Shown one piece after another: positions 1-64,000 of a stretch of DNA of 64,000 bases. A model generated the notes under the pieces. That model was not told where the DNA came from, made no database searches, and saw only the letters and a program-made list of their open reading frames with translations. The position numbers and the translations under genes are program-made. The stretch is from Haloferax gibbonsii ATCC 33959. GTDB taxonomy: Archaea; Halobacteriota; Halobacteria; Halobacteriales; Haloferacaceae. The stretch's first letter is position 1. Each line of letters opens with the position of its first letter. Location of the stretch: contig NZ_AOLJ01000015.1 of assembly GCF_000336775.1 (NCBI RefSeq), positions 62,001 through 126,000 of the forward strand, read 5' to 3'.

Positions 1-60
1 GCTCGTGTCGCCCGCGGGAACTCGCGCGCGCGTCGGCGGTTCGTAGGCCGTCGCCGCCGA

Positions 61-70
61 CTATATTATC
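61..70 (+). promoter_or_regulatory. TATA box of the transducer gene
   Basis: An A/T-rich ctatattatc lies about 30 bases before the ATG at 98, the spacing expected for a leaderless haloarchaeal mRNA. It argues against the GTG at 86, which would lie before the predicted transcription start. Confidence 0.55.
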
Positions 71-97
71 TAGATTGATACTCAGGTGCGCGGATTT

Positions 98-2431
98 ATG
101 CACCGCATTCCGGTCGGTACGGTAATGGCCGAGAATCTCGTTTTGGAGGCCGAATCACGGCTTCCTGATGCGATTACGGAGAGCTACACGCGGCGGCTGG
201 TCGCCGCGATGCTGCTCGTTTCAGTCCTCGTCGCCGGCGTCGGAGTCGTCCAGTATCAACAGACGGCATCCACGATAGACGAGGACGCCCGCGCCGACCT
301 CCTCACCGAGGCCGAACGCGAGGCCCTGCAGGTGAACACGTGGTTCGACGAGCGGACCCGCCTCGCGACCATCGTCGCCGACGACCCCTCCGCCGGGAGC
401 ACCCTCGACGGGCGGTCCTCGGCGACCCTGACGGCCGCCAAAGAGGACATGCCCGCCGACGTGGCCGCGCTCCACTTCGTCGACACCGAGACGACGACCG
501 TCCTCGGCTCGTCCGAGGAGGGCGCGGTCGGGACGACGCTGTTCGAAAGCGGGTCGCTTCCGCTCCCCGCGAGCGCCGACCTCTCGGACGACGGCGTCGA
601 GCGGACCACCGTCTACGTCGAAGACGGCGTCGCCTACATGGGCTTCGTCGCGCCGCTTCCGTCCATCGAGCCCCGCGCAATCGTCCTCGTCGCCGAGGCG
701 TCCTCGCTCGGGGCCGCGCTCGACGGCAACCACATCGACGGCGGCTTCACCCAACTCGTCACGACCGACGGACGCGTCCTCTACGACGGCGGCGGCGGCC
801 AGTCGAACGTCGCCTACCCCGCCGCCGAGGCGTCCGAACTCGACGCCGCCTTCGCCGGCGCGACGGGCGTCTCCCGCCTCGCACCCGTCGAGGGCTTCGT
901 CTCCTCGCCGCACGTCGTCGCGCACGTCCCCGTCTCCGGCGGCGTGCTCCTCCTGCACGCGCCGGCCAGCAGCGTCTTCGCGCTCTCCCGGAGCGTCGGC
1001 CTCCAGATTGCGACGCTCCTCGCGCTTTCGATGCTCGGCTTCGTCGCCTTCGCGCTCATCGTCCGCGGGAACACCGCGCTCCCGCTCGTGGACCTCGCGT
1101 CGACCGTCTCCGCGCTCCGCGACGGCGACCTCGACGTGGAACTCGAAACCGACCGGCGAGACGAGTTCGGGCAGGTCGTCCGCGGCGTCGACAACCTCCG
1201 CGACGACCTCCGCGACCAGCGGGCCGACGCCCGCGCCTACAGCGAGGCGATGACCCGCGCGGCCGACGGCGACCTCCGCGTCCGCCTCCCGACCGACTCC
1301 GAGAGCCGCGATATGGCGACGGTCGCCGCCGCGTACAACGAGATGATGGACGACATCGAACAGACCGTCGGCACGGTCAAGACCTTCGGCGAGGACGTGG
1401 CGACGCTCGCCGACCGCGTGGCCGACCGCGCCGACGACGTGTCCGCCGCGAGCGAGGAGGTGTCCGCGTCGGTCCAGCAGATTTCCGAGGGAGCGAGCGA
1501 GCAGACCGACAGCCTCGTCGCCGCCGCCGACGAGATAAACGACCTCTCCGCGTCCATCCAGCAGATAGCGTCGTCGGCCGACGAACTCGTCCGGCTCACC
1601 GAGGAGGCCGAGGCGCGCTCGCTCGACGGCCAGACCGCCGCCACCGACGCCCTCGACGACATCGACGCCGTGCGCGCCGAGACGGAGGCGACCGTCGACG
1701 AGGTCCGCGAACTCGACGACCGCCTCGCCCGAATCGAGGACATCGTCGAGGTCATCACCGACATCGCGGAACAGACCGACATCCTCGCGCTCAACGCGAA
1801 CATCGAGGCCGCCCGCGCGGGCGAGGCCGGCGAGGGCTTCGCCGTCGTCTCCAACGAGGTCAAACAGCTCGCACAGGAGACCAAGTCCTCGGCGGGCGAC
1901 ATCGAGTCGCTCGTCGCCGAAATCGAGACCCAGCGCGACGCCGTCGTCTCCCGCATCGAACGCATGCGGGCGCAGGTCGAAGAGAGCGCGACCTCGGTCG
2001 ACGAGGCGCTTTCGTCTTTCGACGGTATCGTCGAGCGCGTCGAGGAGACGACCGCGAGCGTCCACGAGATTTCGGACGCGACGGGCAGTCAGGCCGACTC
2101 CTCCCAGGAGGTGCTGTCGATGACCGACGAAATCGCGGGCATCTCCGAGGAGACCGCCGCCGAGGCCGAGAACGTCTCCGCGACCGCGGAAGAACAGAGC
2201 GCCGCGCTCGTCGACGTCAACGGGGACGTGCGCGAGCTCTCGTCGCACGTGAGCCACCTCGACGACCTCCTCGACGCCTTCGAGGTCGACGACGGGGGCG
2301 AGGTCTCGGCGACCATCGACGACGTGCTCGGCGACGCGGCCGCCGGGTCCGGCGCGAGCACCGACCCGACCCAGTCGCGCGCTGAATCCACCCCCCAACC
2401 CGAGCGAGAACCCTCGCCCGCGGACGACTGA
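98..2431 (+). CDS. Methyl-accepting chemotaxis transducer (Htr family)
   Basis: A membrane receptor of 777 residues that would signal through CheW/CheA to the archaellum. Seen: a membrane helix near residues 37-57, an extracellular sensing region of about 240 residues of the Cache type, a second helix near 300-325, a HAMP linker and a long cytoplasmic coiled coil. The hairpin tip contains ILALNANIEAARAGEAGEGF, the invariant MCP signalling signature. The C-terminal tail is Ser/Pro/Glu-rich and disordered. The start at 98 is chosen because the TATA box at 61-70 fits it; GTG 86 and ATG 125 are alternatives. The ligand cannot be read from sequence. One base separates it from the CBS gene, so the two are probably cotranscribed. 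Confidence 0.93.
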   Translation: MHRIPVGTVMAENLVLEAESRLPDAITESYTRRLVAAMLLVSVLVAGVGVVQYQQTASTIDEDARADLLTEAEREALQVNTWFDERTRLATIVADDPSAGSTLDGRSSATLTAAKEDMPADVAALHFVDTETTTVLGSSEEGAVGTTLFESGSLPLPASADLSDDGVERTTVYVEDGVAYMGFVAPLPSIEPRAIVLVAEASSLGAALDGNHIDGGFTQLVTTDGRVLYDGGGGQSNVAYPAAEASELDAAFAGATGVSRLAPVEGFVSSPHVVAHVPVSGGVLLLHAPASSVFALSRSVGLQIATLLALSMLGFVAFALIVRGNTALPLVDLASTVSALRDGDLDVELETDRRDEFGQVVRGVDNLRDDLRDQRADARAYSEAMTRAADGDLRVRLPTDSESRDMATVAAAYNEMMDDIEQTVGTVKTFGEDVATLADRVADRADDVSAASEEVSASVQQISEGASEQTDSLVAAADEINDLSASIQQIASSADELVRLTEEAEARSLDGQTAATDALDDIDAVRAETEATVDEVRELDDRLARIEDIVEVITDIAEQTDILALNANIEAARAGEAGEGFAVVSNEVKQLAQETKSSAGDIESLVAEIETQRDAVVSRIERMRAQVEESATSVDEALSSFDGIVERVEETTASVHEISDATGSQADSSQEVLSMTDEIAGISEETAAEAENVSATAEEQSAALVDVNGDVRELSSHVSHLDDLLDAFEVDDGGEVSATIDDVLGDAAAGSGASTDPTQSRAESTPQPEREPSPADD

Positions 2432-2432
2432 C

Positions 2433-2870
2433 ATGCGCGTCGACGACATCATGACCGAGGAGGTGGCGACCGTCGGACTGGGGTCGAGCGTCGCCGACTG
2501 CGCGCGAACCATGCTCCGCGAGGGCGCGGGAAGCGTCGTCGTGATGGCCGACGGCGGCCCCGCGGGCATCGTCACCGAGTCGGACGCGCTCCGCGCCGGC
2601 GTGGCGAGCGGCAAGCCCCTCGCCGCGGTCCCGGCCCGCGCGGTCATGTCGAACCCAATCAAGTGGGTTCGACCGGACTCGACCACGCGCGTGGCCGCCG
2701 AGAAGATGCGCGACCAACGGGTGAAGAAACTCGTCGTCGTCGACGGCGCGGAGATGGTCGGCATCGTGACCGCGACGGACATCGCCTTCCACCTCTCGGA
2801 CGTGGCCCGCGGCGTCGGCCAGATGATAGAACTCAAGGACAAGTGGGAGTCGGACCGCCGGTTCCGCTGA
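2433..2870 (+). CDS. CBS-domain pair protein
   Basis: A 145-residue protein made of two CBS motifs, at about residues 5-60 and 75-130. Each has the typical opening (VDDIMTEEVATV and ARAVMSNPIKWV) and closing (GIVTESDAL and GIVTATDIAF) patterns. CBS pairs bind adenosyl nucleotides and act as energy or ligand sensors. There is no attached catalytic domain, so it probably works by regulating a partner. It starts one base after the transducer gene, which suggests an operon, but a role in chemotaxis is only inference. Confidence 0.9.
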   Translation: MRVDDIMTEEVATVGLGSSVADCARTMLREGAGSVVVMADGGPAGIVTESDALRAGVASGKPLAAVPARAVMSNPIKWVRPDSTTRVAAEKMRDQRVKKLVVVDGAEMVGIVTATDIAFHLSDVARGVGQMIELKDKWESDRRFR

Positions 2871-2963
2871 CCGCCGCCTCGACGCATCGACACGTCGACT
2901 GCTACCAGTTGACTGATTCTCGGCGAAGCGTTGATAACGACGTCTCGCTTCTAGTCTCGACGA

Positions 2964-3473
2964 GTGTACGACCGTCTCGCGTCGATTCGTCCCCGCGTCC
3001 GGTCCGGCCTCGAACGAGCGTTCGCGGCGGACCACACCCCTCACGAGGTCGCCGCCAGCTTCGCGTTCGGCGTCTTCTTCGTGGCCATGCCGACCGCAGG
3101 GACCGCCCTCGCGCTGTTCGCCCTCATCGCCTACTTCGTCGAGCGGGCGAGCCGACTCGCGCTCGTCGCCACGCTCGTCGTCTTCAACCCGCCCGTCAAG
3201 TGGGCGGTCTACGGCGCGAGCTTCTGGCTCGGTTCGCACCTGCTCGGCCCGGTTCCGGGGGCGTCCGTCGCCGACGTGTCGCTCAGCGCCGGTCTCGACA
3301 TCCTCCTCCGACAGCTCCTCGGCAACACGATTCTCGCCGTCGCTCTCGCCGTCGTCGGCTACGCGGTGACGCTCCAACTGGCGCGCCTGCACCACCGACG
3401 ACAGCGGTCGGAGACGCCGACGCGCGGCGCGGACGCCCGGAACGACGACGCCCGGTCCGACGTGTCGTCGTGA
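2964..3473 (+). CDS. DUF2062 membrane protein
   Basis: A 169-residue protein with a GTG start. It has an amphipathic N-terminus, then hydrophobic segments near residues 33-60, 65-90 and 110-135, and a charged C-terminal tail. The segment FNPPVKWAVYGASFWLG matches the conserved core of DUF2062, a family of small membrane proteins of unknown function. The gene sits alone between the CBS gene and a convergent small ORF, with only two bases between the convergent stop codons. Confidence 0.85.
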   Translation: MYDRLASIRPRVRSGLERAFAADHTPHEVAASFAFGVFFVAMPTAGTALALFALIAYFVERASRLALVATLVVFNPPVKWAVYGASFWLGSHLLGPVPGASVADVSLSAGLDILLRQLLGNTILAVALAVVGYAVTLQLARLHHRRQRSETPTRGADARNDDARSDVSS

Positions 3474-3475
3474 CG

Positions 3476-3625
3476 CTACCGCTGTGACCGTTCTTCTCTG
3501 CCTTCTTCGAACGCCCGGAGCGACTGGATGAGTTTGTAGCCGAGGTAGACGACCGCAAGCGGGATGAGGAGCAACAGCGCCAAGATGACGAGTTCGGGAC
3601 CGCCGGGGATTTGCAGGAGGGTCAT
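3476..3625 (-). CDS. Small TatA-like single-helix membrane protein
   Basis: The chosen start at 3625 gives 49 residues: a short N-terminus with IPGGPELVI, one hydrophobic helix, then the charged amphipathic tail KLIQSLRAFEEGREERS. The N-terminal pattern resembles the PGGPEL opening of many archaeal TatA proteins, but the glycine hinge and long amphipathic helix of true TatA are weak. A longer reading from 3718 adds 31 residues of non-membrane sequence and looks less likely. Best called a conserved haloarchaeal small membrane protein. Confidence 0.65.
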   Translation of the reverse strand: MTLLQIPGGPELVILALLLLIPLAVVYLGYKLIQSLRAFEEGREERSQR

Positions 3626-3763
3626 GGGCGGGATTCGCGGGCGGAAGACATAGTGGTTGGGTGGTGCGGGAGACTGTCTGTTCGGTTGGGTGGAGCGAGA
3701 GACTGTATCAGGAGACACGCTCGCTTCGCTCGCGTGAACCTCACTCGCAACGCTTCGCGACTC

Positions 3764-3884
3764 ACGGCTTCGCCGTTCGTCTTACTGCGACACTACGTGT
3801 CGCACGTTGCTCGCTGGTTCAAATCTGCCCGCGACACGATTGCACGCGACTCGCGGCACCGAGCACACGCTACGCGGTGCTCGG
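3764..3884. repeat. Cluster of short perfect hairpins
   Basis: Three strong inverted repeats lie in this gene-free stretch. ACGGC/GCCGT with a TTC loop is at 3764-3776. TGCGACAC/GTGTCGCA with a TAC loop is at 3786-3804. CCGAGCAC/GTGCTCGG, with an inner CGC/GCG arm around a TAC loop, is at 3859-3884. A fragment matching the T-arm of the nearby tRNA lies at 3817-3830. The rest of 3626-3909 has no convincing gene. Confidence 0.7.
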
Positions 3885-3909
3885 GAGGCAATTCGTCGCG
3901 AGAAAGTAG

Positions 3910-3984
3910 TGGGTTGGGGCAGATTTGAACTGCCGGCCTCCTCCATGTCAAGGAGGTGTCATAACCAGACTAGACCACCAACCC
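3910..3984 (-). tRNA. tRNA-Val (anticodon GAC), copy 1
   Basis: The complement folds into a standard 75-base cloverleaf. The acceptor GGGTTGG pairs with CCAACCC plus discriminator A. The D-stem is GTC/GAC, the anticodon stem CCTCC/GGAGG with loop TTGACAT, and the T-stem GGCAG/CTGCC with loop TTCAAAT. Positions 34-36 read GAC, which decodes GUC valine. No intron is present and CCA is not encoded. Confidence 0.96.
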
Positions 3985-4028
3985 GGTTGTTGCGAACATC
4001 GCCGAACGCCGAAACGCGGGAAGAGGAG

Positions 4029-4103
4029 TGGGTTGGGGCAGATTTGAACTGCCGGCCTCCTCCATGTCAAGGAGGTGTCATAACCAGACTAGACCACCAA
4101 CCC
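4029..4103 (-). tRNA. tRNA-Val (anticodon GAC), copy 2
   Basis: Identical in sequence and fold to the copy at 3910-3984, 119 bases away in the same orientation. Identity extends a few bases into both flanks, as expected of a recent tandem duplication or of gene conversion. The transcript direction makes this copy the upstream one. Confidence 0.96.
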
Positions 4104-4281
4104 GGTTACGGTGCTTCCCGCGCCCGTTCGGACGCATCTCTCCGTTGTCCGGGGTTACAATTTAAGCTTTCGAATCGGACTACGTGCGGCGATTCGGGTC
4201 ACAGCGCGTTCCCACCGTTCGAGGCGGGCGATTCGCTCCGAGCGCCGTCCGTCGGAGCCGGCGATTTTCGCCAGCCCGACA

Positions 4282-4330
4282 CGCTTAAGCCGATGTACTG
4301 ATTTGTACATCATAACCCGAAGAAGTACAT
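4282..4330 (+). promoter_or_regulatory. trp operon promoter with TGTACA-like boxes
   Basis: A possible TATA element (cgcttaagc, 4283-4291) is followed by TGTACT at 4294-4299, TGTACA at 4304-4309 and AGTACA at 4324-4329, just before the trpD start at 4343. The hexamer matches the TRP box known for TrpY in Methanothermobacter. Its use here is inference. Confidence 0.5.
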
Positions 4331-4342
4331 CGGTGATTACCA

Positions 4343-5338
4343 ATGCAGGATTATATCGAACGTGTGACCGGCGGTGCGGACCTGACTGTCGAGGAGGCGC
4401 GCGACGCCGCGCGGGCGGTCTTCGAGGACGCGACCGAGGCGCAAATCGGCGCGCTCCTCGCCGCGCTCCGGGCGAAAGGCGAGACCGAGGCCGAAATCGC
4501 GGGCTTCGCGCAGGGGATGCGCGACGCCGCGTTGACCATCGAGCCCGACCGCGGCCCGCTCGTCGACACCTGCGGCACCGGCGGCGACGACTACAACACC
4601 ATCAACGTCTCGACCACGAGCGCGCTCGTCGCGGCCGGCGCGGGCGCGGCGGTGGCCAAGCACGGCAACTACTCCGTCTCTTCGTCTTCTGGGAGCGCCG
4701 ACGTGCTGGAGGTCGCCGGCGTGAACGTCGAGGCCGAACCCGAGTCCGTCGAGGCGTGCATCGAGGACAACGGCGTCGGCTTCATGCTCGCGCCCGTGTT
4801 CCACCCCGCGATGAAGGCCGTCATCGGCCCGCGGAAGGAACTCGGCATGCGGACCATCTTCAACGTCCTCGGCCCGCTGACGAACCCCGCCGGGGCCGAC
4901 GCGCAGGTCCTCGGCGTCTACGACTCCGACCTCGTCCCCGTCATCGCCGAGTCGCTGTCGCACATGCCCGTCGAGCGCGCCCTCGTCGTCCACGGCTCCG
5001 GCATGGACGAAATCGCCCTCCACGACGCGACGACGGTCGCCGAAATCGACGGCGATGAGATTACGGAGTACACGCTCACGCCCGCCGACCTCGGCCTCGA
5101 ACAGGCCCCCATCGAGGCGGTCGCCGGCGGCACTCCGCAGGAGAACGCCGCCGACCTCGAAGGCATCCTCACCGGCGACGTGACCGGTCCCAAGCGCGAC
5201 CTCATCCTCGCCAACGCCGGCGCGGCCGTCTACGTCGCCGACCTCGCGGACTCCCTGGAGGAGGGCGTCGAGGTCGCCCGCGACGCCATCGAGTCCGGCG
5301 CCGCGAAGGCCAAGCTCGACGCGCTCCGGGAGGCGTGA
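4343..5338 (+). CDS. trpD: Anthranilate phosphoribosyltransferase
   Basis: Transfers phosphoribosyl from PRPP to anthranilate, the second step of tryptophan synthesis, in the cytoplasm. The 331-residue length is normal. The PRPP-binding signature DTCGTGGDDYNTINVST is present, followed by AKHGNYSVSSSSGSADVLE and the anthranilate-site region GVGFMLAPVFHPAMK. An N-terminal helical domain precedes the nucleoside phosphorylase-like alpha/beta domain. It is the first gene of trpDFEG; the next start lies one base past its stop. TGTACA-like boxes lie just upstream. Confidence 0.97.
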   Translation: MQDYIERVTGGADLTVEEARDAARAVFEDATEAQIGALLAALRAKGETEAEIAGFAQGMRDAALTIEPDRGPLVDTCGTGGDDYNTINVSTTSALVAAGAGAAVAKHGNYSVSSSSGSADVLEVAGVNVEAEPESVEACIEDNGVGFMLAPVFHPAMKAVIGPRKELGMRTIFNVLGPLTNPAGADAQVLGVYDSDLVPVIAESLSHMPVERALVVHGSGMDEIALHDATTVAEIDGDEITEYTLTPADLGLEQAPIEAVAGGTPQENAADLEGILTGDVTGPKRDLILANAGAAVYVADLADSLEEGVEVARDAIESGAAKAKLDALREA

Positions 5339-5339
5339 G

Positions 5340-6005
5340 ATGACCCGCGTCAAAGTGTGCGGCGTCACCGACGAAGCCGACCTCGGAGCGGTCGACGCGG
5401 CCGGTGCCGACGCGGTCGGTGCCATCTGCGACGTGCCCGTGGACACGCCCCGCGAGATTCCCCGCGAGCGCGCCCGCGAGCTGTTCGCCGCCACGCCGCC
5501 GTTCCTCACGACCGTCCTCGTGACGATGCCCGACTCTATCGACCACGCCCGCGACCTCGCCCGCGAGGTCCAACCCGATGTACTCCAACTCCACGGCGAC
5601 TTCGCGGCCGACGACCTCGACTCGCTCCGCGCGACGGGCGTCGGCGTCGTCCCCGTCGTCGACGCGACCGACCTCGACCGCGCACGCGCTCTCGCGCCCG
5701 TCGTTGACGCTATCCTCGTCGACACGCCCTCCGCGTCCGGCGCGGGCGGCACCGGCGAGACCCACGACTGGGACGCCTCGCGCGAACTCGTCGAGGCGGT
5801 CGACGTGCCCGTGGTTCTCGCGGGCGGCCTGACCCCCGACAACGTCGCCGAGGCGGTTCGGACGGTCGAGCCCTACGGCGTCGACGTCGCGAGCGGCGTC
5901 GAGGCCTCCGGCGGCGTCAAGGACCACGACGCGGTCCGCGCGTTCGTCGCCGCGGCGAAGGCGGCCCGCGGAGCGTCCGAAGGTCACGAGGAGGTCGTCG
6001 CGTGA
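5340..6005 (+). CDS. trpF: N-(5'-phosphoribosyl)anthranilate isomerase
   Basis: Catalyses the Amadori rearrangement of phosphoribosylanthranilate, step three of tryptophan synthesis. It has 221 residues and a TIM-barrel fold. The N-terminal VKVCGVT carries the catalytic Cys, and the late DNVAEAVRT and GVDVASGVEASGGVKD segments form the phosphate site and C-terminal loop. The catalytic Asp fits VVPVVDATD or the following strand. It starts one base after trpD and overlaps trpE by four bases, so translation is likely coupled. Confidence 0.96.
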   Translation: MTRVKVCGVTDEADLGAVDAAGADAVGAICDVPVDTPREIPRERARELFAATPPFLTTVLVTMPDSIDHARDLAREVQPDVLQLHGDFAADDLDSLRATGVGVVPVVDATDLDRARALAPVVDAILVDTPSASGAGGTGETHDWDASRELVEAVDVPVVLAGGLTPDNVAEAVRTVEPYGVDVASGVEASGGVKDHDAVRAFVAAAKAARGASEGHEEVVA

Positions 6006-7576
6006 CGACTCCTGACACCGACCGCGACGAGTTCGTCGAGCTCGTCGGCGACGCGGACGAACCGGTCGTGACGCACCTCGTCGCCGACCTCGACGTGTCT
6101 GTGGACCCGCTGGCCGCGTACACGACGCTCGCCGACCGCAGCGACTACGGCTTCCTCCTGGAGAGCGCCGAGAAGGTCTCCTCCAGCAACCCGCAGGGCG
6201 CGTTCTCCGCGCCCGCGACGGTCGCCGATTCCCACGCGCGCTTCTCGTTCGTCGGCTACGACCCCGAGGCGGTCGTGACGGTCGGCCCCGACGGCGTCGA
6301 CGTGACCGACCTCGGCGGTCCCGCCGCCGAGTTCGTCGGCGCGGGCGACGGCGACGTACTCGACTCCCTGCGCGGCGCGCTCCCCGACCTCCCGCGCGTC
6401 AACTTCCCCGAGACGGACCGCCAGACGCTCACCGGCGGTTTGGTCGGCTTCCTCGCCTACGAGGCCGTCTACGACCTCTGGCTCGACGAGGTCGGCCGCG
6501 AGCGCCCCGATACCGACGACCCGGACGCCGAGTTCGTCCTCACCACCCGGACGCTCTCGTTCGACCACCGCGAGGACGCCGTCCGCCTCGTCTGTACCCC
6601 CGTCGTCTCGCCCGACGACGACCCCGGCGACGTCTACGACGGCGTCGTCGCCGAGGCCGAACGCGTCGCCGAGAAGCTCCGGGCGGCTGACGACCCCTCA
6701 CCCGGCGGCTTCGAGCGGACCGGCGAGGAGGCCGGTTCGCGCGAGGACTACGAGGCCGCGGTCAGGAAGACGAAAGAACACGTCCGCGACGGCGACATCT
6801 ATCAGGGCGTCATCTCGCGCACCCGGAAGCTCCACGGACAGGTCGACCCGGTCGGCCTGTACGCCTCGCTGCGCGAGGTGAACCCCTCGCCGTACATGTA
6901 CCTGCTCCGGCACGGCGACCGGCGCGTCGTCGGCGCGAGCCCCGAGACGCTCGTCTCGGTCAGGGGCGACCGCGTCGTCGTCAACCCCATCGCGGGGACG
7001 TGCCAGCGCGGCTCCGGGCCGGTCGAGGACCGCCGCCTCGCCGGCGAACTCCTCGCGGACGGAAAGGAGCGCGCAGAGCACACGATGCTCGTCGACCTCG
7101 GCCGCAACGACGTGCGCCGGGTCTCGACGCCCGGCAGCGTCCGCGTCGAGGACTTCATGAGCATCATCAAGTACAGCCACGTCCAGCACATCGAATCGAC
7201 CGTCTCGGGGACGCTCGACCCCGACTCGGACGCCTTCGATGCCACGCGCGCGACGTTCCCGGCGGGAACGCTCACCGGCGCGCCGAAGGTCCGGGCGATG
7301 GAGATTATCGACGACCTCGAAGACGAGCCCCGCGGCGTCTACGGCGGCGGCGTCGGCTACTACTCGTGGACCGGCGACGCCGACATGGCTATCGTCATCC
7401 GGACCGCGACGGTCGAGTCCGACGGCTCGGAAGACACCATCACCGTCCGCGCGGGAGCCGGTATCGTCGCCGACTCCGACCCGACCGCGGAGTACGAGGA
7501 GACCGAACAGAAGATGGGCGGGGTGCTCGACGCCGTCCGCCGCATCGAGTACGGGACCGAGGAGGTGTCGCAATGA
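6002..7576 (+). CDS. trpE: Anthranilate synthase component I
   Basis: Converts chorismate to anthranilate using ammonia from TrpG. The 524-residue protein starts with GTG overlapping the trpF stop. The N-terminal LLES motif of the tryptophan-binding feedback site is present, which suggests allosteric inhibition by tryptophan. The chorismate-binding domain contains NPIAGTCQRG, VDLGRNDVRR, HIESTVSG, AGTLTGAPKVRAMEII and GAGIVADSDP. It overlaps trpG by four bases, the usual arrangement for a coupled heterodimer. Confidence 0.97.
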   Translation: MTTPDTDRDEFVELVGDADEPVVTHLVADLDVSVDPLAAYTTLADRSDYGFLLESAEKVSSSNPQGAFSAPATVADSHARFSFVGYDPEAVVTVGPDGVDVTDLGGPAAEFVGAGDGDVLDSLRGALPDLPRVNFPETDRQTLTGGLVGFLAYEAVYDLWLDEVGRERPDTDDPDAEFVLTTRTLSFDHREDAVRLVCTPVVSPDDDPGDVYDGVVAEAERVAEKLRAADDPSPGGFERTGEEAGSREDYEAAVRKTKEHVRDGDIYQGVISRTRKLHGQVDPVGLYASLREVNPSPYMYLLRHGDRRVVGASPETLVSVRGDRVVVNPIAGTCQRGSGPVEDRRLAGELLADGKERAEHTMLVDLGRNDVRRVSTPGSVRVEDFMSIIKYSHVQHIESTVSGTLDPDSDAFDATRATFPAGTLTGAPKVRAMEIIDDLEDEPRGVYGGGVGYYSWTGDADMAIVIRTATVESDGSEDTITVRAGAGIVADSDPTAEYEETEQKMGGVLDAVRRIEYGTEEVSQ

Positions 7577-8187
7577 TTCGACTCGTCGTCGTCGACAACT
7601 TCGATTCGTTCACGTACAACCTCGTGGAGTACTTCTCCGAGCAGACCGTCGAGGGCGAACCGCTCGACATCGAGGTACGCAAGAACACCGCGTCGCTCGA
7701 CGAGATTCGCGACCTGAACCCCGACGCCATCGTCATCTCGCCGGGGCCGGGTCATCCGAAGAACGACCGCGACGTGGGCGTGACGAACGACGTGCTCACG
7801 GAGCTTTCGACCGAGATTCCGACCCTCGGCGTCTGTCTCGGCCTCGAAGCCGCGGTGTACGCCTACGGCGGGACCATCGGCCACGCGCCGGAGCCGATTC
7901 ACGGCAAGGCGTTCCCGGTCGACCACGACGGCGAGGGCGTCTTCGCCGGCCTCGAAGACGGTTTCCCGGCCGGCCGCTACCACTCGCTCGTCGCCACCGA
8001 GGTTCCCGACTGCTTCGACGTCTCGGCGACGACCGACCACGACGGCGAGGCGCTCGTGATGGGCGTCCGCCACCGCGAGTTCCCCATCGAGTGCGTCCAG
8101 TTCCACCCGGAAAGCGTGCTCACGGGGTCGGGACACGGCGTCGTCAGAAACTTCCTCACGGCGGTCGCCGGCTTCGACGTGGCCTGA
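7573..8187 (+). CDS. trpG: Anthranilate synthase glutamine amidotransferase subunit
   Basis: Releases ammonia from glutamine for TrpE. It has 204 residues, begins VVVDNFDSFTYNLV as in other TrpG/PabA proteins, and ends the operon. The class I amidotransferase triad is visible: Cys in GVCLGLEAA and His/Glu in VQFHPES. The residue after the nucleophile elbow, usually His-Gln in GVCLGHQ, is Leu-Glu here; the catalytic residues themselves are intact. A T-rich stretch follows around 8219-8224. Confidence 0.95.
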   Translation: MIRLVVVDNFDSFTYNLVEYFSEQTVEGEPLDIEVRKNTASLDEIRDLNPDAIVISPGPGHPKNDRDVGVTNDVLTELSTEIPTLGVCLGLEAAVYAYGGTIGHAPEPIHGKAFPVDHDGEGVFAGLEDGFPAGRYHSLVATEVPDCFDVSATTDHDGEALVMGVRHREFPIECVQFHPESVLTGSGHGVVRNFLTAVAGFDVA

Positions 8188-8258
8188 ATCGGATCAGACA
8201 CGCCGAGGCGCGGTCGCGGTTTTTGCCGTTCTCTTCGCCCGATGGCCGTGCAGCCACC

Positions 8259-8471
8259 TCAGAGGACGTTGATGCCGAAGAACGAGAGCAGCAGCAGCGC
8301 CCCGACGACGATGGCGGCGATGGTGACCAGTCGCCACGCGACTTTGAGGAACAGTCGCCCGACGAGGATGACGACGGCGACGGCCACGAGCACCACGAGC
8401 ATCTGACCGAGCGGCCCGGAGAGCAGGCCGCCGAGCTGTAACGGTGTGAGCGCGAGGGGAGTCAGTACCAT
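8259..8471 (-). CDS. Small two-helix membrane protein
   Basis: A 70-residue protein with a hydrophobic N-terminal segment, a helix near residues 23-42 (MLVVLVAVAVVILVG) and another near 49-66. No family was recognised. The start at 8471 is the first Met of the membrane-protein-like region; in-frame sequence further upstream, to 8708, is polar and looks non-coding. It converges on trpG. Confidence 0.65.
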   Translation of the reverse strand: MVLTPLALTPLQLGGLLSGPLGQMLVVLVAVAVVILVGRLFLKVAWRLVTIAAIVVGALLLLSFFGINVL

Positions 8472-8936
8472 ACCCCGATATGACACCCGTAGAGCGGATA
8501 AGCTTGTGGGCGGTCTCGTCTCGCGGTTCCGGTGCGATTCCGCCGTCGAAACGACCGATTTCGGCACCCCTGAGCGGTTGGGTGATTTGAACATACGAAT
8601 TCTGATATTTATCTGAATGTCGACTGTCCGGCCTCCCTTTATATCCTCTCCGGTGATGCGGCACTGTTCACCATGTGACCGATTCAGACGGCTCGTCTCC
8701 CCCCTCACGTTCTACTGGATATCACCGTTACGTCTGTCGATTTTCTCCGCCGAGATTTCACTTCCGCTCCGCTCTAACTACGGTTATGTGGCTTCCGTCC
8801 GTTCTATGAATCCGTGCACTTCGGACCCGGTCGTCGGCCGCCGACGTAATTGCACTAATTATGATACGTTCGGCGGTCGAACCTCCGAGTTCGAAGCCCT
8901 TAACCAACCACGCAACACACACCAATATCGTCACCA
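8472..8936. other. Gene-free region upstream of nrdJ
   Basis: About 465 bases without a convincing gene. It holds an A/T-rich imperfect palindrome at 8599-8618 and a perfect TAATT-N5-AATTA inverted repeat at 8847-8861. A TATA-like cccttaacc lies near 8897-8905, about 35 bases before the small ORF at 8937. It presumably carries the promoters of the small membrane gene and of nrdJ. Confidence 0.45.
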
Positions 8937-9005
8937 ATGAGCGGAATTTCCGGACACTATCGACGCGACCTCGCCCGAACGCGGCTCGGGCGGGAGGAAC
9001 AGTAA
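8937..9005 (+). CDS. 22-residue ORF directly before nrdJ
   Basis: Starts ATG at 8937 and ends TAA at 9003-9005, one base before the nrdJ ATG. The peptide begins MSGISGHYRRDLARTR and is basic and hydrophilic. The position is right for the first ORF of the nrdJ mRNA, since a TATA-like element lies about 35 bases upstream. It could be a true microprotein or a leader ORF that couples translation to nrdJ. The tight spacing supports translation; no homologue was recognised. Confidence 0.45.
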   Translation: MSGISGHYRRDLARTRLGREEQ

Positions 9006-9006
9006 G

Positions 9007-12000
9007 ATGAGCGACGCGAACCTCTCGACGGACGAAATCGTGCTTCCGGTCAAGCGGACCGAAGGCGAGACCCTCGAAGAACGGATGACGGGCAACGCCT
9101 ACAACAATATTCTCCCCGCCCGTTACCTCCGCAAGGACGCCGACGGCGACCTCGTCGAGACGCAGGAGGACCTGTTCCCCCGCGTCGCGAAGAACATCGC
9201 GCTCGCCGAGGCCGTCTTCGAGGCCGAACAGCGCGACATCGAAATCACGGTCACTCCCGACCTCATCAAGCCGGACCACCCGCGCCGCGACGAACTCGCC
9301 GAGGAGGTCTTCGGCAAGGGCGTCACGGCCGACGACGACGAGGCCGAGACGACGCTTTCGGTCTACAACGTCAACAAGTTCGCCTACGAAACCCTCGTCC
9401 CCGAACTTCCGGAGGGCGTCCGCGAGGTCGTCGTCGAGAAGCGCGAGACGTTCGAAGAGATGATGGGACAGCTCTCGTTCATGCCGAACTCGCCGACGCT
9501 GATGAACGCCGGCGACGAGCTTCAGCAGCTTTCGGCCTGTTTCGTCGACTCGCCCGGCGACGACATCACGGACATCCACCAGACGGCCAAGGAGGCCGCC
9601 GAGGTGTTCCAGTCCGGCGGCGGCATGGGCTACGCCTTCTGGAAGCTCCGCCCCTACGGCGACGCGGTCGGTTCGACCGGCGGCATCGCCTCCGGCCCCA
9701 TCACGTTCATGCGGACGTTCGACCAGATGTGCGAGACCATCGCGCAGGGCGGCGCGCGCCGCGGCGCGCAGATGGGCGTCATGCGCGTCAGCCACCCCGA
9801 CGTCATCCAGTTCCTCCACGCGAAGAACAAGGACGTCTCGCTCGCGCACACGCTCCGCCTGAACGACCCCGACGACTTCACCCACACCAAGTTCGTCGAC
9901 GCGCTCGACGAGGCGCGCGAACTCATCGACGAGGACGGTCGCGTCCCCAAGCACCTCCGTAACGCCGTCGAAGGCCACCTCTCGAACTTCAATATCTCGG
10001 TCGGTATCACCGACGGCTTCATGGAGGCGCTGTACAACGACGAGGAGTTCGTCTTCACGAACCCCCGCACCGAAGAGCCGCACGTCGCCACGCCCCAGAC
10101 GAAGGAAATCTACGACATGTTCGGTCTCGGCGAGCACGTCGAGGTCGGCGAGGTCCTCTCGGTCCCCGCGAAGAAACTCTGGAACCAGATTATCGAGGGC
10201 GCGTGGGAGAACGGCGAACCCGGTGTCGTCTACCTCGAGCGCGCAAACAAGCAGCACTCCTTCGACGTCGAGAAACATCCCGACCACCGCATCCTCGCGA
10301 CCAACCCCTGCGGCGAACAGCCGCTCGAGGAGTACGAGGCGTGTAACCTCGGCCACATCAACCTCTCGACGCTCGTCGCGGAGGACTCGCCCGACTGGCG
10401 CGTCTGGTACGACGCCCACGGCGACGAGTACGACTCGCTTGAGGCCGCGACGGACGCCTTCCTGGAAGACGCCGTCGACTGGGAGGAGTTCGACCACCGC
10501 ATCGACAACGGCACGCGCTTCCTCGAAAACGTCGTCACGATGTCGGACTTCCCGGTCGAGAAGATCGAGGAGAAGGTCCGCGAACTCCGTAAAATCGGGC
10601 TCGGCATCATGGGACTCGCCCAGATGTACATCCAGCTCGGCGTCCGCTACGGCTCCGACGAGGGCAACGAAATCGCCCAACAGCTCATGACCCACATCAA
10701 CCACGGGTCCAAGCGGGCGTCCCACGAACTCGCCGAAGAACGCGGCCCGTTCGAGGCGTGGGAGGACTCGAAGTACGCGAACCCGACCGAGTACCGCGAG
10801 TGGTTCGAACACCACACCGGCGAGTCCGCCGACGACTGGGAAGACGGCTACCCCATCCGCAACCACAACACGACGACCATCGCCCCGACGGGTACCACGT
10901 CGATGGTGTCGAACACCACCGGCGGCTGTGAGCCCATCTACAACGTCGCCTACTACAAGAACGTCTCCGACGACGTGCAGGGCGACGAGATGCTCGTCGA
11001 GTTCGACGACTACTTCCTCCGCGTGCTGGAGGCCAACGACATCGACGTCGAGGCCGTCAAGCGCGAGGCCCAAGAGCAGATGGCCAACAACGAGTTCGAC
11101 GGCGTCTCCTCGCTGTCGACCGTCCCGGACGCCATCTCCGAGCTGTTCGTCGTGACCTCCGACCTCGCGGGTATCGAGCACGCGGGCGTCCAGTGCGCCC
11201 TCCAGAGCGGCGTCGACTCCGCCATCTCGAAGACCTGTAACTTCCCGAACAGCGCGTCGAAGGAGGACATGGACGAGGTCTACCGCTACATCTACGACCA
11301 CGGCGGCAAGGGCGTCACCGTCTACCGCGACGGCACCCGCTCGAAGCAGGTGCTCACCACGCGCGCGAAGAACACCGAGTTCTCCGACGACGAGGAGGCC
11401 GCAGAGGCCATCGTCTCGCAGATTCGCGACGTGTTCGGCGACGTGGAGGCGTTCCTCGAATCCGAGGAGGTCTCGGACCTCATCGGCAGCGAACTCGAAC
11501 TCGCCTTCGCCGATTCGCCGAGCGACGTCGGCAAGAAGCGCCCCCGTCCGGACGTGCTGTACGGCGTCACCCAGCGCATCGACACCGGCTACGGGAAGCT
11601 CTACGTCAACATCAACGAGGACGAACACGGCGAGCCGTTCGAGCTGTTCGCCAACATCGGTAACTCCGGCGGCTTCACCGCGTCCTTCACCGAGGCGCTC
11701 GCCAAGACCGTCTCCACGTCGCTCCGCTCGGGCGTCGACCCCGAGGAGATCGCGAACGAACTGAAGGGTATCCGGAGCCCGAAGGTCGCCTGGGACAAAG
11801 GCGAGCAGATTAACTCCATCCCGGACGCCATCGGCACCGCGATGCGCCGGTATCTCGACGGCGACATCGACAAGGGTTACCCGCAACAGCAGAACCTGAC
11901 CGAGGTCGAAGCCGAGGCCGCCGCGGCCGAGGACGCGGACACCGACGGCGGCGTCGCCGTCGACGACGGCCCCGGTGGCAGTTCCGACGCCGTTGCGGAC

Positions 12001-12108
12001 CTGCTCGCGGCGGGCGAGAGCCCCGAGTGTCCCGAGTGCGGCGAGATGGACCTCTACTACTCCGAAGGCTGTAAGACCTGCCAGAACTGCGGCTGGTCCG
12101 AGTGCTGA
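9007..12108 (+). CDS. nrdJ: Adenosylcobalamin-dependent ribonucleoside-diphosphate reductase (class II)
   Basis: Reduces ribonucleotides to deoxyribonucleotides, using vitamin B12 as the radical source. The 1033-residue length fits large class II enzymes with a C-terminal extension. Seen: LQQLSACFVDSP with a redox cysteine, the active-site loop ATNPCGEQPLEEYEACNLGH, and APTGTTSMVSNTTGGCEP. A TSCPD-like domain lies near residues 855-950. The C-terminal zinc/redox tail is CPECGEMDLYYSEGCK followed by TCQNCGW. No intein interrupts it. A 22-codon ORF precedes it by one base. It needs B12 but not oxygen. Confidence 0.97.
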   Translation: MSDANLSTDEIVLPVKRTEGETLEERMTGNAYNNILPARYLRKDADGDLVETQEDLFPRVAKNIALAEAVFEAEQRDIEITVTPDLIKPDHPRRDELAEEVFGKGVTADDDEAETTLSVYNVNKFAYETLVPELPEGVREVVVEKRETFEEMMGQLSFMPNSPTLMNAGDELQQLSACFVDSPGDDITDIHQTAKEAAEVFQSGGGMGYAFWKLRPYGDAVGSTGGIASGPITFMRTFDQMCETIAQGGARRGAQMGVMRVSHPDVIQFLHAKNKDVSLAHTLRLNDPDDFTHTKFVDALDEARELIDEDGRVPKHLRNAVEGHLSNFNISVGITDGFMEALYNDEEFVFTNPRTEEPHVATPQTKEIYDMFGLGEHVEVGEVLSVPAKKLWNQIIEGAWENGEPGVVYLERANKQHSFDVEKHPDHRILATNPCGEQPLEEYEACNLGHINLSTLVAEDSPDWRVWYDAHGDEYDSLEAATDAFLEDAVDWEEFDHRIDNGTRFLENVVTMSDFPVEKIEEKVRELRKIGLGIMGLAQMYIQLGVRYGSDEGNEIAQQLMTHINHGSKRASHELAEERGPFEAWEDSKYANPTEYREWFEHHTGESADDWEDGYPIRNHNTTTIAPTGTTSMVSNTTGGCEPIYNVAYYKNVSDDVQGDEMLVEFDDYFLRVLEANDIDVEAVKREAQEQMANNEFDGVSSLSTVPDAISELFVVTSDLAGIEHAGVQCALQSGVDSAISKTCNFPNSASKEDMDEVYRYIYDHGGKGVTVYRDGTRSKQVLTTRAKNTEFSDDEEAAEAIVSQIRDVFGDVEAFLESEEVSDLIGSELELAFADSPSDVGKKRPRPDVLYGVTQRIDTGYGKLYVNINEDEHGEPFELFANIGNSGGFTASFTEALAKTVSTSLRSGVDPEEIANELKGIRSPKVAWDKGEQINSIPDAIGTAMRRYLDGDIDKGYPQQQNLTEVEAEAAAAEDADTDGGVAVDDGPGGSSDAVADLLAAGESPECPECGEMDLYYSEGCKTCQNCGWSEC

Positions 12109-12854
12109 ACGCGAGACGGTAACTCCCGCCGTCGCCGTCTCGTCCGTCACTCGATTTCCGCTCTTTTCTTTTGCGCTCCTCGACCCCACGAGTCTGCACT
12201 GTCCAGTCTCGTTGGCGTGTTCGACGCGAAGGTGTCGTCGAGGCCGGCGGGAGAGACACGCCAATCGTGGACTCTATCGCTCGCACAGTACCCTCATCTC
12301 TCGGGGACAGCCATCGCTCCCTCCGGATGGACCGCCCGTCGACGGCGGGAGAGATGTGGTGAGATAGAGTGAGATAGAGTGCGACTGTGGAGCCCGCGCT
12401 CGTATCGCTCCGGTGACCCGACGCTGTTCGAGACGAGATGTATCGACCGACGAGACGAGAGACGCAGTCACTCGACCGTTCCCTCGACTGCGTAGTACGG
12501 CACGTCGTGAACTGCGAGCGCGTCGGCCCACGTAGTCGGTCACGACTGCCATCGGTCTCGGCTCACTCACGGCGGTCGACCGGCCGCCACCCGGTGCAAT
12601 TCGTTCTCCGCACGTCGCCGACGGAACGCGAAGACTGGCCTTCGACGAACCCACAAACCACGCACAGCGACTGGGAAGGACAAGAACCACCTCGGTACGA
12701 CCGTGCGTCTCGGTTCTGTACGTCGTCTGGTCGTCAAGCGGAGTCGTCGCCACTAGCTTTAGCTTTCTACCTTCGAGGGCTGCACGTCGCGACGTTACTC
12801 GCCGTTTGAGTGCGTGACGACTGTCGACGCGAGTGCTGCGGCTGTCGGGTCAGC
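12109..12854. other. Long gene-free intergenic region between nrdJ and the S-layer gene
   Basis: T-rich tracts after nrdJ (around 12163-12174, cttttcttttg) look like an archaeal terminator. A perfect 10-bp tandem duplication, gagatagagt, lies at 12361-12380. ORFs on both strands here have poor composition and no recognisable motif. I see no gene. Confidence 0.5.
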
Positions 12855-12856
12855 GT

Positions 12857-12893
12857 CGAAAGAAAGGAAAAACGCCGGGAAGGGTCCCGGTGG
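12857..12893 (-). terminator. Terminator of the S-layer gene
   Basis: Read on the minus strand just past the stop codon, a short G/C inverted repeat (cgggacccttcccg) is followed by the T-rich gtttttcctttcttt. That is a typical strong archaeal terminator for an abundantly transcribed gene. Confidence 0.6.
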
Positions 12894-12903
12894 TTAGCTA
12901 TCG

Positions 12904-15648
12904 TTAGTTGTCGCGGCGGACCGCGAGGAGCGCAGCGGCGACGAGCGCGACGAGGGCGACAACGACACCGAAGCCGGGCGTCTGGGACGACGTGGTGGTC
13001 GTCTCGTCAGCCGTCGTGGTGGCGGCGGTGGTCGTCGTAGCCGCAGTCGTGGTCGTCGTGTCTGCGGTCGTCGTGGTGTCAGCCGTCGTCGTGGTGTCCT
13101 CAGCCGTCGTGGTGGAGGTTTCCACGGACTCGACGACGTTGCCGTCGACTTCCTCGTCGGACGCGACGCCACCGTCAGCCGTCACGGTGAACGTGTCGCC
13201 GACGCTCTGCTCGGAGAAGTCGAAGCTACCGGAGAACGAGCCGTCTGCCTGGACGTAGACCGTAGCGGTCTTCAGGAAGCGCGGCTGCGTGTCACCGTCG
13301 GACTCAACGCGGAGCGTGAGTTCCGTACCGGGCGCGACGTTCGAGGAGCCAGAGATCATCTGGTCCGCAGCGTTCGTCACGTTGACCGGGTCAGCGTCGA
13401 ACGTGTGTTCGGCTTCGACGTGCTCGTAGGAGTCAGTCTGCGACGAGTTGTCGTCAACGAGCGCAAGGTTGGAGGAAGAGACCTCGTCTTCCTCGATCAT
13501 CTTGAACTGGACGTTGAACGAGTCGTCGTCGTCGACGTCGACAGCGTTACCGGAGGTCTTCTCAGAGGACTGGAGAACACCGTCGTCGTTCTCGTCGCGG
13601 TACGCGTCAATTTCGTCCGAGTCGAACACGACGAAGTACGTGTCGTTGTCGCCGTCTGCGACAACAGAGGCGTTAGCGACGTCGAGGATCTTCGGGTCGC
13701 GGTTCGGGTCGGGGTTCGTCTGGTTGATCGTCAGACGGTAGGAGTCGTCGTAACCGTTGCCGGTCGCGAAGAAGTTAGGCGTCTCGTCGTCCTGGGCACC
13801 CGTCGTGCCCTCGAGACCGGAGGCCTCGATCTGGACGACAACCTGGTCTTCGAACGCGATCTGGCTGTCTTCAGTGATGTTGCCGTTCTCGAGCGCCTCG
13901 GAGACCTCGTCGAGGTCCGTCAGCGACTCGCCGGCCGGAGCGGTCCACGTGCGGACCGCGGAGACGCCGCCTTCCTCGAGGACGAGGGTCGCGACGTTCT
14001 CGCTGTCAGAGACTGCGCTGCCCGTGCGGACTTCGAGGTCGTAGTCGCCAGCGTCGATGAGGTTGCTGGTCGCGAGGCCGACTTCGGCCACGCCGTCGTT
14101 ACCAGACAGGACGTCATCGTCGCCGTCTTCGACGTCGAAGACGCTGCTCGGGTTGTTGTTACCGGTGGCGGTGGACTTCGAGGAGTCCCAGAGGAGGATG
14201 ACTTCGCCGTCGTCGTTACCGTCTTCGACGGTGACGTTAGCGGCGTAGCCCTGCTCCCAGCTACCGATGGAGACCGTTGCGGTGTCAGTGTTTTCGACGG
14301 TCACCGGGATGGAGACAACGTCGCCGCGCTGCTCGGTGATGACGGACTCGCCGAAGTCGGCGGAGCCCTCACCGGCGTCTTCCACGGTGATGGTGTCGGA
14401 TTCGACGGAGACACCGGAGGCCGTGTCGGTCACTTCGACCGTGTAGTCGCCGGTGTCGAGGTCGAGTTCGCTCGCGTTGAACTCGAAGTCGTATTCACCC
14501 TGACCGTTGAGGTTGACAGTCATGCTCCCGTCGTCGACTTCGTCGCCGTCGTCGTCGAGGAGAGCGATCTTGACGTTCTCGCGGTCGGAGTTCGCGTTGA
14601 CCGTACCTTCGATGAGGTCCTCGTCGGTGACGTTCAGGTCGTCGATGGAGACCTCGAGACCGAGGTCACGGACCTGAATCTTCTCGTCGAGGCCGGTACC
14701 GATGGTGATGTTGTAGCGCTGGAGTTCGCGGTTGGACGTGTCGAACGTGTAGACCGCGGAGGTCGAGCCGGTCGAACCGGAGCGGAAGAAGCTCTCGACG
14801 TCGTCCTGACTGTCGTCAGATTCGACTTCGACAGCCGTGCCGAGGTTACCGCTCGTCGCTGCAACGGTCTCGCCCTTGTAGGCGTCGGTGACGGAGACAG
14901 CGCCGTCGTCCGTGACCGTGACCGTCGCGACGGTGACCGTCGAGTTGTAGTCGTCGTCGAGACCCTCTTCGAGCTCGTTGCCCTCGGTGTCTTCGACACC
15001 TTCGAGGTTCACGACGATGTCACCGGTGTAGAGGTCGTTCGTCTGGATGACGAGCTGACCGGGGTTGTTCTGGGTCGGACCAGAGGAGACAACCGCGGAG
15101 GTGACCTCTTCGCCGTCCTGGTACACTTCGATGTTGCCAGCGTAGTTGTCAACTTCCTCGTTGAACGAGAGTTCGAGGAGGTCGTTGCTGCCGTCGTTGT
15201 AGTGGACGGCGGAGATGAGCTCAGGCTCGTCGTTGTTCGTGACTGTGACCGTGGAGCTCACGTCTTCGGACGTCGTGCCCGTGACGGGAGCGCCGGCGGT
15301 CTCAGCCGCGGCCAGCTCGTACTGACCGGGCGTCAGGTCAGAGACGTCGAGGCCACTGACGAGAACGTCCATGGCCGAGCCCGCGGTATAGGAGTCGTTA
15401 GTTGCGACCGGTTCGCCAGAGTCGAGTGTACCGTCGTCGTCAAGGTCGATCCAGACGGTGGTGTTGTTGTCACCAGCCGTGGCGTCAACCGTGACGTCGA
15501 CAGTTGCGCTGCTTCCACTCACCGTCGTGGTGTTGATGGAAGTAGCGGCAGCAGCAGCACTACCCGTAAACGCGATGGACCCGGCGAAAACCGAGAAGAC
15601 CATCAGCGCAGCGAGGAGTACCGCGCGGATTTGCTTATTTCGTGTCAT
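12904..15648 (-). CDS. csg: S-layer glycoprotein
   Basis: A secreted, lipid-anchored surface protein of 914 residues likely to form the cell wall lattice. The signal peptide ends near residue 34 (SVFAGSIAFTGSAAA), almost the same as in H. volcanii Csg. The body is acidic, beta-rich and Ig-like, with many N-x-S/T sequons (for example NTT, NST, NVT). Residues 845-890 are Thr-rich, suited to O-glycosylation. The C-terminus has PGF near residue 892, a hydrophobic helix and RRDN, the archaeosortase A signal. The start at 15648 places the signal peptide correctly; an in-frame Met nine codons upstream is less likely. The mature part differs from the classical volcanii protein as I recall it. Confidence 0.93.
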   Translation of the reverse strand: MTRNKQIRAVLLAALMVFSVFAGSIAFTGSAAAAATSINTTTVSGSSATVDVTVDATAGDNNTTVWIDLDDDGTLDSGEPVATNDSYTAGSAMDVLVSGLDVSDLTPGQYELAAAETAGAPVTGTTSEDVSSTVTVTNNDEPELISAVHYNDGSNDLLELSFNEEVDNYAGNIEVYQDGEEVTSAVVSSGPTQNNPGQLVIQTNDLYTGDIVVNLEGVEDTEGNELEEGLDDDYNSTVTVATVTVTDDGAVSVTDAYKGETVAATSGNLGTAVEVESDDSQDDVESFFRSGSTGSTSAVYTFDTSNRELQRYNITIGTGLDEKIQVRDLGLEVSIDDLNVTDEDLIEGTVNANSDRENVKIALLDDDGDEVDDGSMTVNLNGQGEYDFEFNASELDLDTGDYTVEVTDTASGVSVESDTITVEDAGEGSADFGESVITEQRGDVVSIPVTVENTDTATVSIGSWEQGYAANVTVEDGNDDGEVILLWDSSKSTATGNNNPSSVFDVEDGDDDVLSGNDGVAEVGLATSNLIDAGDYDLEVRTGSAVSDSENVATLVLEEGGVSAVRTWTAPAGESLTDLDEVSEALENGNITEDSQIAFEDQVVVQIEASGLEGTTGAQDDETPNFFATGNGYDDSYRLTINQTNPDPNRDPKILDVANASVVADGDNDTYFVVFDSDEIDAYRDENDDGVLQSSEKTSGNAVDVDDDDSFNVQFKMIEEDEVSSSNLALVDDNSSQTDSYEHVEAEHTFDADPVNVTNAADQMISGSSNVAPGTELTLRVESDGDTQPRFLKTATVYVQADGSFSGSFDFSEQSVGDTFTVTADGGVASDEEVDGNVVESVETSTTTAEDTTTTADTTTTADTTTTTAATTTTAATTTADETTTTSSQTPGFGVVVALVALVAAALLAVRRDN
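13003..13116 (-). repeat. Thr-rich codon repeat in the S-layer gene
   Basis: Imperfect repetition of a gtcgtcgtggtgtc-like unit encodes runs of TTTAD and TTTTAA just before the PGF-CTERM anchor. It forms the O-glycosylated membrane-proximal spacer and can expand or contract by slippage. Confidence 0.7.
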
Positions 15649-15785
15649 TGTTGATGGTGTTGCAGTCGGGGACATCGTTTTCGTCGGCCCTCGGACGGAA
15701 CCAAGCCGGGCAGAACCCGGGCCGAGGCGAGGTACTCACAGATGCCTCCGTGGGCAGGGGTACAGTTTGCTCTGTTGACCGTTCG

Positions 15786-15796
15786 CGGTAAATACT
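15786..15796 (-). promoter_or_regulatory. Probable S-layer gene promoter
   Basis: On the minus strand an AGTATTTACC TATA-like element lies about 145 bases before the start codon. This implies an unusually long 5' leader of about 115 bases, comparable to the leader I recall for the H. volcanii S-layer gene. Confidence 0.45.
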
Positions 15797-16228
15797 TTGT
15801 GTGATTGAATGGTTTCTGAAACGTTACCAATCGTGTCACACAGGCCTCGAAACCCGATTCTACCCCACAAAGCATATGTACGTCTGTTGAAAATATATCT
15901 AGCGCGTGCGCACGCCACCTTGGGTAGGAACGGCGTCCCCGGTTCGCCGGGGGCGTACTCGTTCTCGATAACTATTCGTCGAGCCTTGGCTGTCGAAGCC
16001 ACTCGACGTCGGCACTTCTCACAGATTTGGATTGTCGACCGCGTCTGCGGACGTACGTCCCTCGCGTGTACTATGGGACTCCACGCGTACGTGCGAAAGA
16101 CACATTTTTTGGTACGTTTATCGTCACCAGCCGACAGCCATACCGAGTAGTGGAGAAGAACGACCGGGAACGTGTCAGACATTCTTTAAACTGATTCGAC
16201 GACGGAGTACCATCACCCTCTTAAACGA
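15797..16228. other. A/T-richer intergenic region between S-layer and pilin genes
   Basis: Lower G+C than its surroundings, with stretches such as gaaaatatatct near 15889-15900. No gene is supported. The region separates two divergent surface-protein promoters and may hold regulatory sites. Confidence 0.4.
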
Positions 16229-16299
16229 CATATAAACACTATATTAATGCCCGAATTGTTTCGAGAAACCATCCATTAATCTGGCACGTACATTTAAGT
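16229..16299 (+). promoter_or_regulatory. pilA: Candidate pilin promoters
   Basis: Two TATA-like elements lie before the pilin pair: CATATAAAC at 16229-16237 and CATTTAAG at 16291-16298. Either would give a leader of roughly 110-170 bases before the ATG at 16431, so the pilin mRNA is probably not leaderless. Confidence 0.4.
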
Positions 16300-16430
16300 T
16301 ACCCCGGGGATACGAGTCGGTTGGACACACCGCGACGGGTGCCGGGCAGGGATGACGGTTGCGCAGCGATGAACGCGTGCGCACCGGCGTCTTCGGCGAG
16401 CGATACCGTCCCGGGTGTCGGACACAACGC

Positions 16431-16859
16431 ATGCAACTCAAACATCTCTTCACGGAAGACCGTGCAGTCAGTCCCGTCATCGGGGTTATCCTGATGGTGG
16501 CAATTACAGTCATCCTCGCGGCCGTTATTGGTACCTTCGTCCTCGGTCTCGGCGACCAAGTGAGCGAGACGTCCCCGCAGGCGAGTTTTAGTTTCGATTA
16601 CGACGGGTCTAGTGCGCTGACGATTACCCACGAGAGCGGTGAGCAGATTCCGGCGAATCAAGTCACTGTGACGGGTGACTTTGACAGCCCTGGTAATGCC
16701 TGGACTTCTTACGCAGGTTCTGATCCAATTACTGCTGGTGGCTCAGCAGTTGTAAACAAGAGTGGTGGTTTCAGCGACGGTGATACTGTCCGCGTCGTGT
16801 GGACCTCCGAGAGTGGGAGTACGTCGTCCACCCTTCAGAAATGGACCTACAACGGATAG
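16431..16859 (+). CDS. pilA: PilA-type type IV pilin, first of tandem pair
   Basis: A 142-residue prepilin. After a short charged leader (MQLKHLFTEDRA), prepilin peptidase PibD would cut before [19 protein letters not shown], the hydrophobic domain conserved in Haloferax PilA proteins. The remainder is a Ser/Thr-rich beta head ending TSSTLQKWTYNG. The subunit would assemble into adhesion pili. The start at 16431 is chosen because it puts the class III signal at the N-terminus. The next pilin ATG follows the stop directly, so both are on one mRNA. Reminiscent of the pilA3/pilA4 pair of H. volcanii. Confidence 0.93.
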   Translation: MQLKHLFTEDRAVSPVIGVILMVAITVILAAVIGTFVLGLGDQVSETSPQASFSFDYDGSSALTITHESGEQIPANQVTVTGDFDSPGNAWTSYAGSDPITAGGSAVVNKSGGFSDGDTVRVVWTSESGSTSSTLQKWTYNG

Positions 16860-17333
16860 ATGAACTTCAAACAACTCCTCGCTGAGGACGACGCGGTATC
16901 ACCGGTTATCGGTGTTATCCTCATGGTCGCGATTACCGTTATCCTCGCGGCCGTCATCGGCACGTTCGTCCTCGGTCTCGGCGACCAAGTCGGCGACACC
17001 GCCCCACAGGCGAGTTTCAGCTTCGACTATCAGGATGGGTCGTCGCTAGATAACCTCACCGTCACCCACGACAGCGGGACGGCAATTGACGCTGAAAACG
17101 TCAACCTGACCGCCGATACATCGTTCCAAACGGTTGCATCAGACGGGAGCCTCAGCACGGCCAACACTAGCAAGTCCTTCGCAGACATGGGCGTCTCTGA
17201 CGACGTGACTGCGGGAACGTCCGTCCAAGTCGGAAACAGCACCTTCGACAGCGCAACGTTCCGCATCGTCTGGACCTCCGAGAGTGGCAGTAACTCCGCC
17301 ACGCTCCAGAAGTGGTCCGGCCCCGACGCCTAA
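16860..17333 (+). CDS. pilA: PilA-type type IV pilin, second of tandem pair
   Basis: 157 residues, starting with no gap after the previous stop. The leader [12 protein letters not shown] is followed by the same hydrophobic domain [19 protein letters not shown] as the upstream pilin. The head domains differ in the middle but share FSFDY and a closing TSESGS...ATLQKW motif, so the genes arose by duplication with selection on the core helix. Likely a minor or alternative pilus subunit. Confidence 0.93.
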
Positions 17334-17495
17334 ACGCGACACAACCTTCGCGGCAACGTTTTCTTCGGACCGCCTGACTGCGTAGCGTTGCGGCTGGCAC
17401 GACCACGGAACGCGTCGCTACCACGGCTGCGGCGAACGAAACGTGCTCTCACGAGAAAAGACGGTTTTAGTCGGTACGACGGGCGAGTGCCGGAC

Positions 17496-17684
17496 TCAGA
17501 CCGGACGGCCGCCCTCGGACGTGCCGACCAGCCACGTCCCGAGCGTGAGCGCGCCGGCACCGACGGCGAGCGCGTAGGACATCACCTGTGCGGCGTTCGG
17601 CAGCATTCCCGGCAGCATCGCGAGCGTCCCGACGATCATCAGCGCCATCCCGATGACGGCTTGCTTCGAACTGAGCAGTCCCAT
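17496..17684 (-). CDS. Small two-helix membrane protein
   Basis: A 62-residue protein with hydrophobic helices near residues 9-27 and 34-53, and a short polar C-terminus. The clean N-terminus MGLLSSKQAVIGMAL and the good spacing from the next gene support it. No family assigned. It converges on the pilin genes. Confidence 0.7.
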   Translation of the reverse strand: MGLLSSKQAVIGMALMIVGTLAMLPGMLPNAAQVMSYALAVGAGALTLGTWLVGTSEGGRPV

Positions 17685-17736
17685 GTCCGTCTCTCCGGAA
17701 GCGTCCGATATGGAACTTGCGCTTTTGCTTCGCCGG

Positions 17737-18297
17737 TTACTCGTAGTCTCGCTCCCCGGCGGGGACGACTACGTCGAGCCAGTTCTCCTCGGGGGGAAGC
17801 GGACACTCGAAGGTGTCGGTGAACGCGCAAAACGGGTTGTACGCGAGGTTGAAGTCCACGACGACTTCGTCCAACTCGTCGAGGGGCGCGTCGGGCGTGA
17901 GTTCCATGTAGCGACCGCCGTTGTAGGTCTGCTGACCCGTCGTCTTGTCGCGGAAGGGGACGAACAGCGTCGGCGAGTCGTCGTGTTCCTGACGATACGC
18001 GCCGAGGGTCAGTTCGGCGTCGCGGAGTTCGAAGTGGAACGTGGCGACGCGGAGATACCGGACCTCGCCGTCGGTCGAGGTGTCCATCGTCACCGGCTCG
18101 GGGTCGTCGTGCGTCTCGACCGACGCGGTCACCCGGTAGTCGGGGTCGGGGTCGAAGTAGTCGAGGCCGTCGAAGTCGTCCCGTTCTTCCGGCGGAATCG
18201 GCGACTGAGGATGCGACCCGAAGAAGTCGTCTTTCTCCTCGCGTTTCGCCCGGAGTTCGGAGACGTAGGCGTCGGCGTCGAACGCGTCGTCGGTCAT
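17737..18297 (-). CDS. DUF1684 family protein
   Basis: A soluble 186-residue protein. The N-terminal helix contains ELRAKREEKDDFFG, then SPIPPEERDDFDGLDYFDPD. The later RFFRDKTTG-type segment (here FVPFRDKTTGQQTYNGGRY) and the C-terminal DFNLAYNPFCAFTDTFECPL are the conserved DUF1684 core. The biochemical role of the family is unknown. No membrane segment or signal peptide. Confidence 0.9.
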   Translation of the reverse strand: MTDDAFDADAYVSELRAKREEKDDFFGSHPQSPIPPEERDDFDGLDYFDPDPDYRVTASVETHDDPEPVTMDTSTDGEVRYLRVATFHFELRDAELTLGAYRQEHDDSPTLFVPFRDKTTGQQTYNGGRYMELTPDAPLDELDEVVVDFNLAYNPFCAFTDTFECPLPPEENWLDVVVPAGERDYE

Positions 18298-18357
18298 ACG
18301 CGACGGTACCCACCGGCGACACCTACACCTGACGGTTCGAAGGCGCGTTCGAACTCG

Positions 18358-19341
18358 TTACGCGGACAGGTGGCGCTTGGCGGTCGAGATGCGTTTGAAC
18401 TGCTCGTTCGTGAGCTCGATGTCCGCGGCCACGACGTTCTCGCCGAGCTGGTCGACGGTTCGTGCCCCGATAATCGGCGCGGTGACCTGCGGGTGGTGCA
18501 TGAGCCACGCGAGGCTGACCTGTGCGGGCGACGCGCCGACCGCCTCGGCGACCCCCTCGATAACCTCGAGCGCGTCGAAGTTCGACGGCGTGAGGTAGGA
18601 GTCGGCGAACCGCTGGTCGTTCGCCGCGCGAGAGTCCGCAGGCGGGCGCTCGTCGCGGGCGTACTTGCCCGTGAGAAAGCCGCCAGCCAGCGGCGACCAC
18701 GGCACGACGCCGATGTCGTAGTCGGCGCACATGTCGAGGTAGTTCCCCTCTATCTCGCGGTTGACGGCGTTGTACCGCGGTTGGGCGATTTTAAACGGCT
18801 CGTAGCCGCGCTTGTCGGCGAGTTCGTTCGCCTTGACGACCTTCCAGGCGTTGGGTTCGAGCGTCGAGGTGCCGAGGTAGTTCACCTTCCCGTCGCGGAC
18901 GAACCCGTCGAGCGTCCGCATGAACTCCTCGACCGGCGTCTCGTCGTCCCACCGGTGGATGTACAGCAGGTCGACGTAGTCGGTGCCGAGCCGGTCGAGG
19001 ATGCGGTCCATCTGGCGGCGGAGGTGTTTCCGGTTGAGCCCGCGGCCGTTGGCGTCTTCCCGCGTGGGCCAGAAAACCTTGGACGCGACGACGAAGTCCT
19101 CGCGGTCGCGCGCTTCGAGCCACTCGCCGATGTACGTCTCGCTCGCGCCGTCGCCGTACATGTCGGCGGTGTCGATGAAGTTCCCGCCGGCGGCGGCGTA
19201 AGCGTCGAGCAACTCGTGGGCGCGGTCGCGGCCGACCTCGACCTCGCCGTCGTCGGCCTGTCGACCGAACCGCCACGTCCCGAACGCGAGTTCGGAGACC
19301 GTCGTTCCGGTCCGTCCTAGTGGAACCATCGCGAGCGACAT
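18358..19341 (-). CDS. Aldo/keto reductase
   Basis: A 327-residue NADPH-dependent TIM-barrel oxidoreductase acting on an unknown carbonyl substrate. The catalytic tetrad is visible: Asp and Tyr in DTADMYGDG, Lys in VVASKVFW and His in DLLYIHRWD. The cofactor-binding C-terminus has WSPLAGGFLTGKY and PIIGARTVDQLGEN. The sequence is of the general YhdN/Tas-like subgroup. The Met five codons inside (19329) is an alternative start. It is monocistronic, close to the DUF1684 gene. Confidence 0.92.
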   Translation of the reverse strand: MSLAMVPLGRTGTTVSELAFGTWRFGRQADDGEVEVGRDRAHELLDAYAAAGGNFIDTADMYGDGASETYIGEWLEARDREDFVVASKVFWPTREDANGRGLNRKHLRRQMDRILDRLGTDYVDLLYIHRWDDETPVEEFMRTLDGFVRDGKVNYLGTSTLEPNAWKVVKANELADKRGYEPFKIAQPRYNAVNREIEGNYLDMCADYDIGVVPWSPLAGGFLTGKYARDERPPADSRAANDQRFADSYLTPSNFDALEVIEGVAEAVGASPAQVSLAWLMHHPQVTAPIIGARTVDQLGENVVAADIELTNEQFKRISTAKRHLSA

Positions 19342-19506
19342 ACCGAATCCGAAGACCGGACCGCGGTAAAGCCACTCGATTCACGATGGTCGAAGATGAG
19401 AAACCTGAGGCCGTGGCAGGTCGGCGCATCGAGCGTCTGAGGAGCGGGCGAGAACCTCGATGGAGGCGCGTGGCGAGCGCTCGCGAGGTCGAGAAACGGA
19501 GAGCGG

Positions 19507-19576
19507 GAGGTGGAAAGCGAGAGGTGGAAAGCGAGAGGTGGAAAGTGAGAGGTGGAAAGCGGGAAGTGGAGGGAGA
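19507..19576. repeat. 14-bp tandem repeat, about five copies
   Basis: The unit gaggtggaaagcga repeats at 19507, 19521, 19535 and 19549 with one or two changes, and decays in a fifth copy from 19563. The strand is strongly purine-rich. It lies in a gene-free stretch (19342-19653) between two convergent or codirectional minus-strand genes. Confidence 0.85.
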
Positions 19577-19653
19577 ACACCGCGTCTGTTTGATTCGCCG
19601 TGTCAGGCAACGCACGCACGATTACGGACAGGCGTGTCGGCGCGACCGGGCGA

Positions 19654-19920
19654 CTACGACCGGGCGTAGTTGTGCCCGAGCACGAGCGCGAGCGCGTTGA
19701 GCGCGAGAAGCGCTCCGAAGACGGTGAATTCGCTCGCTTCGAGGCCGCCGAAGAGCAGGGGCACATACAGGAACGGGAGGGCGACCGCGGCCCAGAAGCC
19801 GACGAACCGAAGCGGTGCGGCGACGAGTTCGAAGCCGAGGCGGAGCGGTTGTTCTTCCGTTACGACCTCACGGAGTTGGGAGAGGCGTTCGCGGGGGACC
19901 GTGGATGGGGAGTTCGACAT
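19654..19920 (-). CDS. Small membrane protein, two helices
   Basis: An 88-residue protein. A polar N-terminal 35 residues (STVPRERLSQLREVVTEEQP) precedes two hydrophobic helices near 38-60 and 64-82, ending GHNYARS. The start at 19920 avoids an unlikely upstream extension. No family recognised. A TATA-like element lies about 45 bases upstream. Confidence 0.65.
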   Translation of the reverse strand: MSNSPSTVPRERLSQLREVVTEEQPLRLGFELVAAPLRFVGFWAAVALPFLYVPLLFGGLEASEFTVFGALLALNALALVLGHNYARS

Positions 19921-20024
19921 TGGTTGGGGGGCACCTACGAGCACAACATGGAGTGGAGGGGTCATAATTACGTGCGAGAATTCCGTTCGTTTCATACTCG
20001 TTTACTTGAGACTATTCGGTAAAC

Positions 20025-20076
20025 GTGAAATTTCACGGACCAACGAGCGGCGTTCTAATACTTCACAAACGCCGCT
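20025..20076. promoter_or_regulatory. Two palindromes in an intergenic region
   Basis: GTGAAATTTCAC at 20025-20036 is a perfect 12-bp palindrome. AGCGGCGTT/AACGCCGCT at 20046-20054 and 20068-20076 is a perfect 9-bp inverted repeat with a 13-base loop, followed by a T-rich tract. They could be operators for the divergent genes or a terminator. The rest of 19921-20269 holds no gene. Confidence 0.45.
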
Positions 20077-20269
20077 AACTCTTTTATTCACACAACAGTC
20101 AAGCGTTCTTGAACAGTCGTCGAATCCTGAATTTCCACGGTTCGACCGAGCGGACTCGGTCCTCGGTGCGCTCGGTGGCCCCCGTGTGGACCGTCGGGCG
20201 GGCGACGCTTCGACCGGCATCGTCCCGCAGGGAGCAGGGATTTAGCCCGCCGGCGCGACTGTCGATGCG

Positions 20270-20551
20270 ATGCCAGACCTCAATCGCGTCGCAAAGCGCA
20301 TGTACAACATCCACCCGAACGCCATGCACCTCACCGTCGGCGAGGAGATAGACGGCACGTTCACGCTGGAGAGCGCGGAGTTCTTCCAGACGGAGTTTCA
20401 GGCCGAGGGCCGACGCGACGGCGACGACGCGGTCTACCGGTTCGCGACGACCGAGGACAACGACGCTGTCGTCGTCGGTCAACAGCGACCCGGTGAAAAC
20501 GGGTGGAGGATGGTCGGCGAAGTGGACTCGGTCGAGCGGGCGGACGCGTAG
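20270..20551 (+). CDS. Conserved haloarchaeal hypothetical protein
   Basis: A small, acidic, soluble 93-residue protein starting MPDLNRVAKRMYNIHPNAM, with alternating strands such as GTFTLESAEFF and VVVGQQRPGENGW. Its codon use and acidic residues match genuine haloarchaeal genes. No motif of known function was recognised. It converges on the exporter gene nine bases away. Confidence 0.7.
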   Translation: MPDLNRVAKRMYNIHPNAMHLTVGEEIDGTFTLESAEFFQTEFQAEGRRDGDDAVYRFATTEDNDAVVVGQQRPGENGWRMVGEVDSVERADA

Positions 20552-20560
20552 CCGCGCTTT

Positions 20561-21496
20561 TCAGTCGGTCGCGCGGACGCCGTCGCCGAACCGATAGCGG
20601 AGTTCGCGCCGAATCGCCCCGCGCTTCAGGAGGAGGAACCCGAGGAAGATGAGCGCGAACCCGCCGACCGTCGACGGGGTCGGAACTTCGCTCAGGAACG
20701 CCCACCCCGAAAGCGCCGCGAAGACGGGCGCGACGTACGAGACGAGGTTGATTTCGATGGGGCCGAGGCGGTCGAGCAGGTCGAAGTAGATGAGGAAGCC
20801 GAGCGCGCTCGCCGCGAGCGAGAGGTACCCGAGCGCGGCGACGGACTGGACGTTGAAGACGACCGAGCCGAGACGCTCGCCGAGTGCGACGGACGCGACG
20901 TGCATCAGTCCCGCCCCGAGGAGCATCGACCACGCCTCCATCGTCTCGATGGACAGCTCGGAGTCGACCCGGCGGGTCAGCACCGACCCGAGGGCGAAGG
21001 CGGCGGCCGCGCCGAAGATGAGGAGCTTCGCGACCGTGCCGCCGGCGAGGAGGTTGCTCGGGTCGAGCCCCGAGAGCACCGCGACGCCGACGAGGCCGAG
21101 GAGGAGGCCGACGACGCCGAGCGCGGTGAGCCGCTCGCTCGGGAGCAAGAGCCGCGCGAATCCAGTGGTGAGCACCGGGCTGAGACTCACGATGACCGCG
21201 GCGGCGGCGCTCGTCACGCCCGGGTCGGTCTCGCCGATGAACAAGAGCGCGTGGTAGGCGGCGATGAGGAAGACCGCGCCGATGGCGACTTCCGTCCACT
21301 CGGCCCTGCCGCGCGGAAGCGGCGAGTCGGTGGCGTACAGCGCGTAGGCGAGCATCACCACCCCCGCCACGTCGTACCGGAGAGCGGCGAAAAGCACCGG
21401 CGGAAAGAACTCGAGTCCGGCTTTGATAGCCATGAACGCGGACCCCCAGACGGCGGCGAGGACGACGAACAGACCGAGGTTTCGGTACCGTGTCAC
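20561..21496 (-). CDS. EamA/DMT family transporter
   Basis: A 311-residue inner membrane protein with about ten helices in two EamA repeats. The first has WGSAFMAIKAGLEFFPPVLFAALRY, quoted here only in part as GSAFMAIKAGLEF. The second has LGYLSLAASALGFLIYFDL and NLVSYVAPVFAAL. Members export amino acids or other metabolites; the substrate here is unknown. It faces away from the peptide transporter operon start and is probably transcribed alone. Confidence 0.9.
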   Translation of the reverse strand: MTRYRNLGLFVVLAAVWGSAFMAIKAGLEFFPPVLFAALRYDVAGVVMLAYALYATDSPLPRGRAEWTEVAIGAVFLIAAYHALLFIGETDPGVTSAAAAVIVSLSPVLTTGFARLLLPSERLTALGVVGLLLGLVGVAVLSGLDPSNLLAGGTVAKLLIFGAAAAFALGSVLTRRVDSELSIETMEAWSMLLGAGLMHVASVALGERLGSVVFNVQSVAALGYLSLAASALGFLIYFDLLDRLGPIEINLVSYVAPVFAALSGWAFLSEVPTPSTVGGFALIFLGFLLLKRGAIRRELRYRFGDGVRATD

Positions 21497-21611
21497 AGCG
21501 ATGGTGCGCCCGGTGGGGGCCTGAACGTTTCGTTACGGGGTGGTTTCGCCGGTGCCGCGGGGCGAGAACCGCCCACCGGCCACCGCCAACACACCGGTCG
21601 TCCGTCGTCGC

Positions 21612-22943
21612 TCAGTCGTCGGCCTCGGCGGCCGCGCCGGCGTTCGTCTCGATGACGGTCACCTCGTCGGAGCCCTCGTAGAGGTGACACGCCGCGGGGT
21701 GCGGCGCCTCGCCGACGGCGGGGCGACGCGTCTCACAGGGGCTCTCGAAGCGTTCCCGAAGCGTCTCGCCGGCGCGGTCGGCCTCGCCCTCGGCGAGGTG
21801 GCCGAGCGCCGTGTCGACGACGCCCGCGACCTCGCCGCGGAGTTCGGCGTCGACGTGTCGCGCGCGGGCCTCCTCGATGAACGCTTCCGTGTCCGCTCGG
21901 TCGGGGTCGGCGGCGTCCCAGATGTGGTCCGGGTTGACGTCGCCGACCGCCAGGGCGTCGCGGAGGTCCATCACGGAGCGGTAGGTCCCCTGTTCGATGT
22001 CGAGGTCGTCAGGGGGGATGACCTGCGGGCACCGCGTCCGGAAGCGACAGCCCGACGGCGGGTTTCGCGGCGACGGCACGTCGCCCGACAGCGCCTCGAC
22101 CCGCCGGCCGTGTTCGGCCGTGGAGGGTCGGGGAACGCTCTCCAACAGCGCCTTCGTGTAGGGGTGTTTCGGCGACTCGAACAGCTCGTCTGTCGGGCCG
22201 AGTTCGACCACGTTGCCGAGGTACATCACGGCGACGCGGTCGCAGATGTGGCGGACGACAGAAAGGTCGTGGGCGATAAAGAGGTACGTCAGCCCGAACT
22301 CCGATTGGAGGTCGTCGAGCAGGTTCAGCACCTGCGCCTGCACGGACACGTCGAGCGCCGACACCGGCTCGTCGAGCACGATGAAGTCCGGTTCGAGCGC
22401 GAGCGCGCGGGCGATACCGATACGCTGGCGCTGGCCGCCGGAGAACTCGTGGGGGTAGCGGTCGAGGTGGTTCGCCGAGAGGCCGACCCGCTCCAACAGG
22501 TCGGCGACCTTGTCGCGCCGCCACTCGCGTTTCGACTCGCCGTCGGCGGACTCGGGAATCCCGTGAATCTTCAGCGGTTCGGCGACGATGTCGCCGACGG
22601 TCATTCGCGGGTCGAGACTGGAAAACGGGTCTTGGAAGACGATTTGGGCGTCCCTGCGGAACGCCTTGAGTTCGTCGTCGTCCATCTCGAAGACGTTCGC
22701 CCCGTCGAAGGTGACCGCGCCGCCGGTCGCCTCGCGCAGTCGGAGCAGCGTCTCGCCGGTCGTGGACTTCCCGCACCCGGACTCGCCGACGAGGCCGAGC
22801 GTCTCGCCGCGTTCGACCTCGAAGGAGATGCCGTCGACGGCCTTCACGCTCGTCGGGTCGCGCCCGAGGAGGCTGTCGACGAACGAGTCCTGCTCGAAGT
22901 AGTACTTCTGGAGGTCCCGAACCGCGAGGAGCGGCTCAGTCAT
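21612..22943 (-). CDS. dppF: Dipeptide/oligopeptide ABC transporter ATP-binding protein (DppF type)
   Basis: One of two ATPases powering peptide import. Walker [10 protein letters not shown], signature LSGGQ-type [15 protein letters not shown], Walker [14 protein letters not shown] and the switch His in LFIAHDL are all present. The C-terminal part carries the oligopeptide-family extension with clustered Cys ([12 protein letters not shown]). Unusually long at 443 residues, because an acidic tail follows the normal C-terminal domain. It overlaps the end of dppD by eight bases and is last in the operon. Confidence 0.94.
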
Positions 22944-24129
22944 CGGCGTTCACCTCTCGGTCGACCGCATCGGCCGCGTCGGCCGAATCGACGGCGTCCG
23001 CGGGGTCGTACTCCTGTTCGGCGAGGACGCACCTGACGCTGTGTCGGCCGTCCAGTTCGTACTCGGGGATGCGGGTCAGACAGTCGGTCATGGCTTTGGG
23101 ACACCGGTCGGCGAAGTAACACGCGTCGGGCATCTCCGAGTCGAGCAGGCTCGGCACGTTGCCCGAGATGGGTTCGAGGCGACCCGAGGGGTCGTCAACG
23201 TCCGGAATCGACCCCAACAGTCCCTGCGTGTACGGGTGGACGGGGTTGTCGAAGATGTCGGCGAGCGGGCCGCGCTCGACGACTTCCCCGGCGTACATGA
23301 CGCCGACGCGGTCGCACATCCGGGCGATGACGCCCAAGTCGTGGGTAATCATCAGGATGCTCATCCCCTCCTGTTCCTGCAGGTCGCGAAGCAGGTTGAG
23401 AATCTGGGCTTGGATGGTCACGTCGAGCGCGGTGGTCGGCTCGTCGGCGATGAGGATGTCCGGTTCGCCGGCGAGCGCCTGGGCAATCATCGCCCGCTGG
23501 AGCATCCCGCCGGAGAACTGGTGAGGGTACTCCTCGGCGCGGTCCTCGGGGTCGGGGATGCCGACCTGGTCGAGCAGTTCGACCGCGCGGTCCATGCTCT
23601 CGTCGTCGACGTAGCTCTTCGAGGGGAGAAGCGAGTCCACGAGGAGCGAACCGAGACCGTAACCCTGCGTCCGCGAGCGCGTGCTTCGCGGGTTCGACCG
23701 GGCGCGGCGCTGGACCTCGACCGCCTCGGCTATCTGCTCGCCGACGGTTATCGAGGGGTTGAAACTGCTCATCGGGTCCTGAAACACCATGCTGAACGAC
23801 GGGCCGCGGAGCGACCGCCGGACGCCCTTCGGGAGCCGCCGGATGTCCACGAGGTCGCCGTCGACGGCCTCGGGCTTCGACCCGCGGAACTCCTCGGCGA
23901 GGTCGGCGTTGCGGTACCATATCTCGCCTTGGGTCACGCGGCCGGGCGATTCGATGAGGTCGATGACCGAGAGCGCGGTCACGGACTTACCGGACCCGGA
24001 CTCGCCGACGATGCCGAATATCTCGCCGTCTTCGACGTCGAACGAGACGCTCTCGACCGCGTTGACCTGCCCCTCCTCGGTGAAAAACCGAGTGGAGAGG
24101 TCGCGGACGCTGAGAATCGTGTCGGCCAT
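22936..24129 (-). CDS. dppD: Dipeptide/oligopeptide ABC transporter ATP-binding protein (DppD type)
   Basis: The partner ATPase of DppF, 397 residues. Walker [10 protein letters not shown], signature [15 protein letters not shown], Walker [14 protein letters not shown] and [12 protein letters not shown] are present, plus the C-terminal oligopeptide extension with [12 protein letters not shown] family-typical insertion of about 30 residues with repeated Arg/Ser ([13 protein letters not shown]) lies between the Q-loop and the signature. It starts one base after the dppC stop. Confidence 0.94.
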
Positions 24130-24130
24130 C

Positions 24131-25195
24131 TCAGACGCCCCCCTCCCCTTCGATGCCGGGGTCGAGCGCGTCTCTGAGCCAGTCGCCGACGAGGTTCAGC
24201 CCGATGACCGTCACCACGATGGCGAGGCCGGGCATCGTCGAAATCCACCACGCGGTGGACTGGTACTGCCGGCCGAGGGCGATGTCGAAGCCCCACGACA
24301 CGTCGGCGCCGGAGAAGCCGAGGAACGACAGCGCCGATTCGAGCAGGATGATGGCGGCCACCTGAATCGTCGCCAACACGAGGATGGGCGTGATGGCGTT
24401 GGGAAGGACGTGTCTGAGCATCGTCCGCCCGTCGCTCGCGCCGAGGGCCTTCGCGGCCTTCACGTACTCCTCCTCGCGGATGGAGAGCGCTTCGCCGCGG
24501 GCGACGCGGGCGAACCACACCCAGTTGACGAGCGCGACGACGACGATGACCGTCCCCGGGAGGACGACCGTCTCGGGCATTCCCGTCGGTAACCCGACCG
24601 CCGAGCGGAACGCCGGGGCGAGTCCGGTGGCGACGAAGGGGTCGGGGATGGGCGCTTGGGCCTGCCCCCAGACGCCGACGAGGGCGATCGCGAGCACGAG
24701 CGAGGGGAACGCGAGCATGATGTCCGCGCTCCGCATCAGGAGGTCGTCCACGCGACCGCGGTAGAACCCCGCTGACAGCCCGACGAGGACGCCGATGAGC
24801 GCCGCGAGCGACGTGCCGAACAACCCGACGAGGATGGACGTTCTCGCGCCGTAGATGATGCGCGAGAGGATGTCCCGCCCATTGCCGTCGGTGCCGAGCG
24901 GATGGGCGGCCGTCGCGTTCGTGTAGACGGTCTGCGTCTCGGTGACGACCTGACCGTCCTCGATGACGACGCTCCCGTCTTCCATCTTCGTCACCTCTTT
25001 CGTCTCTTTGGTGCTGAAGCCGAGCGGCGGCTGTCGGGAGTTATCGAGACTCTGTTGAGACGGGCTATACGGGGAGATAAACGGGGCGAAGACGGCCATC
25101 GCCACCATGAGGATGACGACGACGATGCCGAGCTTCGCGAGGAGACTCCGTCTGAGTTCCCGACGAAGGTTTCTGCGTGTGCGTTCCGATATCAT
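24131..25195 (-). CDS. dppC: Peptide ABC transporter permease (DppC type)
   Basis: A 354-residue inner membrane subunit with an N-terminal cytoplasmic segment, one helix (LAKLGIVVVILMVAMAVF), a long extracellular loop and five more helices. The loop contains HPLGTDGNGRDILSRIIYG, the hallmark of DppC/OppC. The EAA-type coupling motif is EEYVKAAKALGASDGRTMLR. The loop is longer than in bacteria. It lies six bases after dppB. Confidence 0.94.
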   Translation of the reverse strand: MISERTRRNLRRELRRSLLAKLGIVVVILMVAMAVFAPFISPYSPSQQSLDNSRQPPLGFSTKETKEVTKMEDGSVVIEDGQVVTETQTVYTNATAAHPLGTDGNGRDILSRIIYGARTSILVGLFGTSLAALIGVLVGLSAGFYRGRVDDLLMRSADIMLAFPSLVLAIALVGVWGQAQAPIPDPFVATGLAPAFRSAVGLPTGMPETVVLPGTVIVVVALVNWVWFARVARGEALSIREEEYVKAAKALGASDGRTMLRHVLPNAITPILVLATIQVAAIILLESALSFLGFSGADVSWGFDIALGRQYQSTAWWISTMPGLAIVVTVIGLNLVGDWLRDALDPGIEGEGGV

Positions 25196-25201
25196 AGAGC
25201 G

Positions 25202-26200
25202 TTAATCGTAGGCCACCTGCGGGTTGACGTAGGCGTACAGGGCGTCGACGAGGATGTTCACGAGGACGAACCCGACCGCGACGACGATGAGCGAGCCCTG
25301 TAAGACCGGCCAGTCGCGGGCGTTGATGCTGTTGATGATGAGCGTCCCGAGCCCCGGCCACGCGAAGACGGCCTCCGTGATGACGGCCCCGCCGATGAGC
25401 GTGCCGAGCTGGAGGCCGATGACGGTGATGACCGGAATGAGCGTGTTCCGAAGCGCGTGTTTGTAGCGGACCAGGGTCTCCGGAAGCCCCTTCGCCCGCG
25501 ACGCGCGGACGTACGTCTGCCCGAGCTGGTCGAGCATCCCGCTGCGGGTGAGTCGCGTGATGAGCGCGGTGAAGTAGGTCCCGAGCGTGATTGCTGGCAG
25601 TGTGATGTGCCACAGCCACGTCACGAAGCCACGTATCGCCGCGCCCGCCTCACCGCCGACGAGAAGCATCGCGATGCCGTCGAGGCCGATGGGGCGCTGG
25701 CTCGTCGGGAACAGGTTCAACTGGACCGCGAGCACGAGGATGAGCATCACCCCGAGCCAGAAGTTGGGCGTGCTGATGCCGACCAGTGAGAACACGGTCG
25801 CGCCGTAGTCCGCGGGCTGGTGACGCCGCGTGGCCGACAGGACGCCGAGCGGAATCGCGATGACGACGGCGACGACGGTCGCCGCGATGGCGAGTTCCAG
25901 CGTCGCCGGGAGCTTCGCGACGACGCGCGCCGCGACCGGCGTTCGGGTCACGAGCGACAGGCCGAGGTCGCCGAACGGGATGCCCGAGACGAACTGCCAG
26001 TACTGCACGTACAGGGGCTCGTTCAGCCCGAGTTCGGCGATGACCTGCGCCCTTACCTCCGGGTCGACATCGGGCGGTAACAGCACGTTCGCCGGGTCCC
26101 CCGGCGAGATGAACCGGAGGCCGAAGACGACCGTAATGACCCCCCAGATGACGAACAGCCCCTGGAGCGAGCGTTTGATGAGGAACCTCGACAGCGACAT
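25202..26200 (-). CDS. dppB: Peptide ABC transporter permease (DppB type)
   Basis: A 332-residue membrane subunit. The N-terminus FLIKRSLQGLFVIWGVITVV and the region GDPA...LGLNEPLYVQYWQF are typical of DppB. The coupling motif YVRASRAKGLPETLVRYKHALRN is present (quoted in part as RASRAKGLPETLV). Six helices are predicted by eye. It pairs with DppC to form the pore. It lies three bases after dppA, in one operon. Confidence 0.94.
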   Translation of the reverse strand: MSLSRFLIKRSLQGLFVIWGVITVVFGLRFISPGDPANVLLPPDVDPEVRAQVIAELGLNEPLYVQYWQFVSGIPFGDLGLSLVTRTPVAARVVAKLPATLELAIAATVVAVVIAIPLGVLSATRRHQPADYGATVFSLVGISTPNFWLGVMLILVLAVQLNLFPTSQRPIGLDGIAMLLVGGEAGAAIRGFVTWLWHITLPAITLGTYFTALITRLTRSGMLDQLGQTYVRASRAKGLPETLVRYKHALRNTLIPVITVIGLQLGTLIGGAVITEAVFAWPGLGTLIINSINARDWPVLQGSLIVVAVGFVLVNILVDALYAYVNPQVAYD

Positions 26201-26203
26201 CGA

Positions 26204-27835
26204 CTACTGCTGGCTCATCGCGTACGCGTCGATGCGCTCGTCGGAGCGGGCCTCCCAGGCGATGGCGTCGTTGACGCCGTAGACGCTGTACTGCTGGTTC
26301 AGGAATATCCACGGGCACTGCTCGTGGGCCATCGCGTTCGCCTCCTGGAGGGTCGCCTCGCGCTCCTCGCCGGACTGGTTGCCGGCCTGTTCGAGCAGCG
26401 CGTCGAACTCCTCGTTTTGCCACGTCGTGAGCGTCCCGTCGGAGGCGAGAAGCGCCTCCATGACGAGGCCGCCGTCGAACGTCGCCTCGCCCCAGCCGAT
26501 GAGGAACCACGGCGGGCGGGCCTCGATGCTGCCCGCGAGCAGTTCGTCCACGAGCGACCCGAAGTCGCGCTGGCGAACCGTCGCCGTGACGTTCGGTAGC
26601 TCGTCGATGTAGCCCGCGACCGCCTGCGCGATTTCGAGGTCCTTCAGGTAGCGGCCGACCGGCGTGTTGAGTTCGATCTCCGCGCCGGCGTAGCCGGACT
26701 CTTCGACCAACTGCTCCGCCTGGTCCGGGTCGTACGGGTACGGGTCGAGGTCGGGGTTGTGGCCGACGAACTCGGGGAGCGTCGGCTGGCCCGTCTGCGC
26801 GCCGAAGCCGCCGAGGACGTTCTGGACGATGCTCTCGAGGTCGATGGCGTAGTTCATCGCCTGCCGGAACTCGACCGAGTCGAACGGTTCGACGTCGTAG
26901 CGCATCCCGTTGTAGATGATGCGGGTCGACGGGGCCGCGGCGACGCGCGCGTTGTCGGAGTTGGTGACGCGCTGGACCTCCTGGGGCGGGACGTTGACGA
27001 TGAGGTCGGTCTCGCCCTGCAGGAGTTGGTTGACGCGAGTGCTGGCCTCGGACGCCGCGCGGAAGGTGAGGGTGTCGACCGCCGCGGGCTCCTGCCAGTA
27101 GTCCTCGTACGCCGTGAGGACGACCTCCTCGTCTTCGGTGTACGAATCGAGTTGGAACGGTCCGGTACCGTTCATGTTCTGACCGATGTACGCCTTGTCG
27201 TTCTCCTCGACCCACGACTGCTGCATCACGTCGAGGTAGGTCGCGAACTCGGAGAACACGATGGGGTTGAGCGAGGAGTTGTTGACCTTGACGGCGTTCT
27301 CGCCCTCGATGACTTCCGCGCCGGCGACGCCGGCGAGTTGGTCGCTCTGCGGACTGGCGAAGCTCACCTCCTCGTCGACGACGCGGTTGATGCTGTACGC
27401 GACGTCCTCGGGGGTGAGTTCGTCGCCGTTGTGGAACGTGACGTCCTCGCGGAGGTCGAACCGGACCGCGTTCTCCCCGTCGATGCGCTCGTAGTTCGTC
27501 CCCAGTGCGGTCTGAATCGACCCCGCCGCGTCGCGGGTCAGGACGCCCTCGTACGCGTGGAGGACGACGATGTCGGTCGTCGTCTCGCGGTGGTCGTGCG
27601 GGTCGAGGCCGGAGGGCATCTGGCCCTGCGTGATGGTCACGTCGAACGAGCCGCTGTCCTCGGTCGTCGTCGTTTCGGTGGTCTCGGTCTCCTCGCCGCC
27701 GGTCGTCGTCGTTTCGGTGGTCTCGGTCTCCTCGCCGCCGCCGCCGGAACAGCCCGCGAGCGCCGCCGACGCCGCCGCGCCGCCTGCCAACTTAATGTAC
27801 GACCGTCGACTAATGTGTGAATTGGTATCAGCCAT
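26204..27835 (-). CDS. dppA: Peptide-binding lipoprotein of ABC importer (family 5)
   Basis: A 543-residue extracellular solute-binding protein. The N-terminus has a Tat motif (SRRSYIKLAGG) and lipobox LAGC, so it is folded before export and lipid-anchored. A Thr/Glu linker follows, built from a perfect 39-bp tandem duplication. The family 5 core is clear: SGLDPHDHR, RFDLREDVTFHNGDELTPEDV, YNGMRYDVEPFDSVEFRQA (quoted in parts). The start at 27835 lies about 29 bases from a TATA box. Likely cargo is di- or oligopeptides, but nickel or sugars are possible for this family. Confidence 0.94.
   Translation of the reverse strand: MADTNSHISRRSYIKLAGGAAASAALAGCSGGGGEETETTETTTTGGEETETTETTTTEDSGSFDVTITQGQMPSGLDPHDHRETTTDIVVLHAYEGVLTRDAAGSIQTALGTNYERIDGENAVRFDLREDVTFHNGDELTPEDVAYSINRVVDEEVSFASPQSDQLAGVAGAEVIEGENAVKVNNSSLNPIVFSEFATYLDVMQQSWVEENDKAYIGQNMNGTGPFQLDSYTEDEEVVLTAYEDYWQEPAAVDTLTFRAASEASTRVNQLLQGETDLIVNVPPQEVQRVTNSDNARVAAAPSTRIIYNGMRYDVEPFDSVEFRQAMNYAIDLESIVQNVLGGFGAQTGQPTLPEFVGHNPDLDPYPYDPDQAEQLVEESGYAGAEIELNTPVGRYLKDLEIAQAVAGYIDELPNVTATVRQRDFGSLVDELLAGSIEARPPWFLIGWGEATFDGGLVMEALLASDGTLTTWQNEEFDALLEQAGNQSGEEREATLQEANAMAHEQCPWIFLNQQYSVYGVNDAIAWEARSDERIDAYAMSQQ
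27662..27739 (-). repeat. Perfect 39-bp tandem duplication in the dppA linker
   Basis: Copies at 27662-27700 and 27701-27739 are identical and encode 13-residue Glu/Thr/Gly units in the disordered linker after the lipid anchor. The frame is preserved. Confidence 0.9.
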
Positions 27836-27860
27836 CGAAGGTAGATTGCGTCGGTCGTTC

Positions 27861-27868
27861 TTATATCC
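27861..27868 (-). promoter_or_regulatory. TATA box of the dpp operon
   Basis: GGATATAA on the minus strand sits about 29 bases before the dppA ATG, implying a leaderless or nearly leaderless mRNA. Confidence 0.6.
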
Positions 27869-27958
27869 ATTGCCTGTGATTCGGCTCCCGCATAGCGTTC
27901 TGCCCATATATTGTGCGCAGTTATGCTCCCGAGTCATCACCCCCCGAACACGGGGTAC

Positions 27959-27967
27959 GTTTATTAG
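27959..27967 (+). promoter_or_regulatory. TATA box of the RNase H-like gene
   Basis: TTTATTA at 27960-27966 lies 27 bases before the ATG at 27990, the exact spacing of a leaderless archaeal promoter. It decides the start of that gene. Confidence 0.65.
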
Positions 27968-27989
27968 GGACTATCGCCGAACGATTCGT

Positions 27990-28628
27990 ATGGCCGTGAC
28001 CGGCCGTCCCACACTTCGGGACTTGTTCGACGAGTCGCCGACGCCTCACATCGCACACCCGCCGCGCACGCACCAACGACACTTCTACGTCGCGACGGAC
28101 GGGTCGTACCGCCCGAACGGCGGCGGACTCGGTGCGGTGATAGAGACCCGCGACGGCGAGCGAGTCGCCCGTATCGCGCTCCCAGACGTGCCGCCGAACA
28201 ACAACGTCTCGGAGTATCGCGCGCTCCACCTCGGACTGGACGTGCTCGCCAATCGCGCGCCGCCGGGCGCTCGCGTCGGCGTCCTCGTCGACCACGACGA
28301 CCTCGCCGCGAACGTCAACAACGCGGTGCTCGCCGGCGACCATCCCGACTGGAAGTCGCCGAAGCGCATCGTCGTTCCCGCCGGCAGCGAACACCACTGG
28401 CGGGGGATTCAGGCCCGCATCGCCGGGTTCAAAGAGCTTCGCGCCGCGCGAATCGACAGCCGCGAGAACCCCGCGCACCCGCTGGCGAACGCGCCGGGGG
28501 AGTACGAACACGTCAACCGGCGGCCCGACCGCTGCGTGCTCCCCGACCCACCGGAGTTCGACACGGACTCCGGCACGGACGTGAGCTATCTCCCGCCCTC
28601 GCGGTTCGAGGGACGCGCGAGCGACTGA
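27990..28628 (+). CDS. RNase H-like domain protein
   Basis: A 212-residue cytoplasmic protein. After an N-terminal segment of about 25 residues, the RNase H fold begins HFYVATDGSYRPNGGG, with the first catalytic Asp. The catalytic Glu is in NNVSEYRALHLGL, and Asp residues lie in VLVDHDDLAANVNN. The region ENPAHPLANAPGEY resembles the last motif near the fourth carboxylate. A role in cleaving RNA of RNA-DNA hybrids is likely. The C-terminus has an acidic extension. Most RNase HI proteins are about 150 residues, so both ends are extended. Confidence 0.8.
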   Translation: MAVTGRPTLRDLFDESPTPHIAHPPRTHQRHFYVATDGSYRPNGGGLGAVIETRDGERVARIALPDVPPNNNVSEYRALHLGLDVLANRAPPGARVGVLVDHDDLAANVNNAVLAGDHPDWKSPKRIVVPAGSEHHWRGIQARIAGFKELRAARIDSRENPAHPLANAPGEYEHVNRRPDRCVLPDPPEFDTDSGTDVSYLPPSRFEGRASD

Positions 28629-28775
28629 GCGCGAGGCGTCGACGGCGACCGCGTTCGCCCCCGCCTCCGTCGGGTGGGCCGCCGAGCGCGAGCCGTCTCA
28701 TCGGGCCGTCGCCTCGTCGACGGCCGGTCACTACTTCGTCAAAAAGTTGACAACGCGGAGCGACGACGCTATCGC

Positions 28776-29483
28776 ATGGACTCCGCGGAGACCGTCGACA
28801 CGTTCGACCCGCGGCGACGCGGACTCTCGCCGCTCGGCGCGGCCGCGAGACGCCACGCACGCCGACTCGTCGCCACCGGCCTCTCGACGGCCGGTTTCGT
28901 CTTCGCCGCCGTCCGCGACCCCGGAATCCTGTCACCGGCCGCCGGCGTCTCACCGACCGCCGGTGTTTCGACGGATGTCGTTACCGCCGGCGGCCCGGCC
29001 TTGCTCGTTCGCCTCGAACTGGGCGTGCTCGCCGGCCTCCTCGCCGCCGGCGCTTCGCTCGTGTTTCTCGCCCAGCGCGACCCCGCAGTCGATATCCGCG
29101 CCGCGTGGGGCTGGTTCGCGCTCGCCGCCGCGGGGTTCCTCGTCGGAACCGCCGCCGCGCGTCAGGTCGCGCCCGCGCTCTTCGACCTCCTGGTCGAGTG
29201 GGGCCGCGTTACGGCCGACTCCCGCCAGTCGGCGCTCGAACTCGAACTGTTCTTCCCGGCCGCGGTCGGCGGCGGCGCGGCCGTCGCTCCGCTCTTGCTC
29301 GGATTACGCCGCGCCGGCGCGCTCTCTCGTCGACTCGCCGGCGGGACGAGAGGGCTGTCGCTCCTCTGTCTCGTCGCCTTCGCCGCGTGTTTCTCGCCGC
29401 CGGACTCGACGACGTTCGCGCTCTACGCGGCCCCGCCCGCGGTCGGACTGGGCGTCGCCGTCGCGTGGGTCGAGTTCGGGTGA
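28776..29483 (+). CDS. Hypothetical multi-pass membrane protein
   Basis: 235 residues with hydrophobic stretches near residues 43-60, 80-100, 112-132, 160-180 and 195-232, Ala/Gly-rich and with a charged N-terminus. No conserved motif was recognised. The start at 28776 avoids an unlikely Arg-rich N-terminal extension. It ends just before the duplicated maeB tail. Confidence 0.6.
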   Translation: MDSAETVDTFDPRRRGLSPLGAAARRHARRLVATGLSTAGFVFAAVRDPGILSPAAGVSPTAGVSTDVVTAGGPALLVRLELGVLAGLLAAGASLVFLAQRDPAVDIRAAWGWFALAAAGFLVGTAAARQVAPALFDLLVEWGRVTADSRQSALELELFFPAAVGGGAAVAPLLLGLRRAGALSRRLAGGTRGLSLLCLVAFAACFSPPDSTTFALYAAPPAVGLGVAVAWVEFG

Positions 29484-29521
29484 GCGACTCGCCGAAAAAT
29501 CCGAAGACCGACTGCGCGTTA

Positions 29522-29697
29522 CGTTACTCTTCTTCCTGCGCGTCCACGACCGCCGTCGCCGCCAGCTCGAACGACCAGCTTTTTTCGGTTCGGGTTCGCT
29601 CCGCTCACCCTCCCCGGAAAAAGCTGGACCAAAAAATCCCTCGCTTCGCTCGGGTCCGTTACTCTTCCTGCGCGTCCACGACCGCCGTCGCCGCCAG
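29522..29697. repeat. Duplicated 3' end of maeB flanking a hairpin element
   Basis: The 41 bases at 29657-29697, which hold the last codons and stop of maeB, recur at 29522-29565 with one extra triplet. Between the copies lies a 91-base segment with the inverted repeat agcttttttc/gaaaaagct. The outer copy would still encode [13 protein letters not shown] and a stop if read in frame. Confidence 0.9.
29579..29654 (-). terminator. Probable maeB terminator
   Basis: Downstream of maeB on the minus strand there is a short G/C hairpin (cccgagcgaagcgaggg), then T6 at 29631-29636. A larger inverted repeat follows, with arms AGCTTTTT and AAAAAGCT. Confidence 0.55.
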
Positions 29698-31914
29698 ATT
29701 GACGATGTCTTTGACTTCGTCGCCGCGCTGGAGGACGTGGACCGGCTTGTCCATGCCGACGAGCATCGGACCGATGGCCTCCGCGCCGCCGAGGCGCTGG
29801 AGGAGCTTGTAACCGATGTTACCCGCTTCGAGGTTCGGGAAGACGAGCAGGTTCGCGGGGTCGTCGAGCTCCGCGAAGTCGTAGGTGCCTTCGAGGATGT
29901 CCTCGACGAGGGCGGTGTCGGCCTGCATCTCGCCGTCGACCGGGAAGTCAACGGCGGGGTCGTCCTGCAGGAGCGCCGCGGCGTCGCGGGGCTTGCGCGT
30001 CCCCTCGTTCGTGACGCTCCCGAAGTTGGAGTACGAGAGCAGCGCCGCGCGGGGTTCGACGTTGAACTGGCGGGCCAGCTCCGCCGTGTGCTTCGTAATC
30101 TCCGCGAGAATCTCCTCGTCGGGGTCGAGGTTGACCGTCGTGTCGGCGCAGAAGACGACGCGGTTCTTGAACGTCATCATGTAGACGCCGGCCGCGTAGT
30201 TGGCGTCGTCGGCCGTGCCGATAATCTGCAGCGGCGGGCGGAGCGCCGAGGGGTAGTGGTGAGTCAGCCCCGTCAGCATCGCGTCCGCGTCGCCGACCTC
30301 GACCATGACGCTGGCGAAGTAGTTCGAGTCGCGGCGGACGAGTTCCTCCGCTTCGGACTTCGTGATTCCCTTGCGCTGGCGAAGCTCGTAGAGGCGGTCG
30401 ACGTAGTGGTCCCACTCGCCGTCGCGGGGATTGGCGATGGTCGGGTCGAAGTCGAGGCCCAACTCCTCCGCCTTGCGCAGAATCGTCGTCGTCTTCCCGA
30501 CGAGGATGGGCTCGGCGATTCCCTCCTCCTGCATCTGGTAGGCGGCGCGAATCATCTTCTCGTTGGAGCCCTCGGCGAGGGCGACCCGCTTGGGGTTCGA
30601 CTTCGCCTTGTTGAGGACGACGCGCATCATCTCGCGGGACTTCCCGAGCCGGGCTTCGAGGCGCTCGCGGTACGCGTTCATGTCGAGGCGCTTGCGAGCC
30701 GCGCCGGAGGTCATCGCCGCCTGCGCGACCGCGGGTGCGACTTCGAACAGCACGCGGGGGTCGAGCGGCTTGGGAATGACGTAGTCGGCACCGAACTGGA
30801 GCGGGTGGTCGCCGTAGGCCTTCACGACCGCGTCTGGCACGTCCTGTCGGGCGAGTTCGGCGAGCGCCTCGGCGGCCGCGCGCTTCATCGCCTCGTTAAT
30901 CTCGGTCGCGCGCACGTCGAGCGCGCCGCGGAAGATGAAGGGGAACCCGAGGACGTTGTTGACTTGGTTCGGGTAGTCGGAGCGCCCGGTCGCCATGATG
31001 ACGGTGTCCTCGCGGGCCTCTTTCGCGTCCTCGTAGGTGATTTCGGGGTCCGGGTTGGCCATCGCGAAGATGACGGGGTTGTCGGCCATCGACCGCACCA
31101 TCTCCTGGCTGACGACGCCGCCGACCGAGAGCCCCGCGAGAACGTCCGCACCCTCCATGGCGTCGGAGAGCGAGCCCTCGTCGACCGGCTTGGCGAACTC
31201 GGCTTTGTACTTGTTGACGTCGCCCGCTTCGACGCGCGACTCGGTGATGATTCCCGAGGAGTCGCACATCGTGATGTTCTCCTTTTTCGCGCCGAGGGAG
31301 ACGTAGAACCGCGCCGTCGCGAGCGCGGACGCGCCCGCGCCGGAGAAGACGATGTCGAGGTCGTCGAGGTCCTTGTCCACGATGTCGGCGGCGTTCAGAA
31401 GCGCCGCGCCGGAGATGATGGCCGTGCCGTGCTGGTCGTCGTGGAACACGGGGATGTCCATCTGTTCACGGAGCTGTCGTTCGATTTCGAAGCACTCCGG
31501 GGCCTTGATGTCCTCCAGATTGATGCCGCCGAACGTCGGCTCCATGGCCTTCGTCGCCGCCACGAAGTCGTCCACGTCGGCGATGTCGAGTTCGACGTCG
31601 AACACGTCGATGTCGGCGAAGCGCTTGAACAGCACGCCCTTGCCCTCCATCACCGGCTTCGACGCCTGCGCCCCGATGTCCCCCAGCCCGAGGACGGCGG
31701 AGCCGTTCGAGACGACGCCGACGAGGTTGCCCTTCGCCGTGTACTCGTAGGCGGCGTCTTCGTCCTCCGCGATGTCGAGACACGGCGCGGCCACGCCCGG
31801 CGAGTACGCCAGGCTCAGGTCGCGCTGCGTATTCGTCGGCTTCGTCGTCGCAATCTCGATTTTTCCGGGCGGGTCTTGTCTGTGATATTCCCGTGAGTCG
31901 TCGTCCAGTCCCAT
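29659..31914 (-). CDS. maeB: NADP-dependent malic enzyme with phosphotransacetylase-like domain
   Basis: Oxidatively decarboxylates malate to pyruvate, linking the TCA cycle to gluconeogenesis and NADPH supply. The 751-residue MaeB architecture is a malic enzyme domain (about 1-400: [47 protein letters not shown]) followed by a phosphotransacetylase-like domain (about 420-740: [38 protein letters not shown]). The second domain is regulatory in bacterial MaeB. The start at 31914 fits a TATA-like element about 30 bases upstream; an ATG three codons earlier is possible. Confidence 0.96.
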
Positions 31915-31958
31915 GACCCACACGTCCTCACGCAGGGGGCAAAAAGCTATTCAACAAC

Positions 31959-31987
31959 GTCGAATTTTGACTTCGACAATAGTCGAA
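31959..31987. promoter_or_regulatory. Triple GTCGAA/TTCGAC half-site upstream of maeB
   Basis: GTCGAA (31959-31964), TTCGAC (31972-31977) and GTCGAA (31982-31987) form two overlapping inverted repeats immediately upstream of the maeB TATA region. They look like an operator or activator site; the binding protein is unknown. Confidence 0.5.
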
Positions 31988-32045
31988 TCCTCACCGGACG
32001 GCGGCGAGGTCGGGACGGCGAATCGACGCCGCTCCGCTCGAAAAA

Positions 32046-33152
32046 TTACTCCGTTTCGATGTGAAGAATTTCCGGGCGTTCGAGTTCGACGGTCCCCTCG
32101 GCGTCGGTCACGGTCCGGGTCGGCCAGCGACCGGTCGCGGTCAGCACTTCGACGCCCTCGTCGGTGACGAGCGCCGTGTCCTCGCTTTTCGCCCCCTGAA
32201 TGGTCGGGTTGTAGGCGTAACCCATCGGCGCGCGGACCTCGTCGTCGGCGTCGGGCGTGGCGAACCACTCGCGGCCGGCGAACCCGGCCGCGCCGCCCTG
32301 GTGGTGGTTCAGCCACTCCTCGGACTCGCCGACCGAGTCGTAGGCGTCGCGAATGGCGTCGAACACGTCGCCGGCGGTGCCGCCTTCCACGGCGGCCTTT
32401 CGGGTCGCGGCCAGCGCCTCCGTCTCGACCCGCATCGCCCCCTCGTGCCGGGTTTCGAGCCACTCGGGCGCGTCGAACGCGACGGTGCGCGTGCAACTCG
32501 CGTAGAGGCCGCCGCGCTGGGCCGTCACGGAGACGAGCGCGTAGTCGCCGAGTTCCTCCTGTTTGGGCGTGTAGTGGCGGTACTTCTGGACCCGCCGCCC
32601 GCTGCCGACGAGCACGACCGGCGCTTCGATACCCATCGCGCTGAGCGTGACTTTCAGACCGGAGGCGACCTCGTGTTCCGTGTCGCCCGGTTCGAGTTCG
32701 CGACAGACCCGCTCGACGGCGCTCGCCGCGTCGCGGCCGAGTTCGCGGTAGGCCTCGATGTCGGCGTCGGAAAGCGGCTGGCGGACGGCCGCGGCGTCCA
32801 CGTCCTCGAAGCCGGGCACGTCGAAGTCGGCGGCGGCGGGGGTCGGCGAGACCGCCTCGACGCCGGACGCCAGCGAGCCCTCGTACCACTGGAAGCGGTG
32901 GACGCGAACGTCCTCGTGGGGCACTTCCTCGTGGAGCAGCCGGGTCGCTTCGATGTTGTCCGTCACGACGTGGAACTCGTCGCCGTCGTAGCCGGCGGCG
33001 GCGACGCCCAAAGGCGAGTCGCGGTCGACGACGTTGTCGCCGCCGAGGAGCCACGCGAAGGAGTTCGGTCGGGCGAACCAGACCGCTTCGAGGCCGTTGT
33101 CGTCGAGGTAGCCATCGAGTCGGTCCGCTCGGGATTCGAGTCGCTCGTCCAT
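32046..33152 (-). CDS. M24-fold protein (Xaa-Pro peptidase/creatinase-like), metal ligands degenerate
   Basis: A 368-residue protein with the two-domain layout of aminopeptidase P/creatinase: an N-terminal domain (about 1-150), then the pita-bread fold. The TRTV motif is recognisable (YASCTRTV), but the two metal-binding Asp of the family appear as Ser (LVSV and YAS). The GHGIG-type His is replaced (NHHQGGAAGF). The last Glu region, AKSEDTALVTDEG, is kept. It may be a metal-independent hydrolase like creatinase, or non-catalytic. The start at 33152 is supported by the usual N-terminal helix MDERLESRADRLDGYL. Confidence 0.82.
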   Translation of the reverse strand: MDERLESRADRLDGYLDDNGLEAVWFARPNSFAWLLGGDNVVDRDSPLGVAAAGYDGDEFHVVTDNIEATRLLHEEVPHEDVRVHRFQWYEGSLASGVEAVSPTPAAADFDVPGFEDVDAAAVRQPLSDADIEAYRELGRDAASAVERVCRELEPGDTEHEVASGLKVTLSAMGIEAPVVLVGSGRRVQKYRHYTPKQEELGDYALVSVTAQRGGLYASCTRTVAFDAPEWLETRHEGAMRVETEALAATRKAAVEGGTAGDVFDAIRDAYDSVGESEEWLNHHQGGAAGFAGREWFATPDADDEVRAPMGYAYNPTIQGAKSEDTALVTDEGVEVLTATGRWPTRTVTDAEGTVELERPEILHIETE

Positions 33153-33300
33153 GTTCGCGCGTCCAACCGAACCGACTTGAATGGGACGGCTCGGACAAGT
33201 GGGACGAAGCCCGTCGGGGCGTCCGGAGCCGACCGGTTCCGACCGGTGCCAGCCACGGGGCGGCGCTCCGGAGCGACGCCTTCGAGGACCATACCGACGA

Positions 33301-33308
33301 GATATAAG
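33301..33308 (+). promoter_or_regulatory. TATA box of ctaA
   Basis: GATATAAG lies about 28 bases before the ATG at 33333, a leaderless arrangement that fixes the start. Confidence 0.65.
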
Positions 33309-33332
33309 TTCGCGCGGTCCCGACCCACGCGT

Positions 33333-34166
33333 ATGACACCTCGGCTTCGCCGCCTCCTCGCGGGGGCCGCCGCGATGACCGGCGTCCTGATGGTCCTCGG
33401 CGTGTACACCGCCGCCTCGGGGGCCGGCCTCACCTGCGCCGGGCGCTGGCCGTTCTGCGACGGCTTCCTCGGCCTGTTCCCGGCCAACTGGGGCAGCTTC
33501 ATCGAGTGGTTCCATCGCCTCGTCGCCATGCTCACCGGCTTCCTCATCCTCGGGACGACCGTGCAGGCGTGGCGCGAGGGCGTCGCGAAAGGCGTCCGCT
33601 ACGCGCTCGTCGTCGCCACGGTCATCCTCCCGTTCCAAATCGTCCTCGGGGCGCTCACCGTCACCGAGTACGAGTGGGTCATCCTCACCGCCCACTACGT
33701 GGTCGCGACCTCCATCTTCACCGCCGTCGTCGCCGCCGCGGCGTGGGGGCTCGTCGACCGCGGCATCCCCCGCATCGCCGACGCGGTGAGACTGGCGCTC
33801 GTCGGCGCGCCCGTCATGCTCGTCCTCGCGCCCCACGCGTTCGTCTCCTTCGGCCCGACGACGCAAGCGGTCTACTACGTCGTCGGCCTCGCCACCTACG
33901 CCGCGCTCCTCGCGGTCACTCTCTGGGCGAACGCCGCCCACGGCCCGCGGGCGGACGCCTACGGCCGGCTCAGATTCGTCACCGCGCCCGCGAGCGTCGT
34001 GGTCGTCGCGCTCCTCATCGCCGGCCGGCAGGTGTACGGCCCGGCGCTCGAACTCGCCCACCTCGGCGGGACGGTCCTCGCGCTCGTCCTCGTCGTCGGC
34101 GCGGCGGTGCTCGTCCGCGGCGGGCTTCCGGTACCGCAGGCCGGCGCGACGAACGACGCGGACTGA
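33333..34166 (+). CDS. ctaA: Heme A synthase (COX15/CtaA family)
   Basis: Oxidises the methyl group of heme O to the formyl group of heme A for terminal oxidases. The 277 residues form about eight membrane helices. Conserved features: an extracellular Cys pair in TCAGRWPFCDGF, and candidate heme-ligand His in EWFHRLVAML, ILTAHYVVAT, LAPHAFVSF and ELAHLGGTV. Helices 1-4 and 5-8 form the expected internal repeat. No oxidase or heme O synthase gene is adjacent. Confidence 0.92.
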   Translation: MTPRLRRLLAGAAAMTGVLMVLGVYTAASGAGLTCAGRWPFCDGFLGLFPANWGSFIEWFHRLVAMLTGFLILGTTVQAWREGVAKGVRYALVVATVILPFQIVLGALTVTEYEWVILTAHYVVATSIFTAVVAAAAWGLVDRGIPRIADAVRLALVGAPVMLVLAPHAFVSFGPTTQAVYYVVGLATYAALLAVTLWANAAHGPRADAYGRLRFVTAPASVVVVALLIAGRQVYGPALELAHLGGTVLALVLVVGAAVLVRGGLPVPQAGATNDAD

Positions 34167-34399
34167 CGAGCGGACCGCAACCAGATTTGTCGTGCGCTCG
34201 CCCGGGTGTCGGAGATGCCTTCAATACTCGTACTAATCGAGGCAATATTTACAACAGTATTGCCAGAAGTTGTACGACAATCCGAGACCAACGAAGGGGT
34301 GACGACGTTTCGCGGTTGGAGATATATCCCACCCATCTACACAATTCCCGGATATTTTTCGTCAATATCGGAACGAATTGACGAACGGACCGAAGAAGT
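34167..34399. other. A/T-richer intergenic region before the amino acid importer
   Basis: Holds a perfect GGCAATA/TATTGCC inverted repeat at 34241-34264 and an imperfect ccggatatt/aatatcgg repeat near 34348-34371. No gene is supported. Likely regulatory sequence for the downstream operon. Confidence 0.4.
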
Positions 34400-34407
34400 G
34401 TTATACG
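34400..34407 (+). promoter_or_regulatory. TATA box of the amino acid importer
   Basis: gttatacg at 34400-34407 is about 28 bases before the ATG at 34432, consistent with a leaderless transcript. Confidence 0.55.
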
Positions 34408-34431
34408 GGGCTGTGCTACCTGAGGGCTGTT

Positions 34432-35244
34432 ATGGAACGTCGCACCTTTCTGAAGGGCTCCGCCGGGGCCGCGGCCGCGTTCACGCTGGCCGGCTGTCTC
34501 GGCGGCGGCGGCAGCGGTAGCGAGACGATTACCATCGGCTCGGACATCCCGTACCGGCCGTTCGAGTACGAGACGACCGAGGGCGAACTCGTCGGCTTCG
34601 ACGTCGACATCGCGCAGGCCGTCTTCACCGACGAACTCGGCTACGAACACGAGTTCCAGAAGACGAGCTTCGACAGCATCATTCCCTCGCTCAACAACGG
34701 GAACTTCCGCGTCATCATGTCCGCGATGACCATCACCGAGGACCGCGCCGAGCAGATCGACTTCTCGGACCCGTACTTCACGGCGTACCAGACGGTCATC
34801 GTCCTCAACCAGAGCGACATCTCCTCGAAGGAGGACCTCCGGGGCGTCACCGTCGGCGTCCAGAAGGGGACGACCGGCGAGAGCGCCGCGACCAGCCTCA
34901 AAGAGGAGTTCGGCGGCGACCTGACGATTCAGAGCTACGACCAGGTGACCGGCGCGTTCGACGCGCTCCGGAACAACCAGGTCAGCGCGGTCGTCAACGA
35001 CAACACCGTCAACGCCGCGTTCGTCGAGCAGAGCGACAACGTCCGGTTCCTCGAGGGAGCCGGTGCCGCCGAAGAACAGGGCAAGGAGAACGCCCCGCCG
35101 TACCTCACCCTCACCGTCGAGGAGTACGGCATCGGCTTCCGGCAGGACGACGACGACCTCCGCGAGGAGGTCAACGGCGCGCTCCAGACCATCCGCGACA
35201 ACGGGACGTACGACGAGATTTACTCGGAGTACTTCTCCGGGTAA
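34432..35244 (+). CDS. Amino acid ABC transporter substrate-binding lipoprotein (family 3)
   Basis: A 270-residue extracellular receptor. The Tat-type signal ERRTFLKGSAGAAAAFTLAG is followed by the lipobox LAGC and a Gly/Ser linker. The core shows the family 3 patterns SDIPYRPFEY, LVGFDVDIAQAV, IMSAMTITEDRAEQIDFSDP and GVQKGTTGESAA. It binds a polar or charged amino acid; the sequence alone does not tell which. First of a three-gene operon with permease and ATPase. Confidence 0.94.
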   Translation: MERRTFLKGSAGAAAAFTLAGCLGGGGSGSETITIGSDIPYRPFEYETTEGELVGFDVDIAQAVFTDELGYEHEFQKTSFDSIIPSLNNGNFRVIMSAMTITEDRAEQIDFSDPYFTAYQTVIVLNQSDISSKEDLRGVTVGVQKGTTGESAATSLKEEFGGDLTIQSYDQVTGAFDALRNNQVSAVVNDNTVNAAFVEQSDNVRFLEGAGAAEEQGKENAPPYLTLTVEEYGIGFRQDDDDLREEVNGALQTIRDNGTYDEIYSEYFSG

Positions 35245-35293
35245 CCCGAACCAGGACGCGTTTTTTATCCCACTACCGTGAGAAACACTACCA

Positions 35294-36127
35294 ATGGCTG
35301 AATCTTACTCCGAGGGGCGAACCGGCGACGGTGAGTACCAAGAGCAGTTTTTGAACGACAAAACGCTCAGACGACTGGGCGCGGCCATCGCGGGGCTATT
35401 CACGCTCGGAGTCGGCGGATTCATCGCGGCGATTATCTTCACCCAGGTCGATTTCGAACTCTTCGTGGAGATCATCCACCCGCAGTTCGTCAACGCGTTC
35501 CTGCGAGTGCTCGCCATCATCCTCGTCGGGAGTCTGTTGTCCGTTACCGCGGGCATCTTCGTCGGACTCGGTCGGGTGTCGAACACGGGGTTCACGAACG
35601 CCGTCGCGACCGCCTACGTCGAGTTCTTCCGCGGGACGCCGCTTCTGTTCCAGTTGCTCGTCATCTACGTCGGGATTCCGGCGTTCTGGCCGCCGGGGCA
35701 GTTCCCTATCTCCAACTGGCAGTACCCTACAGCCATCATTGGGCTGACGCTCAACCACGCCGCCTACGTCGGCGAGGCCGTCCGCGGCGGCATCGACGCC
35801 GTCCCGGAGGGACAGATGGAGGCCGCCCGCTCGCTCGGGATGTCCTACGTGCAGGGCATGCGCGAGGTCGTCCTGCCGCAGGCGTGGCGCAACGCGCTCG
35901 CCGCCATCGGCAACGACCAGGTCATCCTCGTGAAGGACACCTCGCTCCTGACGGTCATCGCCGTTCCGGAACTCATCAGCGCGTTTCGCAACGTCAACTC
36001 GACCACGTTCGACCCGTGGACGCCGATTATCCTCGTCGCCATCGCCTATCTCATGATTACGGTTCCGCTCGGCAAAATCGTCAGCTACCTCGAAGCCCGC
36101 TCGGACTGGGGGGGTGACCGCCGATGA
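35294..36127 (+). CDS. Amino acid ABC transporter permease (HisM/GlnP type)
   Basis: A 277-residue membrane protein with an N-terminal polar extension of about 30 residues and five or six helices. [20 protein letters not shown] and [20 protein letters not shown] are the family-specific motifs, the second being the EAA loop that contacts the ATPase. Only one permease gene is present, so it should act as a homodimer. It overlaps the ATPase start by four bases. Confidence 0.95.
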
Positions 36128-36852
36128 GTCTCCTCGAATTCGACGAGGTTGACAAGTACTTCGGCGAGACGCACGTCCTGAAAGACGTCGACCTCGACGT
36201 CGAAGAGGGCGAAGTGTGCGTCATCATCGGCCCCTCGGGGTCCGGGAAATCGACGCTCCTCCGCTGTGCGAACCGCCTCGAAGAGATTCAGGACGGCGAG
36301 ATTCGACTTGAAGGCCAGTCCATCTCCGCGGAGGACGCGGACATCAACCGCCTGCGCCAGCGCATCGGCATGGTGTTCCAGAGCTTCAACCTCTTTCCGC
36401 ACAAGACGGCGCGGGAGAACGTGACGCTCGCCCCGACGAAGGTCAAGGGTCTCAAGAAAGGCGACGCCGAGCGTCGCGCCGACGAACTGCTCGACCGCGT
36501 CGGCCTCCGCGCGCAGTCGAACTCCTACCCGAACCAGCTCTCGGGCGGCCAGCAACAGCGCGTCGCCATCGCCCGCGCGCTCGCGATGGACCCGCACGTG
36601 ATGCTGTTCGACGAGGTCACGAGCGCGCTCGACCCCGAACTCGTCGGGGAGGTGCTCGACGTGATGCACGACCTCGCCGAGGAGGGCATGACGATGCTCG
36701 TCGTCACCCACGAGATGGGCTTCGCCCGCGAGGTCGGCGACCGCATCGTCCTCATGGCCGACGGCAAAGTCGTCGAGGACTCGCCGCCCGAGGTGTTCTT
36801 CGAGAACCCGAAGACCGACCGCGGCAAGCAGTTCCTCTCGAAACTGCTCTGA
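36124..36852 (+). CDS. Amino acid ABC transporter ATP-binding protein (GlnQ type)
   Basis: A 242-residue ATPase. Walker [11 protein letters not shown]-loop [14 protein letters not shown], signature [15 protein letters not shown], Walker [12 protein letters not shown] and switch VVTHEMGFA are all intact. Glu follows the Walker B Asp ([10 protein letters not shown]), typical of the polar amino acid subfamily. It ends the operon. Confidence 0.96.
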
Positions 36853-36922
36853 GCCGGGGTAGCCGGGCACACACCCGGATTCTTCCAACAAGCTTATCCC
36901 CCGAAACGCCGCTTGCTGCGGC

Positions 36923-37153
36923 ATGAACTACGCTCCCCGCGAATTCAGTCACGAACCGCCCGATTGCGAACACACCAAGGCCGTTCTCTTCTGTCAGACC
37001 TGCGGTCGCGCCGCCGGTATCGACGAGTGGCCCGAACAGACGCACGACGGCCGGACGGTCCGACTCGACTGCCCGGACTGCGGCGAGGTCGTCTGGCGCG
37101 GACTGGACGACGAGGCGACCGAAGAACGTCGAGCGCCGACGCCGACGCCCTGA
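36923..37153 (+). CDS. Small zinc-ribbon protein
   Basis: A 76-residue protein with Cys pairs FCQTCGRAAG and LDCPDCGEVVW, about 30 residues apart, forming a probable zinc ribbon, plus an extra Cys/His (DCEHTK). The tail is acidic and Pro-rich. TATA-like aagcttatcc lies about 30 bases upstream. Small zinc-finger proteins are common in haloarchaea and some bind DNA or proteins; no function is known here. Confidence 0.75.
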   Translation: MNYAPREFSHEPPDCEHTKAVLFCQTCGRAAGIDEWPEQTHDGRTVRLDCPDCGEVVWRGLDDEATEERRAPTPTP

Positions 37154-37190
37154 GCCGGCACCGAGCGTCCGAACCGACGACAGCCCTGTT

Positions 37191-38252
37191 TTACGGAACC
37201 ATCACTTCGACGCCGACGGTGTCGTAGTCGGTCATCGCGGCCAGCCGCTCGGGAACCTCGTCGAGCGAGACGGTCTTCGTCACGAGCGACCCGGGGTCGA
37301 CCGCGTCCGACGCGAGCAGCGAGAGCAGGTCGTCCGCACTCGTCGGCGGCATCCCGCGCGCGCCGAGGAACGACACCTCGTGTCTCGTCATCCAGTCGGT
37401 CGGCAGCGACACGTTCCCCTTTTCGGCCTCGGTCGTCAGGCCGACCTGCACGTGCGAGCCCCGCGGCCGGACCGACCGGACCGAGTTCCGACAGGTCTCC
37501 GCGACGCCGAGCGCGTCGAGCGAGACGTGCGCCCCGCCGTCGGTCAGCCCCCGGATGGCCTCGACCGGGTCCTCCGTGGAGCCGTTGACGACGGCGTCCG
37601 CACCGAGGTCGGCGGCCGCATCCAGCGCGGAGTCGCGCACGTCGACGGCGACGACGCGCGCGCCGAGGACGTTCGCCACCTGAATCGCAGAGAGGCCGAC
37701 GCCGCCACAACCGTGGACGGCGACCCACTGCCCCGCGCGGAGACCGGCGCGGGCGTCGAGGGCGTTGTAGGCGGTCATGAACCGGCAGCCGAGCGCGGCC
37801 ACGTCGGTCGGCGAGACGCCCTCGGGGAGCCGAATCGCGTTGTAATCGGCGGAGGGGAGATGCACCAAGTCGGCGAACGCGCCCTGCGCGGAGAGTTCGA
37901 AGCCGAGGGCGTTGGGGTGGTCGCCCGTGCAGACGTTGCCGTGGCCGGTCCGACAGTAGCCGCACGAACCGCACGCGAGGTTGAACGGCAAGGCGACGCG
38001 GTCGCCCTCCGCAATTGTCTCGACGCGCTCGCCGACTTCGACGACGCGGCCCGCGGGCTCGTGACCGAGAATCTGTCCGGACGGAACCGCGTCGTTTGCC
38101 CACTCGCCGTGGCCCATCCACGAGTGCCAGTCGCTCCGGCAGATGCCGCAGGCCTCGACCTCGACGACGACGCCGTCGGGGTCGCACGTCGGGTCGGGGA
38201 CTTCGGTCACGTCGAGCGGTTCACCGTGTTCGCGGAGGACTGCGGCTCTCAT
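37191..38252 (-). CDS. Zinc-dependent alcohol dehydrogenase family protein
   Basis: A 353-residue medium-chain dehydrogenase. The catalytic zinc ligands are Cys in EACGICRSDWH and His in GHEPAG. The structural zinc site has four Cys in CGSCGYCRTGHGNVC. The NAD(P) Rossmann motif is GCGGVGLSAIQ, followed by Asp in VVAVDV, which suggests NAD preference. The substrate is unknown. It lies alone, convergent with the zinc-ribbon gene. Confidence 0.93.
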   Translation of the reverse strand: MRAAVLREHGEPLDVTEVPDPTCDPDGVVVEVEACGICRSDWHSWMGHGEWANDAVPSGQILGHEPAGRVVEVGERVETIAEGDRVALPFNLACGSCGYCRTGHGNVCTGDHPNALGFELSAQGAFADLVHLPSADYNAIRLPEGVSPTDVAALGCRFMTAYNALDARAGLRAGQWVAVHGCGGVGLSAIQVANVLGARVVAVDVRDSALDAAADLGADAVVNGSTEDPVEAIRGLTDGGAHVSLDALGVAETCRNSVRSVRPRGSHVQVGLTTEAEKGNVSLPTDWMTRHEVSFLGARGMPPTSADDLLSLLASDAVDPGSLVTKTVSLDEVPERLAAMTDYDTVGVEVMVP

Positions 38253-38361
38253 ACGCGCGGTTCGTCGGGCGGCCCCAAAAAGCTCCGCGTGGCGTCAATC
38301 TCGGGCGGCGGGAAGCGGTGGAAACGCGGCGGAATCGCGCGGGGACGCAGCGAACAGTCCC

Positions 38362-39825
38362 TCAGAAGAAGTCGTCGAGGCCGGACTGCCCGTCGTCGGT
38401 CGAGGCGTCGGACTCGTCGCTCTCGGTCGACTCGTCGGCGTCGGCGTCCCGGTCGAGCACGTCGTCGGAGCCGCCACCATCGCCGTCGGCGGCCGCGGCG
38501 TCGCCCTCGATGGCCACATCCTCCATCCCGGCGAACGCGCCGCCGGCGTGTGCCTCGACCAGTTCCTCGCGGAGTTCGCCGGCGTCCTCGACGATGGACT
38601 GGACCTTGTTCGTCGTCTCGCCGCTCCCGGTGACGAAAGAGACGTGGGACTCGTCGAACTCGTAGTAGGCGGCCATGGCGACGGTCAGCTCGCGGGGCTT
38701 GCAGTGGTGGGTGATAGCCGAGAGGTACGGGAGGACCTCGCGGCGGGCGGTCGCCATGCTGAAGCCGCCCTGTTCCGCGATTTTTCGGACGACCGTGTCG
38801 CGGGTCTTGTCGCGGGTCGAGCGGTAGGGCGCGCCGCCGTAACGCGTCCACCCGCCGCGGGTCCGGTCGCGGGAGGCCGCGACGCCGGCGGCGAGGTTGT
38901 CGGTCGCGTAGCGCCAGTAGGAGTAGTTCTGCGTGGCGCGCACGCGGCCGAGCCAGCGGTCGGCGTTGGCGAGGAAGTCGTAGGCGCGGGCGAGTTCGTC
39001 GGGTTCGTAGACGAGCGAGACCTTGTCCTCGACCCACTTCGTGAGGTCGTCGGGCGTCTCGTCCACGTCGTAGGCGGTGTAGAGCGCCTCCTGTGCGGAC
39101 TTTTCTTTGAGGACGGCGTCGAGGAACTCGAACAGGCCGACGGAGCGGTCGCGGTCGCCCATGACCACGTCCTCCTCGGTGATTTCCTCGCGGCCCTCGG
39201 CGATGGCCTGCAGGTCGTTGACGGCCGACCGCAGGTCGCCGCTGTTCATCTCGGCGATGCGGTCGAGGGCGTCGGACTCGAACGCCAGCCCCTCCTTGCG
39301 GCAGATGTCGCGGAGGACGGGGACGATAGAGCGGGCGGACACGTCGCGGAACTCGATTTCCTGACAGGCGTTCCGAAGCCCGCGGCTCATGTCGTAGAAC
39401 TCGTTTGCGATGAGGACGATGGGCTGGCTCGACGACTTGACGAGCCGGGTGACGGCGCTGGCCCCGCCGCGGTCGTAGTTGCCGTGGATGTTGTCGGCCT
39501 CGTCGAGGATGACCAACTGCCGGGTGGACGTGCCCGCGGAGGAACCGGCGAGCGTCGCGTTCTTGGCGGCGCGGCCGGCGAAGCGTTCGATGACGTCGCC
39601 GGTCCGCTGGTCCGACGCGTTCAGCTCGACCGTCTCCCAGCCCATGTCGGCGGCGAGCGCGTGGGCCGCGGAGGTCTTTCCGATGCCCGGGCTCCCGTGG
39701 ACGACGACGGCCTCCCGGTGGTCGTCCCACGTCTTGGCCCACTCCGCGAGGGCGTCGCGGGCCTTGTTGTTGCCGCGGACCTCGGAGAGCGTCGATGGGC
39801 GGTACTTCTCCGTCCAGTCTACCAT
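38362..39825 (-). CDS. rfcL: Replication factor C large subunit
   Basis: The large subunit of the clamp loader that opens PCNA on DNA. It has 487 residues. AAA+ domain: VDWTEKYRPSTLSEVRGN, Walker A HGSPGIGKTSAAHAL, Walker B LVILDEADNIHG and sensor 1 IANEF. The collar domain follows. An acidic, low-complexity linker (about 425-475) leads to a C-terminal QSGLDDFF, a PCNA-interacting PIP box. The start at 39825 is preferred because the extended ORF upstream lacks protein-like composition. Confidence 0.96.
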   Translation of the reverse strand: MVDWTEKYRPSTLSEVRGNNKARDALAEWAKTWDDHREAVVVHGSPGIGKTSAAHALAADMGWETVELNASDQRTGDVIERFAGRAAKNATLAGSSAGTSTRQLVILDEADNIHGNYDRGGASAVTRLVKSSSQPIVLIANEFYDMSRGLRNACQEIEFRDVSARSIVPVLRDICRKEGLAFESDALDRIAEMNSGDLRSAVNDLQAIAEGREEITEEDVVMGDRDRSVGLFEFLDAVLKEKSAQEALYTAYDVDETPDDLTKWVEDKVSLVYEPDELARAYDFLANADRWLGRVRATQNYSYWRYATDNLAAGVAASRDRTRGGWTRYGGAPYRSTRDKTRDTVVRKIAEQGGFSMATARREVLPYLSAITHHCKPRELTVAMAAYYEFDESHVSFVTGSGETTNKVQSIVEDAGELREELVEAHAGGAFAGMEDVAIEGDAAAADGDGGGSDDVLDRDADADESTESDESDASTDDGQSGLDDFF

Positions 39826-39890
39826 TACCGGAAGGAGGACCGAGGCGCGTTTAGTGGTTGCGGAGCGCCGCGCACTGGGCGGACGCGGAC

Positions 39891-40283
39891 TCACCACGCC
39901 GCCCGCCGCGCCCGGTTCCGGGCGTCGACGAGCGACCACCCGAGCGCCGCGAGCGTGGTGAGACAGACGACGAACAGCGCCACGACGACGCCGACTCGTC
40001 CGACACCGGCGTAGTAGCCGGCGCTGTCGATGACGCCGGCGAACAGCAGACCGAAGGCGACGAGGCTGAGCGGCCGCGCCCACAGCTGGCTCCGAACGAG
40101 TCCGACGCCCGTCGCCAGAAGCGACACGCCGGTCAGGCCGCCCAACACGAGCGACGCGAACAGCGCGAACGGGTCGGTCCGCGGCTCCATGACGGGTCCG
40201 CGCTCGACGGTCAACACCCAGATAGCGAGCGTCACGGCTCCCATGACGAGCGCGTAGCCGCCGACCGTTCGCTCCCAGTCCAT
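39891..40283 (-). CDS. Hypothetical four-helix membrane protein
   Basis: 130 residues with hydrophobic segments near 8-25, 40-60, 70-90 and 95-117 and a basic C-terminus (DARNRARRAAW). The start MDWERTVGGYAL is clean. No motif recognised. It follows the opposite-strand regulatory region before the acetyltransferase pair and lies 65 bases before rfcL. Confidence 0.7.
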   Translation of the reverse strand: MDWERTVGGYALVMGAVTLAIWVLTVERGPVMEPRTDPFALFASLVLGGLTGVSLLATGVGLVRSQLWARPLSLVAFGLLFAGVIDSAGYYAGVGRVGVVVALFVVCLTTLAALGWSLVDARNRARRAAW

Positions 40284-40481
40284 AGCGACTCCCTTCTGTC
40301 AGACGCGCTCCGGCCACAAATACGCATCTCCGCGTTCTCGCGCGGGAGAACGTGTGTGCGACCGGAACGTGTTCGAATCCGACTGCTCTGTCGGCCGCGG
40401 CCGCTCGCCGGACACTGTCCCGTGCCGACACGTGTCAATGTTCAGAAAACTTATTAGCGCCCTCCGAGTGGACTCCGTTCC

Positions 40482-41120
40482 ATGTTTCCCGACGAAATCG
40501 TGACCCCGCGGCTCAGGCTCCGCGCCCTGTCGCGGGAGGTCGTCGACCCGTTGGACGCGTACGAACACTTCGCCGCCTCGCGGTCGGACACCATCGAAGA
40601 GGAGACCGAGTTCGTCACGTGGGGCCCCCACGAGACGCCCAAGGAGACGCTGGACTTCCTCGAACAGGCCGGAGAGGGCCACGAGTCCGCCGAAAACGCT
40701 ATCTACGCCGTCTTCCCGCGCGACGGCGAGGACGGCGCGGGCGAGTTCGCGGGCACCGCCGGCTTCAACCCCGAGTGGGACAAGCGCCGGGCCGTCTTCG
40801 GCATGTGGCTCCGAAAGGAGTTCTGGGGCCGCGGCTACTCGGGCGAGCGCGCGGCCGCGTTCTTCGCCGCCGTCTTCGACGTGCTCGACCTCGAGGTCGC
40901 GCTCGCGTACGCCATGCCCGAAAACGAGGCGTCGTGTCGAGCCATCGAGAGGTACACCGACCGTTTCGGCGGGCAGGAAGACGGGCTGTTCCCCAACGAA
41001 ACCGTCGACGCCGACGGGACGCCGCGCGACGTTCGCGGCTGGTCCGTGACCCGCGAACAGTGGGAAGACGCGACGGGCGGCGACTACGACGCCGAGTTCC
41101 GCTGGGAGGGTCGCGAGTGA
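40482..41120 (+). CDS. GNAT family N-acetyltransferase (RimJ-like), first of pair
   Basis: A 212-residue acetyl-CoA-dependent transferase. The N-terminal IVTPRLRLRALSREVVD and the acetyl-CoA loop EFWGRGYSGERAAAFFAAV are typical of the RimJ/RimL subgroup that acetylates protein N-termini or small amines. The following ALAYAMPENEASCRAIERY is the usual motif B. It overlaps the next acetyltransferase by four bases and shares its order of motifs, so the two arose by duplication. Confidence 0.9.
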   Translation: MFPDEIVTPRLRLRALSREVVDPLDAYEHFAASRSDTIEEETEFVTWGPHETPKETLDFLEQAGEGHESAENAIYAVFPRDGEDGAGEFAGTAGFNPEWDKRRAVFGMWLRKEFWGRGYSGERAAAFFAAVFDVLDLEVALAYAMPENEASCRAIERYTDRFGGQEDGLFPNETVDADGTPRDVRGWSVTREQWEDATGGDYDAEFRWEGRE

Positions 41121-41764
41121 GCGAGCTCTTTCCCGAAGTCGTCGAGACGCCGCGGCTCCGACTGGTCGCCCGCCGCCCGAAGCACGTCGGCGTCCACGAG
41201 GCCTACGACCTGTGTTCGGCCCCCGAGATGGACGACGTGACCCGGTACATGCCGTGGTCGCGCCACGAGACGCCGAAGGTGACGAAGGACTTTCTCGACC
41301 GCGGGGAGTCGAGTTGGACCGACGCGGAGAGCGCCGACTACGCGATTATCCCGCGCGAGGGCGAGGAAGGTGCGGGCGAGATTGCGGGGTTCGGCGGCCT
41401 CCACACCGAGTGGGACCGCCGCGTGGGCGAACTCGGCCTGTGGCTCCGGCCGCGTCACTGGGGCCGCGGTTACTCGGGCGAGCGCGCCGCGGCGCTGGCG
41501 GCGCTCGCGTTCGACGCCTTCGACCTCGACGTCGTCTCGGTGTCGCACGTCGCGGACAACGAAAAGTCCCAGCGCGCCATCGAGAAGTACACGGCGGCGC
41601 TCGGCGGCGGCCTCGACGGCCGCGAGCGAAACAGCATCGTCATCGACGGCGACCCGGCCGACGAACTCCGCTACAGCGTCTCCCGCGAGGACTGGCTCGA
41701 CGCGACGGGCGGCGACTACGACGCCGAGTTCCGCTGGGACGTCGACCCCGACGACGTTCGCTGA
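41117..41764 (+). CDS. GNAT family N-acetyltransferase (RimJ-like), second of pair
   Basis: 215 residues, GTG start overlapping the preceding stop. It has VETPRLRLVARRPKHVG, the acetyl-CoA loop HWGRGYSGERAAALAALAF and the motif NEKSQRAIEKY. Both proteins end with the same WLDATGGDYDAEFRW-type segment (here DATGGDYDAEFRWDV), showing close paralogy. The substrates may differ, since the N-terminal halves are less alike. Confidence 0.9.
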   Translation: MSELFPEVVETPRLRLVARRPKHVGVHEAYDLCSAPEMDDVTRYMPWSRHETPKVTKDFLDRGESSWTDAESADYAIIPREGEEGAGEIAGFGGLHTEWDRRVGELGLWLRPRHWGRGYSGERAAALAALAFDAFDLDVVSVSHVADNEKSQRAIEKYTAALGGGLDGRERNSIVIDGDPADELRYSVSREDWLDATGGDYDAEFRWDVDPDDVR

Positions 41765-41771
41765 CCCCGAC

Positions 41772-42947
41772 TTATTCTCCGCCGGCGACCGCGCCGGCGA
41801 CGACGCGGCCGCCCTTCAGGACCGCCGCCGGATCGTTCAGCACCGTCAGGTCCGACAGCGGGTCGTCGTCGAAGACGAGCAGGTCGGCGTACGCGCCGGG
41901 TTCGACGACGCCGCAGTCGTCCAGCCCGACCGCGTCGGCGGCCGTCTCGGTCATCGCCCGGATGGCGTCCAGCGGCTCCATCGCGTGTTGCGCCATGAAC
42001 TGGACCTCGGAGGCGTTGCCGCCGTGGAAGTTGAACGGCGTGCCCGCGTCGGTGCCGCCCGCGATGCGGACGCCGGCCTCGGCGGCCAGTTTGAACGACT
42101 CGATGTGACGCTCGTAGACGGTCTCAGTCTTCGCCACGTCCTCCTTCGTCGCCGCCTCGGTGTTGCGGACGATGTGGTACGGCGCGGAGAGCGTCGGCAC
42201 GAGCGTCGCGTCGCGCTCCAAGAACAGGTCGATGGCCTCGTCGTCGAGGAACGTCCCGTGTTCGACCGTGTCGACGCCGGCCCGGATGGCCGCTTTCACG
42301 CCCTCCCCGCCGTGGGCGTGGGTCGCGGTGTGGACACCCCGCCGGTGGGCCTCGTCCACGAGCGCGTGGAGCTCCTCCTCGGTGAACGCCACCGCGCCGG
42401 GGTCGCTGCCGGGCGTCGTCACCCCGCCAGTCGTCATGAACTTGATGAAGTCGGCACCCAGTTTCACCTGCTCTCTGACGGCCTTTCGCGCCTCAGTCGC
42501 CCCGTCTATCTCGCGGCCCATGTGGTGGCCGTGGCCGCCGGTAATCGTTATCGACCGGCAGTTGGCGACCGTCCGCGGACCGGGCACGTCCCCGGCGTCG
42601 ATGGCGCGTTTCAGCGCCACGTCGATGTCTCGCGCGCCCATCACGCGAGCGCCCGTGACGCCCGCTTCGAGCGTCTTCCGAGCGTTTCGCGCCTCGACCA
42701 GCGTGAGTTCGGCGTCGGACATGCCGACCACGTCCTCGACGCTCCGCTCGCCCGACAAGGAGAAGTGGACGTGCGCGTCCACCAGTCCGGGGGTGACCGT
42801 CTTCCCGGCGAGGTCGACGACTCGCTCGTCCCCGCGGGGGTCGAGGTCGCCGACGGCCTCGATTCGCCCCGTCTCGGCGTCGGTTCGAACGTCCGCCTCG
42901 TCGATGACGCGGTCGCCGCGAATCACCCGTGGGCCCCGAAGTAACAT
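41772..42947 (-). CDS. Amidohydrolase family protein
   Basis: A 391-residue metal-dependent hydrolase. The metal-binding HxH lies in PGLVDAHVHFSLSGE. Lys in GADFIKFMTTGG is a candidate carbamylated or structural residue; further His are in HTATHAHGGEG and VDTVEHGT, and the Asp in AGGTDAGTPFN. A beta-sandwich of N- and C-terminal segments (VTPG; ADLLVFDDDPL) completes the fold. The layout is that of the imidazolonepropionase/Xaa-Pro dipeptidase-like subgroup; the substrate is not predictable. The start at 42947 is preferred to a longer reading. Confidence 0.9.
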   Translation of the reverse strand: MLLRGPRVIRGDRVIDEADVRTDAETGRIEAVGDLDPRGDERVVDLAGKTVTPGLVDAHVHFSLSGERSVEDVVGMSDAELTLVEARNARKTLEAGVTGARVMGARDIDVALKRAIDAGDVPGPRTVANCRSITITGGHGHHMGREIDGATEARKAVREQVKLGADFIKFMTTGGVTTPGSDPGAVAFTEEELHALVDEAHRRGVHTATHAHGGEGVKAAIRAGVDTVEHGTFLDDEAIDLFLERDATLVPTLSAPYHIVRNTEAATKEDVAKTETVYERHIESFKLAAEAGVRIAGGTDAGTPFNFHGGNASEVQFMAQHAMEPLDAIRAMTETAADAVGLDDCGVVEPGAYADLLVFDDDPLSDLTVLNDPAAVLKGGRVVAGAVAGGE

Positions 42948-43118
42948 GCCCGTCGCTATCGCACGGCGAGACTTGAACGTGACCCTCCGGTATTCGATGG
43001 CCGTCGGGCGGTCGCTGGACGCGTCGCCGCCATCACGTATCGGCATCGCGTACCGCGAGAGGCCCTCTCACGGCGGCCACGAGACATTTACGGGAGAACG
43101 ACAATCGCTTCCGACACG

Positions 43119-43700
43119 ATGTCAACGACACCTGAATCGACCCGCGGTTCCACACCATCGACGCTTCGGTCGGTCGGCAGCGGCGGCGTCGCCGGTCTCG
43201 GGGCGGCCCTCTTCGGCTACCTCGTGACCTACCTCCTCACCTCCTCGACCATCGAGAACTCGACGGCCAGCCAGGTGCTCGAAGCCCTCGGCTCCGACAT
43301 CTCGACGTGGAAGGTCGTCGGCTGGGTGTTCATGAGCGCCCACGGCGTGACCACGACGTTCCCCGGGCTGTTCGGGACGACCTCCTCCGCGAACCTCATC
43401 GAGAGCGTCGAGGCGTTCTCGCCGGTGCTCTACGTCGCGCCCGTGGTCGCGCTCCTCGCGGCGGGCGCGCTCGCGGCCGTCGTCAGCGGCGCGTCCTCGA
43501 CGCGGGCGGGCGCGCTGGCCGGCGCGGGAACCACCGTCGGCTACCTCGTCTTCGCGCTCGCGGGCATCGCGCTTTTCACCGTCACCGTCGGCGACGCGGC
43601 CGTCAGCCCCGACCCGGTCACGTCCGCGCTCCTCGCGGGCGTCGCGTACCCCGCGGTTCTCGGCACCGTCGGCGGCCTCGCGGCCACGGCGCTCCGGTAG
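43119..43700 (+). CDS. Hypothetical membrane protein, four helices
   Basis: 193 residues. A Ser/Thr-rich N-terminus precedes helices near 23-43, 100-122, 130-155 and 165-190, with a polar loop of about 55 residues after the first. Ala/Gly-rich; resembles haloarchaeal conserved membrane proteins but no named family is certain. Confidence 0.7.
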   Translation: MSTTPESTRGSTPSTLRSVGSGGVAGLGAALFGYLVTYLLTSSTIENSTASQVLEALGSDISTWKVVGWVFMSAHGVTTTFPGLFGTTSSANLIESVEAFSPVLYVAPVVALLAAGALAAVVSGASSTRAGALAGAGTTVGYLVFALAGIALFTVTVGDAAVSPDPVTSALLAGVAYPAVLGTVGGLAATALR

Positions 43701-43754
43701 TCGCGCCTGTCCGAGCGCTCGAATCTCCGTTCTCCGCTCCTCGCGTTCTTCGAC

Positions 43755-44333
43755 TCAGAGGTCGCGAGCGACGAGTTCGCCCCAGTGGTCGAAGCCGTAG
43801 CGGTCGTAGAACGCCCGCGCCCGGTCGTTCGCCTCGTCCACGTCGAGGACGATTCGGTCCAACGGGAGGTCCTGCGAGCGCGCGTGGTCCAGTACGGCCT
43901 CCATGAGTTCGTCGGCGACGCCCGTGCCGCGGTAGTCGGCGTCGAGGAACAGCTCGTTGAGGACGGCGGCGTCCCAGATGAACGTCATCTCCTCGGGGAG
44001 CGCGAAGGCGTAGCCCACGAGAGTCGCGTCGTCGCCGCGGTCGTCGTCGCCGTCATCGCCGTCGCTCTCGACGCCGCCATCACCGTCCCCACCACCCGAC
44101 ACCGCCTCCGCGACGACGACGCACCCGGGGTCGTCGCTCGCGCAGCGCTCGACCCACGAGAGGTAGCGCTCGCGGTAGTCGTCGGTGAGCTTCGCCTCGT
44201 AGGTGGTGAGCTTGTCGTCGCCGCCGGTTCCCTCGCCGATGCCGAGTTCGAACCCGCGTTTCAGTTCCCAGAACGCGGCCGCGTCGCCCGGTTCGTAGGG
44301 TCGCACCTCGACGCCGTCGGGTGTCTCGCTCAT
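43755..44333 (-). CDS. GNAT family N-acetyltransferase
   Basis: A 192-residue acetyltransferase. The acetyl-CoA loop is DADYRGTGVADELMEAVLDH, followed by IVLDVDEANDRARAFYDRYG, the classical motif A/B pair. An acidic Asp/Gly-rich insertion at about residues 75-105 interrupts the fold between strands and is probably a surface loop. The substrate is unknown. Confidence 0.88.
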   Translation of the reverse strand: MSETPDGVEVRPYEPGDAAAFWELKRGFELGIGEGTGGDDKLTTYEAKLTDDYRERYLSWVERCASDDPGCVVVAEAVSGGGDGDGGVESDGDDGDDDRGDDATLVGYAFALPEEMTFIWDAAVLNELFLDADYRGTGVADELMEAVLDHARSQDLPLDRIVLDVDEANDRARAFYDRYGFDHWGELVARDL

Positions 44334-44411
44334 GGACGCGGATGCGTCGCCATCGGTTATGAACGCTCGGAGTCGCGAGCCGCGGCCGCTCCCCCGTCCC
44401 GTTCCGACGAC

Positions 44412-45062
44412 TCACTCCGTCCGCCCGCGCAGGCGCTCCGAGAGGAGCCGACCGCCGACCACGCCCGCACCGAGGACGATGAGCATCAACTCCGTCCCCG
44501 ACGAGGCCAGCGGAGCGACCCGCTCGACGTTCTCGGGTTCCGCGCCCGGCGAGGGGTCGACGACGGTGCTGTAGTGGAGCGTCTCCGTCGTCGGCGGTGG
44601 CGACGCCGACGCCGGCCGTAGCTCGACGAACGTCTGGACGAACCCGCGCGTGCTCGACCACTCGGCGCGCCCGCTAATCGAGTAGAACGCGTCGTGCAGC
44701 GGGTAGAAGGCGTTGACGCCGTTTGTGAACAGGTCGGGGAAGATACCCCCACAGAGGAGCGCGGCGATGCCGACCCACGAGACCACGACGCCGCGAGCGC
44801 CCCACCGACCGCGAATCGCGGAGCGCTCGGGGTCACGAACCCGCGTGTCGTAGGCCACGACGGCGGCGAGGGCGAGCGGAAACAAGAGCGTGTGAAACAG
44901 CGCGCGGTGGCTGCCGGGCAGGAGCGTGCTGGTGAACGAGTCGAGGTCGGGGACCGCGGCGGCGGCGAGCGCGACGCCGACCGAGCGGGCGTCGAACCAG
45001 CGACCGAGGAGGGCGGCACCGACGAGTCCGCCGACCGCGACGTGGACGAGGGTCGATGGCAT
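44412..45062 (-). CDS. YdjM-like membrane-bound metal-dependent hydrolase family protein
   Basis: A 216-residue membrane protein. The N-terminus PSTLVHVAVGGLVGAAL, then PDLDSF and HRALFHTLLFPLAL, give the pattern of His/Asp residues of DUF457/YdjM proteins, with FPDLFTNGVNAFYPLHD as the last conserved motif. Four or five helices; the large C-terminal segment is polar, with a final helix. The family is linked to membrane or DNA-damage functions without a defined reaction. Confidence 0.8.
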   Translation of the reverse strand: MPSTLVHVAVGGLVGAALLGRWFDARSVGVALAAAAVPDLDSFTSTLLPGSHRALFHTLLFPLALAAVVAYDTRVRDPERSAIRGRWGARGVVVSWVGIAALLCGGIFPDLFTNGVNAFYPLHDAFYSISGRAEWSSTRGFVQTFVELRPASASPPPTTETLHYSTVVDPSPGAEPENVERVAPLASSGTELMLIVLGAGVVGGRLLSERLRGRTE

Positions 45063-45202
45063 ACCGCGTAGTGGTCGGGCGACGACCTTCAGGGTTCCCA
45101 CGGGGTTCGTCAGGCGACGACTACCACTTTCGACACCCTTTTGCGGGACACTCACGCACGTTGTCCCATGACTCACTCCTCGGTCGGACCGAGGTGTTCG
45201 CG

Positions 45203-45910
45203 ATGACCGCGGCACCGCGCGACGACCTCGCCCGCCGCATCGCGGGCGAGATTACCCTCTCGGACGACCCCGGCGCGACGCTCCGGAAGTGGCGGACCGA
45301 CTTCGACATCTCCCAGACGGCGCTCGCCGAGCAGTTGGACGTGTCGTCGTCGGTCGTCTCCGACTACGAGAGCGGTCGCCGCGAGAGCCCCGGCATCGGC
45401 GTCATCCGCCGGATGGTCGAGGCGCTTCTCGACATCGACGAGGCCCGCGGCGGCAGTCGCATCCGGCAGTACGCCCGCGTCCTCTCGGCCGGCTTCGAGA
45501 GCGACATCGTCCAGGACCTCCGGGAGTACCCCACGTCGATTCCGCTGGACAGCTTCTACGACGCCATCGGCGCGACGCCCATCGTCGACGGCGACCAAGA
45601 CCGCATCAGCGGCCACACCGTCATCAACAGCATCCAGGCCATCACGCGGCTCTCCTCGGAGGAGTTCTACCGGCTCTACGGCCAGTCGACGAGTCGGGCG
45701 CTCGTCTTCACCGGCGTCACCCGCGGCGAGTCGCCGCTCGTCGCCATGCGCGTCGTCACGCCGACGCCGAACGCCGTCGTCCTCCACGGCCTCTCGGAGG
45801 ACGAACTCTGGGAGCACGCACCCGCGCTCGCCACTATCGACGGCTTCGCGCTCGCCGTGACCGACCGCGACCTAGACGAGATGCTCGAAGACCTGCGGAA
45901 GCTTCCCTGA
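45203..45910 (+). CDS. XRE-type helix-turn-helix regulator (COG1709-like)
   Basis: A 235-residue transcription regulator. The HTH lies near residues 35-75, with ISQTALAEQLDVSSSVVSDY and the following recognition helix region. The C-terminal domain (ISGHTVINSIQAI, RALVFTGVTRGESPLVAMR) occurs in archaeal COG1709 regulators and probably senses a ligand. The start at 45203 is chosen from composition; a 49-residue N-terminal extension would be atypical. It is divergent from the YdjM-like gene. Confidence 0.88.
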   Translation: MTAAPRDDLARRIAGEITLSDDPGATLRKWRTDFDISQTALAEQLDVSSSVVSDYESGRRESPGIGVIRRMVEALLDIDEARGGSRIRQYARVLSAGFESDIVQDLREYPTSIPLDSFYDAIGATPIVDGDQDRISGHTVINSIQAITRLSSEEFYRLYGQSTSRALVFTGVTRGESPLVAMRVVTPTPNAVVLHGLSEDELWEHAPALATIDGFALAVTDRDLDEMLEDLRKLP

Positions 45911-46019
45911 GTCCGCCGTCGCAACTCGATTTTCCCGTTCTCTCCGATTCGATTCGAATTTCCAGAGTGTCCGTCCGAGGGCGAAAAAAGCCGAAGGGCG
46001 GCCGCGACGATGTCACTCC

Positions 46020-46322
46020 ATGGATATTCGCGACCTCCAATCGCACCTCGAAACGGCGTTCGAATACCCCGTTGCGACCGACCGCGTACTCGAACGCGTC
46101 GGCGACATCGAAGTGACTGCGCCGAACGTCGACGACGCGGAGACCGTCGAGGCCATCCTCGACCCCCTCGGAGCCGAGACCTACGAATCGGCCGCCGACC
46201 TGTACAACACGATACTCGGAAGCGTGAGCGACGACTACATCGGCAGAAAGTTCTACGACGACCGGGGCGCGGACCCCGCTGACTCGTGGTCGATACTCCC
46301 CGAACAGGCGCGGTCGTTCTAA
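46020..46322 (+). CDS. DUF5789 family protein
   Basis: A 100-residue acidic protein starting MDIRDLQSHLETAFEYPV. This haloarchaeal family has a small helix-strand fold. DAETVEAILDPLGAETYES and SVSDDYIGRKFYDDRG are the characteristic segments. No function is known. It converges on the HMG-CoA synthase gene. Confidence 0.82.
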   Translation: MDIRDLQSHLETAFEYPVATDRVLERVGDIEVTAPNVDDAETVEAILDPLGAETYESAADLYNTILGSVSDDYIGRKFYDDRGADPADSWSILPEQARSF

Positions 46323-46342
46323 CGGCCGGCGCTTCGTCTCCG

Positions 46343-47680
46343 CTACTCCACGTATTCGTAGCGGCGCTCGTTCATCCGACCCCAGCCCGTGAAGACGAAC
46401 TCGGCTTCGGGTTGGGTGAACTCCTCGACCTCGATCTCCTTTTCGTGGTTGTGCACGTCGTGGATGAGCTCGTAGTCGTCGAAGGAGATCTCGGTTCGGG
46501 CCGCGAGCTGGTCGTCCACGTCCACGGCCTCGATTTCGTCGAGCCACGTCTCTTGGACCGTCTCGGCGTGAATCTCGGCCTGCGCGCCGGAGCCGTACGA
46601 CCCGACGAGAAGCTGCTTGCCGGTCATGTCTTTCCCCTCGTCGGCGGCGGCGATGAGCGCCGACAGTCGGGCGATGTGGACCGAGCCGGTGTACCAGTTG
46701 CCGACGCGGCTGGAGATGTCGAGCGTCGGCTCGATGACGCGGCCGTACCAGTCGCGGTACTGTTCGGTCGTCTTCAGTTCGTCCATGTAGCCGCGGATGG
46801 CCTCCTCGTAGTCGTCCCACGTCTCGAAGTCCTCCTCGCGGGGCTGGCGGCCGATTTCGGCTTCGAGGTCGTCTTCGATGTCGGTGTCGCGGGTCATGTG
46901 ACGGAACCCGAGGAGGGCCGCCTTCCGAACCATGCCGGGGAACGGCGTGTGGAACGGGATGTACTCGAAGAGGTCCGGGTGCGTGCGGCCCGCGACGCTC
47001 TCGTAGTCTTCGAGCGCCTCGCGCATGCGGGCGAGGTACACCTGCATGGAGCGCTTGCCGTCCACCGAGGGGAACTGCTGATTCGGCTTGAGGAAGTCGG
47101 TCTCGTCCATGCTGCCGTAGCCCTGCTCGGTCGAGAGTTCGACGAGGTCCGGGTCCTCGTCGATGAGCATCGCCACCGCGCCCGCGCCCTGCGTCGCCTC
47201 GCCGGGGTCGCCGCGCTCGTAGAGGGCGGTGTCGGTGGCGATGACGAGCGCCGCGCGCCCGCGGTTGCGTCCCGCCTTAATCCAGTTGTAGGCGTCGTCG
47301 AGGCTCTGGGTGCCGGCGATACAGGCGAACTTGCGCTCGCCCTTGTTCGCGTGGCGGAAGTCGCCGTCGTACACCTGTTCGAGACAGCCGGCGATGTACG
47401 TCGACACCGGCTTGGAGTTGTCGAACGCCGACTCGGTCGCCACGTCGATGCGGCCGATATCCGCGGGCGTGAGCCCCTTTCGGTCCATCAGTTGCTTGGC
47501 GGCGTTCGCACCCATCGTGACGATGTCCTCGTACACGTCCGGGAACGACGACGTGTGGAGACCGAGGCCCTTCGTGTACTTCTCCGGGTCTTCGCCCTTC
47601 ACCGGCGCGAAGGTGTTGGGGAGGTCTAACACGAGTTTGCCCGTCCAAATCTCCATGGCGTCGATGCCGACGGAAGTCAT
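46343..47680 (-). CDS. hmgB: Hydroxymethylglutaryl-CoA synthase
   Basis: Condenses acetyl-CoA and acetoacetyl-CoA to HMG-CoA, the entry to the mevalonate pathway that makes archaeal lipids, carotenoids and quinones. The 445-residue length fits haloarchaeal forms. The nucleophilic Cys is in KFACIAGTQSLDDAY, the catalytic His in EYIPFHTPFPGM, and the general base Glu is probably in VATESAFDNSKP. GSYGSGAQAEIHA is the conserved C-terminal motif. A TATA-like element lies about 27 bases upstream of the start. Experimentally studied in H. volcanii. Confidence 0.97.
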   Translation of the reverse strand: MTSVGIDAMEIWTGKLVLDLPNTFAPVKGEDPEKYTKGLGLHTSSFPDVYEDIVTMGANAAKQLMDRKGLTPADIGRIDVATESAFDNSKPVSTYIAGCLEQVYDGDFRHANKGERKFACIAGTQSLDDAYNWIKAGRNRGRAALVIATDTALYERGDPGEATQGAGAVAMLIDEDPDLVELSTEQGYGSMDETDFLKPNQQFPSVDGKRSMQVYLARMREALEDYESVAGRTHPDLFEYIPFHTPFPGMVRKAALLGFRHMTRDTDIEDDLEAEIGRQPREEDFETWDDYEEAIRGYMDELKTTEQYRDWYGRVIEPTLDISSRVGNWYTGSVHIARLSALIAAADEGKDMTGKQLLVGSYGSGAQAEIHAETVQETWLDEIEAVDVDDQLAARTEISFDDYELIHDVHNHEKEIEVEEFTQPEAEFVFTGWGRMNERRYEYVE

Positions 47681-47759
47681 GGTCGATGCTACAGAACCGA
47701 GGGATAAGGTTTTGTCGATGGTGAGTTACGTCGGTTGTCGAAGAATAGGCGACGAGCGG

Positions 47760-49655
47760 TCAGGCGTTCTTGTCGCCCGCGATATCCGAGAGGACGTATC
47801 GGTCGACCACGATACCGTCGTCGTCCACGACGCGGACCTCGATGTCGTAGGTGTTCCCGGTCCCGTAGGTTTCGGTGTATTCGAGGTTGTTCTCGCTCGT
47901 CGCGGCACTTCGGACGACTCCGCTGGCCTGCGGTTGCTGGCGGTTGCGGAAGTACACCTCAACTTCGGCGAACTCGCTCGTCCCGATAACGTCGTAGTCG
48001 ACCCGGTAGCGAACTCGATTCCGGTTAGTCTGCGACTGATCCGACACAGACACCGAGTCGAGCGCGGGGCTTCCCGCGCGGGAGAGGCCGTCGTTTCCGG
48101 ACGGGTCGGTCCAGTCCGCGTCGTCGGTCACGATGCGCTCGTCGACGACGACGCCGTCGGCGTCGAGCAACTGAAGCCGGATATGGTAGGTCATTCCAAA
48201 AGTCCCGCCGTTGTCCTCGGCGGCGAAGTCGTCGATGGTGTGCCGCGGGTCCGCGCTCTCGTAGATTCCCTCGGCGTACGACGCGTCCACGTTCGAAACC
48301 CACAGCCTGACGCCGCCGAACTCCGCCCGGTCGGTGACGTTGTACGAGGCCTCGTAGTCGGCCTGCGTCATGCTCAGGTCGTCGATGATGGTCCCCGCGA
48401 ACGACGGGCTGGACGCCCGCGTCAGGTCGTCGTTGCCGGCGGGGTCGACGCCGTCGGCCACGTCCGAGATGACCCGGCGGTCGACGAGTACGCCGTCCTC
48501 GTCGAAGACGCGGATGACTGCCTCGTAGTCGTCGCCTTCGGTCCCGTCGTACGCCGAGTAGCCCGCGATGGTCCCGCGGGATGCGGTCCCGCTGAGTTCC
48601 GCGGTCGCCGAGGGCGCGTCGAGGTTGTCGAACTCGACGCGAATCTCCGAGAGGTTCGAGGCGTTCGTGACGTTGTAGTTCAGTTCGTACGCCGCACCCT
48701 CCTGCGTCAGGTCGATGAGCGCGGCACCGCGAATCTTCGGGTCGTTCGACTCGGGGAGTCCCGTGTTCGCGTCGGGGTTGTCGCCGTCGGCAACGTCCGA
48801 GATGGTCCGCGAGTCGAGCACGTTGCCGCCCGCGTCCAGCGCCGCCACCGTGATTCGGTAGCGGTCGCCGACGCCCGCGCCGATATCGTAGGTCGCGAAG
48901 CCGCGGGCGTTCGTCTCGGTGACCGTCTGGGTCGCCCACGACGAATCGAGGTTCTCGAAGGTCACGCGGACGCGGTCGAAGTCCGGACCCGCGGCCACGT
49001 CGTAGTCCACGCGGTAGCCGGCACCGCCGGAGTCGGTCGTCCGGTCTTCCACGTGCACCCCGTTGATAGCGGTCGATTCCGGGGGTGTCGAAGTGGTCGT
49101 GGCCGTGGTCGTCGTTGCGGTCGTCGAAGTTGTCGTCGCCGTGGACGTGGTGGTCGCTGGCGGACTCGTCGTCGTCGTCGGTCGCGGCGTCGGCGCGGGA
49201 CCCGGGGTCTCCGTGACCGCGCCGAGCGTCCGCTCCGCGCGGTGGATGACGGTGTTACTCGGTTCGTGGACGACCAACACGAGGTACGGGTCGCTCCCGT
49301 CGAACCCGACAGGGGCGGCCGGCCGCCAGCTGTCTCCGGGGCCGAACAGCGACTCCGTCGTCGCCGCTCGCCCGTTGATGTCACCGTCAGTCCCGAGCGA
49401 GTACCGGGTCGTCGTGTCCTCGCTTCGGGTGATGACGGCCACGTCGCCGGCACGGAGGGTGTCGCCGGCGCGGTGCGCGAGCGTCAGGTTCGACTCGTCG
49501 ACGGTCACGTCGAGTTCCACTAACGGAGCGTCGTCTCGGTAATCGTCGACAGCGGCGAGCGCGGCGACGCCCCCGACCGTGACGACCACCACGACGAGTC
49601 CTAACAGGAGGACCACCCCGACCGTCTCGCTCTGTGCGCGCGAAGCGACCTGCAC
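47760..49655 (-). CDS. Type IV pilin-like surface protein with four tandem beta repeats
   Basis: 631 residues with a GTG start. The N-terminus RAQSETVGVVLLLGLVVV is a class III signal (cleavage near the QSE) followed by one membrane helix. A globular stretch (about 40-150), a Pro/Thr-rich linker (about 151-195) and four repeats of about 109 residues follow. Each repeat ends in a variant of VISDVADGVDPAGNDDL. The repeats have a YDV...F..V/IRV.F.NLD core and look like Ig or cadherin-like beta domains. A surface or fibre protein is likely. A leaderless promoter fits the GTG at 49655. No known family was recognised beyond the pilin N-terminus. Confidence 0.8.
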   Translation of the reverse strand: MQVASRAQSETVGVVLLLGLVVVVVTVGGVAALAAVDDYRDDAPLVELDVTVDESNLTLAHRAGDTLRAGDVAVITRSEDTTTRYSLGTDGDINGRAATTESLFGPGDSWRPAAPVGFDGSDPYLVLVVHEPSNTVIHRAERTLGAVTETPGPAPTPRPTTTTSPPATTTSTATTTSTTATTTTATTTSTPPESTAINGVHVEDRTTDSGGAGYRVDYDVAAGPDFDRVRVTFENLDSSWATQTVTETNARGFATYDIGAGVGDRYRITVAALDAGGNVLDSRTISDVADGDNPDANTGLPESNDPKIRGAALIDLTQEGAAYELNYNVTNASNLSEIRVEFDNLDAPSATAELSGTASRGTIAGYSAYDGTEGDDYEAVIRVFDEDGVLVDRRVISDVADGVDPAGNDDLTRASSPSFAGTIIDDLSMTQADYEASYNVTDRAEFGGVRLWVSNVDASYAEGIYESADPRHTIDDFAAEDNGGTFGMTYHIRLQLLDADGVVVDERIVTDDADWTDPSGNDGLSRAGSPALDSVSVSDQSQTNRNRVRYRVDYDVIGTSEFAEVEVYFRNRQQPQASGVVRSAATSENNLEYTETYGTGNTYDIEVRVVDDDGIVVDRYVLSDIAGDKNA

Positions 49656-49677
49656 GACTGAACGCAGGCGGGTGCGA

Positions 49678-49710
49678 CATAAAAACGTACGCGGCAACAG
49701 ACCTTTATCA
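49678..49710. promoter_or_regulatory. Back-to-back TATA boxes of divergent surface genes
   Basis: On the minus strand a TTTTTATG element (49678-49685) lies 27 bases before the GTG at 49655. On the plus strand ACCTTTATC (49701-49709) lies about 28 bases before the ATG at 49733. The pair share 77 bases, so the promoters abut and both mRNAs should be leaderless. Confidence 0.6.
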
Positions 49711-49732
49711 GTCCGACCAGTTGACCACCCCA

Positions 49733-51364
49733 ATGGAACTCCTCGACAGCGAACGGGGGCAGGCGGTTCAGGTCGGCGCTATTCTCCTGTTCGGCTTCCT
49801 CGTCATCGGCCTGTCGCTCTACCAGGCGACGGTCGTTCCCCAGCAGACGAAAGCGACGGAGTTCGGGGCCTATCTGGACGCCTCGGACGACCTCGTGTCG
49901 CTCCACAACGACGTGCTCGCGACCGCGACGAGGGGAGTGCAGTCGGGGGTCACGGTTCAAACGGGCGTCCAGTACCGCCCGCGCGTCGTCTTCATCAACC
50001 CCGGCCCGCCGACGGGGAGCCTCGCGCTCACGGACTCGCGGGACGTCACTATCGCCGGTGTCGACGCCGTCGACGGCGAGCCCGAGGCCGTCCGGACGCT
50101 CTGGGACGGCGGGGCCCGCACCTACGAGAGCAAGGTCCTACGCTACTCACCGAGCTACAACGAGTTCGATGGCACGCCAATTACCGTCTCCGGCGCGTCG
50201 GTCCAGCGCGAGGCCGGTGCGAACGTGGTCCCGCTCGGCGGACAGACGCTCGTCTCGGGGAACCGAATCACCGTCGTCTCCGTCGACGGACGAATCGGCC
50301 AGACGGCGGCCCGAACCCCGCTGACCGTCGCGCCCATCTCGTCGGCCGCGCGGACGGTGACCGTGACGAACGAGTCCGACGAGGACATCAGTCTAACTGT
50401 CCCGGTGGGGTCGAACGCGACGGCGTGGAGTCGGTCTCCGACCGCCGACCGGTTGCTGGAGAACGTCCGGGTGAAAGCCGTCTCCGACCTCGGCGACGGC
50501 GCGGACCCGACGAACAGCCTCGTCCGCGTCACCCTGAACGGCTCGTACACCTACGAACTCCGGCTCGCAAAGGTCGAGCTGTCGTCCTCGTCGGCCGCGT
50601 CGACGGTCGCCAGTCCCGACGGACAGTACCTCGTCCCGGTCACGACGGGAGCCTCCGCCGCGCCCGGCGAGTCGACCGGAGTCGTCGTCGAGGCTCGCGA
50701 CGGCTACAACAACCCTGTCGAGGGCGAGCGTATCGACTTCACCGTTACCGAAGGCGACGCGTCACCGACGAGTCGGACCATCACAACGACCGACGATGGC
50801 CGCGCTGGGTTCGCGTTCGCGCCCGCCGGCGACGCGGATGGACCGATAACCGTCCGGGCGTCGGGCGACCTCGACGGCGACGGGACGGTCGAGGCGATCG
50901 AGCAGACGACCTACACCGTCCCGCTGGTCAACGGGAGCGGCGGTGGCGGCGGCACGGGCGCGGGAGACGACGGGTCGACGAGCGAAATTAACCCGCCGCA
51001 GGAGGACCAAGACGTCATCCTAACGGGGACGACCGCCACGAACGGAAACGACGCCGCTCGCATCTCCCTCAACAACACCGGAACGGAGCGCGTCGTGACG
51101 AGCTTCCGCGTCTCGTTTTACTACCCCGACCAGGGCGGTAACGGCGCCGAGACCGCGTCGTTCAACGGTTCGCCAGCTCAGAACGTGGGAGCTGATCAGT
51201 ACACGCTTGGCCCGGACCGGGTCACACTCCCGTCGGACGCAACGACGGACATCACCATCGACTTCGCGGCGAACAAGAACCTCGACACACGTGGCGACTT
51301 CTTCATCCTCACCGTCCAGTTCGACGACGGCGAGTTCGCGACGTACTTCGTCGCGGTCCCGTAG
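49733..51364 (+). CDS. Pilin-like surface protein with Ig-like (invasin type) domain
   Basis: 543 residues. The short charged N-terminus ERGQAVQVGAILLFGFLV is a class III signal followed by one helix. Beta-rich sequence fills about 60-300. An Ig-like domain of the Big-1/invasin kind lies near 308-398 (VVVEARDGYNNPVEGERIDF; DDGRAGFAFAPAG). A Gly-rich linker (about 401-412) leads to a C-terminal beta domain. The modular layout suggests an adhesin or fibre subunit. It is divergent from the four-repeat protein. Confidence 0.82.
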   Translation: MELLDSERGQAVQVGAILLFGFLVIGLSLYQATVVPQQTKATEFGAYLDASDDLVSLHNDVLATATRGVQSGVTVQTGVQYRPRVVFINPGPPTGSLALTDSRDVTIAGVDAVDGEPEAVRTLWDGGARTYESKVLRYSPSYNEFDGTPITVSGASVQREAGANVVPLGGQTLVSGNRITVVSVDGRIGQTAARTPLTVAPISSAARTVTVTNESDEDISLTVPVGSNATAWSRSPTADRLLENVRVKAVSDLGDGADPTNSLVRVTLNGSYTYELRLAKVELSSSSAASTVASPDGQYLVPVTTGASAAPGESTGVVVEARDGYNNPVEGERIDFTVTEGDASPTSRTITTTDDGRAGFAFAPAGDADGPITVRASGDLDGDGTVEAIEQTTYTVPLVNGSGGGGGTGAGDDGSTSEINPPQEDQDVILTGTTATNGNDAARISLNNTGTERVVTSFRVSFYYPDQGGNGAETASFNGSPAQNVGADQYTLGPDRVTLPSDATTDITIDFAANKNLDTRGDFFILTVQFDDGEFATYFVAVP

Positions 51365-51465
51365 CCGGGGCTCGCCGTCGGAAAACGGTCGGAGCGGGTC
51401 CGGGAGATTCCGGCGCTCTCAGCGGACGAAAAGCGAGACGAAAAGCAGCGCGAGAGAGGCCGAGT

Positions 51466-52053
51466 TCAGTCTTCTTCTTCGACGACCTCGGGCTCCGAGA
51501 GGCCGCTCTGGAGGCTGTCGAGGCCGTTGACCCACTCGGTGACGAGTCCGAATTCGAGTTCGTCGAGAACCTCGATGTCGAGGTCGTCGCCGTCGATGAC
51601 GCGGGTGCCGACCTGGACGATGTAGCCGAGCGCGCTGTCGAGGTCGTCGGCGGCCTCGGCGTCCGCGGCGGCGCGGATGTAGGCGTCCATGTCGTCTTCG
51701 AGTTCCGCGGGGCCGGCGACGATGAACTCCTCGGCGGCGAAGAAGGCACACGAGAGGCTCGTCTGGACGCTCCCGATGAGGATTTCGGCCTCCTCGTTCT
51801 CCGACTCGAACTCGGGTTCGGCCATGACGATGTCGTGGACGGTCGAGAGCTCGTCGAGCGCCTCTTCTTCGCCCAGCGTGTCGTCGTCGTAGGCGGTCAG
51901 AATCTTGGCGATGGCGATGGCCGCGTCGTTCTGGATGTTCATCAGAAGACGGCCGGTCTCCTCGCTTTCGAGGTCCAGGTCCTCTTCTTCGACGCGCGTC
52001 AACCAGTTCTGCCAGCGTTCCGGCGAGTAGTATCGTTCCTCGGCCTCGGTCAT
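51466..52053 (-). CDS. DUF2150 family protein
   Basis: A 195-residue acidic protein starting TEAEERYYSPERWQNWLTRV, the family signature. It is mostly helical with many Glu/Asp. AAIAIAKILTAYDDDTL and SAFFAAEEF-type segments follow (here SLSCAFFAAEEF). The function of DUF2150 is unknown; it is widespread in haloarchaea. The start at 52053 is chosen over an extended reading with an atypical N-terminus. Confidence 0.88.
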   Translation of the reverse strand: MTEAEERYYSPERWQNWLTRVEEEDLDLESEETGRLLMNIQNDAAIAIAKILTAYDDDTLGEEEALDELSTVHDIVMAEPEFESENEEAEILIGSVQTSLSCAFFAAEEFIVAGPAELEDDMDAYIRAAADAEAADDLDSALGYIVQVGTRVIDGDDLDIEVLDELEFGLVTEWVNGLDSLQSGLSEPEVVEEED

Positions 52054-52192
52054 ACCTACAACCTCCCGTGCCGGACTCAAATGCCTTTCTTATCCTGCTT
52101 GTGACCGTGCGAGGGCTCGACGTGGGAGAAGACGGCGCAATTCGACTCGTGCGCCGGTCTCGGCGACCGTTCCGCGCTCCGCCCGACAGTCC

Positions 52193-53041
52193 CTATCGGT
52201 CGAGCGTCGCTTCGGTGTCGACGCCGTAGACCAGCGCGGGCGTCTCGACGTGAGCGTTCCTGACGGCGTCCTCGCGCCCCTCGTCGAGAAGCCAACCGAC
52301 GCGCCGGGGGACGGTCTTCGGCCCCATCACCGCGCCGGGGCGGTCGGGGTCGTCGATGAAGTCGGTCTCCATGAGGAACGGGTCGCCCCGCTCGGCGGCG
52401 TCTTCGAGGCGGTCCTTGTCGCTCATGACGCTCGGCGTGCCGCCGGTCAGGTGGCCCTGCGCGTAGTGTTTGACCACGCGCTCTCCGGGGACGCCGCGCT
52501 CGTCGGCCCACTCGGCTACGTCCGAGAGGTCGGTCGTCGACTCCGTGTGGAGTTGGAGCGCGCAGTCGCAGTCCGCGGCGAGGTCGAGGCCGTGTCTGAG
52601 GACGGCGTTCGAGGCCTCCCAGACGGCGTCGGTGACCTCGTAGTGCGGGCGGCCGGACTTGAGCGCGAGCGCGTCGCCCTCGCGGACGAACTCGGCGGCG
52701 GTGTCGAGGCCGGCGCACATCAGGTCGCGGGCGGCCTCGGGGTCGTAGCCGCGGTCGTCGACGAGCTTCGAGACGAGACCGGGGTGGACGCCGAGGACGG
52801 GCCACGCGCGTCCGGGAAGTAGCTCGGAGGCCTCGCGGACGACTTCGACCGTCGTCTCGAAGACCGGGCGGAAGTCCTCGCCCGTCTCGACCTCGTGGCC
52901 GAGGAGCCACGAGGGCTTGTTGACGACGAGGAGGTGCGTGCCGCCGCTCCGGGCGAAATCCTTCACCGCCTCCAGCCCGCGACCGTGGTCCGGGTCGAGG
53001 TGGAGGTGGTTGTCCACGACCGGCGTGTCGAACTCCTGCAT
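52193..53041 (-). CDS. TatD-like metal-dependent hydrolase
   Basis: A 282-residue TIM-barrel hydrolase, probably a DNase or general phosphoesterase. Metal-binding HxH is in VVDNHLHLDPD, then VLGVHPGL, LQLHTES, VVKHYAQG and the catalytic Asp in FLMETDFID, in the order of TatD enzymes. Slightly divergent from bacterial TatD, with an unusual HLL-rich N-terminal helix. The gene is separate from its neighbours. Confidence 0.87.
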   Translation of the reverse strand: MQEFDTPVVDNHLHLDPDHGRGLEAVKDFARSGGTHLLVVNKPSWLLGHEVETGEDFRPVFETTVEVVREASELLPGRAWPVLGVHPGLVSKLVDDRGYDPEAARDLMCAGLDTAAEFVREGDALALKSGRPHYEVTDAVWEASNAVLRHGLDLAADCDCALQLHTESTTDLSDVAEWADERGVPGERVVKHYAQGHLTGGTPSVMSDKDRLEDAAERGDPFLMETDFIDDPDRPGAVMGPKTVPRRVGWLLDEGREDAVRNAHVETPALVYGVDTEATLDR

Positions 53042-53151
53042 GGACGACTGGTCGGTCGGGGGAGGAAAAAGCGAACCGTTCGCGGTCGGTCGTGTCGAAT
53101 TGAGTCAGGCGCAGTCGGATCGTATCGGGGTCGACCGGGTCGTCGCCCGAC

Positions 53152-53628
53152 TCAGTCGCCGTCCTCTGCGAGTTCGTCGAGCGTCATCGCGTGGGTCGCC
53201 GCGTTCTGGAGCGCGTCCGAGCGGCCGTAGCTCCCGGGCGCGATGGCGACCGTCCGCAGGCCGTAGGCGTTGGCCGTCTCCAAGGCGGGCTTGAAGTCGG
53301 TGTCCCGCGAGGCGACCGCGATGACGTCGGCGCGGTCCTCGACGGCGTACCGGGTGAGGTCGACCGCGAGCTTCACGTCCACGTCGCCGCTCGTGACGAC
53401 GACCTCGAAGCCGCGCGCCTCGGCCGCCTGAATCAGCCCCGGCGTGGCGTGTTCGTCGAGGTAGAGCCGCGCCGCGCTCACCTGTCCGCCGAGGGAGCGA
53501 GCCGCCGCCCGGATGTCGTCTAAGTCCACGTCGAACTCGTCGCGGAGGACGTTCGGCCCGTCCACGAAGAGCGCCACTCGGCCCGACGGGAGCCCGTCGG
53601 GACCGACCAACCGCCGCAGGAGGTCCAT
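53152..53628 (-). CDS. NYN domain protein (LabA/DUF88 type)
   Basis: A 158-residue PIN-like nuclease fold. The conserved Asp residues lie in VALFVDGPNVLRDEFD, TSGDVDVKLAVDLTRYA and IAVASRDTDFKPALETA, the three acidic positions that bind Mg. NYN proteins cleave RNA, and a few act in RNA maturation. It lies between TatD and the protease genes, each oriented away. Confidence 0.9.
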   Translation of the reverse strand: MDLLRRLVGPDGLPSGRVALFVDGPNVLRDEFDVDLDDIRAAARSLGGQVSAARLYLDEHATPGLIQAAEARGFEVVVTSGDVDVKLAVDLTRYAVEDRADVIAVASRDTDFKPALETANAYGLRTVAIAPGSYGRSDALQNAATHAMTLDELAEDGD

Positions 53629-53823
53629 ACACCACCTCGCCCGGTTTCGGGTTTATAAATTTCGAGGGAGGGTCGACCGAAGCAGGAACGACGATTCGGG
53701 AATCTGTCGAGGATTTATTTTGGTTTACGGATTCGTTCCGAATCCCCTTTGAAGAACAGGCTGAAATTGAAATTTCAGTCAAGCTAACAAATATTGCCAC
53801 GGTCTCCCGAGTCATGTGTGCCC

Positions 53824-55389
53824 ATGGCAGGCACACCGAACTTCGACAGACGAACCTTCCTGAAGCTCGCCGCGGCCGCCGGGTTGACCGGCGCGGCAGG
53901 CGTGACCACCGCGACGCCCGGTCGGTCCCCCGGGCCGAAGAAAGAAGAGATTCTCGTCGGCGTCTCGAAGACGGCCGACAGTCCGCGCAAGGCCGTGGAA
54001 AAGCACGTCCCCGGCAACGCGACGGTCGTCCACGAGAACAAGACCCTCAGTTACGTGGCGGTCAAGTTCCCGTCGGTCGCCGCCGACCGCGCCCGCGAGA
54101 ACTTCATCTCGGCGGTCACGAAGCGCGACGAGGTGAAGTACGCGGAGAAGAACGTCACCCACCAGGCGCTCTACACGACGAACGACCCGCAGTACGGCAG
54201 TCAGTACGCGCCCCAGCAGGTGAACGCCGACACCGCGTGGGACACCACGCTCGGCAGCGCCGACGTGACCGTCGCCGTGGTCGACCAGGGAGTCAAGTAC
54301 GACCACCCCGACCTCTCGGCGCAGTTCGGCTCCGACAAGGGCCAGGACTTCGTCGACGCCGACGGCGACCCGTATCCGGACGTGCTCGCCGACGAGTACC
54401 ACGGAACCCACGTCGCCGGCATCGCCGCCGGCACCACCGACAACAGCGAGGGCATCGGCGGTATCAGCGACTCCTCGCTCCTCTCGGGGCGGGCGCTCTC
54501 CGAGTCCGGCAGCGGCTCGACGAGCGACATCGCCGACGCCATCGAGTGGGCCGCGGACCAGGGCGCGGACGTCATCAACCTCTCGCTCGGCGGGGGCGGT
54601 TACACGTCCACGATGAAGAACGCCGTGTCGTACGCGACCCAGCAGGGGAGCCTCGTCGTCGCCGCCGCCGGCAACGACGGGAGCGGGAGCGTGTCGTACC
54701 CCGCCGCCTACAGCGAGTGCGTCGCCGTCTCCGCGCTCGACCCCGACGAGACGCTGGCGTCGTACTCGAACTACGGCACCGACATCGACCTCGCCGCGCC
54801 GGGGACGAACGTCCTCTCGTGTTGGACGACCGACACCGAGTACAAGGAGATCTCCGGCACGTCGATGGCGACGCCGGTGGTCTCGGGGGTCGCCGGGCTC
54901 ACGCTCGCCGTCTACGACCTCTCGCCGGCCGACCTGCGGAGCCAGCTCAAGAACACCGCGGTCGACGTCGGCCTCTCCGAGAACGAACAGGGAGCGGGCC
55001 GCGTCGACGCCGCGAACGCCGTCACGACCGAGCCGGGAAGCGGCGGCGGCGGTGGCGGCGGTGGCGGCGACTCGACCACCTCGACCATCGACGACTCGCT
55101 GTCGTCGTCGGCCGACTCCGACTGCTGGAGCTACGCGTGGGAGTACGGCTCGCCGTCGCAGGTCGTCGTCGACCTCAGCGGGCCGTCGAGCGCCGACTTC
55201 GACCTCTACGTCAACGAGGGCTCGGGGACGTGCCCCACGACCGGGTCGTACGACTACCGCTCGTGGACCACGGACAGCGAAGAGCAGATCGTCATCGACG
55301 ACCCCGACACGTCGGCCGACCTCTCGGTGCTGGTCGACAGCTACTCCGGCGGCGGCAGCTACACCGTGACCGTCACGGAAAAGGAGTAA
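53824..55389 (+). CDS. Tat-exported subtilisin-like serine protease (halolysin type)
   Basis: A 521-residue secreted protease. The twin-arginine signal FDRRTFLKLAAAAGLTG precedes a propeptide (about 45-125) and the catalytic domain. The triad Asp is in VAVVDQGVKYDHPDL, His in YHGTHVAGIAAG and Ser in ISGTSMATPVVSG. A poly-Gly linker joins a C-terminal extension with two Cys (SDCWSY and GTCPTT), as in halolysin R4 of H. mediterranei, which I recall as very similar in length and layout. It degrades extracellular protein, which fits the peptide importers in this window. Confidence 0.95.
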   Translation: MAGTPNFDRRTFLKLAAAAGLTGAAGVTTATPGRSPGPKKEEILVGVSKTADSPRKAVEKHVPGNATVVHENKTLSYVAVKFPSVAADRARENFISAVTKRDEVKYAEKNVTHQALYTTNDPQYGSQYAPQQVNADTAWDTTLGSADVTVAVVDQGVKYDHPDLSAQFGSDKGQDFVDADGDPYPDVLADEYHGTHVAGIAAGTTDNSEGIGGISDSSLLSGRALSESGSGSTSDIADAIEWAADQGADVINLSLGGGGYTSTMKNAVSYATQQGSLVVAAAGNDGSGSVSYPAAYSECVAVSALDPDETLASYSNYGTDIDLAAPGTNVLSCWTTDTEYKEISGTSMATPVVSGVAGLTLAVYDLSPADLRSQLKNTAVDVGLSENEQGAGRVDAANAVTTEPGSGGGGGGGGGDSTTSTIDDSLSSSADSDCWSYAWEYGSPSQVVVDLSGPSSADFDLYVNEGSGTCPTTGSYDYRSWTTDSEEQIVIDDPDTSADLSVLVDSYSGGGSYTVTVTEKE

Positions 55390-55539
55390 CCGCGACCGCC
55401 GACTCGGTGGCGGGACCGAACCGATAGCCGACTTCATGAGCAGGTGACCGCCGCGCCCGCGACGCGTCGCGCGGCGTCACATTCCGGTTCTGCGGAACCT
55501 CGCGATGCGCTGATGCGACCGGAACGCGTAGTCTCACCT

Positions 55540-56832
55540 ATGGGTGGGGACGAACCGACGGTCACCGTGGGGATTCTGGGATTCCACGACAGCAGGGAGA
55601 CGAAAGCCATCAGCAACGCGGTCAGGGCGCTCGGCCACGAGGCCGTCTGGTTGCACGAGGAGGCGGTCGGCATCGACGTGTCGCCGTCGGGCGTCGCGCT
55701 CGACCCCGACGTCGACGTGGTGGTCAACCGGCTCCTGCTGTCGAAGTCGACGAGCCCGCTCGAAGACCTCTCTATCGCCAGTTGCTACGCCGCCGTTCGA
55801 CCCGTGCTCAACGACCCGCGGAGCGTCCTCTTCGCCGTCCACAAACACGCGACGGGGAGCAGGCTGGCCGCCGCGGGCGTCCCGGTGCCGCACACGTACA
55901 TGGCCACCGCGGACGCCAGGCTGAACGCCGCGCGAGAGGGGTTCGGGACGCCGGTCGTCTACAAGACTGCCGTCGGGACCAACGGCGGGGGGACGTGGCT
56001 GGTCGACCACGACCGGGCCGTCTCGGCGACCGTCGACGGCCGGCGAGCGTTCATTCAGGAGTACGTCGACGCGAGCGAACGCCACCGCGACCTCCGAATC
56101 TATATCGTCGACGACGAGGTCGTCGGCGCGATGTACCGCTACGCCCCGGCGGGCGACTGGCGCACGAACGTCGCGCTCGGCGGCGACGTCGAGGACGCGA
56201 CGGAGGAACTCCCGCCGGAGGCCGCGGGAACGGCGCTCCGGGCGGCGAGGGCGCTCGGTCTCGACTACGCCGGCGTCGACCTCATCGAGAGCGACGACGG
56301 CTGGGTCGTCCTCGAAGTCAACCCGACGGCGGGGTTCCGCGGGCTCTTCCGCGCCACCGGTCGGTCGCCCGCGGCGGCCATCGCCCGCCTCGCAATCGAG
56401 CGCGCCGGCGGGCGCGTCGACCCGGCGCTCGTCGAACGGGTCGAGCGCTCTCTCGACGGGACGCGACCGGCAGACGCCCCTTCGGGAATCCGCGACGAGC
56501 GGGTCCCCGTCGTCGGCCACGCGGAGCGCGTGACCGTCACCGGCGTCAGCGGGTCGAAAGCGGTACTCGCGCGCATCGACACCGCCGCGTCGACGACGCG
56601 AATCGACCCCCGGTTGGCGGCCGACCTCGGTACCGAGCCGCCGGACGTGGTTGACGACGGCGCGCCCCCGCGGGTGGATATCGTGGTCGAACTCGCGGGG
56701 GAACGGCGGACCGTGACCGCGGTGCTCGACGAGGACGTGGGTCCGGAGACGCCGCTTCGAATCGGCCGGGACCTGCTCCGCGACTACTACGTCGACGTGC
56801 GCCGGGGCGTCCGCGGCGACGCGGGTGACTAA
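55540..56832 (+). CDS. RimK-type ATP-grasp ligase fused to zinc-protease-like domain
   Basis: 430 residues. The N-terminal part (about 1-285) is an ATP-grasp ligase of the RimK/LysX kind: HKHATGSRLAAAGVPVPHTY, VYKTAVGTNGGGTW, RDLRIYIVDDEVVGAMYR and VLEVNPTAGFRGLFRATG. The C-terminal part (about 325-425) resembles the ATP-dependent zinc protease family (DUF785): KAVLARIDTAASTTRIDPRL and PLRIGRDLLRDYYVD. RimK ligases add glutamate or other amino acids to a peptide carrier. The start could be 55513 instead. Confidence 0.83.
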   Translation: MGGDEPTVTVGILGFHDSRETKAISNAVRALGHEAVWLHEEAVGIDVSPSGVALDPDVDVVVNRLLLSKSTSPLEDLSIASCYAAVRPVLNDPRSVLFAVHKHATGSRLAAAGVPVPHTYMATADARLNAAREGFGTPVVYKTAVGTNGGGTWLVDHDRAVSATVDGRRAFIQEYVDASERHRDLRIYIVDDEVVGAMYRYAPAGDWRTNVALGGDVEDATEELPPEAAGTALRAARALGLDYAGVDLIESDDGWVVLEVNPTAGFRGLFRATGRSPAAAIARLAIERAGGRVDPALVERVERSLDGTRPADAPSGIRDERVPVVGHAERVTVTGVSGSKAVLARIDTAASTTRIDPRLAADLGTEPPDVVDDGAPPRVDIVVELAGERRTVTAVLDEDVGPETPLRIGRDLLRDYYVDVRRGVRGDAGD

Positions 56833-56878
56833 TCAAACCGGATATATCAAGCCATTCCGTTAATTGGCTCCACTTCCT

Positions 56879-57115
56879 ATGACGACTGCGCCCCGTCCCC
56901 GATTCGAGAAGCCGTACTCACGCGACACGATTCGTTTCGACGACCCACCCGCGCTCGATAGCGTGGCCGTGTCGCGTCACGTCCCACGCCGGTCGCAACC
57001 CAACAGCCGGCGCACGGCGCGTCGAATCGACCACCGGACGCGGGCCATTCTCCGAAAACCGACCGACGGCGAGCGAACGGTTTCCCGTGGGAAACAATCA
57101 CGATGTAGTTTATAA
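56879..57115 (+). CDS. Possible small basic protein
   Basis: 78 residues, starting MTTAPRPRFEKPYSRDTIRF, highly basic and Arg-rich with no clear domain. A gatatatcaa TATA-like element at 56841-56850 lies about 34 bases upstream. The high basicity is unlike most haloarchaeal proteins, so it may be spurious. No homologue recognised. Confidence 0.35.
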   Translation: MTTAPRPRFEKPYSRDTIRFDDPPALDSVAVSRHVPRRSQPNSRRTARRIDHRTRAILRKPTDGERTVSRGKQSRCSL

Positions 57116-57170
57116 TGATTTACTAAACGCGTCGCCGGGTTTTATGTATCTCATTAACATATAATGGAGT

Positions 57171-57422
57171 ATGTCCGAGACAGCGTCCAGAAATAATTCG
57201 AATACGTTCACAATCGTAAACGAGGTAAACGACCACGGTGCGGCGACCCTCCGCGGCGACAACGGCTCGACGTACCACGTCACCTCCTACGAGAACAGCA
57301 CCTTCCGCGACTACCTCGCGAACCACCACGCCGGCGACCGCGTGCGGATGGACATCGAGCGGGCCGGCGTTCGCGCGAACGTCTGGCAGGTGTCGGCGCT
57401 CTACCCCGGCGCTAACGAGTGA
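57171..57422 (+). CDS. DUF7999-like small haloarchaeal protein
   Basis: An 83-residue protein. An Asn/Ser-rich N-terminus is followed by FTIVNEVNDHGAATLRGDNG, YHVTSY and RVRMDIERAGVRANVW, which suggest a small beta barrel. TTTATGTA near 57141-57148 lies about 27 bases before the ATG, so the mRNA is probably leaderless. Function unknown. It converges on the aEF-1A gene. Confidence 0.75.
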   Translation: MSETASRNNSNTFTIVNEVNDHGAATLRGDNGSTYHVTSYENSTFRDYLANHHAGDRVRMDIERAGVRANVWQVSALYPGANE

Positions 57423-57540
57423 CGCCGCGGGCCGCGGACGCTCACACGCGGTTTGTGACCAATCGGTCGGCCGACCTCCGCGCAGACGGCCCGACCGCTG
57501 TCGCGGCGGTGGGACGAAAAACGGTGGTCGAAACCGGGCG

Positions 57541-58803
57541 CTACTCGTAGACTTCGAGGACTTTGCCGGCCGCGATGGTCTGTCCCATGTCGCGGATGGC
57601 GAAGCTCCCGAGTTCGGCGATTTCTGACGACGGTTCGATGCTGAGCGGCTTCTGGGGACGCAGCGTGACGACGGCGGCGTCGCCGGCCTTGATGAAGTCC
57701 GGCTCTTCCTCTGCGACCTCGCCCGACGCGGGGTCGAGCTTCTGGTCGAGCGACTCGAACGTACAGGCGACCTGCGCCGTGTGCGCGTGGATGACCGGCG
57801 TGTAGCCCGCGGTGATGACCGACGGGTGTTGCATGACCACGATTTGCGCCTTGAACGTCTTGGCGACCGACGGCGGGTCGTCGGCCGGGCCGCAGACGTC
57901 GCCGCGGCGGATGTCGTCCTTGCCGACGCCGCGGACGTTGAAGCCGACGTTGTCGCCGGGGCCCGCCTCCGGGACCTCCTCGTGGTGCATCTCGATGGTC
58001 TTCACCTCGCCACCCGCGTCAGAGGGCATGAACCGGACGTTGTCGCCGGTCTTGAGAATCCCCGTCTCGACGCGGCCGACCGGGACTGTCCCGATGCCGG
58101 AGATGGTGTACACGTCCTGAATCGGGACGCGAAGCGGCGCGTCCGTCGGCGGCGACGGCTCTGGGAGGTTGTTGAGTGACTCCAGTACGGTCGGCCCGTC
58201 GAACCACGGCATGTTCTCCGAGGGCTCGGAGATGTTGTCGCCCTCGAACGCCGAGATGGGGATGAAACCGGCGTCGTCGGAGTTGAACCGTACCTGGTTC
58301 AGGAGCTGTTGGACCTCCTCTTTGACCTGCTTGTAGGAGTCCTCGCTGTAGTCGACGACGTCCATCTTGTTGACCGCGATGATGAGTTCCTCGATGCCGA
58401 GCGTTCGAGCGAGGAAGACGTGCTCGCGGGTCTGCGGCGCGACGCCGTCGTCGGCGGCGACGACGAGAATCGCGTGGTCGGCCTGCGACGCGCCCGTAAT
58501 CATGTTCTTCACGAAGTCGCGGTGGCCGGGCGTGTCCACGATGGTGAAGTAGTACTTGTCCGTGTCGAAGCGCTGGTGGGCGATGTCGATGGTGACGCCG
58601 CGTTCGCGCTCCTCGGCGAGGTTGTCCATCACGTAGGCGAACTCGAAGCCCGACTTCCCCTTGGACGCCGCCTCCTCGCGGTGCTGTTCGATGATGTGTT
58701 CCGGGACGCTGCCTGTCTCGAACAGGAGCCGGCCGACGAGCGTGGATTTCCCGTGGTCGACGTGTCCGATGATGGCTAGGTTCTGGTGTGGTTTGTCTGC
58801 CAT
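57541..58803 (-). CDS. tuf: Translation elongation factor aEF-1 alpha
   Basis: The GTPase that brings aminoacyl-tRNA to the ribosome. Its 420-residue length matches haloarchaeal forms. GTPase motifs: G1 [10 protein letters not shown]3 [12 protein letters not shown]4 AVNKMD. Domains 2 and 3 follow ([27 protein letters not shown]). The sequence differs from the canonical haloarchaeal form I recall at several positions, such as DTPGH instead of DCPGH. The gene lies outside the usual ribosomal protein cluster, so it may be a second copy in this genome. The start at 58803 fits [14 protein letters not shown]. Confidence 0.93.
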
Positions 58804-59002
58804 GGGTATCAGGGCGGTGTCGCCCAGTTTGGTAGAATATGACACCCAAAGGTAAATCCGTTTTCCCGGCTCGAAGCGCGTCTCGCGCCGGTTCGGACGA
58901 GTCGAGGAAACGGGTTATCAGGGGACGCGAAAACTCAGGAAATCAGTCATGTCGCGGCGCAGTCGGGCGAACCGAGAGGAGAACCGAACCCCGACGAACC
59001 AC

Positions 59003-59107
59003 TCAGAACCCGCGCATCGCGGCGGCCATGTCGGCGAAGGTGGCCGTGCGGCGAACGGACTGCTCGTGAGCGTCGGACACGTCGGTGTTATCTTTTACAA
59101 CAATCAT
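59003..59107 (-). CDS. Possible 34-residue protein
   Basis: The minus-strand ATG at 59107 encodes MIVVKDNTDVSDAHEQSV and 16 more residues ending MAAAMRGF. An ATTTATTA element at 59131-59138 sits 27 bases before the start, which is the leaderless promoter spacing. The gene is close to, and divergent from, the Lrp regulator. No homologue was recognised; composition is plausible for a haloarchaeal microprotein. Confidence 0.45.
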   Translation of the reverse strand: MIVVKDNTDVSDAHEQSVRRTATFADMAAAMRGF

Positions 59108-59230
59108 AGTAACTAATTGTATCGGATGGGTAATAAATCTACCCCCGGAGACGACGGACGTCGGGTACCGCGCGGACCACCGTCCGAACAATATCAAAGG
59201 ATAAAGTGCTCTCCACCCCGAGGTAGTGGC

Positions 59231-59716
59231 ATGGCTGGCGAGGATATCGACGACGTGGACAAGGCGATTCTGTACGCGCTCCAAGAGGACGCGCGAAACA
59301 TGTCGTCCGGCGACATCGCGAAGCGAACGGGAACCTCGGACAGCACCGTCCGCAAGCGCATCCAGCGGCTCGAATCCGACGGCGTCGTCAAGGGCTACAG
59401 CGCGAGCGTCGACTATGGGAAGTCGGGCTATCCCCTCCGAATGCTGCTCTACTGCACCGCCTCGATTCCCAAGCGGGGCGAACTCGTCCCCGAGATTCTG
59501 GAGATGGACGGGGTCGTGGCCGTCCAAGAGCTGGTCACCGGCGAACAGAACCTCCTCGTCACCGCCGTCGGCGAGACGGACGGCGACATCACGTCTATCG
59601 CGCAGGAACTCCTCGATATGGGACTCACCGTCGCCGACGAGGTGCTCGTCCGCACGCACGAGACGACGCCGTTCGGGAAGTTCGACGCCGAGAGACACGC
59701 CGAAAACGACTCCTGA
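59231..59716 (+). CDS. Lrp/AsnC family transcription regulator
   Basis: 161 residues. An N-terminal HTH (DDVDKAILYALQEDARN; DIAKRTGTSDSTVRKRIQ) is followed by the RAM sensor fold (LRMLLYCTASIPKRGEL; VAVQELVTGEQNLLVTAVGE). Members respond to amino acids or related metabolites. A TATA-like element near 59200-59206 lies about 27 bases before the start. It is upstream of dabBA and divergent from the 34-residue ORF, and could control either. Confidence 0.93.
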   Translation: MAGEDIDDVDKAILYALQEDARNMSSGDIAKRTGTSDSTVRKRIQRLESDGVVKGYSASVDYGKSGYPLRMLLYCTASIPKRGELVPEILEMDGVVAVQELVTGEQNLLVTAVGETDGDITSIAQELLDMGLTVADEVLVRTHETTPFGKFDAERHAENDS

Positions 59717-60114
59717 GCGGGCGCGCGCACGATATCCTCGCGACGAACGAGTCGTTCACGAATCGAACGGAGCGTTCACGAATCGGTCACCGAGCCCGAC
59801 GAGCGACCGCAGTCGCGGGTCGTCGCGGAACGTCGCCCCTGTAAATCGTCGCCGACACTCGGTCGTCGAACGGGCGGATAGTACGATACGAGGGTCCAAA
59901 AGAGCGTTCTAAGCCGATTTTGCCTCTCCAGGGCCGGCTGTTCGAGTCGTCCCGTACTCGCAAAACCATAATGTTCTATAATGGCTAATTTGCGAACGAT
60001 TTGTGAATGTAGGTAGATTTAATAGACAATCTGTTCTCGGATGGGTGTAAGGACGACCAGTATCGGACGCCGAACGCGTTCCGGTGACCGTTCTGGTCAA
60101 CGACGAATCGAACG
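59717..60114. other. Intergenic region upstream of dabB
   Basis: About 400 bases without a supported gene. A direct repeat cgttcacgaatcg occurs at 59753-59765 and 59773-59785, 20 bases apart. ATTTAATA at 60017-60024 is a likely TATA box. It is 90 bases before the dabB ATG, so the mRNA would have a leader of about 65-70 bases, with an out-of-frame ATG at 60041. Confidence 0.5.
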
Positions 60115-61599
60115 ATGTCAGGACACAGCTCGAAACCGACGGTCGGAGCACTCCCGGACGCGGTGGCGGACTCGCCACTCGCGCCCGTCGCACTAACGAA
60201 GCTCGTGTGGGCACTGTTCGCCGCGAGCGTCGCCGTGCTCTTCGCCCGAGTCCGACTCGGCGGCGCGTGGGAGGTTCCCGGCGTCGTCGCCGTCGACGGC
60301 CTGACCGTGCTGCTGTGGGTGGTCGTGACGTTCTTCAGCGGCATCGTCCACAGCTACTCGCGCCGCTACATGGCCGGCAGTCGCCACGAGACGAGCTTCT
60401 TCGCCACCGTGTTCGGCTTCACGGTCGCCGTGATGGGACTCGTCGCGGCCGACCACGTCGCGCTGTTCTGGCTGCTCTGGTTGACGATGGGACTGGCAAT
60501 GGCGAAACTCATCGGCATCATCGACGGCTGGAATCAAGCGCAGGCCGCCGCGAGCGTCGCTCGCAGGTACTTCCTCGCCAGTAGCGCGTTCCTCGGCGTC
60601 GCGCTCGCGGCCCTCTGGTGGGCGACCGGCGCGACGACGGTCTCCGGCATCGCCGCGAGCGCCGACGGGCTCGGCGGGCCGGTGTGGCTTCTCGCCTGTG
60701 TCGCGCTCGTCCTCGCGGCGATGATTCAGTCCGCGCTCGTCCCGTTCCACGGCTGGCTCCTCTCGTCGATGACCGCCCCGACGCCCGCCTCCGCGCTGAT
60801 GCACGCCGGGTTCGTCAACGCGGGCGGCATCCTGCTGCTTCGGTTCGCCCCGGTCGTGACTCTCGACGCCACGCTCATGCTCGGCATCGTGGCCGTCGGC
60901 GCGACGAGCGCCCTCCTCGGAAAGCTGCTCAAGAACGTCCAGTCGGACGTCAAGAGCGAACTCGGCTGTTCGACCATCGGACAGATGGGCTTCATGATTA
61001 TGCAGGCCGGCCTCGGCTTCTTCGGAGCCGCCATCACCCACCTCATCCTGCACGGCTTCTACAAGGCGTACCACTTCCTCAGCGCGGGCGCGGCGGTCGA
61101 ACACACCGCCCCGACGGACCACGGCGCCCACGAGACCGGTGTCGCGGGCGCGGTCGTCGTCCTGGCGACCGGGCTGGCCGGCGGCGCGCTGTTCGCGGCG
61201 CTCACCGGGAAGGGAACGCACCTCGACAGCGGGCTCCTGCTCGTGACGTTCGTCGTGCTCACCACGCTGCACGCGGCCCGCAACGTCGTCGCGCACGCCT
61301 CGCTTCCGACGACAGTCCGCTACGGCGCGGTCCCGCTCGTCTTCTTGCCGGCAATCACCGTCTACGCGCTCGCCTACGAGGCGGTTTCGAGCCTCCTGTC
61401 CGGCCTGCCGGTCGTCGAGGCACCGGCCGAACTGACCGCGCTCCACGCGCTCGTCGCCGGCGTCTTCCTCGTCGTCTACGCCGCGATAGAACTCGGCGTC
61501 CACGAGCGCAGCCACCGCCTCTACGTCGCGCTGTTGAACGCGAGCCAACCCGCCTCCAGCACCGTGCTGACCGCCACGGAGGACTACAATGAGTACTGA
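60115..61599 (+). CDS. dabB: DabB-type proton-conducting membrane subunit of DAB inorganic carbon transporter
   Basis: A 494-residue membrane protein of the NuoL/MrpA-like family with about 13 helices. Core motifs: HSYSRRYMAG, FWLLWLTMGLAMAKLIG, LVPFHGWLLSSMTAPTPASA, LMHAGFVNAGGILLLRFAP and SELGCSTIGQMGFM, including the conserved Lys region KLLKNVQSDVKSELG. In the DAB system DabB couples ion flow to DabA-driven conversion and accumulation of bicarbonate. The ORF overlaps dabA by 11 bases. Confidence 0.92.
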   Translation: MSGHSSKPTVGALPDAVADSPLAPVALTKLVWALFAASVAVLFARVRLGGAWEVPGVVAVDGLTVLLWVVVTFFSGIVHSYSRRYMAGSRHETSFFATVFGFTVAVMGLVAADHVALFWLLWLTMGLAMAKLIGIIDGWNQAQAAASVARRYFLASSAFLGVALAALWWATGATTVSGIAASADGLGGPVWLLACVALVLAAMIQSALVPFHGWLLSSMTAPTPASALMHAGFVNAGGILLLRFAPVVTLDATLMLGIVAVGATSALLGKLLKNVQSDVKSELGCSTIGQMGFMIMQAGLGFFGAAITHLILHGFYKAYHFLSAGAAVEHTAPTDHGAHETGVAGAVVVLATGLAGGALFAALTGKGTHLDSGLLLVTFVVLTTLHAARNVVAHASLPTTVRYGAVPLVFLPAITVYALAYEAVSSLLSGLPVVEAPAELTALHALVAGVFLVVYAAIELGVHERSHRLYVALLNASQPASSTVLTATEDYNEY

Positions 61600-64000
61600 A
61601 CACACCATCGAAGACAGCATCGACAAAGCGGCGACGACCGTCGGTTCGGTCTGGCCGATTCACTCGTTCGTGACGGCCAACCCGCTTTCGGGGTTCGAAG
61701 ACATGCCGTTCCACGAGGCCGTCACCCAGGCCGCTGACCTCGTCGGCGGTCGCGGCTACCCGACCCCCGAGACGTTCCGGGCGGCCCTCGACGACGGGCA
61801 AATCGACCCCGACGCGCTCGCCTCGGAACTGGCCGAGCGCGGCTACGACGACGACCCCGAAACGCTGCTGGAGCGCATGGACGCCGGCGTCGAGTCGGAG
61901 CCCTCGGACGCCGAGACTGACGCCGACACCGCGCGGGTCGACCGCGTGCTGACGAAGTGGCTGTCGGCGTTCCTCGACGAGGGACAGGCCCACTGGCCGA
62001 TGCCGAACCGCGAAGACGGGTTCTACAGCGCCTTCCGGTCGATGGCCGCGTACGACGGGCAGATTCCCGACGACGGAATCGTCGCCGACCTACCCGAGTC
62101 GCCGGTCGAAACCGTCGAGGCCGCGCTGGAGTCGTATCCCCAGAGCCAGTGGGTCCCGATATTCGAGGAGCAACTCGCCGCGCTCCCCGGCTGGACCGGC
62201 TTCATCAAGCAACGCGCCGCCGACGGCGGCGAGTGGCAGTCCACGCACCCGATTACGCTCGAAGGCTACCTCGCGGCACGTCTCGCGCTCCTCGACGCGT
62301 TCGGCGTCGATGTCGAGCCGTCGACCGGTCCCGAACGCGGCGAGGCCGATGCGACCGACGAACTCGCCGACGCGTTCCTGAGCGCGTGGGAGGCGAGTTA
62401 CCGCGGCGAGGTCGTCGACCGCGTCGCCGCCGAGAGCGAGGCCCTCGACGACAGCGGCTCCGCCGGTCGCCCGGACGCGCAGTTGGTCTTCTGTATCGAC
62501 ACGCGCTCCGAGGTCATCCGCCGCCACATCGAGGACACGGGCGACTACGAGACCCACGGCTACGCCGGCTTCTTCGGCATCCCGATGGAGTACCAGGGCT
62601 ACGACGCCGAGGTGGCGGTCGACGCCTGTCCCCCGATTCTCGACCCGCAGCACCACGTCTCCGAGGTCCCGACCGACACGGAGACGAAGGCGAGCCACGA
62701 CCGCTGGTCGCGCTTCCGCGAGACCGCGGGCGAAGTCATCGAGTCGCTGAAGACCAACCCCGCTACCGCCTTCGGCTTCGTCGAGAGCGCCGGAAGCGGG
62801 TACGGACTGGCCCTCGCGGCCCGCACGCTCGTCCCCGGGCGCGTCTCCGACCTGCTGGGAACCGCCGACGACGCGGTCCCCGACAACCACGAGTTCTGCG
62901 ACCAGGCCGTCCACCGGCAGCACTCCTACGTCGGCGACCTCCCGGTGGGGCTGACCGACGAGGAGAAAGTCGAGTACGCCGCGAACGCCTTCGGACTGAT
63001 GGGCTGGGAGGAGTTCGGTCGCCTCGTCGTGTTCACCGGCCACGCCAGCGAGACGGCGAACAACCCGTTCGATTCGAGTCTGGACTGCGGTGCCTGCGCC
63101 GGCAACCCCGGCGGACCGAACGCCCGCGTCCTCGCGGCAATCTGCAACGACGAGACCGTCAAAGCCGAACTCCGCGACCGCGGGTTCGACATCCCCGAGG
63201 ACACGGTGTTCGTCGCCGGCGAACACAACACGACGACCGACGAAATCGACCTGTTCGACGGCGACGTGCCCGAGAGCCACGCCGACGGCCTCGACCAGCT
63301 GCGCGCGGACCTCGCGGTCGCCCGGGAGAACGCGACCGCCGAGCGCGCCGAGTCGATGGGAGCCGACGGCTCCGCGGGCGTCAGGGAGACCGAGCGCCGC
63401 GCCGCCGACTGGGCCGAGACGCGTCCCGAGTGGGGACTGGCCGGCAACGCCGGCTTCGTCATCGGCCCCCGCGAACTGACGAGCGACCTCGACCTCGACG
63501 GCCGCGCGTTCCTCCACTCGTACAACCACTCGACGGACCCCGACGGCGACGCGCTCGAAGCGATTCTGACGGGCCCGATGGTCGTCACGCAGTGGATTAA
63601 CGCCCAGTACTACTTCTCGACGGTCGACAACGCCGTCTACGGGAGCGGGTCGAAGGTGACCCAGAACCCCGTCGGCAACGTCGGCGTCTACCAGGGCAAC
63701 GGCGGCGACCTGATGACCGGACTCCCGCTCCAGTCGCTGATGGCCGCTGACGACAGGCCGTACCACCAGCCGCTCCGCCTCTCGACGATTATCCACGCGC
63801 CGGTCGACCGCGTCTCTGACGTGCTGGCCGACCACGCGGAACTGACCGAACTGCTCGACAACGACTGGCTCTCGCTGACGGTCGTCGACCCGACGCAGGA
63901 CCACCGCGCCTTCCACTACGAGGAGGAACTGACGTGGACGCCGGCGTCCGAACAGGTCGAAGCGCGCCCGGAACCAGAGACGCCGACCACGGCCGCCGTC
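61589..64000 (+). CDS. dabA: DabA (DUF2309), zinc-binding subunit of DAB inorganic carbon transporter; cut by window end
   Basis: A soluble membrane-associated protein whose reading frame stays open to the window end (804 codons seen). It starts MSTEHTIEDSIDKAATTVGS and SVWPIHSFVTANPLSGFED. The beta-carbonic anhydrase-like zinc site is visible: Cys302 and Asp304 in VFCIDTRSEVIRRH, His485 in FTGHASETANNPF and Cys500 in LDCGACAGNPGGPN. With DabB it should hydrate CO2 and store bicarbonate. In a heterotroph this would supply carboxylases. The 3' end lies outside the window. Confidence 0.93.
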   Translation, partial: MSTEHTIEDSIDKAATTVGSVWPIHSFVTANPLSGFEDMPFHEAVTQAADLVGGRGYPTPETFRAALDDGQIDPDALASELAERGYDDDPETLLERMDAGVESEPSDAETDADTARVDRVLTKWLSAFLDEGQAHWPMPNREDGFYSAFRSMAAYDGQIPDDGIVADLPESPVETVEAALESYPQSQWVPIFEEQLAALPGWTGFIKQRAADGGEWQSTHPITLEGYLAARLALLDAFGVDVEPSTGPERGEADATDELADAFLSAWEASYRGEVVDRVAAESEALDDSGSAGRPDAQLVFCIDTRSEVIRRHIEDTGDYETHGYAGFFGIPMEYQGYDAEVAVDACPPILDPQHHVSEVPTDTETKASHDRWSRFRETAGEVIESLKTNPATAFGFVESAGSGYGLALAARTLVPGRVSDLLGTADDAVPDNHEFCDQAVHRQHSYVGDLPVGLTDEEKVEYAANAFGLMGWEEFGRLVVFTGHASETANNPFDSSLDCGACAGNPGGPNARVLAAICNDETVKAELRDRGFDIPEDTVFVAGEHNTTTDEIDLFDGDVPESHADGLDQLRADLAVARENATAERAESMGADGSAGVRETERRAADWAETRPEWGLAGNAGFVIGPRELTSDLDLDGRAFLHSYNHSTDPDGDALEAILTGPMVVTQWINAQYYFSTVDNAVYGSGSKVTQNPVGNVGVYQGNGGDLMTGLPLQSLMAADDRPYHQPLRLSTIIHAPVDRVSDVLADHAELTELLDNDWLSLTVVDPTQDHRAFHYEEELTWTPASEQVEARPEPETPTTAAV

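Follow-up and report, generated by a model that had tools for sequence, protein, structure and literature searches.

A resident S-layer glycoprotein gene beside the pilin genes of Haloferax gibbonsii, probably assembled from exchanged parts

The HFTV1 receptor and its likely counterpart

Two Haloferax S-layer glycoproteins serve here as references: csg (HVO_2072 of H. volcanii; structure 7PTP) and HfgLR_11210 of H. gibbonsii LR2-5. The latter is the reported receptor of virus HFTV1; according to the available part of PMC9973310, escape duplications are placed in its threonine-rich motif at residues 237-246, and a mutant lacking most of the gene is viable and grows at an equal rate. Mass spectrometry of the main S-layer band also detected HfgLR_11210 (PMC7921747, available part), and the dome of csg, set off from the base, is made up of its domains D1 and D2 (PMC8640222, available part). 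Both the protein family and the receptor are already known. We found no published account of exchange within the gene described below or of the direction of the switch to csg, and the available parts of PMC9973310 and PMC7921747 hold no description of an exchange of domains among species.

The window, a stretch of 64,000 nucleotides from H. gibbonsii ATCC 33959, contains an S-layer gene, slgB, between nrdJ and two tandem pilin genes (Table 1). Its reading frame was confirmed as real and spans 12904-15675 on the minus strand, giving 923 residues if the first ATG (15675) is used; we prefer the ATG at 15646-15648 (914 residues) because the start MTRNKQ is common to the other 10 slgB alleles. The product scores above the cut-offs of TIGR04207, the signal of haloarchaeal surface glycoproteins (47.5 bits against 24.6), of the BGTF surface domain (106.6 against 40), of DUF7827 (102 against 27) and of PGF-CTERM, TIGR04126 (45.9 against 24.5), the last in a tail that follows a Thr-rich stalk read directly from the protein. 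With the first pilin taken to start at ATG 16431 rather than at the listed TTG 16359, 782 bases separate it from slgB. The original prediction of an S-layer gene set beside tandem pilins across some 780 bases is thus borne out.

The order slgB-pilin-pilin-ABC transporter-malic enzyme follows the list of genes deleted in an LR2-5 escape mutant, in which HfgLR_11210 is accompanied by pilA3/pilA4, dpp, rnhA1 and maeB2 (PMC9973310, available part); all but rnhA1, which was not recognised, are matched around slgB. Both proteins have a threonine-rich motif at residues 237-246, compared by position and not by letters, and each comes from a species with two S-layer proteins, of which it is the second. 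Judged by the order of the genes, the architecture and where the motif lies, slgB is likely the counterpart of HfgLR_11210. Because that counterpart is the reported HFTV1 receptor, selection by viruses on slgB variation is plausible. Only LR2-5 was susceptible among 14 strains in the available part of the host-range report (PMC9229481), so no correlation with slgB alleles can be drawn. One scan of viral contigs for virus-borne copies gave no relative.

Table 1. Features of the slgB locus and its surroundings (positions in the window)
Feature	Position	Strand	Description	Basis
slgB, S-layer glycoprotein	12904..15648	-	914 aa; likely counterpart of HfgLR_11210	profile matches, gene order
Thr-rich stalk and PGF-CTERM anchor	12907..13128	-	residues 841-914	97% identical to sister species
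D3-D4	13129..14388	-	residues 421-840; DUF7827 and BGTF part	more conserved
D2	14389..15228	-	residues 141-420	strongest divergence from sister species G011 (37% protein identity)
Threonine-rich motif TVTVATVTVT	14911..14940	-	slgB residues 237-246	914-aa reading
D1, predicted first Ig-like domain	15229..15549	-	residues 34-140	model strands 35-137
Signal peptide	15550..15648	-	residues 1-33	identical in 6/10 other slgB alleles, 85-97% in other 4
slgB promoter/leader stretch	15649..15908	-	conserved; blocks CACACAAAGTATTTACC and GTACCCCTGCCCA	8 genomes aligned
Pilin, PilA3/PilA4-type	16431..16859	+		Pilin_N match
Pilin, second of tandem pair	16860..17333	+		Pilin_N match
nrdJ, adenosylcobalamin-dependent ribonucleotide reductase	9007..12108	+	flank, yardstick gene	
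Peptide-type ABC transporter genes	21612..27940	-	two ATPases, two permeases, SBP_bac_5	match dpp genes, LR2-5 receptor locus
Malic enzyme with PTA domain	29659..31923	-		matches maeB2, LR2-5 receptor locus

Paralog slgA, csg and the predicted structure

We compared 15 Haloferax genomes, one per species, in which H. gibbonsii ATCC 33959 is G000 and its sister species, with nrdJ 99% identical, is G011. As the original prediction had suggested, the G000 genome was searched for other S-layer genes, and a paralog, slgA, was found at another locus, 51% identical to slgB in protein. HfgLR_04635 (also ABY42_04395 and A0A0K1IRS6; NCBIfam NF041335) is presumably the equivalent of this slgA. Such slgA proteins have a signal, end domains and a tail of the same kind as slgB, with similar leader blocks upstream, and they too vary most in D1 (in an alignment without G003 and G012). 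Besides its locus, slgA differs from slgB in keeping the pairing of G000 with G011 (see below) and in passing the cut-off of NF041335, the equivalog of ArtA-dependent S-layer glycoproteins: among the matches listed, slgA scores 1521 bits against a cut-off of 1100, whereas slgB falls below it with 789.

This shortfall would suit a protein that is accessory to an S-layer built by slgA, lying on or in it with no lattice of its own, as would the absence of slgB from four of the 15 species and the equal growth rate of LR2-5 without most of HfgLR_11210 (PMC9973310, available part). However, HfgLR_11210 is found in the main S-layer band (PMC7921747, available part), and the end domains and tail of slgB are of the slgA kind. 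We consider the accessory role possible but rather unlikely; it is compatible with the mosaic origin argued for below.

With the best 20 of several hundred candidates per genome scored, csg exceeds the TIGR04216 (HVO_2072 family) cut-off only in three of the 15 genomes, exactly those that have neither slgA nor slgB. In this volcanii-type group both genes are missing between intact flanks (in G001, G002 and G009, about 46-58 bases between two conserved slgA flanks replace about 2.84 kb), and csg lies inside a block not found in G000. It is located elsewhere, as the original prediction stated for H. volcanii, and the differing flanks show that it is not a variant occupying either the slgA or the slgB locus. 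Like slgB, csg has a signal and PGF-CTERM, and the Ig-like array of csg probably has its equal in slgB; the two match at profile positions 743-902; unlike in that stretch, there is no sequence match in positions 1-742. TIGR04216 reaches slgB at residues 730-922 only, scoring 53 bits where the cut-off is 400, in agreement with the earlier expectation that the mature domains differ. Whole-gene S-layer turnover is thus seen in the volcanii-type group and not in G000.

An AlphaFold2 model of slgB (mean pLDDT 74.7, pTM 0.50) consists of beta domains, with strands from residue 35 to 839. Searched against solved structures, the single slgB sequence had no match at E 0.001, and an slgB profile had csg as its sole match at E 1. 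Foldseek placed csg at rank 2 for the model (E 4.6e-16), and VIA-align gave Z 13.2 (451 residues, rmsd 13.9), a tie with complement proteins and so with other arrays of Ig type. Since arrays from complement and alpha-2-macroglobulin fill most of the other VIA-align rows, several of them within 1 Z of csg, the structural match shows a common arrangement only.

Domain relationships among species

A major question is whether slgB follows the species that carry it. The G000 protein is 66% identical to that of the sister species G011, which, like G013, has no D1. The D1 of G000 is 93% like that of G008 and 30% like that of G014; the G014 protein matches G000 from residue 141 on behind a different first domain, and identity between the two changes stepwise near residues 30 and 140, all breakpoints being approximate. 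We found no donor of the G000 D1; slgA was ruled out as a candidate, its D1s being 26-38% alike. Among slgB D1s, that of G004 comes closest to those of slgA. An apparent stand-alone D1 piece in G006 proved to be the start of an S-layer gene truncated by a contig end.

Fourfold sites show the same unevenness. Between G000 and G011, agreement is 484/511 in nrdJ and 297/322 in trpE, and within slgB 31/50 in D2, 54/76 in D3, 72/97 in D4 and 61/62 in the stalk. G000 and G014 agree at 457/508 sites in nrdJ and, within slgB, at 2/16 in D1, 132/139 in D2, 92/96 in D3 and 108/118 in D4. For G000 and G008 the counts are 460/505 in nrdJ and 54/65, 95/123, 72/90 and 85/106 in D1 to D4; because agreement in D1 resembles that in the rest of slgB and lies below that of nrdJ, a transfer of D1 between G000 and G008 is not required, and G014 may be the recombinant. 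G011 and G013 agree at 138/147 sites in D2 and 451/507 in nrdJ.

Trees of nrdJ+trpE and of slgA (all 12 rows, with G003 and G012 truncated by contig ends) support the G000+G011 pair with 100/98 and 99/99, respectively. In AU tests, for which the clades were picked after the identities were known, slgB rejects this pair (p 9e-60), as do D2 (p 2e-3) and D3 (p 5e-7) separately, while nrdJ+trpE reject G000+G014 (p 8.5e-6), G000+G008 (p 7.5e-48) and G011+G013 (p 3.3e-5). D1 rejects G000+G014 (p 5e-4), and D2 rejects G000+G008 at p 0.037 only. The full slgB tree does not join G000 and G014 and does not reject that grouping either (p 0.40). D1 joins G000 and G008 weakly in a nine-row tree without the D1-less G011 and G013 (56/18) and with 97/73 in a 20-row tree without G011, G013 and the slgA of G012, long branches being present.

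We conclude, with a probability of roughly 0.78 for the explanation as a whole, that slgB is the second of two S-layer glycoproteins in this genome, built of a signal peptide, a probable Ig-like array, a Thr-rich stalk and a PGF-CTERM tail, and that it is a resident gene whose N-terminal domain classes are combined differently by species, with parts exchanged by recombination. Similar traces would be left if balancing selection had kept old allele classes that sorted in different ways into the species, recent transfers between species being few. The D1 classes, like the D1-less class, diverge deeply and occur across species boundaries; D2 of G011 and G013 resembles S-layer proteins without D1 from other genera (44-50%) more closely than it does the remaining Haloferax slgB (35-38%) or slgA (33-42%); and slgB of G000 and G008 diverges more than nrdJ at fourfold sites. 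Yet D2 agreement exceeds that of nrdJ in G000-G014 and in G011-G013, which points to transfer later than the species split, and recombination within the gene is required either way. Such trans-species polymorphism is a possible but less probable account.

Replacement, probable exchange of parts and possible virus-facing variation

The original prediction held that the locus could mark a replaced S-layer gene. A lateral transfer of the whole slgB in G000 would explain why it diverges from the sister gene far beyond its flanks. However, slgB stands beside the pilins in 11 of the 15 genomes, six of seven in one main clade and five of eight in the other (the four without it being one genome and the three-genome volcanii-type group); its stalk is nearly that of the sister, its leader is conserved across the 8 genomes aligned, and its GC3 (0.83) is near that of slgA (0.84; nrdJ, 0.92). 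The presence in 11 genomes and the GC3 rule out a recent foreign gene, and the codon use is not odd for a gene of this kind. The simplest history already places slgB next to the pilins in the ancestor of the sampled genus. Whole-gene replacement is accordingly very improbable, and what survives of the proposal is exchange of gene parts. In favour of the original prediction, what it named as its refutation does not hold: close relatives do not all share one S-layer gene here with a tree matching the species, as four of 15 have no slgB and slgB itself rejects G000+G011. Fast amino-acid change under selection only, without recombination, would suit a variable N-terminal half whose csg counterpart, D1 and D2, forms the dome (PMC8640222, available part), but sisters diverge at fourfold sites too, identity shifts stepwise along the gene, and D1 resembles that of one species but not that of a different one, so that this view is refuted unless the codon alignment is wrong.

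The leader, signal peptide and C-terminal part of slgB are conserved, and its N-terminal domains fall into classes whose combination varies with the species, which is the mosaic pattern shown above. Under the mosaic reading, these parts are presumably exchanged between species by homologous recombination. Such exchange would alter the outermost surface together with the segment that viruses bind, and the parts for export, lattice and anchoring would be kept. Since slgA remains, slgB would be free to vary or be lost, as in the viable LR2-5 deletion mutant (PMC9973310, available part) and the four species without it; the volcanii-type lineage has neither gene and carries csg. More tentatively, and with the odds somewhat against so full a scenario, slgB may be a dispensable modular variation locus. 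Haloferax species would then trade Ig-like cassettes of D1 or of D1-D2 (the latter carrying the motif to which the virus binds), with the conserved leader/signal and C-terminal parts as anchors for recombination and S-layer-binding viruses as the selecting force; the volcanii lineage may have escaped altogether through deletion of slgA and slgB and acquisition of csg.

The comparison gives a direction to what was already known to distinguish the gibbonsii from the volcanii clade: in this set of 15 genomes, the simplest view is that the H. volcanii type is derived. It also ties an experimentally found archaeal virus receptor to natural variation, the laboratory escape segment lying within the part that differs between close species. 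Variation in slgB suggests how salt-loving archaea alter their virus-facing surface, and its alleles offer a direct test of viruses as the cause of turnover in archaeal S-layers.

The S-layer genes slgA and slgB in Haloferax

As had been predicted from the sequence, an S-layer gene (slgB) adjoins tandem pilin genes across about 780 bases: it is a real open reading frame, 782 bases separate it from the pilins, and its product (query protein P0001) has the domain matches expected of a surface glycoprotein. Proteins with a PGF-CTERM tail are processed by the archaeosortase ArtA. Since the other 10 slgB alleles begin MTRNKQ, translation likely starts at an internal ATG, giving 914 residues, which we divide into D1 (residues 34-140), D2 (141-420), D3-D4 (421-840) and a stalk and tail (841-914). 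The adjoining pilin array has two genes in this genome (G000) and others; G005 and G010 have three, and arrays of four occur in G003, G004, G007 and G012. GC3 is low (0.59) in the first pilin of the window.

Features of the slgB locus and related loci (positions in the window unless a genome is named)
Feature	Position	Strand	Remarks
nrdJ	9007-12108	+	neighbour of slgB on one side
slgB ORF	12904-15675	-	haloarchaeal surface-glycoprotein signal, DUF7827, BGTF domain, PGF-CTERM tail (domain search)
slgB likely start (ATG)	15646-15648	-	914 residues
slgB leader	15649-15908		aligned in 8 genomes
two Pilin_N genes	16431-16859 and 16860-17333	+	other side of slgB; as read here
peptide-type ABC transporter genes	21612-27940		beyond the pilins
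ORF at expected rnhA1 place	27570-28628	+	TDGS stretch, RNase H-like by eye
malic enzyme with PTA domain	29659-31923		beyond the ABC transporter genes
slgA	G000:C11:11848-14421		second S-layer gene; 51% protein identity to slgB
slgB place in G012	C140, L100:7772-9239		~1.47 kb, no slgB
contig-end repeat in G006	C3, L163:3600-3975		S-layer gene start
third S-layer homolog in G003	C5, ~98757-101197 (L118:8757-11197)		broken, without D1
csg region in G009	C1:144084-178608		~34.5 kb
DUF7827 gene region in G009	C1, L108:1231-19684		gene adjoins csg

A search of the rest of the genome (4.06 Mb, 30 contigs) for other S-layer genes found slgA, which scores 1521 bits, above the NF041335 cut-off. We equate it with HfgLR_04635/A0A0K1IRS6 (PMC7921747, PMC5867893) by clade and kind rather than by alignment. 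In the 8 genomes aligned, the leader of slgB shows strong conservation. Of five slgA leaders inspected, all carry the block GTACCCCT.CCCA and four carry the block ACAAAGTATTTA. Upstream blocks common to both genes suggest that they may be regulated in common.

Across Haloferax the gene order is shared in part: of 15 genomes, 11 have slgB by the pilins (G000, G003-G008, G010, G011, G013 and G014), but none is found at this place in G001, G002, G009 and G012. The other neighbour is nrdJ in nine of the 11, while in G003 and G004 it is found farther along the contig, at ~75 and ~85 kb from slgB. Where slgB is absent from G001, G002 and G009, nrdJ and the pilins are ~400 bases apart; in G012 the place holds DNA of 51% GC, which suggests a second, independent loss, and another contig carries a distant partial homolog (31% over slgB residues 132-434). 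The contig-end repeat in G006, whose D1 resembles that of the genome's own slgB, may be a duplicate or may have arisen in assembly. A tree of the yardstick genes nrdJ and trpE, rooted at its midpoint with no outgroup, splits the genomes into clades of seven and eight (support 100/100), with slgB in 6/7 and 5/8 and slgA in 7/7 and 5/8. Because both genes occur across both clades, they are most simply ancestral in this 15-genome sample.

Mosaic divergence within slgB

Between G000 and its sister H. prahovense (G011), protein identity is 99% for nrdJ and 98% for slgA, but 66% for slgB. This divergence is uneven: the stalk and tail are 97% identical, D3 75%, D4 80% and D2 37% overall (halves 31% and 43%), while D1 is absent from slgB of G011 and of Haloferax sp. 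Q22 (G013). Selection on the protein is not the only cause, because fourfold sites outside the stalk diverge too: agreement is 31/50 for D2, 54/76 for D3, 72/97 for D4 and 61/62 for the stalk, against 484/511 for nrdJ and 297/322 for trpE.

Other pairs break elsewhere. G000 and G014 are near-identical from residue 141 (D2 95%, D3 96%, D4 97%), with D1 at 30%; by codon, their nucleotide identity is 0.98 (1-20), 0.77 (21-40), 0.33-0.63 (41-140) and 1.00 (141-160), and the break coincides with the end of the first beta domain in the predicted model (strands 35-137; mean pLDDT 74.7). G000 and H. marisrubri (G008) share 93% in D1, yet 82% in D2 and 67% in the stalk. Since their fourfold agreement is about equal from D1 to D4 (54/65, 95/123, 72/90 and 85/106) and everywhere below nrdJ (460/505), G014, not G000, may be the recombinant, with an altered D1. 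The D1 domains closest to that of G014 are in G005 (64%) and H. mucosum (G010; 56%).

Topology tests bear on the mosaic, although their p-values are optimistic because the groups were chosen after identities had been seen. The nrdJ and trpE tree pairs G000 with G011 (100/98) and rejects G011+G013 (p 3.3e-5), G000+G014 (8.5e-6) and G000+G008 (7.5e-48); slgA also pairs G000 with G011 (99/99) and rejects G011+G013 (p 0.005). The slgB tree departs from this species pairing, rejecting G000+G011 (p 9e-60), as do D2 (2e-3) and D3 (5e-7). D1 rejects G000+G014 (p 5e-4), and G000+G008 is rejected by D3 (1.5e-3) and by D2 at only 0.037. Against the simplest story count the full slgB tree, which leaves G000 and G014 unjoined, their pairing not being rejected (p 0.40), and the weak joining of G000 and G008 by D1 (56/18 with nine rows, 97/73 with 20, long branches present).

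Of 170 genomes searched with the D2 of G011 and G013, 42 had a match at 1e-15, the nearest being D1-less S-layer proteins from genera of the family outside Haloferax (G060 50%/48%, G039 47%, G021 44%) and the homolog in G003 (49%); other Haloferax slgB reach 35-38% and slgA 33-42%. The G003 homolog, broken over several frames, is possibly a reservoir or a relic. A donor for the D1 of G000 was looked for and not found; slgA D1s are 26-38% alike. Nor is slgA invariant, D1 being its most variable part in five genomes. PMC5867893 studied two S-layer types, which we take to be slgA and csg, and describes three or more recombination events for each.

Probable wholesale replacement in the csg genomes

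The original prediction read the locus as a possible replacement of the S-layer gene and placed the H. volcanii-type gene csg elsewhere. The second point is borne out, csg having flanks unlike those of slgA and slgB. The first would apply wholesale to the csg genomes, but hardly to the locus in the window, where slgB stays by the pilins in 11/15 genomes and is mosaic within. Over the TIGR04216 cut-off, csg occurs in 3/15 genomes, those lacking both slgA and slgB, and patchily in 23 of 119 family genomes drawn. All three keep both slgA flanks, between which ~46-58 bases take the place of ~2.84 kb. As the three group together (99/99) inside the clade of eight, the simplest history is that their ancestor lost slgA and slgB and gained csg; PMC5867893 leaves undecided which clade acquired its S-layer protein.

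In the other 12 genomes the csg flanks find partial matches only, at most ~73% over longer stretches (best 20 of several hundred candidates per genome). In the one pair compared, G009 carries csg within ~34.5 kb; the corresponding place in G000 holds 12.4 kb of different DNA, by eye a sugar-transport and metabolic set, with no P0001-like match; one 1.9-kb piece of the G009 region matches elsewhere in G000 at 75%. In volcanii-type genomes a gene for a 548-residue DUF7827 protein adjoins csg, and around it lie CARDB/MMPL gene pairs as well as a CetZ gene (G009 region in the table).

Likeness to the HFTV1 receptor locus

slgB is likely the counterpart of HfgLR_11210, reported as the HFTV1 receptor of H. 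gibbonsii LR2-5 (PMC9973310; the literature search met this spelling of the name in two papers, and a hyphenated form in PMC12542753). A 16.2-kb escape deletion there removed >90% of HfgLR_11210 with pilA3, pilA4, dppF3, dppA3, rnhA1 and maeB2, and a mutant without most of the gene was HFTV1-resistant with unchanged growth rate (PMC9973310). The window likewise runs from pilins through a peptide-type ABC transporter to malic enzyme. Family search recognised no rnhA1 in the window; the ORF at its expected place has zero Pfam or NCBIfam matches.

Two escape mutants carry tandem duplications in a threonine-rich motif, residues 237-246 of HfgLR_11210 (PMC9973310). In slgB, numbered over 914 residues, these positions read TVTVATVTVT, identical in G000 and G014 and one letter off in G008; G011 and G013 have an unlike stretch instead.

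Variable S-layer genes of haloarchaea are already known as a kind. A literature search, with supplements and most subscription papers outside it, found no published account of domain exchange in slgB/HfgLR_11210, nor any of slgA and slgB being lost as csg was gained. In the csg protein a dome is built of D1 and D2, and the base contains D5 and D6 (PMC8640222). The N-terminal domains of slgB would be its outermost part. Exchange would proceed by homologous recombination between the conserved ends, probably after cell-to-cell DNA transfer. Natural exchange in slgB would overlap the site of the escape mutations, and viruses would be one selecting force.
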